DNA from: Xiphophorus maculatus
Taxonomy: Eukaryota > Chordata > Actinopteri > Cyprinodontiformes > Poeciliidae
Assembly (NCBI RefSeq): GCF_002775205.1
Contig: NC_036456.1
Location: 7,405,463 to 7,469,462 of the forward strand
DNA: 64,000 nt
Reading direction: 5' to 3'
Shown here: piece by piece, positions 1-64,000 of the stretch
Layout of the letters: each line of letters starts with the position of its first letter
Numbering within the stretch: the stretch's first letter is position 1
The notes under the pieces: model-generated
What the model saw: the letters and a program-made list of their open reading frames with translations, nothing else
What the model was told of the DNA's origin: nothing
The model's database searches: none
Made by a program: the position numbers and the translations under genes

Positions 1-345
1 GCCAGTGCTAACTAGAAACAACCAATCAGAGTCAGGAGGCGGGCCTTAGTGCTGTCAATCAATACCTCCTCCCCTTTGTGAGCAGAGCCTGTACTGAATG
101 CTAATGCTAGTTAGCATGACCACCAGTAAGGTGTTTTCCTGCTTTGCCATTAGCACATTTTGCAGTGCATTCACATAGTTGATTGACAGCGCTAAGATCC
201 GCCTCCTGGCTGTGATTGGTTGCTTCTAGCATTTCTTCAAGGTGGTGAAGCTCAATATTTTCACAGTTTATCTGTCTCATAATGTACTATCACAATATGG
301 TGATAGTTATAACAAATACGTTAAAAAAAAGTTTTGTTTTTTTTA
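1..345. repeat. MITE-like repeat, family 1 (cut by window start)
   Basis: This stretch has an internally palindromic plan. The words 'ccttagtgctgtcaatca' near the left and 'tgattgacagcgctaag' near position 182 are near reverse complements, and 'gctagttagcatg' lies between them. The same words recur at about 18030-18600, 31699-32245, 44405-44810, 46490-46855, 57525-57920 and 59890-60300, so this is a dispersed non-autonomous DNA element. No coding capacity is seen. The left end lies outside the window. Confidence 0.7.
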
Positions 346-3340
346 AAAGTCACATATTGCAGGTTTTAAAAGAAACTATAATGTAGTTTGGAAACTTCAC
401 CTAGAGGGGCAAACAGAGGTACTAAATCGATTTCTTTGGTCTGAAAGCAATCAATTTTGTTTAATTTCCTTTAAATATTTTTTTTTAAGTCATAAACAAG
501 GCAAAATCATAAACAAGGCAGAATCTTGGCCAACACTCTGACACTGGTTGTACAAGGTTAACCAATTCATGAATGAACTTTGCTACAGCCTGAACGGGGC
601 AAGCAAATCAAATAATCCAAACACTTATCTGCGATGCAAAGGTCCAACGTTTCAAAAGCAGAGCAAAAGTAGACTCTCTTTATATTCTGTAATTTTTAAG
701 TTGCATAATTTGTTGAGGAGGTGTGAAATTGTCTGAGTCCCTGCCAGTTGTATTTAAATAAGAACAGACTCAGATGAGAAGCATTTTTGCTTTTTAGGAC
801 TAAATTTAAGTACAGATTCAGATCTCTACACCTGCTACAGACGAGTAAAACCTAAAATAAATCCTATTTTTTTGGCAGCAGTATAACTTTACATCAGAAA
901 ATGTTCCTGCAGTTCTCTCATAGGGACATTTTGAAGTGTTTTTTTTTACTTCTTTGACATCCACCTTACTGAATGTGGTGGAAATTTAAACTTGAGTTGT
1001 CATCTAGCCTGACAGTTTGCTTTTTAAAACTTAACATACACACACACACACACACAATTTATTTTTAATCATAATTTTCAGGTTGATTGATCACCTTTCA
1101 GGACTAAATGTGTTTAGAAAGTCGATGATAATTCACAACATTTTGGGAGATTCCAAATATGTTTTACACTGATTCATATGCAATTCATTTTGTTTGTAAG
1201 ACTACAGCAACGTCCAGCTTCACATCAGTAAAAAAAAAGAAAATGAAACAACCAGTTTCACAGCCTCGCTGTGATGTTGTTTACGTTTGTGACTGCACCT
1301 CCCGAGATAAAAGTGGAAGAAAAGAAAGAAGCAAGACACGAGCAAAGGGCCAACTGAGGCTGGAAGGGGGATTCGAAAAGAGAGCCAGGCTATTCTTAAA
1401 ACTGGTGACTCATCCTGCACTACACCCACACACACACACGCCCACCCCCACACACACACACACACACGAGAAAATGCTAATTTAAGGAGATCTCTGGGAA
1501 GAATAAAGAAATTTTACTGCAGGACTTGACATGTACGCATTTTAAACTTTTTGTTCCAATCTGTTTGAAGAAGTGTGACTGAAAGATTTGTTTGGTTCAG
1601 AGTAAATAAGTCAATTTAAACCAGATTATATTTTCCCAAGTACAATCCATACAGGTAGAAACACATCCTTTCAAAGAGTGGCATTCAGCAAAAACCAGTA
1701 GTTTTAATTTTCTGACACATTCACCTTTTTTTTCCCTCACTCTCTTAAATTGAAGTAAACCAAATTTCTCTTTTTTTATGTCAGATATAATTACAAAACT
1801 CATTTCTATTTGCTAAATGCCACAACAATGAGAGAAAGAATATGTCAAGTAGTTATGTCTTTGAAATCTGAGAAATCTGTATGTAAACTTCGAAATAGCA
1901 AATAGAAATCATTTTTGGTAATTGCAACTGACCTAAAACAAGAGAAGTTCAGTCGGATTTGAATAAAAACGTCTATTTGTCTCTTAATGGATGGAAACTT
2001 TTGGCTTTACCATAGAATAAAGGAAAACACTGTGAGGTGGTGTACTTTTTCAAACCATCACTTGGGGGCGCCATTGTGAAAGCATTTCAAACAGGGCCTG
2101 TTGTGGCTGGGTTTTTGTGACTTCTGATTAGAGATACACATTAGCTTCACTCAGGAAGGTTTTCCCATCTTTCCTATTTTGAAAAGATAAACTGGTCTCT
2201 TTTCATATTGTGTAAGTTGTGTATTTTCTGTTCAAAAAGTCTCAGATGCTTTATTACTCGGACAAAAAGACTTTAGAATTTATTCGGTGTGTTTGTGAAT
2301 GTGTGGGTCAGACCTAAAGGTTGATGTTTTCCTATATTTTCAGTTTAATTTAATGTAAGTCTTCAGCGGTACCTGTAAAAGTAGAGGGCGCCTCATTTTT
2401 TGTTCAACTTTTCATTTCAAGCACATGACACACTTGGCCCACATGGTTTCTGTGGCTTTCACTTAAACACTCCCGGTATGTCAGTAAGCTGCTGACGGTG
2501 CTTTTTAAAAAGCTGCCACGTCCCAGGTGCATCATCGCCTCTTATTATTGCCAATCCAGGGTCTTAAACCAAAGACACAACCCGTTCGACTTGTATTCCC
2601 TTCCTGCCACCTCTGCTGATCTCTTCTCTAATTTGTCATTCCGGTCTGAGCGCGATCAGACTAATTACGTCGGCCGTTCCAATCCCTCACCCGCAACTGT
2701 CCCGTCCCTGAGGCCGTTCCCCTTGGCGAAGAGGAGACAGTCAAGGTGAAGGTCGAGGAAGACATATTCATAGGGAAATTAAATGCAACAGAAAGGAAGA
2801 AGCCGTGGGCAGAAAAACAACACGTACTGATGGGCACAAAACCTGATTAGCTTGTTTCAATGTGCAGAAGTCCAAGGCCTAAAGGATTTACAGGAGATAT
2901 AAAGTGGAAGATTCTTCTCGTTCTTCTTCAGCGACCTCTGGAGCGAGTGAGAGAAAGTAAACAAACCCACCACAGACTTTGTGTTAACTGTAAACCAATT
3001 TGTTCTGCTGGAGTTGCTGCCAGTCCAAATCTGATTAACAGTTGATGTTGTTGCGTTCAGATTCGTTATGCAGATCACGTTTTGTCATTGGCACGGTGTC
3101 CTCTCAGCTGCGTACTGAGGAAGACTAAGACTTGATAGGACTGAGGAGAACAGTAAAGCAGCGGTGTGAGGTTAGGGTTCTCTGGATCCACACACCTGAA
3201 TCAAAAGTTTCCCCAGACATTGTCAACATCTGAAGGAGCTGATTGCTTAGTTCATCAAACCTGAATCAAATGACTCCAACATCTAAAACATGCAGAACAC
3301 AAATTCTAGAGGACAGGGATTTCATTTTAGTTGATAGAAT
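346..3340. other. Non-coding stretch with microsatellites
   Basis: I found no supportable gene. There is a (CA)n tract at about 1037-1056 and a CA-rich tract at about 1421-1468. A GC-richer block at about 2490-2760 includes CpG-bearing sequence around 2640-2720; it could be a conserved non-coding element or a remnant, but nothing in it reads as a known domain. Short open frames here look like chance. Confidence 0.5.
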
Positions 3341-3349
3341 CAGTCTTAT

Positions 3350-3900
3350 ATGAGCTGGATTTCCATTGTCCATAGAATTAGCAAACTGAAATTACAAAAA
3401 TCAAATTGCTTAAGGCAAACAAAATTTTGAACAAATGCAAGATTTTTGATAAAAAGTTGTTGCGTTAGGATGAGGTGGTTTTCAGCCAATAGATGTATTT
3501 AGCAAAACTGCAATGCAAACACTTTTTGCTAGCAATTTGTCCACCAGAGCTCTCATAGATTTGCGCACATTTGGTTTTTTTTTACCCCTCCAGGAGGTCT
3601 TTTGTGGGCTCTAGTGTCCCTTATATGATAGTAGGCTGACAGGACACGGGGAAGGAGAGGGGGGAAGACATGCGGCAAATGTCGTCGGGTCCGGGAGTCG
3701 AACCCGCGACGGCCACGTCGAGGACTCAAGGCCTCCAAATACGAGTCGCGCTAACCCCTACGCCACCACGGCACGCCCTATTTGCGCACATTTGCAATGA
3801 AAATGAAACTTGATATTTTTTAATTGTAAATATTCACAATTAAAAAGAGTGGATTATGTGTTCTGTTGTAATTAAAGCATTTATGCTGCGCAACTGTGTA
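3350..3900. repeat. MITE-like repeat, family 2, interrupted by a SINE
   Basis: The segment starts with 'tttccattgtccatagaatt' and ends with words shared with about 10560-10870, 12060-12360 and 28000-28430 (for example 'tttccattg', 'catcac', 'tgatcac'). This suggests a dispersed non-autonomous element. Ends and target-site duplication are not clear. A SINE is inserted at 3574-3779. Confidence 0.4.
3574..3779 (-). mobile_element. tRNA-derived SINE with perfect 15-bp TSD
   Basis: Read on the minus strand, the element opens with a tRNA-like head ('gtggcgtaggggttagcgc') and a Pol III B-box-like 'gggttcgactccc'. A body follows with 'catataagggacactagagc', and it ends in an A-rich tail (seen as the T run at 3574-3582 on the + strand). 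It is flanked by identical 15-bp target-site duplications 'atttgcgcacatttg' at 3559-3573 and 3780-3794, which shows LINE-mediated insertion. A second member is at 16329-16547. Confidence 0.9.
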
Positions 3901-4399
3901 ACATCTTTTTCTACAGTAAGATGCTTCTTAAGCCAAGCTGAAAAAAGAAATACAATAGACAATGAAAGGATGAAAGCAGCAAAGAAAGCAGAAGGCTGGG
4001 CGCAGCGATACGGTCAAACTTTGCACGCATTCTTTAGAATTTGAAGTACAACAGGAATTGTGTTTCTCTGAACTACGCACCTGAATACAGCAGCAGCAAC
4101 AATGATTTGATCTAAAGACAAATATTTGAATTCAACAATGTCATGACAGGTCTTCATGAACTCAGTCGAGGCCCTCCGTCCCTCACACACAACTAAAAAT
4201 GTGCCTACTTCTTGAATAAATTCATTCAGCAAGAAGCCCATTTTCAATTGGGACATATCAAAAACATTAAAACCTGAATAATTCATTTGAAAATCTTACA
4301 GTTTATCGCTTTTTTTCCCTTGTTCATGTAGATACTTGTTCTTATTTTCAATTTGTTATCTTCAGGCCATATTTAAATTATTTGTAATTTCTCACTTCC

Positions 4400-4508
4400 A
4401 TTTTACGTTTCATATTTGCTAACATCGAACAGCTTGGAGAGGAGTAGCTTGTCAACAAATAAGCAATTTCCACTTGGGGATCAATAAAGTATATTCTGAT
4501 TCTGATTC
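4400..4508 (+). mobile_element. LINE 3' tail fragment
   Basis: The words 'cacttggggatcaataaagt' followed by 'attctgattctgatt' are the typical 3' end of a teleost non-LTR retrotransposon (Rex1/CR1-like), with a short terminal repeat. Only the 3' end is present, as expected from a heavily 5'-truncated insertion. The family assignment rests on memory of such tails. Confidence 0.6.
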
Positions 4509-7500
4509 AATCTTAGTCTGTTAACGAAATGCTGATTTTTGTGTTTACAAATAGATTTTAAATCTCAAATTGTGTTTTGAAGTATTCAGTTGATTCTCAA
4601 CCAACCAAAAAAACGTTGAGTTTTCAGACACCTGTTACACAGCAATATTATTGCTAACATTGTCAACACCACCAGGTGTTACACCACTTCCATTTACAGT
4701 AGTTTACAATAAGCAAATGAAAACTTTTTCGAGGAACAAGAGAAAGCTAACCTTGTTCTGTAATGTTATGCTTCCCGTAGATTGTTCCACCCTGGGCAGA
4801 GAGCCATACTGTCACCACTTGTTCATACTGTTCTAAAGGACCACAAGCAAAAAGAAAAACATCTAGACTGTGTTCCCCTAATATTTATCTGTTATTCATT
4901 TGGGATGAGGGTTGATCTATTTGGCACAGTTTATAACAAACAAGATAGTTTGTTTACCGCGTTTCCTTCATCCTTTGTACAAGGACAAACTGTATTCTAT
5001 ACATTATAGGACAGCTGATAAATTTAAACAACATTTTGATTTTATGATTAATTTTTACACTTGGTAATTGTTGAAGAAGAAAAACAACATTTGAAAGAAC
5101 CGGCTTTTCTGGGAACTGTAAATGCAGTAAGTGAAATGACAGCTGTGCAGTCATTCACAGTACAGATTAAAGTGTTGTTACTGTTGGGACAGTACTGTAT
5201 GCTTCCTGGTTATGCAATTAACAAAAGGAAAGTCAAACAATAACCTGTTCTTTTGACTGTGGTGACAGATCTTACAGGTGGGTTTATTTCTGCCAGGCTA
5301 CACCCACATTTCAGGAATTTCCTAAAACACGTGACTTCATGGTCCGATGGGGAAAAAAAATACCAGCAGGGTTTTTGTTCTACCAAGTATTTTAGCTATT
5401 CAGTTCTTGGAATTATGATTTGCATTCTGGCTCAATTCAAATGAAGAAGCTCAAAAGATAGCACGGTATCAGTGCCAAAAGTAAGACTGTTGCACACCTT
5501 CTTTGTCACAGGTTGGCTATATTCACTCTGAAGCTAGCTAGTAGCTTCAGCTGATTAATAATTAATAATCACATCGATAACTATGCAGATAAAAATAGTA
5601 ACTGAGCAGCTGCCCTGGCAAATGAGAAGGAAAATACTCACTTATGTTAGCTTTCAATGGACAGGCTAGAGACAAGCATATCAAATGCTTATCACATCTA
5701 CAGTCACACCTTTTGTTTTGATTACTAAACAGCAGTCTGTTTAAATAGTATTCCAATTAATTGGGATGTAATATTTTCCTATGCGGTTTGACCTTATTTA
5801 AGTATTGCTTTTAGCAGTTTTTTATAACTTTCTGTAACTTTTGGCAGTCAATTTATTTAATATAGTTTGCCTGAAAAACCGATTGGACGTTTGGTTTTAC
5901 CTTACCGCTCACCCAACATATTACGGCTGTCCTTTTAATTGTGAGTCACAGTTCTCCATTTGATATGTGATGAGATAAAAATCATGCAGACCACAAATCA
6001 ATATCACTTTGTAGTTTCTGTAGGATTTCAAGGTAATTATTAGTCAATCCGATAACAAACCATAATTTGCAGCACACCGTTTTGTAATGTGTCAGGGACA
6101 TAAGAGTGAAGACTATAAATAATAATAATAAAAGTCAGGATTTTCTGTCTTATGCTTACACACTTGCCTGTTATTGAATATCTGGAACATGTCGTGTCTT
6201 TTCTATAATTGGAAGTCTCAAAGGATTTTTAGCCAGCAGTTATTAGTTTATCATAACTGTTTGATTTGTTCAGCACGCTCCCAGAGGCATGCCGCATCCA
6301 AACAGAGGGAGCTGGAAGTGTTTTCAGGTGCGGGGCTCTTCAGCACTCAACACGTTTACAAGCAGGTGAAGTACAGAACAGAGCCGCAGCCTTGCTCGGG
6401 TCTTAAGGGATCCCCTTCGCTTCCCAATATTCTGATAAGCCTTGTCGCAGTCATTCAGGCTCTCCACAGGCTCAAACACAAAGGACGGACTCAGTCAGGT
6501 GTGTATTCTTTAATATTCCACATCTAAAGTAAAATCGACAAAGCAAAAACTGCTTTCAAAGTTTTCACTTTAATTGTTTGGTTCTGAGGAATATTAACCA
6601 TAGGATGTTAAAAATATGTTAAGATAGGCAACCTGTGGACCATTAGGAGCATATTTACACCAGAACGTCACTGGGGGGCAAAAATCCTTCTGAAACAATT
6701 TGATTTCATCAGAAAATGGGATTAACAGTTCAGAAATAGTACATTTTAAGTTTGGTCAGTATCAGGAGAGCTTATTACTTTTTGAAATAGTTAACAGGAA
6801 ATTATTATTTCTTCCAATTAAAAACAGAACGATTACTACATGAATGTCTCTCCAAATTAATGAAATATTAAATGGTTTTGGAATCATCTTGGAAACAAAA
6901 TAAATGCAACTCTGAAGTGCATCATTCTCTCACAAAAACACGTCCAGTTGAAAGCATGAAAACAAATGTTTCTTACATTTTTGATTTCTATAAGGGTAAA
7001 GCTTACATCTGTAATGTAAACCAGCCTTTATAGCCAATTTTCAGACGGCAAATGAAATGCTAAATAATAAAAAATAACTGACAAGATATTAGACAGAAAA
7101 TTATTAGAGTACGTTTATGTTTTTAACTTACGTCAGATATTAAGTGATGTGCTCAAGCAGAATAAGGTCTTTGAAACACTAAACCTTTAGTAGTTTAAGC
7201 ACAACCCCATTTACAAACATAATCCCAATGGACCAAATTTCATCAACATTCTTTCTCTCTGAAGAGAAAAGCTTTGAAATATGAGAAGGAGGAGAGCTGT
7301 GTTGGAAATTCAGCAATAATTTGATGAATTTTCTACAACATGAGAGCATAAAATAAAGCCAGATTACACACACACTAGACTTGACTGTAGATGTAGTCTT
7401 AAAACCTTTTCAACCTTAAAATAGTTCAAATGTTTTTCAAGTGAACTATTGACTTAATTTATTTTATCCTGGGTAAACTGAATATATAACTTGTTAAGGC

Positions 7501-7895
7501 TGAACTGGCACAGCGCTAAAAGTGCAGTAATACTAACACACCAAGGAAATAAAGTCTAAATTTTCATTGTCAGGTTTACTAAGAAAGTTGTTTTTTTTAG
7601 CACACTGTGGAAAATGATGTCATGTCAGGCTGGAAAAACCGAATCTACACAGCAAGGAGTGGCAGGAAGATTCAGGTTTCAAGGTGATCAAACAACTTGA
7701 GTGAACTCTGTGGTAGAGTGGAGACTTCTGACAAGTTTCAACTGAGACTTAGACGTCATTTCATCTTTGTGACTTTTCCCCTGACTACAAGTCATATTGA
7801 GAAGAATACAATGGAGATCAGACTGTTGCTAAACATTTAAACTGAGTTTTCTAAGCCAGCGTATGACAACAGTCTGCTGAGGATGATAAAACTGA
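4509..7895. other. No gene seen
   Basis: This is AT-rich sequence with no recognisable domain. The open frame at 6174-6527 (117 codons) covers a somewhat GC-richer stretch around 6270-6500, but it matches no family I know and has no clear exon borders. Confidence 0.5.
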
Positions 7896-7899
7896 ATAA

Positions 7900-8509
7900 T
7901 GTTATGCTTTCACACTATAGTTTGGTAGATTTAGTTTGATTGGGAAGCAAAGTTGCAACATTTATTACATTTTCAGCTGGTGCGGTTCGCTTTCACACTG
8001 CACTGATGAACCAAATTAATAAAAACTAATATAAAACCGGTTCACCTCCTTGCTTGTGGTGGCGCTGCACCAAGAACTACTGAAGAAAATAACCTCAGGA
8101 GATGACCTGCGCAACTTTCTTCTTCACAAAATGTAAACAAAAACGGAGTAGCATCAGATTTTAGCGGTTTAAGGTTTCTCCTTTGTCTCTGGTGAAAGAT
8201 GACGAGCCATTTCTCCTGCTAGTGCTAGACACACTAATTTGTTTTGGTCCTATTGACCCAGAATGCCGTGCGCTATAGTCCACTTCCTGCTTTTGGAGCG
8301 GACTCCAGTCCACTTAAATCCCCATATGCATTTGAACCGCATCAGCGTTCACTTCAACCAAACAGAGACCCAGTGGTTTTTGGTGGACCAAACTTTGGTC
8401 CACATCAGAGTTGAATTGCGAATTCACACCTCCACAAACCAACTGGACTTTCTCGACAAACTACAGTTTGATAAAAGCGGGTAAAAGAGTGCTGGTGTGA
8501 AATCGCCCT
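7900..8509. repeat. MITE-like element with TTTCACAC termini
   Basis: The left part carries 'gctttcacactatagtttgg' and the right end reads 'ctacagtttgataaaagc' then 'gctggtgtgaaatcgccct'. Its reverse complement shares the TTTCACAC motif and 'aaactgtag', so the ends form degenerate terminal inverted repeats. The inner words ('gtccacttcctg', 'tttggtccaca') are typical of abundant fish non-autonomous DNA elements. No transposase is seen. Confidence 0.5.
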
Positions 8510-9780
8510 AGAACAGAAACGAGGGCAAAAACTTGAGCTGGTTCAACCATATTCAAATTTCTGCTTAGTTTTTTTTTCCCATATTTTTGGTTCCTGTAAT
8601 GTTCACCCTCTGAAATTTCAAATTCTGCTTATCAGTCTTGTTTTAAGATATCACTTTTCTATATATTTAAACCGTTTTATGTTTTACAGTGTCTTACCAA
8701 ACAGTGATTCTGTAAGAGTCATACATGTGTATTTTAAAAGCCTCATTAATTGACATTAATTTAACTGCAAGTAGCTAGATTAACATAATTAACGATTATT
8801 TATACACGCTTGGTGGTTACCAGCTACTTACTGCAAGTTCAGGCCCGGTGCAGCCAACTAGCAGGTTTACATGTGGCAGCTCTCAGCAGGTATATCCTCA
8901 GGACTTGAAAACGTAATTATAACAATTTTGGCTAGAAATGATTGCTGCTCCCTTTCCAGTTTGCCCCCGGCCTGTAAGCAAGCAACCTCCACGTGTTTGT
9001 CTACCAAAATTATCTAGAAATCCATCCTCTTATCTAATTCATGACTCAGCTGTTTTGCTATTGTATGCAGACTACCAAACCTGTTTAAAAATATGCAGTC
9101 ACAAAAGAAAGAGATAAAAAAGACACCAACAGACTCAGATCAGTACTCTTATTAGGAAAAGTTTGTTTTCTGACTGATTTACCATAGAAGTCTTAGAAGT
9201 GGTTTTAGTAAATTGCACATTAGTAACATTAATGACAGAAGAAACCAGCCTGCAGAAATTAAATAGAAGAAAGGTGAAATTCATCACATCATCAAATTTT
9301 CTTTAATTAGCACACTTTCCTGAGCTTACTAAAGGGACACAGGGGAAATAGCCGATGCTAGATACATGGTAATAACAAAGGTTTAATTTTTTAACGATGT
9401 CTTCTGTCTTAATATTTAACAATCCGTTGGAACATATTGTCCATTTCTGAACAAATGTTCTGTTGCCATGCAAACTTATTCTGCACTTGTACAGCGTTTC
9501 ATAAAAATACAAATACTGTTAAAAAATAGAATATTTTCTGCCATTTCTAATGTTTTAGGACGTAAGAAAAAATTATTGCACTGTACAAAAAGCACATATC
9601 GCAAACAAAGATATGACAAAGTAAATAAAGCATAAGAATTTAAATATTGTTTCCTTTTTTTAAGCCATGGCTATTTCGATCACATCAAATGGCAATGAAT
9701 ACTGTTAACTGTACAGACCTTCTTGTATGCTGTTTTAAGAAAAATGACTTTCTAAGAATTTAGCATACAAAGTTCGCGCT
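8510..9780. other. No gene seen
   Basis: AT-rich non-coding sequence. The word 'gatcacatcaaatggcaatg' around 9677 recurs with one change around 10998, so a short (about 80 bp) dispersed or local repeat is present. Confidence 0.4.
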
Positions 9781-9794
9781 GCGCCTTTGTATGG

Positions 9795-9828
9795 AGGACC
9801 TTGAACCTCCGCCCAGGTTCAAGGTCCT
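9795..9828. repeat. Perfect 14-bp inverted repeat, 6-bp spacer
   Basis: Arms 'aggaccttgaacct' (9795-9808) and 'aggttcaaggtcct' (9815-9828) are exact reverse complements around 'ccgccc'. Each arm holds TCAAGGTC, which resembles the extended half-site of monomeric nuclear receptors (SF-1/ERR). This could be a hairpin, a paired binding site or chance. Confidence 0.7.
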
Positions 9829-12800
9829 GAAATTCCAGGAACTCCAGAAATATCACCGACCTTCCACCAAGATGCCTGTCCTATCGCCTGAGCGCAGCCT
9901 GAATGCTTCCTTCATATTTCTGAAGTGATTCACACGCTGTGAACAGAGGCTGCAGACCCGGTTCTCTCAGTTTTCTCGTTTTGTATCAGCCAACATCCTG
10001 TGACTTCTAGAGAAATCAAAGCTGCTGCTTAAAAAAAAACAACAAAAAAACGCTGCCGGGTTTAAACGTTGATTTTTCGCAGCAGCCCTCATTTGCTTGA
10101 CTTCAAAGTGACTTGTGTCTCAGAGATGATTTCTAATTTAACTTGACAACTGCAAACAAGTTTTTAGCAGCCGCAAAATGTCTTGCGGAAGTGTTGAGAG
10201 TTGTGAAGCGTTCATGGCAACGGAAGATGATTTACTGCCAAATAAGTTTCTGGCAGATTCATATTCAGAGATTGGACACATTCACAATTTTCTGCTCCGT
10301 TTTTGATCTCCAAAACATAAAACAGAAATAATACTAAAGATACTGGCAACTTCAAAGGGCTGTTGTTGGCTTCATGGTAGGAGAGCTACAGTTTATGTCA
10401 CGGCTATAGTTTGTTCTCATTTATAGACTCTTTGACGTCTTGACTGCAAGACCCTGCCTGCATCTCCCCGCTGCTCCCTGACAATGACTACCATTGCTAA
10501 AACCAATGATGGTCATCGTCGAGGAGCAGCATGAAACTTGGTTATTCTGCTTAAGTCAAAAAACACAACGTTGCCATTGCAGTGCTTCCATTACGTAAGG
10601 GGCGCAATTAGAATCAAACATGAATAAGTTTATTCATGCTATAAGTCATTTACATAAAAAGCATTTCACACCATCATCCTCCAACTACTTCCTGTTTTCT
10701 TCGTGGTTTGTGACAGTAGTAACATCCGTATTTTGATCATGTAACTCGCGTGATGCAAAATCAGTGTTCCCATAGCAGTTGTGCAATTATACCAATTTCC
10801 ATATAGACAAAAGAAAAACACCTCATCGTGGCGGCAAAGCTTTTTATTGTAAGTTTTTGTTTGAAATCGGCATCTCCTTTACACAATTTTTTTTTGAAAT
10901 GTCAAATTGCAGAATTCTATAGTCATTGGAAATGCAGGTAGTGACTGTGCACTGATGAAAGGTACATTTCTGAGCTTCCATCTATTGTTATGGCTATTTT
11001 GATCACATCAAATAGCAATGAATACTGTCATCTTTACAGACTTTCTAGTGAACATTTTTTAAAAACTCTCACTCTTCTTCCATGCCAATTTCCCACAGAG
11101 ATAAGACACAAAGTTCAAAATAAAAGGAATAGAAATTTGTGGTTATATTTAAAAACAAAAAATCAAGACGCCAGTTTTGCAAGACAATGTATAAATTCCC
11201 ACAGTCAGAATCAAGTATCTGTCCACATCACATTCCAATCATTTCCCCACCTGAACACTGTAACAGATGGGTGACATCTATGAATGTCAGAAGAAAATAT
11301 GACAGTCAGCGTCTCGCTGTGTGCACATACTAAAAGAAAAAAAAAAAATCCATTCTCTGCACTCAACCAGCGTGACTTGGGCTCACGCCACGTGTGATTT
11401 GCCAGCTGTCAATTTACCATTTCACGCACCTCTGGCTTTGAAGAGGATTTTTGTCTTCTGACGTATGGTTCAAAAATACCAAACACCACATTTGCAAAGC
11501 ACAAATTTGCAATTAACTCACAAACAATCATCTTGTTGTGAGTTCAGGTGGAACCAATCAAGGTAGTGAAGGAGATTCCATCAAATGGGCTTGCTTTGAA
11601 AAAAAAAACAAAAAGTATGTCGGAAACCAAAGCTGAAATGGTTATGATCAACTGTTGGGCTGCAGTTGCAAAACGAATCAATGTGATATTATTGGGACAA
11701 TAGAAACCCAAGCACATTAATCAAATCTGGAAACAAAACAATGAACTGATGAGGTTGGCAACAATAAAAGTGATGGATGATTGCAGCAAATTCTGCTTGT
11801 TGATGTGGAAGCTAATGGGAGACTTCTTGTTGGAGAATAAATGAGTTAATTCCATTGATTTCATCTGAATCTGTGGACTTTACCAGCTTCTCACTCACAC
11901 TTATGCAGCACTGGTTGAAAAAGTGCATACAAATGAGTTGGAATAAATGAACCAGTCATTCTGTCCTAATCACATTAGAAAGGGGTCAATATCTTTTTTA
12001 TAAAAAACTAAGCACAACTATAAATTAAGGATAATTTATAGTTATTCTTAACAAAACGTAAGCCTCAGTGGGAAACCTGGGTCATCGCTGATTGGACTAC
12101 ATAACTGTCTTTTGCCAGGAGCGCAAAACTTTGATATTCCACTAAACTTGAGAAAACACAAATTTTGCAATTGCTGTATTTCTGTTAAATAATAAACAAT
12201 TAAAATCACATACGACAATGACAGAAGTCATTAAAAAACATGCTCCCATCACTTCCTGTCATCTTCATCTTTTCCGCCAGTCGTAACATCATTGATCACA
12301 TGACCCGTGTGATATGAAAAAGCGTTTCCATTGCAGTTGTGCTAAAGAAACTGAAAATGAACCTCATTCTAGCGCTCAAACCTTTTCTGCTACATGTGGT
12401 ACACATGTGTGGGGTACACATGGCATCTGGGAGCAGTATCACATGTCATGAAATTTCTGGACATGCCCAACACTCAGTGGCAGCCTGGTCCTCATTGTTA
12501 ACTAAAATAGGTATGCTGCTCTCAATTTATAGAAAGATGACTGAAGGATAATTCTCCTTTGCCAACGCAGATTCCTATGTTATTCTAACAATGTCAATGC
12601 AACAGTGAAATGACGGTATAAGGGTGGTATAAGAAAGAAAATCTTGTAAATCGTGTAACAGCTAATTTTCACTAAAAGATAAGCCTGCAGCATCAAAAGA
12701 TGGAGTTATTAAATTAATTTTGCACGCCCAAATGTGGACAACTGCTGTCATTGTACTAGGGCTGAAACGATTCCTCAAATGTTTTGAGTAATGTCTTTAA

Positions 12801-13335
12801 AATTCCTCGAGTAAAATGTATCTGCCTCAAAGCTTCGTTAATTTATGTAACGCACCGTGTTGCACCGTGTTCCGCCCGGATCATTATTTGTGGAGCCTAT
12901 GAGTTGTTGTGAAGTGCTAGCAGGATGGTGTTGAATTGTGCGGCGTTTTGCGGTGTGGTGGTTGGACTGCGATAGCTTTTTGGTGTCGGAATCACGTTGT
13001 CATGGGTGAGAAAGAGAGAGAGAGATCTGATTCCTCGGATAATCATAAAAATATTCCAGAATACTTTATTACTAAAATTCTTTTACAACAGCCCTACATT
13101 GTACAACAAATCTTAGAATCTTCTTTGTTTCTGAATAAATAAATTGCCACTTCTAGACATCCAGTTGATATATTTCACAATTATAGTGAAAGAAAAAAAA
13201 TACATATTTGGTATGTTAGGCCTGATAAATGAGGTAAAGTTCATACATATAACTGTTTGATTAACACATCCAACACAAAGTGCAATTGTAAGCTACAATG
13301 AGATAAAGATGAAATTAATAATTGCTGTCCCACAG
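9829..13335. other. Repeat-bearing non-coding stretch
   Basis: No gene is supportable. The segments at about 10560-10870 and 12060-12360 share words with the family 2 repeat at 3350-3900 ('cattgcagt', 'acttcctgt', 'tgatcacatg'). The segment at about 12756-13190, starting 'ctagggctgaaacgattcct' with CTCGAGTA-type words, resembles degenerate hAT-type MITEs of fish. The rest is AT-rich. Confidence 0.4.
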
Positions 13336-13397
13336 GATTTTCAGAGACAATTACATCCCAGACATGCAGAACTCGGAGCTCTCCAGCATCCAGCAAG
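13336..13397 (+). CDS. Candidate orphan internal exon, unknown gene
   Basis: A 62-nt segment is bounded by a good acceptor ('ctgtcccacag') and a good donor ('caag|gtaatt'). It is less AT-rich than its surroundings. In one frame it reads IFRDNYIPDMQNSELSSIQQ, which looks protein-like and has phase 1 at both borders. I do not recognise the family and see no partner exons nearby. It could be an exon of a long-intron gene that spans the window edge, a remnant, or chance. Confidence 0.3.
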
Positions 13398-15640
13398 GTA
13401 ATTATGGTTATAGCACTGACATGACTTGTCTTTGTTGTTTGAGTTCTCCTTTCTCTATTGATTTTACCCAAGTTGTTTATGTTCTATGTTCACACTCCTT
13501 TGATGATGAAAAGCTCGGCATCAGCCAAGCCTTCAGTCACACAATTAACCGCGCCTTTTGTTTACTTTGTTTTATTAGGAAAAATGATTTTCTGTCCTCT
13601 ATTCATATTCTCTTTTTTTGTTATTCGTTGCATCTGATTGTTTGTGTTTGCCCTCCTATTTGAAGTCATATTTCATTCTGCTTTATTGGGAAAATTGGGA
13701 TTTTGATTGATCTGCCACGCATTAAAATGAGAAAAAGAAACCCTTTCTTACTAAACACACAAGATATAAGAGACTCTTCTTTGATTGTACCAGGATAAGG
13801 TTATTCTATCTCCAGCAAAAGCAACTTCAATGTTGAAGTAATAGTTGACAATAGTATTAAAGCTGCAAATGTCTCGGTTAATGCACAGAGACAGCATAGA
13901 TGCTTTAGGGATTGATTTATTTTAATAGTTAAACACTGGACCTGCTCTACACTCTCAGCAGGATCCTGCCCAACCAGTCTACATGTGTTTTACAGGCGTT
14001 TGTGTCCCTTTGGGTCTCTTGGGGGGCTAATCCAGGAGCATGGGGTACCAGGTCCTTTTATACGGGCTGTTAAGTCATTTCCAGTAAGAATTGGACTCCA
14101 GGGTATATAGTTGGTGTTTAGGTATTAATCTTTCAGTCTTCCAAAAATGCATAACTATCAAATGATATTTTCAAATTTCCTCACATATTAGGTACTCAGC
14201 ATTTGATTTTCTAAACATAGAAAGAAATTATGAAATCTGGGACACCCAAAAAGGATTTGGTGAAAAAAAAAAAAAAAAGAAACAAGTACTGAAGCATAAA
14301 ATGTTATCATTAGATTCAGGTGTGTTGGAGAAGAGATGCATCGAAAAGCTGCAGGATTGGACTTGGCCACCATTTGCTTCAGCTTTGAATACAGTTTGAC
14401 CAAAGGAGAGCAGAGCCAGAAGTCACAGAAAACATTTTAGCTTCAGTTCGATACTAGAGTCAATATTTAAAGAATCTCTAAAAACGACACTTTTTAAATG
14501 AGAACCAGAAGCTTTATGTGTATTTTAAATACACATAATGCATTTGGTTTAAATAGGGCATACTCCAGTCATGAATACAACCTACACAAACATTAATTTG
14601 CTCCCAAAGATGCCCCACTCACCAACAGGTGCCATGCTGTAAAGATAATCAGTGTAACTCACTTAGCCTAGTCATTGGTAACGTCATAGCTCCTGAGTGT
14701 ATACACAGCTTTCAGGTAAAGAAGATTTCCAAGTACTGTACATTGTTTGCATAAAACCTAGCTGAACAACATTTTAAGGGTGTTGCCCTTCTGCTTCAGT
14801 CTTTTGAATCAGCTTACATACTTTGTGGAAATGCCATTTAAAAACGAGGACAACATGTTCTACAAGATATGCTCCCTCAGTCTGTAATCCATTAAGACCC
14901 TGAAAGTGTGAACAAAAGAGTTTATTTTTAAAACTGCCTTATAATGTTGCTAGTGACTGTCACAACAAGAAACTCCCAGCTACATATGTCTGAGTGATAT
15001 AATAGTGAAATCTTTCAGAGGTTTAAAAGTTGAGCTATGGTTTTGCCCAGCTCCTACGTTTACAGGAAGATGCAGCTACGTGCATTTCAATGGATTCCAA
15101 CAGTGAGAAAAGTTCAGCTCATTATTCCAGTTGGCTTAAAAAAGTTTTCTATTTAAGGAAGCCCATCGAAGTCCACACACAAAATGTCTAATCTCAGGAA
15201 GACCTATAACACTTGAACCCAGACTCTTCCTTCAAGAATGGATGTTGAAGAGAAAAACAGACCAAAGTGACTCTCAAATCTCAATTGATTTTCTAGGGAA
15301 GAAAAGAAAGAAAGTTGCTGAATACAGCATTGATTAATCTAGCGGGCCGGGGTAAAATGATGTTGAGAAAGGTGAGCCAAAGTTACTTTGAATTATAAAT
15401 TATTGCTTAACTAAAGGCAAAGACATAAAGGAGAAAAAGGGAACGATGAGGACAAAGGACAAGGGTGGAAAAAAAGAACTTCTGATTACAATCAATTGTT
15501 GCTTCACTGAACATCTTTTGTATCTGCACAATGCACCACCTTACCAATGCATGAGGCCAAACATGTTTTTCATCTATCTTTTTCTTCATACAGCTTATGT
15601 CAAATGAAGGTCGGTATTCAATAGGATGGATGGTGTTAGG
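13398..15640. other. No gene seen
   Basis: AT-rich sequence upstream of gene A. It holds an A-run at about 14263-14280 and no recognisable domain. Confidence 0.5.
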
Positions 15641-15642
15641 GG

Positions 15643-15658
15643 TGGAGCTAAACATCTG
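15643..15658 (+). promoter_or_regulatory. Shared upstream motif of gene A
   Basis: 'tggagctaaacatctg' lies 70 bp before the ATG of gene A. Near-identical words occur 53-61 bp before the ATG of genes C, D and E. It may be part of the 5' UTR or a core promoter element inherited with the duplications. Confidence 0.5.
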
Positions 15659-15712
15659 AAGCCAGACTATTAAAGTCTGACACTTTGTGATGAGTGTTTA
15701 GAGGGTTTCAAA

Positions 15713-20103
<4,391 letters not shown>

Positions 20104-22511
20104 CTGTTGCTAAAAAAAAATTAAGAAAATGCTTGCTTCTTCTTGTGGTGCACCTCTGTAGCTGGATTCTCCTAAGCTAGTTGCAATTAATTTTGCTTAG
20201 TTGAAAAATGTTAACACAAAGGTGTTTAAGTAGAATCTCAACTTTACTATTAAAATCATCTGTATTACTGTATTCAATCCAAATTAAACATAGTTAATGC
20301 TGTACTTATATATGGTTAAGATCACATGTGGGTAGATTTACACTGATTTGTCACTGGCTAATGTACCTTCAAACCTTTTAAAGGTTTGTTTATACAGTCT
20401 TTTGATTTGCATGCATTTATGACTAAAAATAAACATCCTTGGCAAATTGTAATTACTTTTTTGTATTCTGCAATTTTTCTTCTCATGAAAACTAAATCAA
20501 ACGAGTAACTTTCAGTCATAAACAACGGTGAAAGAAGTACTTTGTTTCATTATTTGAGTCAAAGTAATGATCGTACTGGTCAAATATTAGTCCAACAAAC
20601 AAAGCCCTGTCCAAATATTAAGTTAATATTAAGTTAAAGTACTGGAGTGGGTGCTTTCAAAGATACATAAATACTGAAAGTACAAGTTCTCAAGAACAGT
20701 ACTCAAATAAATGTACTTCCAAACAGCCCACCTCTGTTCATATATCACATATCTGAAGCACTGAAGGGAGGAAAAAGAAAATAGAAGCAATTAAAAGGTG
20801 GTGGAAGGTGGGGGTGTTAAGAGCTTAAACCTATTAAGAACATAGGAATGGTCCATTATGTTGTTAGGCAAAGAGGTAACAAGAAAAATAAAAAAATATG
20901 GGATTTTATTCTGAAGAGTATATCAATCCTTATATCAATTCTGAAGGGAACTGAAAGCATATCAATTTCAAAGTATCAAAAAATAAATCTTTCTGAGGAG
21001 TTTCACAAGTCTCAGGGTGTACAAACTCACTCAAGAATGTGGAGATGACAATGGCCTTCTACACTGAAAAAGAGAATGGAGGTACAACTTAAAAATAATT
21101 GATTGTTAAATTGTTAAAATGTAATTAAATTGCAGCTATCTATGTTTGCTTAACTTGATACCTTAATAAACTAAATATATTTACTTGGATAAACTTAATT
21201 TAATTTCTTATAAATTATCTAAATTTTCTTCTTAAGTTGGATCGCCTGTTTTCATCACCGTCTACTGTAGATTCATTATACAGTAGGAAACTTTGTCATT
21301 ACTGTGTGGTTTGGCTCATCCACAAAACAGGGTGGGTCCAAACTGCAGCAGGTCTGCAGAGGACATAACTCGGCATAACAGAGTAATATTTCCAAAAACA
21401 AGCCACTACAGGTAGTTTCTTCCCTGAGTCCGTCTCTGATGAACACTCAGCAGTTCACCGATCGATACCACGACACTTTTTGACCTACGTTTGAACAACC
21501 AGCTCTACAGGTCTTTAGGTGTAACATTCCTCTTTCTTTCATGCTTTCCAGGAATCTTGAAAAGCATACCCAATGTACTGTGCAACAATTCAACGTCTCC
21601 ATAATCCATCAAGATACAGATGTAAAGATATACAAAAACAGCTCCATTTTTTTTTTCAAAATTACTTTCTAAATAGTCAGCTAAAATTAACGTGGCAGTT
21701 TCAGCAACAACTTAAACCTTTAGTTCTGAAGTAAAACAAGCAGTAATGAAAAGCACCAAAGGAAATCCAAACTCATTTTTAATAGTACAATGATAACTTC
21801 CTGAGCTAAAGTGTCAAAGACAAATTTAAGACGGAAAACTGTTGATTTAATAAGAAAAGAAGTTCCAGATGTTAATAATTAAACCAGTGTCGGTAGGTGT
21901 CAGTAGTCTGGTGTTTGGGGCATATATTGTATGTTAGCAAAATGCTAAGATGGAAAAGCATCAGCAATGACCAAAACAAAGCAATTATTTGAAGCAATTG
22001 CCAGACAAATTAAATTTGACATTCTACAGTGGAAATCAAAGAAAATTAATTTTCAAATGAAAAGGCCTTCCATTAACTTTAACTCAGGCGAAGCCAAGTT
22101 TCAGAGAAATATCAACAGACACAAAAGAAAAGAATGAAAGAAAGGAAACTGCTATGTCTTCAATCCCTTTATGTCACGGCATAACATTGAAGACATGAAG
22201 AAGTTTCATTCTTGTTGTGTTGTTTATTAACATCCACTGTTGCTCAGTCACTAGTTTTCAACTGCCATGTTCTAACCTACCCATCATTCCCTGGGCTACC
22301 GTTACTATAGCAACTCTGAACATTCCAAGTACATAACAGAAATGATCGAAACACAAATGAAAATCAAACAGCCCCAAACACCTGAGGATCATGACAGCAT
22401 GGGCTCATACTGTAAGGAGGATTAGCATTTGCAAGAAGAAAATGAATCTCGAGTGTATGACCTGTTTCTAAGAGGGGAAAAAATGCACCGCGACCGGAGG
22501 GGAGTTTGAAA
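20104..22511. other. Intergenic region A-B
   Basis: It holds the 3' UTR of gene A (AATAAA at 20428-20433). A degenerate hAT-type remnant lies at about 20520-20742 and ends 'cagcccacctctgttc', with the 'gtactcaaataaatgtactt' words of the hAT family at 41701-42861. The remainder is AT-rich. No gene is seen apart from the promoter side of gene B. Confidence 0.5.
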
Positions 22512-25500
22512 ATGGCTTTCCTAAAGCTGACTGGGTTAGTCCTGGTGACCCTGCTGCTGTACAGTGGTAAGAAATAAGTTTTTGTTTTAAATATTTCTAT
22601 ACATACAATAAAATTTGTCTCATTGTGTCAAACTTGACTTTAGCAATACTTAGAGAAAGGTATTTGACTTAGTATTTCTGTTTTTAAAATAAAAATCTCT
22701 ACAAAAAGTATGTGTATCTATCTAGTTAAATTATCTAAAGTCTGCCTTGAACATTGGAATAGTGGTGGTCAGTTTCATCACATGTCACTAAATGTATGTG
22801 TTGGGGGTTTTTTGTAATAATTTTGAGATGAAGCATTCCTCTGTTCTGTGTTCCAGGTTGTCAGTCGCAGCCGTTTGGTAAGCGTCTAAGGCCAGTTTGA
22901 GAAGTTGTGCGAGTTTTGAAAGTTTTTTTTTCCCCTCTTCTGCAGCGAATGGAGAGTTAAGTTATACTAATGTCACATATTTTAATACCAGAAGGTATCC
23001 CTTCCAAAGGGCAGTGTCACCAGACCTGTGTGCAAATTGTTTTGCAAGTTGGAGCTCAGTCAAAGCCGCCATAATTTCTGCCTCCATTATAATGGCAGCC
23101 AAAGAGAAGAATCAGCATAAAACATGTTTCAACAACCATGCATTTTACCTGTTTTGTTTCATTTATTAGTGTATGTAACAATACCAGATGTAAATGAATA
23201 TAGGAAATAAATAGTATTTAAAAAGAACAAAAATAAAACCCATACAAATCAGCAAACCACACATATCTTAAAGGTAAAATTTGCTCCAGGGAACACTGAA
23301 TGTTCTAGATAGACATAGAAAGTAAAAGGAATATCTTGTGACAGAACTTGTTGCATCTGTCCTTTCTTACTTATTTTTTCTTCCCTGTTGTCAGAATGTG
23401 GCCGTCTGACGACCAACACTCGAATTATTGGGGGTTTAGATGCATATCTTGGGATGTGGCCATGGCAGGCAAGTTTGCATCAGAATGGTTTTGCTTTCTG
23501 TGGAGGATCGCTGATCAGCCATCAATGGGTCCTGACTGCTGCTCACTGTGTAACATGGTGAGAGGTTGACAAAGCATATTACATTTTTTATTTAACCCTC
23601 CCACAGTCCTAAACTTGGGGCTCATTTGGACCCCAGGAACTTTTTACTACATGTGCGGTCCGGCGGGGTCGCACTGAACTGGCTTCTTGCTGAAATGTGT
23701 CATACAAATAAACTTGATTAACAATTTGACCATGTGTTGTCTGGGTAGAAGTCACAATAAGCAGTAATAAAAAACAAACTTCTGTTAATAGGAATGTGAC
23801 TATTACTGACGGAAGGTGTTGGCCCAGTTGCAAGACGTTCAACACTTGATAACTATTGTTGCCAATCTGTACCTATTGCAACCAAGTTGTTTGTGGACGC
23901 ATGTTCCATTCAAAGATTATATTGGGACAACTTGTAAACTACACGTGGTTTGTTTTTAGTATAATTATTAAGCTGTATTTCAAATGCAGAAGCAGGGTCA
24001 AATTTTATTTCAAAGCCCCGTTTCAACAATACGGGCATAAAACATTCCTGGACTATTTGTTTAGTTGCCATGGGGAAGATCTCAGACTAGTAGTCACTAA
24101 GTTTACCATCAGAAGTTCAAATTAATGATTGTACTTTTGTGTTTTGAAGGTATGACCTTTTCGTCACAGAAGTCCAGCTGGGTACTGTAGAACTGGATGC
24201 TGTCAGCCCCCATCGGGTGAATCTACGACTTGCTCAAATCATCTGCCATCCTGCGTACGACTCTGAGACATTTAACAATGACATTTGTCTTCTGAGGCTT
24301 TCAAAGCCTGTCAAGTTCACCAAGTACATCCAACCAATCTGCTTAGCTTCTGAAACCAGCGATATCCATGACGGGAAAAAGGCCTGGGTTACTGGTTTTG
24401 GTGTGACTGGTAAGATATGTGGGATTGGTAAGATATAGAATATTTACTTAATTTTTTCTTCTTAATTCTACACAAATGCTATTCATTTTTCTTTAAATAA
24501 CCACAGCAACTGGATCATCATCCAACAAGTTGAAGGAGGTAGATGTACCAATTATTGGAAGAAAGAGGTGTAGATGCTACTATAAACAGACTGCCTCAAT
24601 CACAGACAACATGATATGTGCTGGATATTTTGATGGAAGAAAGGACTCATGTCAGGTAACTATCTTTTTTCTTCTCTCTTTTCTTTTTTTAATGCCCACT
24701 ATCCAGCAGCGTGGCACTCAAAATTGTTGTCTTGAGTGTCAAGGTGAGGCCCAACAAATTTACTTTCACAAGTGGAGTATTATGCCTTTTGCCATGATGC
24801 TCCATTAGATTTACAAAACCTTTAGAGATTTCTTAGCGTTTATTTCAAATGGACACAGAGATGAAAAAGACAGGGCGAAAGGTGGAGAAAAGGTTTAAAA
24901 GGAAATGAGATCGGATTAGAGAAGAGGAATAAGCATAAAGTCACTAAAGTCTACCTCTAAATCTGCAGAAAGGGAGAAAGAAAAAAAAAACAAGCAACCA
25001 CAACAGCCAACATCTGCATATATAATATTAACAGTTATAGCATCACTGGAAAGTACACGATACATGGTAATACAAGATGGATATAGTGGCAACCGCAACC
25101 CGAGAGTGTATCTGACAAACACCTGAATCTAAACACTTGTATGTGACGTGTCACGTAACCATCATTGTGTGTTTACTTGTTTTTTAAATGGCTAAATGTT
25201 TAAACTGTTGGTCCTTTTCATCAAGAAAATCTACTGCTCAAACAAATACATTATGTTTATAATGTAACTTTTTGACATCAAGTTTTAGCATTTAAAATGA
25301 CATTTTTTATATATATATGGTTTCTCTGCTGAAAAATGTTTCCCTGTAAAATTTCTTAAAATAATTTTTACATGCTCTACTACTTGTTTCTCACTAGGGA
25401 GACTCAGGGGGCCCACTAATGATAAAAAAGGGCCGCAAGTGGGTCCAGGCTGGGATCGTGAGCATGGGTGAAGGCTGTGCCCTCCCACTGTCACCTGGAG

Positions 25501-25745
25501 TCTACACTCGAGTGTCCCAGTATGAGACTTGGATCAAAGACATGGTCACTGGCACGACACCGGGCTTTGTCACCTTCACTTCTCCTGGCATTGACAAGGA
25601 TTTAAGTTACTTCTGTCACCTCAATGGGACGGTTGACGAGAAATCTTTTGGTGGTGGTGAAAACCTGAGTCCTTTCAATCACTCATTGGCGTTCTCTGTT
25701 CTTGCAACATTTCTCCATGTATTTTTTGGCAAAGAATACATTTAA
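22512..25745 (+). CDS. Gene B: trypsin-like S1A serine protease, likely GPI-anchored
   Basis: Six exons: 22512-22566, 22857-22877, 23395-23557, 24150-24409, 24507-24655, 25398-25745. They total 996 nt, 331 aa, with phases identical to gene A. Residues 1-19 form a hydrophobic signal peptide ([19 protein letters not shown]). Activation would occur at R35|IIGG. The triad is H76 (TAAHC), D124 (FNNDICLL) and S219 (GDSGGP). D213 precedes SCQ, so trypsin-like specificity is expected. The exon 6 tail lacks a Thr-rich stalk; it runs from CHLNGT to SFGGGE and then a hydrophobic end. The AYLGMWPWQ segment departs from the usual SPG-WPWQ. A partial tandem copy of its 3' end lies just downstream. Neighbours A and C are paralogs in the same orientation. 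Confidence 0.92.
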
Positions 25746-25960
25746 ATACACAGTGATTTCCTGAGTGCTCAAATATGTTGTCCTACCTATATGGCTACCA
25801 CCACTGATGATAGTATTTTTGGCAGTGGTGAAAACCCAAGTCCTTCCAATCATTCTTTGGTGATCTCTGTTCTCGCAGCATTTCTCCATGTTTTGCTGTT
25901 GTTGTTTTGGCAAAGAAAACATTTTAATACACAGTAACTTCCTGAGTGTACAAATATGCT
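25746..25960 (+). pseudogene. Partial tandem duplicate of the last-exon 3' end
   Basis: Right after the gene B stop, the sequence repeats the end of an array last exon and the start of the 3' UTR. One frame reads [19 protein letters not shown], then a hydrophobic stretch ending in WQRKHFNTQ and a stop. The words 'aatacacagt', 'cctgagtg' and 'caaatatg' occur after both stops. The copy includes [11 protein letters not shown], which gene B has lost (it has EKSFGGGE), so the copy keeps the ancestral form. It has no acceptor or catalytic part and is a dead fragment or 3' UTR sequence of gene B. Confidence 0.8.
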
Positions 25961-26362
25961 CTGTCAATATGGAGCTTTGATGCAATTCATAGACTAGTGT
26001 GTCACTTGCTACCTTACAGAAAACCTTGAGAGGCACAAATACTCTTTATTGTCAGATCTAGCTTCAAGCTGTGAAATAAGTAGTTTGAACTTTTAAACTT
26101 TATTCTTCCCTATTAAGTTTTCTTACCTCATTTTGACCTGTTTTACAAATTATCATAGTAATCAAGTATCTCTGGGTCTTTGTATAATTAATCTAATCAA
26201 TCATAGGAGTTTGATATTCATTACCAAACAAACATAAATTATAAAAGACTGTGGCAAGGTTAAAAATCAAATGACCTACCTGTTGCTTACTTTCATCTTA
26301 CCTAGGAAACATTGGTCAAATCTTTTGTCAGTTATCAGTAATATGATGCACCACATCCCAAT

Positions 26363-27435
26363 GTGAATGCAGTTTGTGCGACTGCAAACACAGCCGTTAA
26401 TAAAAGAGCCTGCAGTGATGGCCTTAAAAGCATCGGATACATGCCAAGTGTCACTGGGGGACTGCCAGGCAGTTTTAAGTTTTTAAAAGCCAATCAAATG
26501 CTGGGCTATCTTTTCAATATGTGGTTATGTGGTGGGATCACTCACACAACATGCAATGTGTTACGAAGGCTTTTGGACATATGGGCTTACTGAATAGACT
26601 ATGGTTACTAAACTATCTCAATGTGCACAACATGGTTGTCAAACATCAAGTTACATGAACATTTTTAGGGAGGTTCCACAGGGGTCCATTTTAGGACCTG
26701 TGCTGTTTAATATCTGTATAAACAATTTGGGCCATGGTCTTACAAGTGCAGCTGTGAGTTTTTATGTTGATGATTCAGTAATTTATTGTCAGGCAAAATC
26801 AGTCTCTCAGTCTCAACTATTAAAATTTGCATTGCTGCTGAAGGCAAATAAGACTAAGAGCATCTTATTTTTTAACAAACAGAAGATGCTAGGCTTCTTG
26901 TTTCAAAACAAGTTTGTTTCTCAAACAATGCCAGAAATCTACTTGTTTCTGACACTTTTATGAGTATTCTAGACTAGGGTGCTCTATATGTCTGTTAGAC
27001 ACTGTTGGATTTATCACTATTGCAAATTAGTTAAATGGCCCCCTCTATACAATCACACACTCTTGCAAGGGCACACTTTCATTTATAAATCAATCCTCCA
27101 TCTGATTTCATTATTCTTATGTCACATTTCGCACAAGAATCAATACCACGGCCTTTGCACTCAGGACTTTGTCACATTCAGTCTTCCTTCAGTGTGTACT
27201 GAACTTCTGAAGCTGTCCAAACTGGTCACACCTGGGGAGCTCAGCATTTTAATAAAGGGATTTAAAAATATCTCTTTGCTCACTTATTTGTTATCATTGT
27301 TAAAAACTACATTAACTCTGTCAATGCAGGTGTTTAGATTGCATTATTGTTTTTATGTAATTTGTTGATGTATGCAACAGGTCTCTCTTGTAAATGAGAT
27401 GACGAATCTCAAGAGATTTTCCTGTATAAAGACAG
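26363..27435 (+). mobile_element. 5'-truncated LINE with reverse transcriptase remnant
   Basis: The frame at 26601-26963 contains VPQGSILGPVLFNICINNLG and FYVDDSVIY. These are the conserved reverse-transcriptase block and the (F/Y)xDD active-site region of L2/CR1-type non-LTR retrotransposons; the usual FADD Ala is Val here. The next frame (26979-27368) carries the C-terminal tail region. The 3' end with 'ggtctctcttgtaaatgaga' and 'aatctcaagagattttcctg' is typical of L2-like tails. No endonuclease domain is seen and the reading frame is interrupted, so it is an inactive copy. Confidence 0.8.
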
Positions 27436-27439
27436 AATT

Positions 27440-29310
27440 AATATCATAAACAAAATCACCAAACGCACAATAGCCAGTAGTTGGAAGAGTTGAACGGTGG
27501 TTAATTATTGTTATGCTGTAGGTGATTCACGTCTTTTATGCAAGAATGTGAATTTGTGCATCTCTGCCACCTTCAAGGCAGATTAACAAATGTATACATT
27601 CATGCTGGTCCATACAGAGATAGAGTTGCATGGTTGTCAAGGTAATGATAATCTAGGTTTGCACTCCTAGAGAAAAGTAAATACAAAAGCCAGCCAGGAG
27701 GCTTTCCTTACAGAGAAACAAAGGTCAAGAGTGTTTCCAAGCAACTCGATTTTTGAGTTTTACAATGAGAAAAGTTATAAAGAGTTGGGAAATTGTTAAG
27801 GCAGCTAGCTGCATTGTACAATGTCTTCCCACAAGGGGATGAGTGGAAAACATTTTATTTCACATCCTTCTACGAATTAAATCAGGTTTAACGTCTGTCT
27901 GTTCCTCATTCCATTTAGGACAATACTGTTTTCTTTTTAAAGAACAGTAGGCTGAGCGTCGCTAAAGTCATTTCTTTCATTTTAAAAATGTCATCAATTA
28001 AGGTTTCCATTAACCATAGAATTGCACAAATCGAAATTATGAAAATTCTCTCAAAAACACGGCAATTTTGGGGGGGATAAAACAAAATTTTCGATAAGTT
28101 TATGTGTTATGTTGAGGTGTTTTTTTGGTTCTATTGAAATTTATGTATTTTGAAAAATGGAAATAAGAAGACCTTTTTTGGTATCAGACGAGTCACGTGA
28201 TCAACAGCTGGATGTTACTACTGTTGTAAACAACAAAGACGATAACAGGAAGTGGCAGGAGAATGATAGTTTGTTTCTGTTTTTGTTTTTTTTGGACAAT
28301 GTGCTCCAACACCTGAATAAGACGCCGACGTCTTCTCTGATTGGCTGATTGATGATGAGCATTAGCGCCATGGCAGAATTTTGAACATAATCTCATGTAA
28401 CCGTTTACATCCATTTTTAATGACAAAATTATTCACATGTGGTTTTGATTTAATTTCTTATTAAACTGAAACACTGGAACTGTGAAATTGTGTGTTATCA
28501 AAGATTTGTGCAAAAGATAAAATTACCAGTGCTTCAATGACAGCTAATCCTAGCAATGGTAGTTGATATTACCAAGAAGTAACGGGAGTATTAGCAAATG
28601 AAATGGCAAGAATTTTATTTTTCTGCTGCCATGGTTGAAGCAAAACACCGATATAAAACTTTCACGTGGGAAAAATCTCTGGTGATATGGCAGGTAGAAC
28701 AGTCATTTTATGAGAGGTAAACAGAACAAAGTTAAAACAACAGAAACAAGTCACTGGGGACGGAGTGAAACAACGAGCTGGTAAATGCTGCATAGTTTCC
28801 CTGACAGATGTAGCACAGAGAACAGACCGGTTTTGATGGGCTGAAGACAAAAGGCTCAGTGGGAATTACAGGCAAGTGAAAGACAAAAGGAAACAATAAG
28901 GAAAATACTTTGAAGCTGAACAATGCCTGCAGTAAAGGCACTAAATACTCTTCTGGTTCACTGACAGTCAAAGTCAACCACAACCATTTATCAAAAACTT
29001 CTTACTTTTAAAAAATGCTTTTAAAATAAGTACTTAAGAGGTCAAGTGCTATTAAATTATTCCATAAAACATAAAATATCTGTACATTTGTTGATAAAAG
29101 TTGGAGATGCCCAGATTAGGAAAACGAACTTAGTTGATTATCTTTAGAACCTGAAAGGGAAACAAACATGTTGCATCATGAAAATAAATTACTTCCTTGA
29201 TTGGACAACTTTCATGTCTCATAAAAGGCCGATTCAATCTGGCAACACGGCCAACAGGTTTCCTTTCCTTTCCTTTCAGGCTGACATTAATGTAAAAGGT
29301 TCATTCTAAG
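27440..29310. other. Intergenic region B-C
   Basis: No gene is seen. The segment at about 28000-28430 shares words with repeat family 2 ('tttccatt', 'accatagaatt', 'gtgatcaacagctgg'). A TATA-like 'cataaaagg' around 29220 precedes the gene C motif by about 90 bp and could be its core promoter. Confidence 0.4.
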
Positions 29311-29326
29311 TGGAGCTGAACATCTG
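29311..29326 (+). promoter_or_regulatory. Shared upstream motif of gene C
   Basis: 'tggagctgaacatctg' lies 53 bp before the ATG and differs from the gene A motif by one base. Confidence 0.5.
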
Positions 29327-29363
29327 CATTCATCTGTAGCTTTAGGATATCGTTTCTTTAAAA

Positions 29364-34127
<4,764 letters not shown>

Positions 34128-35096
34128 ATGTTTTACTGAGGATTATGCGATGCACAGATAGGAAAAAGGTTATGTTTTATACTTCACTGCAGTATAAAAT
34201 ATGTGCTTCTAAACACATAGTGCAAGTTTTAAAATTAAAGAGTTATTTGTCTTTTGAGCAGTTAACTAAATTCATTTTGAATAGTATTACTGTTAATATG
34301 TAGCTAAGTAACATGGGGGTTAATCTGAGCCAACAGGAATATTGTGACATGTATTGCCAATCAAGTAATACAAATGATCAAATATTGTGACATTAGAGCC
34401 AAGTTAATTTTTTAAAAATCTGACCTATTTTTAATCTGTTTTAAATGATTCTATAACAAGTGAATTTTGGTTTTCAGACATGGTGTGAATTTGGTGTGTT
34501 TTTATTTATATCCATGGCAGAAACATTTTACCATTGTTTTAAGAAGTTTGGAATTTACCAGTCACTTAAGAAAACTAATGACTGTTCCCGTTTCAGCTTT
34601 GTCCTTTCTACTTCAACTGAGTAAGGATTAAAGATTTCTTGTCATCTCTCAAATATGTCCAACAGAACAATTAGAATTATTTGCAACTAAAATGATAATC
34701 CTATATAAATCTTAATGCTCATGGACATAACATTTCCTACAAATTGTATATTTGTTTTGGATAAATGCATTTGTCATTTTCCAGATAGTAGAAATAATAG
34801 TGGAATATGTGTGGCTTTTTTTTTTACAAGAAGACATTAATAAAATGATCAACCATCATCCAGTAACAATATAACCTGATAGTGGTGTCATTTACAAGAT
34901 TTCAAACTCTAATATTCAAGAACACAGACAATGTCAGACCATGTTTAATGTTTGGCAGATTAAAAGTAATATCAGAGAACTAAAAGAATTTTTTGGAAGA
35001 TAGACATTTTTAACACTGATTTACCAATAAGTTCCATTAGACGTTTGTAGGTATTCCAGTCCTGTATAACAGACTATCAGCTTTACCATTTCTAAA

Positions 35097-36124
35097 TGTA
35101 ACCCACATTGCGTTCAAGGATTAATAAGATTTTAAATAATCCGAATTAAAATTTATCCAAACAGTTCTTAAAGTCTAGCTAGGTTCGGCTACTGGAGGAG
35201 ATGGCAATTTGTAAAGCACAGAGACAGTAAGACGGTGCAAATTGGTGAGTTGTATTTAGTATTTACAATATATATACACACATTAGTCCATAGTGTAAAG
35301 GAAAAACAAGTTAAAGTTCCTTATACCAAGGACGTCCACCAGTCTTTGTTGATGATGAAAAAAAAACCCAAAATAATCCACTTCCTTCAATGGGGACTTG
35401 AGCTGATCCTCCAATTAGGTCGGAAGAATATTCCCAGATGATAAGTCTTGTGTTTCGGTATCCTGCTTATTTTAGCTCGCCAGTCTGGTCAGTGAAACCA
35501 GACAATCCTTGCTATTGTCAAGATCCCTCCAGCCACTCCTTGCGCGAGGGATCTGCAACGCACCTGGCCTGTATAAACAGACCTAATTAATCAGTTACAT
35601 GTGCAGACGTTTCATAAGTAAATATAACTTATGCAACCAATATTGTTACGCAACAAATCAATATACAATCACAACAGGCTGGAAGACTAGTGCTAGCATA
35701 CTAGCTCCCTACCAAACACTCACCAGTTCCCTCTTGACTAATCGTGATTCTTGCAACGTTTGGTTGAGTAATCACCCGGCTGCAAGTTAACAGACATACA
35801 CGATTGAAAAACAGACAATAGAGATCTGAAAACCTCGTCGGGAACAGACCAGAAGCCTACCTGCACATCAGAGTCCCGCAGCGTTTCCTGCCTAAGCTGC
35901 GATTTGCAGCCATATAAACTGTGCTGTCAATTTAGGACGCTGATGTGCAGCTGTCACATGACGTCAGAGCCACGCGAGAACACTATTGTTCTCGCCTGGT
36001 TGGTGTTAAATAAATTAAGGGGAAGAGGAAAAAATGTTTAAGTAACCCTTTAAAAAATAAATCTAACAAAATGGAAAATAAAATAAATAAACTAAATCTA
36101 ATATAGAAAATGATCCTGGTTACA
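35097..36124. mobile_element. Probable solo LTR of an LTR retroelement (fossil)
   Basis: A 1028-bp block starts 'tgtaacc' and ends 'ggttaca' (TG...CA ends), flanked by 'taaa' at 35093-35096 and 36125-36128. Copy 2 of the segmental duplication has the empty site with one 'taaa' (around 49040). It has no internal coding region, as expected of a solo LTR left by recombination. It inserted after the duplication, so it is young relative to the array. The superfamily cannot be named from the LTR alone; a non-autonomous DNA element with 7-bp inverted ends is the alternative. Confidence 0.65.
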
Positions 36125-37452
36125 TAAATCTATAAATAAATATTGTTTGTATTTATTATCTAAGATTTTAGATTTTCAATTTAAGAGCCCTATTTACGAT
36201 CTTAGATTTTACCCTCATTTTACCGCTCTCTCTCTCTCTTTCTCTGCAAACACTACTTTCACACTTTTTCAAAACGGCACTCAGAAACGTATTGTGCTCC
36301 ACGTTGAACCACCGTTTCCATGACCGGCTTGAATTCTGCTCCTTTCCCTGAAATGTTTTCTGCGTTGTGTCCAGTTTGTTCCCACCTCCATTCCTGCAAA
36401 TTAGTTTTAACTGCGCGTCGTTGTAGCCCCATTCTTTCTAACTGCACACAATTTGAAGAAAAAGCTTCGCCAGAATGGAACCTCCATCTTCCTGTTTTTA
36501 TGTCTTAATAATTTACAGAGGAATAAAAGGTAAATGAAGCTCAGCAAAGTTTAATGAGAAGTAAGTTAAATCTCCTGCGTTTATGTTTTAAGAATCTGAC
36601 CCACATTGTCCCTCTGGGATGAATGAAACTGTGGGGCTGAAAGGCAATAACATTTTGGGAAACAACCAGTCAAGCCTTCAGTATAAAAGCTTCTTATCCT
36701 ACAACGTCAACATGTGTAATCCTCACACCCTCCTTTTCTCCTTTCACCTCCAAATATCCTTTCTATTCATCCATACTAAAATAATTTCAAACTTGTCCTA
36801 CTTACTTGGATAAAGCCACCTTGAACTTAAACCAAATACCATTAGAGTTAGCCCTTTAAATGCAGTGAGTTGGATTTCTGTTTGAATGATACAAGTATTT
36901 TAAATGTTTTACTATCTCTAAATATCTCTATTACTATACAGTAAAATATCACATTTATTCTGGTTAAATAAACTGGCTTCAAAGTCCTCCATACAGACTT
37001 CAGTATTAAAAAAAAAAAAAAAGAGAGCTACATTACCAGACTATTTTCTACTGGAAATAAAGGCATCCAGTTTTTCAGGATAATGTTCAGGAAGAAAGCA
37101 GCCATCAAGTACTGCAGAATCTGTTAATCACCCACAGATTAAACCAGGTGTGTGGCAGAAGGGAAACACCTGAAACATGCAGGGCAGGGGGGCTGGAGGA
37201 CGGAACCGAGAAACACTGCATTAGACCTTTGCTATGTTTAATCATCGTGACCATTTGTGCTTCTTTTTAGTTGTATTAAACTCAGAAGTGGTCAAAATGT
37301 ATAACTGCTCTAGTATTAAGAGGAAATTATTGTATTTCTCTTCAATTTGCCCTCTTAGTTGACACAAGTTAACTATTTAGTAAAACTGTTTCCCAGTGTT
37401 TAGGATTATTACTAGCTGGGTGGCATCCTGAACTAAACTGGCCAATTAGATT

Positions 37453-37845
37453 ATCCATCCATCCATCCACCCATTTTCTGTTCACCCTTGTCCCTAATGG
37501 GGTCAGGAGGGTTGCTGGTGTCTATCTCCAGCTACGTTCCAGTCGAGAGGCGGGGTTCACCCTGGACAGGTCGCCAGTCTGTCGCAGGGCAACACAGAGA
37601 CAGACAGGATAAACAACCATGCGCACACACACTCACACCTAGGGAGAATTTAGAGAGAGAGACCAATTAACCTGACAGTCATGTTTTTGGACTGTGGGAG
37701 GAAGCCGGAGTACCCGGAGAGAACCCACGCATGCACAGGGAGAACATGCAAACTCCATGCAGAAAGACCCCGGACCGGGAATCGAACCCAGGACCTTCTT
37801 GCTGCAAGGCAACAGTGCTACCAACTGCGCCACTGTGCAGCCCCA
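37453..37845 (-). mobile_element. Fish interspersed repeat with ATCC tail (RTE-LINE-like)
   Basis: It starts with a (TCCA)n run and continues with 'ggacaggtcgccagtctgtc', 'gactgtgggaggaagccgga' and 'ggaatcgaacccaggacctt'. This is a very common teleost repeat, which I believe to be the 3' part of an RTE-type LINE or a SINE sharing its tail, in reverse. It is repeated in copy 2 at about 50592-50975. Confidence 0.7.
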
Positions 37846-38107
37846 TTTACATTATATATTGTTAAAACAGTAAAAAGCCATGATGCATAAACAACCTCGT
37901 CTAGCTTATTTGAGTTGCACGCCATGACAACATAACCTTGCTTCCCAAAAACACTCTGTGCATAGCGCTTCAGGTACAGTCATTACCAACTAATTGATCC
38001 AGATAGACAAGTTTGGATTCATTCTTGTTCTTTTAAGATCCAAGCCAGACCACAGAGAGAGCTCATTTGTGATCAGAGCAGTTTATTGGACCTCATGTCA
38101 CTTTGGG

Positions 38108-38119
38108 TGGAGCTAAACA
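38108..38119 (+). promoter_or_regulatory. Shared upstream motif of gene D
   Basis: 'tggagctaaaca' lies 61 bp before the ATG of gene D, matching the motifs before genes A, C and E. Confidence 0.5.
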
Positions 38120-38168
38120 CAGAAAAATATTTAATGTTGAAGACCAGAGAAAAGAGGTACTGGTGACA

Positions 38169-41100
38169 ATGGCTCTTCAAGGGTTTGCATGGGGGATCAC
38201 TGTGATGATCGCACTCTTCTTCAAAGGTGAGAAAAATATATTTCTTATATTTCTCTTTCATTGAAATACTGTTAAAGAAAAGCATCGCACACCGTCTATA
38301 GCCATCAAATCAGTCATTTGCTTTGCAGTTCACCTCTGTTACCCACGGTCCGGGGGCCAAATCTGGTCCGCTGTAGCTTTTCATGTGGCCCTCTAGACTG
38401 CAAATTACTTTAATAAGTCCCTCCAGTTTCTCACAAATCTGCTAAATTCACACTAAATCAATAGATCTCCACATTTTTTCATATTTTACTGTTTTTTTGA
38501 TTTGTTTCCGTTTTCAAAATTGACCAAAAACATTGAGTTTAAGTGACTGCTGCCTCAGTCTTACTTGATACGACAATTAATAAAAAGTCACATTTAGTAT
38601 CATGCATTAGTTCAAATGTTAAAATTTCTTACAAATATTTATAAATTAGCACCACAAAAACAATGGCAAAATCCTGGATGGACTGATCAGTGTGAAAAGA
38701 TAATATTAAATTAGAAGAAACTCTTGTTTAATGCTAAAACAGCTATTTATTGTCAATTTAATAATTTAATGAGTTTTATAAAAACATTCTGGCACAACCT
38801 GCCCTTTAACATCATTCAGGCTTTTTATACGGCCCAAAATAAAAATGAGTTCGACACTCCTGGCCTACAAGTAATTTATCTGAGAGATTATATCCATAAT
38901 TCCCAGAAATACTTTACCAGAAGAAATAAACTGATAGACTTTAGTATGACATGGTGTGTTTACAGGTACACCATGGAAAAGGACGGCATGATTCATATAG
39001 GAAAACAAGTTTATGATTATGATCCAAACTAAGAGCTAAGGAAATGTTCAGTGGTTTTGGCTGAATCTACTAAATGATTCCATATTTATTTAAGTCTGTA
39101 CAGCTGATCTCAAAAGACTGTCATACGAATTTGTGGATAAACTACTGAACCATCAATGATATACAGACAATTGCCTTGTTTAATACGGTTTATTTTTGCA
39201 ATTTTTATATTGTTGATGGTTGGCTTCATATAAGACAGTGACACAAAATCTGTCTCTTAATATCAATGATGTACTGAGGGGATAAGATCTGATTATGGAT
39301 TTGATATACATGTCTGACTGACAAAGTGAGAAAACAGTCTCACCTGACTTGTTTGACATGTTTGTGTTTGTGTGTGTGCAAATTTCAGGAGGTGACTCAC
39401 AACCCGGTAAGTATCCAACACTCCTTTTCTAATTTTTAACAGGAAAAAAAATAATAATTGTACTTTTGGGAATTTTTTACCTGTAAAATGATAAAAATGT
39501 TCACGTTGATCTGGAAGATTTTTGAGGTGGGGAAATTAGTGCATCACTTAGATATTTAGTATTCAGACCCTTTGATGCTACAAACACAAACTTGATTGTA
39601 TGTTCTTGGGGTTCAATATGATAGACCATTGCAGAGTGGTGCAAAATAAAATTTTAATTATTGTGTTGTGTTGATCTATCTCATAAAATTCTTTTAAAAT
39701 TAACTGAAACTGATAGTAAATATCACAAAAACAGGCATGTTTAAGGTACAATAGTCAGTTTTGTTAAAAATCACTCACTTACAAAATAAATGGGCAAAAT
39801 CTAATTTTCAGTTTTTTATAGCATTAAATATTTCAAGCAGCACATTGTTAAAGGGGCAGTGTTATGTAAAATCAACTTTTTGAGCTTTACGTCATGTAAT
39901 GTTATTTCCTCATCAAAAACATTCCTGGAGTGTTGCTTTGTTTCTCCATTAATGTTTGAGAAATCCCTTAATTTAAAACGCCTGGGTGGACCTGGCTCCA
40001 CCTTTGAGGACAAAGCTCCTCCTCCGTGCTGCAATTTCCAAGCTTCCGACTCAGAGCCTCCCTTCTCCGCGACTGCTCCACTCAGCTCCTTCAGACTAGC
40101 CAGCCACAATTAGCGCACATTAGCTGAACTTGCTATAATAGCTGCTTCTCAGTGAAACGCTGATTTGATTTATTTATTCCAAACAGGTTTTTAAAAACAA
40201 GCAATCAGTAGGACAGAGAAAACATCTGCATACATAACCAAGAACAATATTAGTTTACCACTACTTTACAGTTTGAAAAGGAATATAAACAAATGAACAC
40301 TCATTTAATATCACCCCTTATCTAAATTTATTGAAATATATCACTTACCGGCTCAATAATTATCAAAAATCTGTAATTAAAACCAAGTTATAATATTCAT
40401 GTGCATGTTCAATATACTGCTACAGAACCAATAAAAACTATATTCCATTGGCAAAATGGTTACAAACTATCATAAGAAAATCTATGGATGACAATAATAG
40501 TAATAATGGCAATAATAAATAATTGGACATACAGCATCAGAATAATTACCAAGTCTTTGCCGATGTACATCTATAGATTCTTCTTAATATGTGTTATGTA
40601 AAAATAAGTAAAATGCTTTAAAAAAAGAGAAAAATGATGGAATGATAACATTAACAAGTTACCAATAGTGGTAATAGTAACAGAAGAAAGGAAAGAAAAA
40701 ACTCATTTGTGTTCATTTCCTTCTTCCCTGATGAAACATTGTTAAAGGGTTAATAAAGGAGCGGCGTTATGACTTCCTGAAGACAGACTTTCAGAAAGAG
40801 CAGGAGGTTTTAAAGAGACCAGGGCCTAATTTCAAGGAGTTAATTTATGAAGTCAAATTTCTAAGTTATATTTGATGTAGATAGCCTTTTTATAACATCT
40901 ATTGCTTGATTGTGTCATAAAATAGCACCATGTGACTGGAAAATGCATAATGCTGCACCTATAATAAAGATTTGCCTATGTGTTCTGACTAATTTTGTAC
41001 AGACTGACCCACTGTTTTAAAAACAAAACAAGTGAAAACCATCTGTGTCATTAACCTTTGTGTTTTGTGATTGTTGTAAAGCCTGTGCCAGCCCTCCCAT

Positions 41101-44100
41101 CAACAGCAGGATCATCGGAGGGCAAGATGCATCTCCAGGAAGTTGGCCCTGGCATGTTGCTTTTACCTTTGACAACATCCTCTTCTGTCAGGGATCTCTG
41201 ATCACCGACGAGTGGGTGCTGACAGCTGCTCAATGCCAAACGTAGGAAGCTATGGTTTGGTATTTTGCAACAAATCACCTTGCAGCAACCATCAAATGAA
41301 CTCCACTTTATATGTTTTTTAAAGTTATTTTTCAAAGATCTTTTCAAATTAATCTACCGTAAATTTCAGACTACATAGCACACGTGGCTGAAAGCCGCAT
41401 GCTCTAATTTTAGAAAGAAAATTAATTTTGTACAAGCCGCACTGGATTAGTAAGATGGTAAACCGCAGGTGACCCACGTTGTAATAAGAGATATTTACAA
41501 AGAAAGACATTACACATGAGGACTACATATTGCAAGTGTTTTATATGAAGAGTAACTTTAGCATGGCTACCTTTACATATACGCACATATCAGTAACATA
41601 AATTACGTTGCTTATACTTTTTCACTGAACAGTGCACAAATATTCCAATATGTCCACCTCTGGGACCTTCAGTTTGTTAACAGTCCCAGTGAGAGGCAGG
41701 CAGTGGTGGAGAAAGTACTCAAACAATGTACTTAAGTAAAAGTACAAATACACAGACAAAAATGTACTCTAGTAAAAGTACCACATTAACATTTGTACTT
41801 GAGTAAAAGTAGAAATGTACTGGCTTTTAAAAATACTTACGTATTAAAAGTAAAAGTACTTGCTGAAAGCATTACATAATTGCTAATACAATACCATTAA
41901 ATGTACCTATCGTATTTAATATTAATATATTAGTAATGTGTCATTGTTATTAACAATGCCACAGATAAAGCATGTTTTTATTGTGTTTACTCCCTGTAAC
42001 ATAGTTTAGACTTAGATATGTGATTCTATGCATCATAATTTCAGGGATGGAAACATCTCGTCTCCTGAACATAGCATGAACTTCACTTTTTTTTTTTTTA
42101 CCACTAGTGGCATTTATTTTGACAGAAATCCAACAGAAATGTGATGGAAAGAAGGTGGATGAGGGAGGATATGCAACCAAGGAGCCATGTAGCAGTGTTG
42201 TAGTCATGACCGCCAAACCCGAGACCAAGACCAGCGCCCCGCGCTACATGACTCAATAAAATTAAGTGCACCTATCAAAATTGCTTCTCAAATTGATCTG
42301 AAAGATCCACATTTCCATAAAATACCTAGATATTAAATACTTAGAGCTGAAATAAATGTAACCAGTATCATTATCAATTCAAACTCTTCTTCATTCTGCT
42401 TTGCTTCCATCTCTGTGCCACAATCCACAGAGGTCTCCTGCCACTCCTAAAAAGATAACGCCCTGGGCGGTTGCCCATATCGCCCACGTCAGAAACCACA
42501 ACTGTCTGCACCATTAAACATAGCAATTAAGACAATGCATTAACGGTAAACAACACTCAACTATGAACACTGTCCAAGGGCAACAAGCAAGAAGTAACCA
42601 AGCAGAAGGACCGTGACTGTTCTCACCCTGTCTGCCATGACAGGTGACGAAAACAATCAAAGAGCAATGAGCATGCTCTGCGTTCTTATTTTGTTTATTC
42701 AGCAGAAATGTAGTGAAGTAGAAAGTACAGATACTTGCTGTAAAATGTAGTGGAGTAAAAGTCGAAAGTATCCATGATTAAATCTACTTAAGTACAGATA
42801 CACGAAAATTGTACTTGAATACAGTAACGACATACTTTTATTTTGTTACTTCCCACCCCTGGAGGCAGGTAAAACGTCAAAGGTTCTTCATCCATATTTA
42901 TGATATATGGCCTGAAGGAATTCTCCGCCATCTTTGTTTGAGTGAACATGTGAAAGTTAGCAGGGTTATCCTCGTAGTCAGGAGGGAGCTGCTGACGCAA
43001 AGCCGTGCATGCCTTGATGGACAGGCCTTTTTGCCTCATAAATCTAAAACACCACAATGGCCCAACTCTAAAATCTTTGATTCTCATTTCAGTGGCGATT
43101 GCTTTAGCCTTCAGTCTGATCTGCACCATAGAAACACTGCAGCCACTTCCTGTCTGTGTGTTAAGCCAGTCTTCAAGAAAGTTTTCAAGTTCGAGCCATC
43201 TGTTATGGTTACCTCTGAAAGCTTTCGTTGTCCTTTTGCTTTGACTCAGTTCTTCACGCTGGCGTCTCCACCGTCTCACCATCAATTCATTTATGCCAAG
43301 ATTATGTCCTTCTTGAACCGCCAGATTGATCGCCTTCATCATATGATTTTCTTTGAGTGTTTTCCATGTTGATGAGGGCGAAAAAGTGGCAGATTTACTA
43401 TACCAGTCATTGATTTGAAAATGTTGTCTTAATTTATTGTATAATTTAATTAGATCTCTGATCAATTTAATTTGTCTATTGTTATGTGGCAAAATGTTTT
43501 TGGCAGTGTGGGAGAAAAAAACAAACAAAAAAAAACATGCATTAGCCTTGCCTTAGTATAGGCCACAGTGTTCAAAGAGTGGGAAAAAAAAGTAGCGGCT
43601 TATAGTCTGGAATTTATGGTAGTCAACTCAAAACAGATTTTAACTGCAGTAAACTCAGTGATGTGCAGCAGTCATGTCAGGTCAGCATCTGGATCAAGGA
43701 TGCCAGTTTTACACCTCTACTACTGAAAAGAAAGCAAGAAAGACAGATAAAGATCTACCTACTGTGATACTCAGTGACAATCATATTTAAACACTTTTCT
43801 TCTCTCTTCTTTAAGCACTCCCTCTATTGTAGTTTTGCACTTTGGAATTGGTGAAGTGACTCGGGGAATTGACAGCTTTCACTGCCACCCAAACCACACC
43901 TACTATGGTGGAAACGACATCTGCCTTGTGAAGCTGTCTGCTCCAGTCAACTTCACTGACTACATCCGACCAGTGTGTTTGGCTGCAGAAAACAGCACTT
44001 TCTACGATGGAACCAGCAGCTGGGTCACTGGTTTCAGTGACTACACAAGTAATTTCTACAGTTTTGTATTTAGCATCAGCTTTCTGTACAATACCATTGC

Positions 44101-45849
44101 TGAATTCTCCAAAGAGAAATAATCCTTAAAACTTTATTCTTTAGTATCCTACCCTTTACAGGAAAGCGATGCATCAGTAGTTGGGAACAGAAAATGCCAC
44201 TGCAGCTACAACAACTACTACGAATACAACTACGACTACAACTACATCTACAACAACTTTCCAATAACAGAGGACCGGATGTGTGCTGAAAGTGAAAATG
44301 GTTCAAAGACAGAATCTTCTGTAATTACCTTTTTTTGTTCTCATTTTTTGATTATGTTTTGAGCGAAATTGAACTTCATGAAATGCACTTAAATCTGCAT
44401 TCCAGAAGCCTTAAGTAACTTTTCTAGATATTTGATAAAGCTGTAACTATGTTGTAACACTATGCTATGAGACAGATAGTCATGTATTCCTAATACAGAA
44501 ATACATAACTTGGTCAGAAACAACCAATAAAACCCAGAAGGAGGGTCTTAGCGCTGTCAATCACGCTTGTGTGTATGGTTCACTCCCTCCAATTACTCTC
44601 TGCTGCCCTAAAGTTTTTCCTCATCAGCAGAGCCTGCCACAAATGCTAAGGCTAGTTAGCATAGCCACTGATCACAGCAGATAAACGGTTTAGTGTTTCT
44701 CCACCATCAGCACATTGAGCAGCGTGAACGTGAGCAGTGATTAATAGCACTAAGACACGTCTTCTCCTGATTGGTTGTTTCTGAACAGGAGCATTTCTGT
44801 AGATAATAGTATCAGGGCCGTGCAGAGACCTATGGAGGGGCAGGGGCTCAAATTTAAAAAAGGGGCACATTGAACCAAAACACAATACAACAACACAGCA
44901 ACAACCCATATTAATCAAGAATCTAATTGGATTCTACTGTATCATTGCTATCATGCGGGGAAATGCAAAGCAAATATAATCTATATTTTCCCCAACAGGT
45001 ATAAAGTTTCTGTTTCTGCTGCTGACAGTCCTGGAAATCTGAGCTGATCTGAGACTGTATCTGTTAAACAGACCAGAGGAGAAAAAGGTCCCTGGTTATG
45101 AAGTTATGAAATAAGCAAAATTGCTGCCATTTTACTAATTAAGCCCTAATAATATCTATTTAATCTCTAGAGCAACTACAGCAGCTTTAATTCAATTTAG
45201 TCAGTTCTTATCTCAAGCAATTTAATGAGATGTGTTCTGTCTCAGTTTGTTGATTTTAAAATAGTGATTGTGTTTTTGTTTTGTTTTTTTTAAAACAGCA
45301 AAGTGTCACTATTGGACCAGATTTAAAAACACCGTTTAACATCTATGTTGTTTTAAAATTCTTCCACAGAGAGATGAAGGCGCAGCTCTAGTAACCAAGA
45401 AAGACTCCATCTGGGTCCAGAGTGGGATTGTGAGTCTTACCTGGCCGAATCTACCTACTATCTATACTCGTGTGTCCCAGTACCAGAAATGGATCACCGA
45501 CACAGTCACTGGCATGGACCCAGGTTTTGTTACCTACACCTCCCCAGGCATTGACAGCGACTTGAACTACAACTGTCCTCCACCACCAACTACCACCCAG
45601 CGCCCCGACTTTACCACCCAGCGCCCCGACTTTACCAGTCAGCGCCCCGACTTTACCAGTCAGCGCCCCGACTTTACCAGTCAGCGCCCCGACTTTACCA
45701 CCCAGCGCCCCGACTTTACCACCCAGCACTCTACCACTGACGACAGCATATTTGGCAGTGGTGAAACTCTGATTCCCGTCGCTCGAGTCTTCCCTCTCTC
45801 TGCTCTTGTTCTGTTTGTCCATCTGTTTGTTGGTGGTGCTGGAAACTAA
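38169..45849 (+). CDS. Gene D: catalytically dead S1A pseudoprotease, QRPDF-repeat stalk
   Basis: Six exons: 38169-38226, 39389-39406, 41082-41241, 43816-44048, 44145-44320, 45370-45849. They total 1125 nt, 374 aa, fully open with the same intron phases as A-C. Signal peptide 1-20 (MALQGFAWGITVMIALFFKG). The activation site R35|[10 protein letters not shown] is kept. The catalytic His is Gln76 (TAAQC, codon 41231-41233); Asp113 (GGNDICLV) remains; the catalytic Ser is Glu218 (RDEGAA, codon 45376-45378). The S1 Asp is Thr212 and CQ of KDSCQ is SS; the partner Cys220 region is cut from [13 protein letters not shown] to TWPNLPTIY, so this disulfide is lost as a pair. Cys42/58 and Cys168/182 equivalents remain. 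Exon 5 encodes a Tyr/Asn-rich loop (residues 177-194). The stalk has six QRPDF heptads, then [11 protein letters not shown] and a hydrophobic tail. A non-enzymatic role (binding, decoy, scaffold) is an inference. ATTAAA at 46103-46108. Confidence 0.9.
38331..38868. repeat. hAT-like MITE in intron 1 of gene D
   Basis: The left end has 'cggtccgggggccaaatctg' and the right end 'atgagttcgacactcctggc'. Together they match the fish repeat whose ends read GTGTC(A/G)AACTCAT and GGGCCAAATCTGGCCCG. It is repeated in copy 2 at about 51463-52000. Confidence 0.6.
39848..40966. repeat. Long MITE with inverted ends in intron 2 of gene D
   Basis: Left end 'ttaaaggggcagtgttatgt' and right end 'atgcataatgctgcacctat' are imperfect reverse complements. 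The middle (about 40180-40740) is AT-rich and may be a further insertion. No transposase is seen. Repeated in copy 2 at about 52979-54110. Confidence 0.6.
41357..43619 (-). mobile_element. Pogo/Tigger-type DNA transposon in intron 3 of gene D
   Basis: Ends 'ccgtaaatttcagactacat' and 'tatagtctggaatttatgg' are imperfect terminal inverted repeats flanked by TA at 41355-41356 and 43620-43621. On the minus strand a 246-codon frame (43528-42788) has a CENP-B-like helix-turn-helix region (ELMVRRWRRQREEL, AIATEM, GPLWCFRFMRQKGLSIKAC) and reaches MDEEPLTF, which fits the first Asp of the DDE domain. There a hAT element interrupts it. The rest of the DDE domain is missing, so the element is non-autonomous. 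The paralogous copy is at 54507-56755. Confidence 0.85.
41701..42861. mobile_element. Non-autonomous hAT element nested in the pogo element
   Basis: A 1161-bp block starts 'cagtggtggagaaagtactc' and ends 'cttcccacccctg', giving hAT-like terminal inverted repeats. It is flanked by perfect 8-bp duplications 'gaggcagg' at 41693-41700 and 42862-42869. Sub-terminal 'aagtaaaagtac' words repeat at both ends. No transposase frame is seen. It sits inside the transposase region of the pogo element and is therefore younger than it, but older than the segmental duplication because copy 2 has it too (54846-56013). Confidence 0.9.
44405..44810. repeat. MITE family 1 copy in intron 5 of gene D
   Basis: Contains 'ggtcttagcgctgtcaatca', 'aggctagttagcatagcc' and 'ctgattggttgtttctgaac'. 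Repeated in copy 2 at 57525-57920. Confidence 0.7.
45595..45728 (+). repeat. 21-bp coding minisatellite, gene D stalk
   Basis: Six tandem 21-bp units encode T(T/S)QRPDF. Units differ by ACC-CAG versus AGT-CAG, giving TTQ or TSQ. The array is in frame within exon 6 and forms the stalk between the pseudoprotease fold and the membrane tail. Confidence 0.95.
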
Positions 45850-47228
45850 ATCATAGCTTTGACTCATTCTGCATTCTAGTTCATAACCAACACCAACTCT
45901 CTATTCATTAGAATCAAAATGTTGATATTTTTACTCTGATTTAGTTTTATTTCACAAATTAAGATTTCTACAAAGCAAATGAAGGATGTAATAAGTTTAT
46001 CTGGTAATTAGTTTAACAAACCTCTCATAAAATTCAAATCGTTTATTTTTTTTTTCTGTCCTTTACATTGTGTTGACTGTATTTTCTTAACTGTAAATGC
46101 CAATTAAATCTCGAGTGTTTAACAGACAACAGGTTTGGGATTTTTAGCAGATAATCACACTGTTATTTTATTAAATATGAAACAAACAAACTGTGATTAG
46201 TAATAAACTGTGATTAAAATCATTCAAAACTATATTTTTCTGTTTTATTTTTTGTGCCGACCCGATGTTTCAAGGTTGGAAGACTGAGTTTGGTGTCCAG
46301 TTTGACAAAAAAGATGGAAGCAGTTTATGAGTCTGGCGAGGGATTTTAATGCGTCTCAGGAGAACTTCAATTAAGCCAATCCAATCCAACATAAATGTTA
46401 AGAAGCGAACATTTCTTCATAATCAGGAAAATATTTAATGGGCTGTTTTTAACCTTTCACAAGACTGTAAGTACAAGAACTCCTCCACGGAGTACAGAAG
46501 TGCGAACTAGTGCATTCAAATAAACAACTTAATGTTACAGGAAGTCATCATCAGTGGCCATGCTAAGTAGCCTTAGCATTCATGGCATGGTGCTGGTGGG
46601 GAGAAGCCGTAGCCTAGCAGAGAACAAGGGGAGAGCAGCATGTACAGAAGCCTGATTGACAACACCAAGACCTTCTTTCTTCCTCTGATTGGTCGTTTCT
46701 GAGAGAGCGGTGTATTTCTGCAGTCAGTACTGGGAAAAGACAGAGATGATCGGTTTTTCCACAGATTATCCGTCTCATTACACTGTCACAACAGAGTGAT
46801 AGTTTTAACAAAAAGAGTTTATAAAAGTTACCTACTGTTGCTTTCATTATTTCAGGAGGTATTTATGTTCATAATCATCTCAACTAGCACATGATTGAAT
46901 ATTGGAAGAAAAAGTATATTAAATTTTTAACGTTTTCCACATTTTGTGCAACTAAAATACGATGTATGGCACTCATTTATTTTTCCATTTTTACTGTAAC
47001 ATCCTTGATTAAAATGTAGCACAACTAAATCCCTTAAGATGTGACTTCATTAGTTCAAAACATTGCAACTGTGTGCAGTTCAGCACAGTTTAGTGGGACC
47101 TAATTAATTTTTAGTAGATGATATATTTGCCTGTGTTAATACAAAATCCTCTTTGTTTTCCAAACCCAAGTGGTTGAAATTGTGAAGGTCTGATTGGAAA
47201 CGACTGAAGTACAGTCGTTTCCAATCAT
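45850..47228. other. Downstream of gene D up to the duplication junction
   Basis: 3' UTR of gene D followed by a family 1 MITE copy at about 46490-46855. That MITE is shortened compared with copy 2 (59890-60300), where about 330 bp more are present. No gene is seen. Confidence 0.6.
47191..47227. repeat. 15-bp perfect inverted repeat at the duplication junction
   Basis: Arms 'tgattggaaacgact' (47191-47205) and 'agtcgtttccaatca' (47213-47227) are exact reverse complements around the 7-nt spacer 'gaagtac'. Homology with the end of copy 2 stops at 47210 and homology with the start of copy 1 begins about 47229, so the right arm is junction filler not found at either outer edge. The left arm is present at 60633-60647 without the right arm. 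Confidence 0.9.
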
Positions 47229-47817
47229 AAATGCAATGTTTTCATCGGATCATTGAAACCTACCTAGTTTGTAGGTAGGTTTCGGACCTGCCGATTCTGA
47301 TTTTGCCGATACCATTTTTTTTTTTTGTCTGAAATGTCATTAAATATAGCAGGAAAGTTGTTGATTTGGCAACAGTGGAGCGACTCTTGTTACGTGCAAA
47401 CGTGCAGACATGACCCGATGGGTGGGGCCAACAGTCAAACCTCTCACAGGTGAGCAGGAGAGGACAGTGGTTGGTTTCAAGACATTTGCTGGGGTAGATG
47501 ATATCAGGTGAAAAGATTGGCTACACATTGAAGTATTGGCCAATCACCAATCTCTGAAAATGAAGGAAATTTTTACCAATGAATCGGCTGCACCCCTAAT
47601 TAAAATCAAAGTATTTCACAGGATAAAACCAAAAAAAGCAGCATTGTTTTTGATGTCCAGTCCCTAACTGAAGGAAGGAAGCATTGCACAACATGTAACA
47701 CAATAGAACCAAAGAAAAAGCAGACACTGTAGAAAAACCTAATCAGTCCAGCCAAAAATAAAAGAAAATTTGAGAATGAGAAGGTAATATAAAACTGCAA
47801 TTACTATCCACAAGTAA

Positions 47818-48273
<456 letters not shown>

Positions 48274-49136
48274 ATCTTTTACTGAGGATTATGCGATGCA
48301 CAGATAGGAAAAAGGTTATGTTTTATACTTCACTGCAGTATAAAATATGTGCTTCTAAACACAGTGAAAGTTTTAAAATTAAAAAGTTATTTGTCTTTTG
48401 AGCAGTTAACTAAATTCATTTTGAATAGTATTGCTGTTAATATGTAGCTAAGTAACATGGGGGTTAATCTGAGCCAACAGGAATATTGTGACATGTATTG
48501 CCAATCAAGTAATACAAATGATCAAATATTGTGACATTAGAGCCAAGTTAATTTTTTAAAAATCTGACCTATTTTTAATCTGTTTTAAATGATTCTATAA
48601 CAAGTGAATTTTGGTTTTCAGACATGGTGTGAATTTGGTGTGTTTTTATTTATATCCATGGCAGAAACATTTTACCATTGTTTTATGAAATTGTATATTT
48701 GTTTTGGATAAATGCATTTGTCATTTTCCAGATAGAAATAATAGTGGAATATGTGTGGCTTTTTTTTTTAACAAGAAGACATTAATAAAATGATCAACCA
48801 TCATCCAGTAACAATATAACCTGATAGTGGTGTCATTTACAAGATTTCAAGCTCTAATATTCAAGAACACAGACAATGTCAGACCATGTTTAATGTTTGG
48901 CAGATTAAAATTAATATGAAGAGAACTAAAAGAATTTTTTGAAGATAGACATTTTTAAAACTGATTTACCAATAAGTTCCATTAGACGTTTGTAGGTATT
49001 CCAGTCCTGTATAACAGACTATCAGCCTTACCATTTCTAAATCTATAAATAAATATTGTTTCTATTTATTATCTAAGATTTTAGATTTTCAATTTAAGAG
49101 CCCTATGTAAGATCTTAGATTTTACCCTGATTTTAC

Positions 49137-49176
<40 letters not shown>

Positions 49177-51235
49177 ACACTACTTTCACACTTTTTCAAA
49201 ATGGCACTCAGAAACGTATTCTGCTCCATGTTGAGCCACCGTTTCCATGACCGGCTTGAATTCTGCTCCTTTCCCTGAAATGTTTTCTGCGTTGTGTCCA
49301 GTTTGTTCCCACCTCCATTCCTGCAAATTAGTTTTAACTGCGCGTCGTTGTAGCCCCATTCTTTCTAACTGCACACAATTTGAAGAAAAAGCTTCGCCAG
49401 AATGGAACCTCCATCTTCCTGTTTTTATGTCTTAATAATTTACAGAGGAATAAAAGGTAAGTGAAGCTCAGCAAAGTTTAATGAGAAGTAAGTTAAACCT
49501 CCTGCGCTTATGTTTTAACAATCTGACCCACATTGTCCCTCTGGGATGAATGAAACTGTGGGGCTGAAAGGCAATAACATTTTGGGAAACAACCAGTCAA
49601 GCCTTCAGTATAAAAGCTTCTTATCCTACAGCGTCAACATGTGTAATCCTCACACCCTCCTTTTCTCCTTTCACCTCCAAATATCCTTTCTATTCATCCA
49701 TACTAAAATAATTTCAAACTTGTCCTACTTACTTGGATAAAACCACCTTGAACTAAAACCAAATACCATTAGAGTTAGCCCCACTCCCTCTGCATCTTTT
49801 AAAATCTGACATTTGCTATTAATGGGTGTTCAGGATTAGAAAAGGTTATAATATTCAAGAGGCTCAAACTGATTATACAGAGTACATCTATCATCAATGT
49901 CAAAGAGAAAGTAGATATTTCACTCAATGGCATAAAATCAATTCTTTTATAAATTAGCCTTATACATAGAGTATATACAAAACCAGAGTGACTTTAAATG
50001 CAGTGAGTTGGATTTCTGTTTGAATGATACAAGTATTTTAAATGTTTTACTATCTCTAAATATCTCTATTACTATACAGTAAAATATCAGATTTATTCTG
50101 GTTAAATAAACTGGCTTCAAAGTCCTCCATACAGACTTCAGTGTTAAAAAAAAAAAAAGAGAGCTACATTACCAGACTATTTTCTATTGGAAATAAAGGC
50201 ATCCAGTTTTTCAGGACAATGTTCAGGAAGAAAGCAGCCATCAAGTACTGCAGAATCTGTTAATCACCCACAGATTCAATCCAGGTGTGTGGCAGAAGGG
50301 AAACACCTGAAACATGCAGGGCAGGGGGGCCAGAGGACGGGAACCGAGAAACACTGCATTAGACCTTTGCTATGTTTAATCATCGTGGCCATTTGTGCTT
50401 CTTTTTAGTTGTATTAAACTCAGAAGTGGTCAAAATGTATAACTGCTCTAGTATTAATAGAAAATTATTGTATTTCTCTTCAATTTGCCCTCTTAGTTGA
50501 CACAAGTTAACTATTTAGTAAAACTGTTTCCCAGTGTTTAGGATTATTACTAGCTGGGTGGCATCCTGAACTAAACTGGCCAATTAGATTATCTATCCAT
50601 CCATCCATTTTCTGTTCACCCTTGTCCCTAATGGGGTCGGGAGGGTTGCTGGTGTCTATCTCCAGCTACGTTCCGGGCGAGAGGCGGGGTCACCCTGGAC
50701 AGGTCGCCAGTCTGTCGCAGGGCAACACAGAGACAGGATAAACAACCATTCACACACACACTCACACCTAAGGAGAATTTAGAGAGAGAGACCAATTAAC
50801 CTGACAGTCATGTTTTTGGACTGTGGGAGGAAGCCGGAGTACCCGGAGAGAACCCACGCATGCACATGGAGAACATGCAAACTCCATGCAGAAAGACCCC
50901 GGGCCGGGAATCGAACCCAGGACCTTTGTGCTGCAAGGCAACAGTGCTACCAACTGCACCACTGTGCAGCCCCATTTAGATTATATATTGTTAAAACAGA
51001 GAAAGCCATGATGCATAAACAACCTCGTCTAGCTTATTTGAGTTGCACGCCATGACAACATAACCTTGCTTCCCAAAAACACTCTGTGCATAGCGCTTCA
51101 GGTACAGTCATTACCAACTAATTGATCCAGATAGACAAGTTTGGATTCATTCTTGTTCTTTTAAGATCCAAGCCAGACCACAGAGAGAGCTCATTTGTGA
51201 TCAGAGCAGTTTATTGGACCTCATGTCACTTTGGG
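48274..51235. other. Intergenic region before gene E
   Basis: Copy 2 equivalent of 34128-38107, without the solo LTR. It has a (TC)n microsatellite at about 49140-49172, longer than in copy 1. About 210 bp at 49782-49992 are absent from copy 1. The ATCC-tailed repeat recurs at about 50592-50975. No gene is seen. Confidence 0.6.
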
Positions 51236-51247
51236 TGGAGCTAAACA
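51236..51247 (+). promoter_or_regulatory. Shared upstream motif of gene E
   Basis: 'tggagctaaaca' lies 61 bp before the ATG, as in gene D. Confidence 0.5.
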
Positions 51248-51296
51248 CAGAAAAGTATTTAATGTTGAAGACCAGAGAAAAGAGGTACTGGTGACA

Positions 51297-54200
51297 ATGG
51301 CTCTTCAAGGGTTTGCATGGGGGATCACTGTGATGATCGCACTCTTCTTCAAAGGTGAGAAAAATATATTTCTTATATTTCTCTTTCATTGAAATACTGT
51401 TAAAGAAAAGCATCGCACACCGTCTATAGCCATCAAATCAGTCATTTGCTTTGCAGTTCACCTCTGTTACCCACGGTCCGGGGGCCAAATCTGGCCCGCT
51501 GTAGGCTTTTCATGTGGCCCTCTAGACTGCAAATGACTTTAATAAGTCCCTCCAGTTTCTCACAAATCTGCTAAATTCACACTAAATCAATAGATCTCCA
51601 CATTTTTTCATATTTTACTGTTTTTTTGTGTTTTGTTTCATTTTTCAAAATTGGCCAAAAACATTGAGTTTAAGTGACTGCTGCCTCAGTCTTACTTGAT
51701 ACGACAATTAATAAAAAGTCACATTTAGTATCATGCATTAGTTCAAATGTTAAAATTTCTTACAAATATTTATAAATTAGCACCACAAAAACAATCGCAA
51801 AATCCTGGATGGACTGATCAGTGTGAAAAGATAATATTAAATTAGAAGAAACTCTTGTTTAATGCTAAAACAGCTATTTATTGTCAATTTAATAATTTAA
51901 TGAGTTTTATAAAAACATTCTGACACAACCTGCCTTTAAGAACATTCAGGCTTTTTATACGGCCCAAAATAAAAATGAGTTCGACACGCCTGGCCTACAA
52001 GTAATTTATCTGAGAGATTATATCCATAATTTCCAGAAATACTTTACCAGAAGAAATAAACTGATAGACTGTAGTATGACATGGCGTGTTTACAGGTACA
52101 CCAGGGAAAAGGACGGCATGATTCATATAGGAAAACAAGTTTATGATTATGATCCAAACTAAGAGCTAAGGAAATGTTCAGTGGTTTTGGCTGAATCTAC
52201 TAAATGATTCCATATTTATTTAAGTCTGTACAGCTGATCTCAAAAGACTGTCATACGAATTTGTGGATAAACTACTGAACCATCAATGATATACAGACAA
52301 TTGCCTTGTTTAATACGGTTTATTTTTGCAATTTTTATATTGTTGATGGTTGGCTTCATATAAGACAGTGACACAAAATCTGTCTCTTAATATCAATGAT
52401 GTACTGAGGGGATAAGATCTGATTATGGATTTGATATACATGTCTGACTGACAAAGTGAGAAAACAGTCTCACCTGACTTGTTTGACATGTTTGTGTTTG
52501 TGTGTGTGCAAATTTCAGGAGGTGACTCACAACCCGGTAAGTATCCAACACTCCTATTCTAATTTTTAACAGGAAAAAAAATAATAATTGTACTTTTGGG
52601 AATTTTTTACCTGTAAAATGATAAAAATGTTCACGTTGATCTGGAAGATTTTTGAGGTGGGGAAATTAGTGCATCACTTAGATATTTAGTATTCAGACCC
52701 TTTGATGCTACAAACACAAACTTGATTGTATGTTCTTGGGGTTCAATATGATAGACCATTGCAGAGTGGTGCAAAATAAAATTTTAATTATTGTGTTGTG
52801 TTGATCTATCTCATAAAATTCTTTTAAAATTAACTGAAATTGGTGTTTGTAATATCACAAAAACAGGCATGTTTAAGGTACAATAGTCAGTTTTGTTAAA
52901 AATCACTCACTTACAAAATAAATGGGCAAAATCTAATTTTCAGTTTTTTATAGCATTAAATATTTCAAGCAGCACATTGTTAAAGGGGCAGTGTTAGATA
53001 AAATCAACTTTTTGAGCTTTACGTCATGTAATGTTATTTCCTCATAAAAACATTCCTGGAGTGTTGCTTTGTTTCTCCATTAATGTTTGAGAAATCCCTT
53101 AATTTAAAACGCCTGGGTGGACCTGGCTCCACCTTTGAGGACAAAGCTCCTCCTCCGTGCTGCAATTTCCAAGCTTCCGACTCAGAGCCTCCCTTCTCCG
53201 CGACTGCTCCACTCAGCTCCTTCAGACTAGCCAGCCACAATTAGCAAACATCTGCTGGAACTGCACATTAGCTGAACTTGCTATAATAGCTGCTTCTCAG
53301 TGAGACGCCGATTTGATTTATTTATTTCAAACAGGTTTTTAAAAACAAGCAATCAGTAGGACAGAGAAAACATCTGCATACATAACCAAGAACAATATTA
53401 GTTTACCACTACTTTACAGTTTGAAAAGGAATATAAACAAATGAACACTCATTTAATATCACCCCTTATCTAAATTTATTGAAATATATCACTTACCGGC
53501 TCAATAATTATCAAAAATCTGTAATTAAAACCAAGTTATAATATTCATGTGCATGTTCAATATACTGCTACAGAACCAATAAAAACTATATTCCATTGGC
53601 AAAATGGTTACAAACTATCATAAGAAAATCTATGGATGACAATAATAGTAATAATGGCAATAATAAACAACTGGACATACAGCATCAGAATAATTACCAA
53701 GTCCTTGCCGATGTACATCTATAGATTCTTCTTAATCTGAGTTATGTAACAATAAGTAAAATGTTGTTAAAAAAGAGAAAAATGATGGAATGATAACATT
53801 AACAAGTTACCAATAGTGGTAATAGTAACAGAAGAAAGGAAGGAAAAAACTCATTTGTGTTAATTTCCTTCTTCCCTGATGAAACATTGTTAAAGTGTTA
53901 ATAAAGGAGCGGCGTTATGACTTCCTGAAGACAGACTTTCAGAAAGAGCAGGAGGTTTTAAAGAGACCAGGGCCTAATTTCAAGGAGTTAATTTATGAAG
54001 TCAAATTTCTATGTTATATTTGATGTAGATAGCCTTTTTATAACAACTATTGCTTGATTGTGTCATAAAATAGCACCATGTGACTGGAAAATGCATAATG
54101 CTGCACCTATAATAAAGATTTGCCTATGTGTTCTGACTAATTTTGTACTGACCAACCCACTGTTTTAAAAACAAAACAAGTGAAAACTATCTGTCATTAA

Positions 54201-57200
54201 CCTTTGTGTTTTGTGATTGTTGTAAAGCCTGTGCCAGCCCTCCCATCAACAGCAGGATCATCGGAGGGCAAGATGCATCTCCAGGAAGATGGCCCTGGCA
54301 TGTTGCTTTTACCATTGGCAACAGCTTCCTCTTCTGTCAGGGATCTCTGATCACCGAAGAGTGGGTGCTGACAGCTGCTCAATGCGAACGGTAGGAAGCT
54401 ATGGTTTGGTATTTTGCAACAAATCACCTTGCAGCAACCATCTAATGAACTCCACTTCATATGTTTTTTTAAAGTTATTTTTCAAAGATCTTTTCAAATT
54501 AATCTACCGTAAATTTCAGACCACGTAGCACACGTAAATGAAAGCTGCATGCTCTAATTTTAGAAAGAAAATACATTTTGTACAAGCCGCACTGGATTAG
54601 TAAGATGGTAAACCGCAGGTGACCCATGATGTAATACGAGATATTTACAAAGACATTACGCATGAGGAATACATATTGCAAGTGTTTTATATGAACAGTG
54701 CCTTTAACATGTCTACCTTTAAATATACATACGTATCAGTAACATAAATTACATTGCTTATACTTTTTCACTGAACAGTGCACAAATATTCCAATATGTC
54801 CACCTCTGGGACCTTCAGTTGTTAACAGTCCCAGTGAGAGGCAGGCAGTGGTGGAGAAAGTACTCAAACAATGTACTTAAGTAAAAGTACAAATACACAG
54901 ACAAAAATGTACTCTAGTAAAAGTACCACATTAACATTTGTACTTGAGTAAAAGTAGAAATGTACTGGCTTTTAAAAATACTTACGTATTAAAAGTAAAA
55001 GTACTTGCTGAAAGCATTACATAATTGCTAATACAATACCATTAAATGTACCTATCGTATTTAATATTAATACATTAGTAATGTGCCATTTTAAATAATG
55101 CCACAGATAAAGCATGTTTTTATTGTGTTTACTCCCTGTAACATAGTTTAGACTTAGATATGTGATTCTATGCATCATAATTTCAGGGATGGAAACATCT
55201 CATCTCCTGTCCTAACATAGCATCAACTTCACTGTTTTTTTTTTTTTTTTACCACTAGTGGCATTTATTTTGACAGAAATCCAACAGAAATGTGATGGAA
55301 AGAAGGTGGGTGGGGGAGGATATGCAACCAAGGAGCCATGTAGCAGTGTTGTAGTCACGACCACCAAACCCGAGACCAACACCAGCGCCCCGCGCTACAT
55401 GACTCAATAAAATTAAGTGCACCTATCAAAATTGCTTCTCAAATTGATCTGAAAGATCCACATTCCCATAAAACACCTAGAAATTAAATACTTAGAGCTT
55501 AAATAAATTTAACCAGTATCATTATCAATTCAAACCCTCCTTCATTCTGCTTTGCTTCCATCTTTGTGCCACAATCCACAGAGGTCTCCTGCCACTCCTA
55601 AAAAGATAACGCCCTGGGCGGTTGCCCATATCACCCACGTCAGAAACCACAACCGTCTGCACCATTAAACATAGCAATTAAGACAATGCATTAATGGTAA
55701 ACAACGCTCAACTATGAACACTGTCCAAGGCGCAACAAGCAAGAAGTAACCAAGCAGAAGGACCGTGACTGTTCTCACCCTGTCTGCCATGACAGGTGAC
55801 GAAAACAATCGAAGAGCAATGAGCATGCTCTGCGTTCTTATTTTGTTTATTCGGCAGAAATGTAGTGAAGTAGAAAGTACAGATACTTGCTGTAAAATGT
55901 AGTGGAGTAAAAGTCGAAAGTATCCATGATTAAATCTACTTAAGTACAGATACACGAAAATTGTACTTGAATACAGTAACGATATACTTTTATTTCGTTA
56001 CTTCCCACCCCTGGAGGCAGGTAAAACGTCAAAGGTTCTTCATCCATATTTATGATATATGGCCTGAAGGAATTCTCCGCCATCTTTGTTTGAGTGAACG
56101 TGTGAAAGTTAGCAGGGTTATCCTCGTAGTCAGAAGGGAGCTGCTGACGCAAAGCCGTGCATGCCTTGATGGACAGGCCTTTTTGCCTCATAAATCTAAA
56201 ACACCACAATGGTCCACCTCTAAAATCTTTGATTCTCATTTCAGTGGCGATTGCTTTAGCCTTCAGTCTGATCTGCACGATAGAAACACTGCAGCCACTT
56301 TCTGTCTGTGTGTTAAGCCAGTCTTCAAAAAAAATTTCACCTTTCACCTCTGAAAGCTTTCGTTGTACTTTTGCTTTGACTCAGTTCTTCACGCTGGCGT
56401 CTCCACCGTCTCACCATCAATTCATTTATGCCAAGATTATGTCCTTCTTGAACCGCCAGATTGATCGCCTTTAGCGTAAAAGCGTCATCATATGATTTTC
56501 TTTGAGTGTTTTCCATGTTGATGAGGGCGAAAAAGTGGCAGATTTACTATACCAGTCATTGATTTGAAAAATTTTTCTTAATTTATTGTACAATTTCTTT
56601 AGATCTCTGATCAATTTCATTGGTCTATTGTTATAAGGAAAAATGTTTTTGGCAGTGTGGGAGAAAAAAAAACAAAAAACAAAACATGCATTAGCCTTGC
56701 CTTAGTATAGGCCAGTGTTCAGAGACTGGGGAAAAAAAGAAGCCAGAATTTACGGTAGTCAACTCAAAACAGATTTCAACTGCAGTAAACTCAGTGATGT
56801 GCAGCAGTCATGTCAGGTCAGCATCTGGATCAAGGATGCCAGTTTTACACCTCTACTACCGAAAAGAAAGCAAGAAAGACAGATAAAGATCTACCTACTG
56901 TGATACTCAGTGACAATCAGATTTAAACACTTTTCTTCTCTCTTCTTTAAGCACTCCCTCTATTGTAGTTTTGCACTTTGGAATTGGTGAAGTGACTCGG
57001 GGAATTGACAGCTTTCACTGCCACCCAAACCACACCTACTATGGTGGAAACATCTGCCTTGTGAAGCTGTCTGCTCCAGTCAACTTCACTGACTACATCC
57101 GACCAGTGTGCTTGGCTGCAGAAAACAGCACTTTCTACGATGGAACCAGCAGCTGGGTCACTGGTTTCAGTGACAACTTGAGTAATTTCTACAGTTTTGT

Positions 57201-58964
57201 TTTTAGCATCAGCTTTCTGTACAATACCATTGCTGAATTCTCCAAAGAGAAATAATCCTTAAAACTTTATTCTTTAGTATCCTACCCTTTACAGGAAATT
57301 GATGTATCAGTACTTGGGAACAGAAAATGCAACTGCAGCTACAACTACATCTACATCTACAACTACATCTACAACTATCCAATAACAGAGGACCTGATGT
57401 GTGCTGGAAGTGAAAATGGTTCAAAGACAGAATCTTCTGTAATTACCTTTTTTTGTTCTCATTTTTTGATTATGTTTTGAGTAAAATTGAACTTCATGAA
57501 ATGCACTTAAATCTGCATTCCAGAAGCCTTAAGTAACTTTTCTAGATATTTGATAAAGCTGTAACTATGTTGTAACACTATGCTATGAGACAGATAGTCA
57601 TGTATTCCTAATACAGAAATACATAACTTGGTCAGAAACAACCAATAAAACCCAGAAGGAGGGTCTTAGCGCTGTCAATCACGCTTGTGTGTATGGTTCA
57701 CTCCCTCCAATTACTCTCTGCTGCCCTAACGTTTTTCCTCATCAGCAGAGCCTGCCACAAATGCTAAGGCTAGTTAGCATAGCCACTGATCACAGCAGAT
57801 AAACCGTTTAGTGTTTCTCCACCATCAGCACATTGAGCAGCGTGAACGTGAGCAGTGATTAATAGCACTAAGACACGTCTTCTCCTGATTGGTTGCTTCT
57901 GAACAGGAGCATTTCTGTAGATAATAGTATCAGGGCCGTGCAGAGACCTATGGAGGGGCAGGGGCTCACATTTAAAAAAGGGCCACATTGAACCAAAACA
58001 CAATACAACAACACAGCAACAACCCATTTTAATCAAGAATCTAATTGGATTCTACTTTATCATTGCCATCATGCGGGGAAATGCAAAGCAAATATAATCT
58101 ATATTTTCCCCAACAGGTATAAAGTTTCTGTTTCTGCTGCTGACAGTCCTGGAAATCTGAGCTGATCTGAGACTATCTGTTAAACAGACCAGAGGAGAAA
58201 AAGGTCCCTGGTTATGAAGTTATGAAATAAGCAAAATTGCTGCCATTTTACTAATTAAGCCCTAATAATATCCATTTAATCTCTGGAGCAACTACAGCAG
58301 CTTTAATTCAATTTAGTCAGTTCCTAACTCAAGCAATTTAATGAGATGTGTTCTGTCTCAGTTTGTTGATTTTAAAATAGTGATTGTGTTTTTGTTTTGT
58401 TTTTTTAAAACAGCAAAGTGTCACTATTGGACCAGATTTAAAAACACCGTTTAACATCTATGTTGTTTTAAAATTCTTCCACAGAGAGATGAAGGCGCAG
58501 CTCTAGTAACCAAGAAAGACTCCATCTGGGTCCAGAGTGGGATTGTGAGTCTTACCTGGCCGAATCTACCTACTATCTATACTCGTGTGTCCCAGTACCA
58601 GAAATGGATCACCGACACAGTCACTGGCATGGACCCAGGTTTTGTTACCTACACCTCCCCAGGCATTGACAGAGACTTGAACTACACCTGTCCTCCACCA
58701 CCAACTACCACCCAGCGCCCCGACTTTACCACCCAGCGCCCCGACTTTACCACCCAGCGCCCCGACTTTACCACCCAGCGCCCCGACTTTACCACTCAGC
58801 GCCCCGACTTTACCACCCAGCGCCCCGACTTTACCACCCAGCACTCTACCACTGACGACAGCATATTTGGCAGTGGTGAAACTCTGATTCCCGTCGCTCG
58901 AGTCTTCCCTCTCTCTGCTCTTGTTCTGTTTGTCCATCTGTTTGTTGGTGGTGCTGGAAACTAA
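51297..58964 (+). CDS. Gene E: S1A pseudoprotease lacking all three triad residues
   Basis: Six exons: 51297-51354, 52519-52536, 54228-54390, 56952-57181, 57278-57438, 58485-58964. They total 1110 nt, 369 aa, open throughout with family-standard phases. It is the recent tandem copy of gene D. Q77 (TAAQC, codon 54380-54382) replaces His and E213 (RDEGAA, codon 58491-58493) replaces Ser. The Asp codon is gone: GGNDICLV in D is GGNICLV here, an exact 3-nt loss at 57051/57052. S1 Asp and the Cys191-Cys220 pair are absent as in D. The activation site [11 protein letters not shown] is kept. The Tyr/Asn-rich loop is shorter and more regular (alternating Tyr with Asn or Ile). The stalk has six TTQRPDF units, then [11 protein letters not shown] and a hydrophobic tail. 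ATTAAA at 59217-59222. An intact frame despite catalytic loss argues against simple decay, though its youth limits that argument. Confidence 0.9.
54507..56755 (-). mobile_element. Pogo/Tigger element in intron 3 of gene E (copy 2)
   Basis: Duplicate of the element at 41357-43619, with TA at 54505-54506 and 56756-56757. The transposase remnant (56347-55940, minus strand) is shorter than in copy 1 because of differences around 56330-56480. It contains the nested hAT element at 54846-56013. Confidence 0.8.
54846..56013. mobile_element. Nested hAT element (copy 2)
   Basis: Duplicate of 41701-42861, with the same 8-bp flanks 'gaggcagg' at 54838-54845 and 56014-56021. Confidence 0.9.
57525..57920. 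repeat. MITE family 1 copy in intron 5 of gene E
   Basis: Copy 2 equivalent of 44405-44810, almost identical. Confidence 0.7.
58710..58842 (+). repeat. 21-bp coding minisatellite, gene E stalk
   Basis: Six tandem 21-bp units encode TTQRPDF, more uniform than in gene D (no TSQ units). Unit number is the same as in D, but the unit variants differ, pointing to homogenisation in one copy. Confidence 0.95.
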
Positions 58965-59889
58965 ATCATAGCTTTGACTCATTCTGCATTCTAGTTCATA
59001 ACCAACACCAACTCTCTATTCAATAGAATCAAAATGTTGATATTTTTAGTCTGATTTAGTTTTATTTCACAAATTAAGATTTCTACAAACCAAATGAAGG
59101 GTGTAATAAGTTTATCTGGTAATTAGTTTAACAAACCTCTCATAAAATTCAAATCGTTTATTTTTTTTTCTGTCCTTTACATTGTGTTGACTGTATTTTC
59201 TTAACTGTAAATGCCAATTAAATCTCGAGTGTTTAACAGACAACAGGTTTGGGATTTTTAGCAGATAATCACACTGTTATTTTATTAAATATGAAACAAA
59301 CAAACTGTGATTAGTAATAAACTGTGATTAAAATCATTCAAAACTATATTTTTCTGTTGGTTTTAATTATTTTTTGTGCCGACCCGAAGTTTCAAGGTTG
59401 GAAGACTGAGTTTGGTGTCCAGTTTGACAAAAAAGATGGAAGCAGTTTATGAGTCTGGCGAGGGATTTTAATGCGTCTCAGGAGAACTTCAATTAAGCCA
59501 AAATAAATGTTAAGAAGCGAACATTTCTTCATAATCAGGAAAATATTTAATGGGCTGTCTATAACCTTTCACAAGACTGTAAGTACAAGAACTGCTCCAC
59601 GGAGTACAGAAGTGCGAACAAGTGCATTCAACATGGCTTTCTTGTCAGACTAAATCAAATATTTTTTCATTTCATTGGACGACTGCATGAGTATGATCAC
59701 TTGGTTTGGTCCAAACTTAAGACTTTTTAATGCCAAAAACAGATTTCACCCTTCTCATTGAAAAGACTACAGCATTAGCTGATGCTAACAAGCATTAAAA
59801 GACAATTCTCTGATGATATAAAAATATCTAAAGTCAAATAATTTAAAATAGTACTATAGATAATTTTCCTTTTCAGTCATTGTCTATTT

Positions 59890-60300
59890 GAATAAACACA
59901 GAAAGGAGAGGTCTTAGCGCCATCAATCAATACTATGCATGTGCTGCTAAGTGTGCTAATGGTGGAGAAACAACTTAATGTTACAAGAAGTCATCAGTGG
60001 CCATGCTAAGTAGCCTTAGCATTCATGGCATGGTGCTGGTGGGGATAAGCCATAGCCTAGCAGAGAACAAGGGGAGAGTAGCATGTACAGAAGCCTGATT
60101 GACAACACCAAGACCTTCTTTCTTCCTCTGATTGGTCGTTTCTGAGAGAGCGGTGTATTTCTGCAGTCAGTACTGGGAAAAGACAGAGGAGATCGGTTTT
60201 TCCACAGATTATCCGTCTCATTACCCTGTCACAACAGAGTGATAGTTTTAACAAAAAGAGTTTATAAAAGTTGCCTACTGTTGCTTTAATTATTTCAGGA
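59890..60300. repeat. MITE family 1 copy downstream of gene E
   Basis: Contains 'ggtcttagcgccatcaatca', 'ggccatgctaagtagcctta' and 'ctgattggtcgtttctgag'. More complete than its copy 1 counterpart at 46490-46855. Confidence 0.7.
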
Positions 60301-60652
60301 GGTATTTATGTTCATAATCATCTCAACTAGCACATGATTGAATATTGGAAGAAAAAGTATATTAAATTTTAACATTTTCCACATTTTGTGCAACTAAAAT
60401 ACGATGTATGGCACTCATTTATTTTTCCATTTTTACTGTAACATCCTTGATTAAAATGTAGCACAACTAAATCCCTTAAGATGTGATTTCCTTAGTTCAA
60501 AACAGTGCAACTGTGTGCAGTTCAGCACAGTTTACTGGGACCTAATTAATTTTTAGTAGACGATATATTTGCCTGTGTTAATACAAAATCCTCTTTGTTC
60601 TCCAAACCCAAGTGGTTGAAATTGTGAAGGTCTGATTGGAAACGACTGAAGT

Positions 60653-63640
60653 TCTTAAAGTTGCAGGTTCACTGCACATGTATGACTCTTGGCCCAAATG
60701 GGTCCCCATTGACAGCCCCTCAAATGACATGTTTTTGCACCTACTCTAAATTTGCACAAGTTGTCCACGTGACTACCTTTTCAAACTTCCTGGTGGACTT
60801 GCTAGTGACTTGTGTTTTTTACAGGTTTATAGCAGATCTAATTCACAAGTCTAAGGTGAATTTCTCTTTTGCATTTTGTTGTAGAAAGATGTAATGGTGC
60901 ACCAAGCATTACTTGTATGAGTCGATAGTGAGCTTGTGTGTATGTAATTGGGTTTTTCCCCTCCCTTTTGCAAAGAGGAACACATCAACATCCACCTGCT
61001 TACGTTGACTTCAGAGACAGACATCAAACCCAACGTGTTTTTCTGGATTTTTCTTGAAGCACGACTCATCAGGATCAGTGACAAGAAGAACTCATTACAC
61101 AAGATATGAGAAAAAGTGCTGTGGGTGGAGAAAAAAAAGAGAACAGAATGGTGTGTGATATTAAAACAAGCTAGACACAGCTGTTTATATATTAAAAGGT
61201 TTTCTTTTTGTGGGTTGAAACCATTATTATCCATCCATCGGCTTTTTTCCACACATTTGATCCTGCAGCACATCTCAAAATAAGCCAGCCCTTTCTCCCC
61301 CTGTCGGCTTAAATTACCACATGAAAATGGAAAAGTTCATTTTCAGTCTTTGTCTACTGATGTCTTTAATTTTTACAATTGTATTCACTATCCATAAATC
61401 TGCTAAAGGCTCTTTCATATTATCAACAGGAATTAATCCTCTAAGAGATTTATTATAAAGAGCTTAAAACTTGATCATTTTGAATTTCTGAAGGATTCCA
61501 ACAAAATGCCTTTTTGTCTTTGCTTAGGCTTTTGCTAACACCTTCCAACTCCTAGCTTCATGTTGTTGGCTGATACTTTTAAAACCAAAAGGATGAGATT
61601 AGGACATGTTATGTTGCCATCCATAAATACATATGTAAATTAGTATAAATACCCGGATGTTTGCCACCATGTGAAGCAATAATCATGGCAAAGTCCTTGT
61701 TTGTAGCAGTATGAATAATTATAATAATAATAACTATATATTTAATTTAAAAGGTGCTTTCAGGACACATAAGGTCACCTCACAAAAATAAAAATACATT
61801 TCAAAGAAAAAAAAATCCAAATAAAAAATAAATAAAAAGATTGTACAAATGCCTGTTTGAACAGCAGAGAGTTCAGCCAGGATTTAAAGACAGAGAGTCC
61901 GCGAGTCCTTTGAGTGGGATTATGGACGTTTATTCTAAATAGTGGAATCATGTGCAGAACTTGTACATTTACAGAATAGAGATGCTTTCTGTCCATAAAG
62001 GCGCATTCACAAAACGGGCGGCTCGACTGAAGGATGACTGCAGCTGCACCGGTACCGGTCAGCTCCTACTTGAAGTTTTGCTCGGAGCTCCAGGATGATC
62101 AGTCCAGGCAATGAAACGCTACTTATATGCGTGTGATTATACACACTTTGATCACCTTAAAAATAATCAAACCTGAACTGTTTGGCGTTAATCTGCCGAT
62201 CCAACCCCGTTTTCTTTTTCAGTCAGAATGAAATTACCCCATCGATTTCATGCACTTGGCGTACAGACCAATCTTTGAGACAAAAACTGAGGAAAAGTAG
62301 TAGTTACATTCAAGTGAGGTTTTCACATTTTTCTATTTTCATTTTCTTTATTTTGTGTGCGTGTTAGCTAATTGTCTGAGGATAAATGCGGATCAGTTTA
62401 ATCGTTTACGTCTAAACAATAAAATATTAAAACCATGAAAACATTGAATTTGATGCTTCTTGGTCTAAACAACATTGAATGTAGTCAGATTTCAGTGTAT
62501 TTAGGCGAGTTTTGACGCTTTGTAGATTGATATCGTCTACAGAAAAAGCTTACGTGGCTGCCGCACATTTTCACGCCAGCGAAAAAGTGTGTGTATATTT
62601 ACACAAACTTTGACACAAAGTTAATTTTTATACATATTTTTCCACACAAAATATGGCGCTGTACATCTTTTGCGTGCACGCACGCTTTATGCGTGAGGCC
62701 TTGACCCAGTTTGTCAAAACATCTGAGCGTTTTTGTGCCAGATCACTGGTTGTCAAGACAACCAGGAACCAGCGGCGCTGTTTTACAGGTTTCTCCAGTT
62801 TTAGTCGCACCTGTAGAAGCTTCAGGAGATTAAAAGTTGAGCAACCAGTATTGCCGTGCCAAGCTCACCGAAACAACTGAAGACACACCTCCGAAGACTT
62901 CTGCAGTAGTCAAAAGGATTTTATGAGGAACATTTTTATGAAACTAGAGTTCTTGATCAAGCTCTGCTGGGAAATGCTAGAAATGTGAAAATCCACCATA
63001 GATGTGGATATTCATGTAAAGATGAGCAATAGAACGATCATCTATAGATAATGAAACTTTTCACTGGAAAGAAAACTGCTACATTTCCAAGGTATGAAAT
63101 TAACCCCAACCACATTAGAAGTACAAGTGGATAAACTTAAGTCCTTCGGGAAAAAAAATATATATATATTTTTGTATTTTTTTTCCATATTGTTTTTAAA
63201 TAAAATGACTAAATTTTTTTAAGAGTAGAATTTTAAAAGAATTTCAAAATGTTTTACATTTTATGCAACGAGAATAAACTTTTAAAGTTGCAGTAAAATA
63301 ACTTGTGGTGCCATAAATGTTACGTTTAAGATCCCTTTCGATGATGTGGATAAAGATCCCTAAGAGATTTTAATGAGCTGTAAGAATATCAAAGCACATC
63401 TACACCAAAATATTTTCATTATTTTCTGAAATATGAGCTTGCTTGCTAATAATATGACATCAAAGCCAAATGTTTTTACAGTTTGACAAGATGAATGTAA
63501 CCCAGTGTTTAAAAACACAAGAAAAAAAAATAATAGATGTTGATTCAATGTCTTATTCTACCAAAATAGCTAAAAGGTAATTACGTAAATCTTCAAAAAA
63601 TGTGAAATATGCTTTTAGTGTTAGCTTCTATTGACAGATT
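60653..63640. other. Unique sequence right of the array, no gene seen
   Basis: AT-rich with a GC-richer patch at about 61990-62110 and another at about 62520-62880. The longest open frames (140 codons at 60851-61273 minus, 75 codons at 62653-62880 plus) match nothing I know. A palindrome lies at 62746-62765. Confidence 0.5.
62746..62765. promoter_or_regulatory. 20-bp palindrome, 9-bp arms
   Basis: 'ctggttgtcaagacaaccag' has perfect 9-bp arms around AA. It loosely resembles a palindromic RFX X-box (GTTGCC-type half-sites), but the half-site here is GTTGTC. Function is uncertain. Confidence 0.35.
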
Positions 63641-63891
63641 AGGCAGCCAATGGCTGGCGCGGTCTGGTTTCGTGTCGGCCAATGGGGTTGATCGTCCCGC
63701 CCCTTTTTAACAGCTGGCGGTTGTTTCGTTCGGAGCGCGGCAGACAGGCTTGAAAGCTAACAGCTGACGGTTGCTTCGCTCAGAACGCTTGAGAACAGCT
63801 GACGGTTGTTTCGCTGCGAACGCTTGAGAGCTAACAGCTGACGGTCGTTTCCGTAAAGAGGTAGAAAGAAATTGACGAATCTGGTTAATTG
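63640..63891 (+). promoter_or_regulatory. Candidate promoter and first exon with internal repeats
   Basis: GC-richer block with two CCAAT boxes ('gccaatggctgg', 'ggccaatgggg') and a GC box-like 'cccgcccc'. Four imperfect repeats follow, starting 'aacagctg(a/g)cggt' at 63709, 63759, 63794 and 63833, each holding the E-box CAGCTG. A donor-like 'attg|gtaagg' at 63892 could end a non-coding first exon of a gene running right out of the window. No ATG-led frame is convincing. Confidence 0.45.
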
Positions 63892-64000
63892 GTAAGGAAA
63901 ACAATATTAATATAAATTCACTAAATATATAATTCAAAATACTACATTCGGTTTTATTAGATCTCGGAGGGTTTCCCCCGTGAACAGCTGAAGCCCGAAA

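Follow-up and report, generated by a model that had tools for sequence, protein, structure and literature searches.

Two neighbouring genes of Xiphophorus maculatus, called here D and D2, are on balance best regarded as a tandem pair of non-catalytic, prostasin-like S1A homologs, probably GPI-anchored via a repeat stalk and used for binding. Both reside in the window, the stretch of 64,000 nucleotides of contig NC_036456.1 that was analysed. The body of the protease domain stayed constrained on the same branch where the active site was released, as shown statistically. Simple decay as pseudogenes would fit poorly, because coding indels keep the frame, losses cluster in the active site, and the body was constrained on the stem.

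Gene D extends from 38169 to 45849 (+ strand), and the six exons and splice sites reported in the initial annotation are all in place: each of the five introns is bounded by GT..AG, and the joined CDS (1125 nt, 0 internal stops) is an open frame of 374 residues. Exon 1 (38169..38226) carries the start codon and a hydrophobic, signal-peptide-like stretch, exon 2 (39389..39406) is 18 nt long, and exon 3 (41082..41241) includes the activation site SR|IIGG, as had been claimed along with the signal peptide. Exon 3 also carries the motif TAAQC, in which Gln replaces His57; Cys42 and Cys58 are kept. Asp102 is retained in the motif NDIC of exon 4 (43816..44048). Exon 5 (44145..44320) hosts an expanded Tyr/Asn-rich loop and a rebuilt 189 region, exon 6 (45370..45849) the motif RDEGAA, in which Gly193 is changed into Arg, Asp194 is kept and Ser195 is changed into Glu. 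The translated CDS thus agrees with the two triad substitutions first noticed. The C-terminal part of exon 6 encodes six T(T/S)QRPDF repeats, making up a stalk, and a C-terminus which is hydrophobic, as the N-terminus is. By inspection, a hydrophobic stretch lies near the C-terminus of D, D2 and the paralogs A, B and C, the last residues being GGAGN in D and D2, GKEYI in B and Lys in C; the tail of D, taken as a putative GPI signal, suggests the membrane tethering attributed to it. Both D (124.4 bits) and D2 (123.9 bits) match the Pfam Trypsin profile (PF00089, cut-off 20.6) over its whole length, positions 1-220 of 220, and this whole-domain match identifies an S1A trypsin-like fold.

The residues of an active S1A peptidase are missing: Gln57, Glu195 and Arg193 are found in both D and D2, and Asp102 is absent in D2. 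The substituted triad is set in an otherwise intact spliced frame and, judged from the translations, D and D2 are S1A pseudoproteases or serine protease homologs, with a putative non-catalytic role. Asp189 had been described as replaced by Thr. Gapped nucleotide alignments of D2 against A, B and C, valid also for D, which has the same letters there, indicate rather an inserted ACA codon (Thr) and a GAC to GAA change (Asp189 to Glu), with Ser190 kept, Cys191 changed into Ser and Gln192 deleted; an ungapped protein alignment instead puts Thr at position 189, residue numbers being set by motif anchors and approximate in loops. Losses missing from the initial annotation are those of Cys191 and Cys220 together and of four residues around 216-220 (exon 6), in the wall of the S1 pocket; Gly226 is also changed into Thr. 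D and D2 retain Asp194, the site of activation cleavage and the cysteines of the other disulfides. Invariant positions, counted on the first alignment, prior to a shift of the exon 5 gap, have been lost in D at 9/14 active-site and 6/51 other sites (p 1.9e-4), and in D2 at 10/14 and 5/51, respectively (p 1.2e-5). In a leave-one-out control, 0 or 1 loss was counted in each of 13 triad-bearing paralogs.

The three paralogs said to adjoin D are there, with intact triads. Genes A (17765..20100), B (23397..25742) and C (31506..34124), all on the + strand, keep H57, D102 and GDSGGP in the translations of the equivalents of D exons 3-6, read in A from the first Cys codon. No convincing match to the first-exon peptide of D, or to its upstream stretch, was found in positions 1-33000, and the count of six exons holds for D and D2 only, A, B and C being read from exons 3-6.

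The initial annotation was right in describing D as a dead paralog, and missed a second open one. D2 (51297-58964, + strand) has the same six exons, and all ten introns of the two copies are of the GT..AG type. Exons 1 (51297..51354) and 2 (52519..52536) are followed by exon 3 (54228..54390), which is 3 nt longer than in D and encodes Gln57, and by exon 4 (56952..57181), which is 3 nt shorter, one residue of the Asn101-Asp102 pair being gone, read as Asp102. Exon 5 (57278..57438) is 15 nt shorter, as a net figure, in the Tyr/Asn-rich loop; exon 6 (58485..58964) carries RDEGAA, the six repeats and the tail, all as in D. The two genes belong to duplication units of the + strand, of which the first (33081..47210) spans the end of gene C and D, the second (47229..60652) the last exon of C and D2, and their matching pieces are 96-98% identical. 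Genome searches revealed no third near-identical copy of D. Gene conversion may lie behind stretches of D/D2 identity, since differences are clustered and identical runs are long, reaching 451 bases. The identity of the two promoters, a run of 253 bases, was given no weight, as longer runs (451, 340 and 283 bases) occur elsewhere.

D and D2 might be young pseudogenes, having lost their function shortly before the duplication, with both copies drifting and kept open by luck and gene conversion. Such an explanation deserves attention, but is rather unlikely. Changes accumulated since the duplication are in line with it: the D/D2 comparison gives a pN/pS of 1.39, a value compatible with neutrality (not rejected, p 0.43) and without trace of purifying selection at the amino-acid level, tip omega is 3.3 versus 0.29 in the background, Asp102 has been lost in D2, and the clustered identity suggests conversion. 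The pN/pS ratio, the loss of Asp102 and the possible gene conversion count against the reading of D and D2 as retained binding proteins. The indels tell otherwise. Those distinguishing D and D2 are multiples of three in 3/3 coding and 1/32 non-coding cases (Fisher 6e-4). Coding figures become 4/4 with an alternative gap placement (8e-5) and 2/2 (0.005) when exon 5 is left out; part of the length change of this exon falls within a codon repeat, where slippage in steps of three is easy. In a neutral simulation, the chance that stops, frameshifts and splice losses are all avoided was 0.0042; the test is carried by few indels, because the no-stop part is 0.43, and the frameshift part alone (0.016) rests on the same indels. 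Introns and splice dinucleotides are kept, and stops are absent, at variance with a processed or decaying pseudogene.

The stem branch also speaks against decay. Its body omega was 0.34, 0.35 and 0.37 in three runs, the background being 0.31-0.32, and the active-site columns gave in the same runs 0.91, 0.70 and 0.64, close to neutrality, versus 0.12, 0.11 and 0.08 in the background. A body omega of 1 on the stem was rejected (p 8e-5; 6e-5 in the run with the narrower set). A mixture model assigning one fraction of neutral time to body and active site was rejected as well, both with 36 active-site columns (p 4e-4), a set widened after the invariant-loss result by adding positions 42-43, 139-142 and the stretch to 228, and with 24 columns (p 0.006). 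On control branches A, B, C and p27, omega was 0.05, 0.18, 0.006 and 0.08 in the active site, and 0.51, 0.50, 0.38 and 0.09 in the body. All omega tests refer to one nucleotide tree and one alignment, and the stem is a single unrooted edge, some of which may lie on the side of the active family members. The frame-preserving indels, the clustering of losses in the active site and the constrained stem body sustain the earlier proposal of a dead but retained homolog; the regulatory, binding or decoy role attached to it we can only infer.

If D and D2 are retained binding proteins, they would be made, would fold, and would still be nickable at Arg15-Ile16. Their partner may be a membrane protease, or else the substrate or inhibitor of one, and they may work as scaffold, co-factor or decoy, a role modelled on the reported non-catalytic functions of prostasin, the nearest solved relative. 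The binding face would be formed by the exon 3 and exon 5 loops, which are the most divergent between D and D2 and are expected on the cleft side. More speculatively, and rather improbably, the old substrate cleft, freed from catalysis, could by now serve as a fast-evolving surface through which each GPI-tethered copy engages partners of its own, acting as decoy or co-factor towards membrane proteases.

A special case of the binding hypothesis, improbable as it stands, is that the pair is retained under diversifying selection in the cleft-side loops, driven by host-pathogen or reproductive conflict, the proteins serving as decoy or bait. Bases differing between D and D2 are 22/321 in exons 3 and 5, and 59/3975 in introns 1, 2, 4 and 5 (p 5e-8), a comparison in which the two exons were chosen after inspecting the table of differences, and which omits intron 3 (91/2536) and the upstream (25/1255) and downstream (9/640) parts. 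Other exons are not raised (exon 1 0/58, exon 2 0/18, exon 4 5/230, exon 6 7/480). Most of the changed codons listed alter the amino acid, and tip omega is above 1 at p 0.042, a marginal value, several codons carrying 2-3 changes which inflate omega. The codon repeat in exon 5 and a whole-CDS ratio not above neutral weaken the case further.

D2 is very unlikely to be an assembly artefact, namely the other haplotype of D set in tandem, an explanation compatible with the other readings. Only 18 bases separate the duplication units, but these diverge by 2-4%, shifts in offset mark large indels between them, and no N run is found in the window. Even in that case D would still be open, and the indel test would compare alleles. 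That D and D2 are still enzymes, in which Glu195 has taken over as nucleophile or general acid, is hardly credible: both copies have the same Glu195 and retain Asp194 and Gly196, but Gly193 is Arg, residues 216-220 have been lost along with cysteines 191 and 220, D2 is without Asp102, and the active-site columns were near neutrality on the stem.

Vertebrate S1A domains which are dead as enzymes and act by binding include HGF/MSP, haptoglobin and azurocidin, and HGF has Gln at 57. They are secreted or stored in granules, some contain additional domains, and their residues at 195 are different ones. In HGF/MSP, PAN and kringle domains precede the protease-like domain; here, a profile search at E 0.001 detected, besides Trypsin, just DUF1986, below its own cut-off. 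Within the same genome, second S1 domains on G000:C16 (L024, L025, L026) are similarly encoded by S1-like exons and have His57 changed into Asn, Ala or Ile, but adjoin exons of active domains, in a polyserase-like arrangement. The homologs of scabies mites, according to the available portion of the source, are of another, cysteine-type kind, unlike D and D2. Among the matches listed in literature searches on teleost or GPI-anchored pseudoproteases and on Xiphophorus prostasin, no title deals with gene D.

The substitutions had been called unusual, which is only partly right. In the accessible sections of a study of the beetle Tenebrio molitor, whose homologs are likewise open S1A frames with triad substitutions, Gln is the commonest change at His57 (55/125, printed as 'H195Q' within the sentence on H57), Glu at 195 is rare but present, among the residues found in 1-4 proteins, SerPH43 has a GPI-like tail, and one homolog bears a prostasin/testisin-like C-terminal extension (PMC11172050). 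These are arthropod proteins, and those sections describe no dead genes paired in tandem next to active paralogs (PMC11172050).

The best match among solved structures is prostasin (3e0n, residues 36-281, E 3.3e-28). D and D2 share with this GPI-anchored S1A protease (PRSS8/CAP1) the protease domain, the activation site and the hydrophobic C-terminal tail; they differ from it in lacking His57, Ser195, Gly193, the 191/220 cysteine pair and a portion of the pocket wall, and in having a QRPDF-repeat stalk. Many functions of prostasin are described, in the available text of a published account, as requiring neither zymogen conversion nor catalytic activity; contrary data are given there too, as the inactive form is no substitute in PAR-2 assays, and wound healing needs activity (PMC5452369). 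The non-enzymatic functions of prostasin raise the question of whether evolution ever keeps such a protein once it no longer catalyses. With its catalytic centre dismantled, a probably GPI-anchored homolog that sits beside three triad-intact paralogs offers a natural way of testing which surfaces are important, and D and D2 show a released active site diverging while the other conserved positions of the fold largely stay.

Trypsin-family exons are abundant in the 704 Mb genome (at least 180 matches, 150 of 484 candidates scored), in which the window corresponds to C14:7405463-7469462. The gene family agrees with the initial annotation's reading of this DNA as probably that of a fish. Gene D (38169-45849, forward strand), rebuilt exon by exon, has six exons, five GT..AG introns and 1125 nt encoding 374 residues with no internal stop, and the open six-exon frame described in the initial annotation is thus borne out. 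Comparison of the window with itself revealed a tandem duplication (33081-47210 vs 47229-60652, pieces 96-98% identical) of a unit made of the end of gene C, a neighbour with intact triad, and the whole of D. The downstream version of D, named D2 (51297-58964, forward strand), shares its six exons and splice dinucleotides and has an open frame of 1110 nt. Gln57, Glu195 and the RDEGAA counterpart of GDSGGP are all present in D2, from which Asp102 has been lost through a 3-base deletion. The part of gene C carried along in the second unit is its final exon (47851-48270), which retains GDSGGP and the tail; exons 3-5 are missing there because the unit begins at 33081, downstream of them. D and D2 are the sole near-identical copies among the candidates scored in a genome protein search (at least 90 matches, 110 of 256 scored) and a nucleotide search using exon 6 as query (8 matches, 5 of 5 scored), the remaining exon 6 matches lying in the window as well. 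Intron 3 of D hosts an antisense Tc5-type transposase remnant (HTH_Tnp_Tc5, 37.5 bits; 42788-43552, minus strand); its counterpart in the D2 intron, at about 55940-56701, is split across two open frames.

D was aligned with 13 triad-bearing paralogs, the neighbours A, B and C and ten from C10 and C16. Relative to these, it has lost His57, Ser195, Gly193, Gly197, Pro198, Cys191, Gln192 and Cys220, and carries a four-residue deletion at about 216-220. Cysteines 191 and 220 form a disulfide pair in the S1A fold, and both are absent. D still has all the other conserved cysteines, along with the activation site and Asp194. The Thr proposed earlier for Asp189 depends on the alignment, those with A, B and C nucleotides favouring instead an inserted Thr, Asp189 changed to Glu and loss of Gln192. 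Exon 5 encodes an expanded loop rich in Tyr and Asn, the repeat T(T/S)QRPDF occurs six times in the stalk, and the C-terminal tail reads, by eye, as a GPI signal. Among the paralogs 65 columns are invariant, 14 of them in the active-site set and 51 elsewhere. The losses amount to 9 and 6 of these in D (p 1.9e-4), and to 10 and 5 in D2 (p 1.2e-5), p values that are optimistic since adjacent positions are not independent; each paralog, left out in turn, lost 0 or 1 active-site invariants and 0-8 elsewhere.

Custom-written branch models, run on one nucleotide tree, were applied to the stem leading to D and D2, an unrooted edge part of which may belong to the active side of the family. Omega in the stem body, the columns outside the active-site set, was 0.34 vs a background of 0.31, a value of 1 being rejected at p 8e-5; in active-site columns it was 0.91 vs 0.12. 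With branch times common to both sets, body and active site gave 0.35 and 0.70 (36 columns), or 0.37 and 0.64 (narrower 24-column set). Control branches A, B, C and p27 gave active-site omegas of 0.05, 0.18, 0.006 and 0.08, and body omegas of 0.51, 0.50, 0.38 and 0.09. Death of the whole gene in a single event, modelled as a mixture giving both sets one fraction of neutral time, was rejected (p 4e-4 with 36 columns, 0.006 with 24). These sequence comparisons provide evidence that body constraint outlasted the active site in the D/D2 lineage.

The frame has been kept between the copies. Non-coding parts differ at 184/8406 positions and coding parts at 34/1107 (153/6681 and 30/1107 in an alternative alignment). 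Only one of 32 non-coding indels is a multiple of three, vs 3/3 coding indels (4/4 in the alternative; Fisher 6e-4 or 8e-5). The Fisher value is 0.005 without exon 5. The length change of that exon sits in a codon repeat, the Tyr/Asn-rich stretch in the loop after Cys168 (44145-44320 in D, 57278-57438 in D2; 15 bases net difference). In a neutral simulation, the chance of no stop, frameshift or splice loss was 0.0042 (no stop 0.43, no frameshift 0.016).

Counting against retention, purifying selection after the duplication was not seen in the D vs D2 comparison: 6.3 differences are synonymous and 29.7 change an amino acid, a pN/pS of 1.39 that does not depart from neutrality (p 0.43). Tip omega was 3.3, exceeding 1 at p 0.042 only. 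Recent relaxation and gene conversion are both possible sources of this pattern. Diversifying selection is possible too, as exons 3 and 5 differ at 22/321 positions vs 59/3975 in introns 1, 2, 4 and 5; against it, these exons were chosen after the per-part difference table was known, intron 3 is raised too (91/2536), a number of codons have changed at two or three positions, and exon 5 bears the repeat.

The closest solved relative is prostasin (3e0n), many of whose functions are reported to need neither zymogen conversion nor catalysis (PMC5452369). By analogy, D and D2 may act as cell-surface binding proteins, in the role of a scaffold, a co-factor or a decoy. Loops from exons 3 and 5 are the most divergent between the copies and are expected around the old cleft, which would make them the leading candidates for a binding face. 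Some tasks, according to the parts of PMC5452369 consulted, require active prostasin, namely PAR-2 activation in cells and wound healing.

His57 is replaced by Asn, Ala or Ile (NANC, NAAC, NAIC) in other S1-like exons of the genome, at L024:8-172, L025:5042-5197 and L026:6175-6330, which by sequence look to be polyserase-like dead second domains. Those of L025 and L026 lie directly downstream of active-domain exons on C16. Exon 5 of two C16 paralogs, p23a and p23b (L023), reads KGPC vs KDSC in most, with GDSGGP kept; the pair appears to have a changed S1 pocket and an intact triad.

By profile D and D2 are S1A members that lack the intact triad of an active peptidase, and they would fit the broad kind of serine protease homologs. 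Among Tenebrio homologs, in the parts of PMC11172050 consulted, His57 is most often replaced by Gln (55/125), Glu belongs to the residues that occupy position 195 in 1-4 proteins, and a GPI-like tail is present in one homolog. Each change is therefore singly known in that material, and their combination uncommon. What D and D2 would add is a dead prostasin-like pair adjoining paralogs with intact triad, in which body constraint plausibly outlived the active site.
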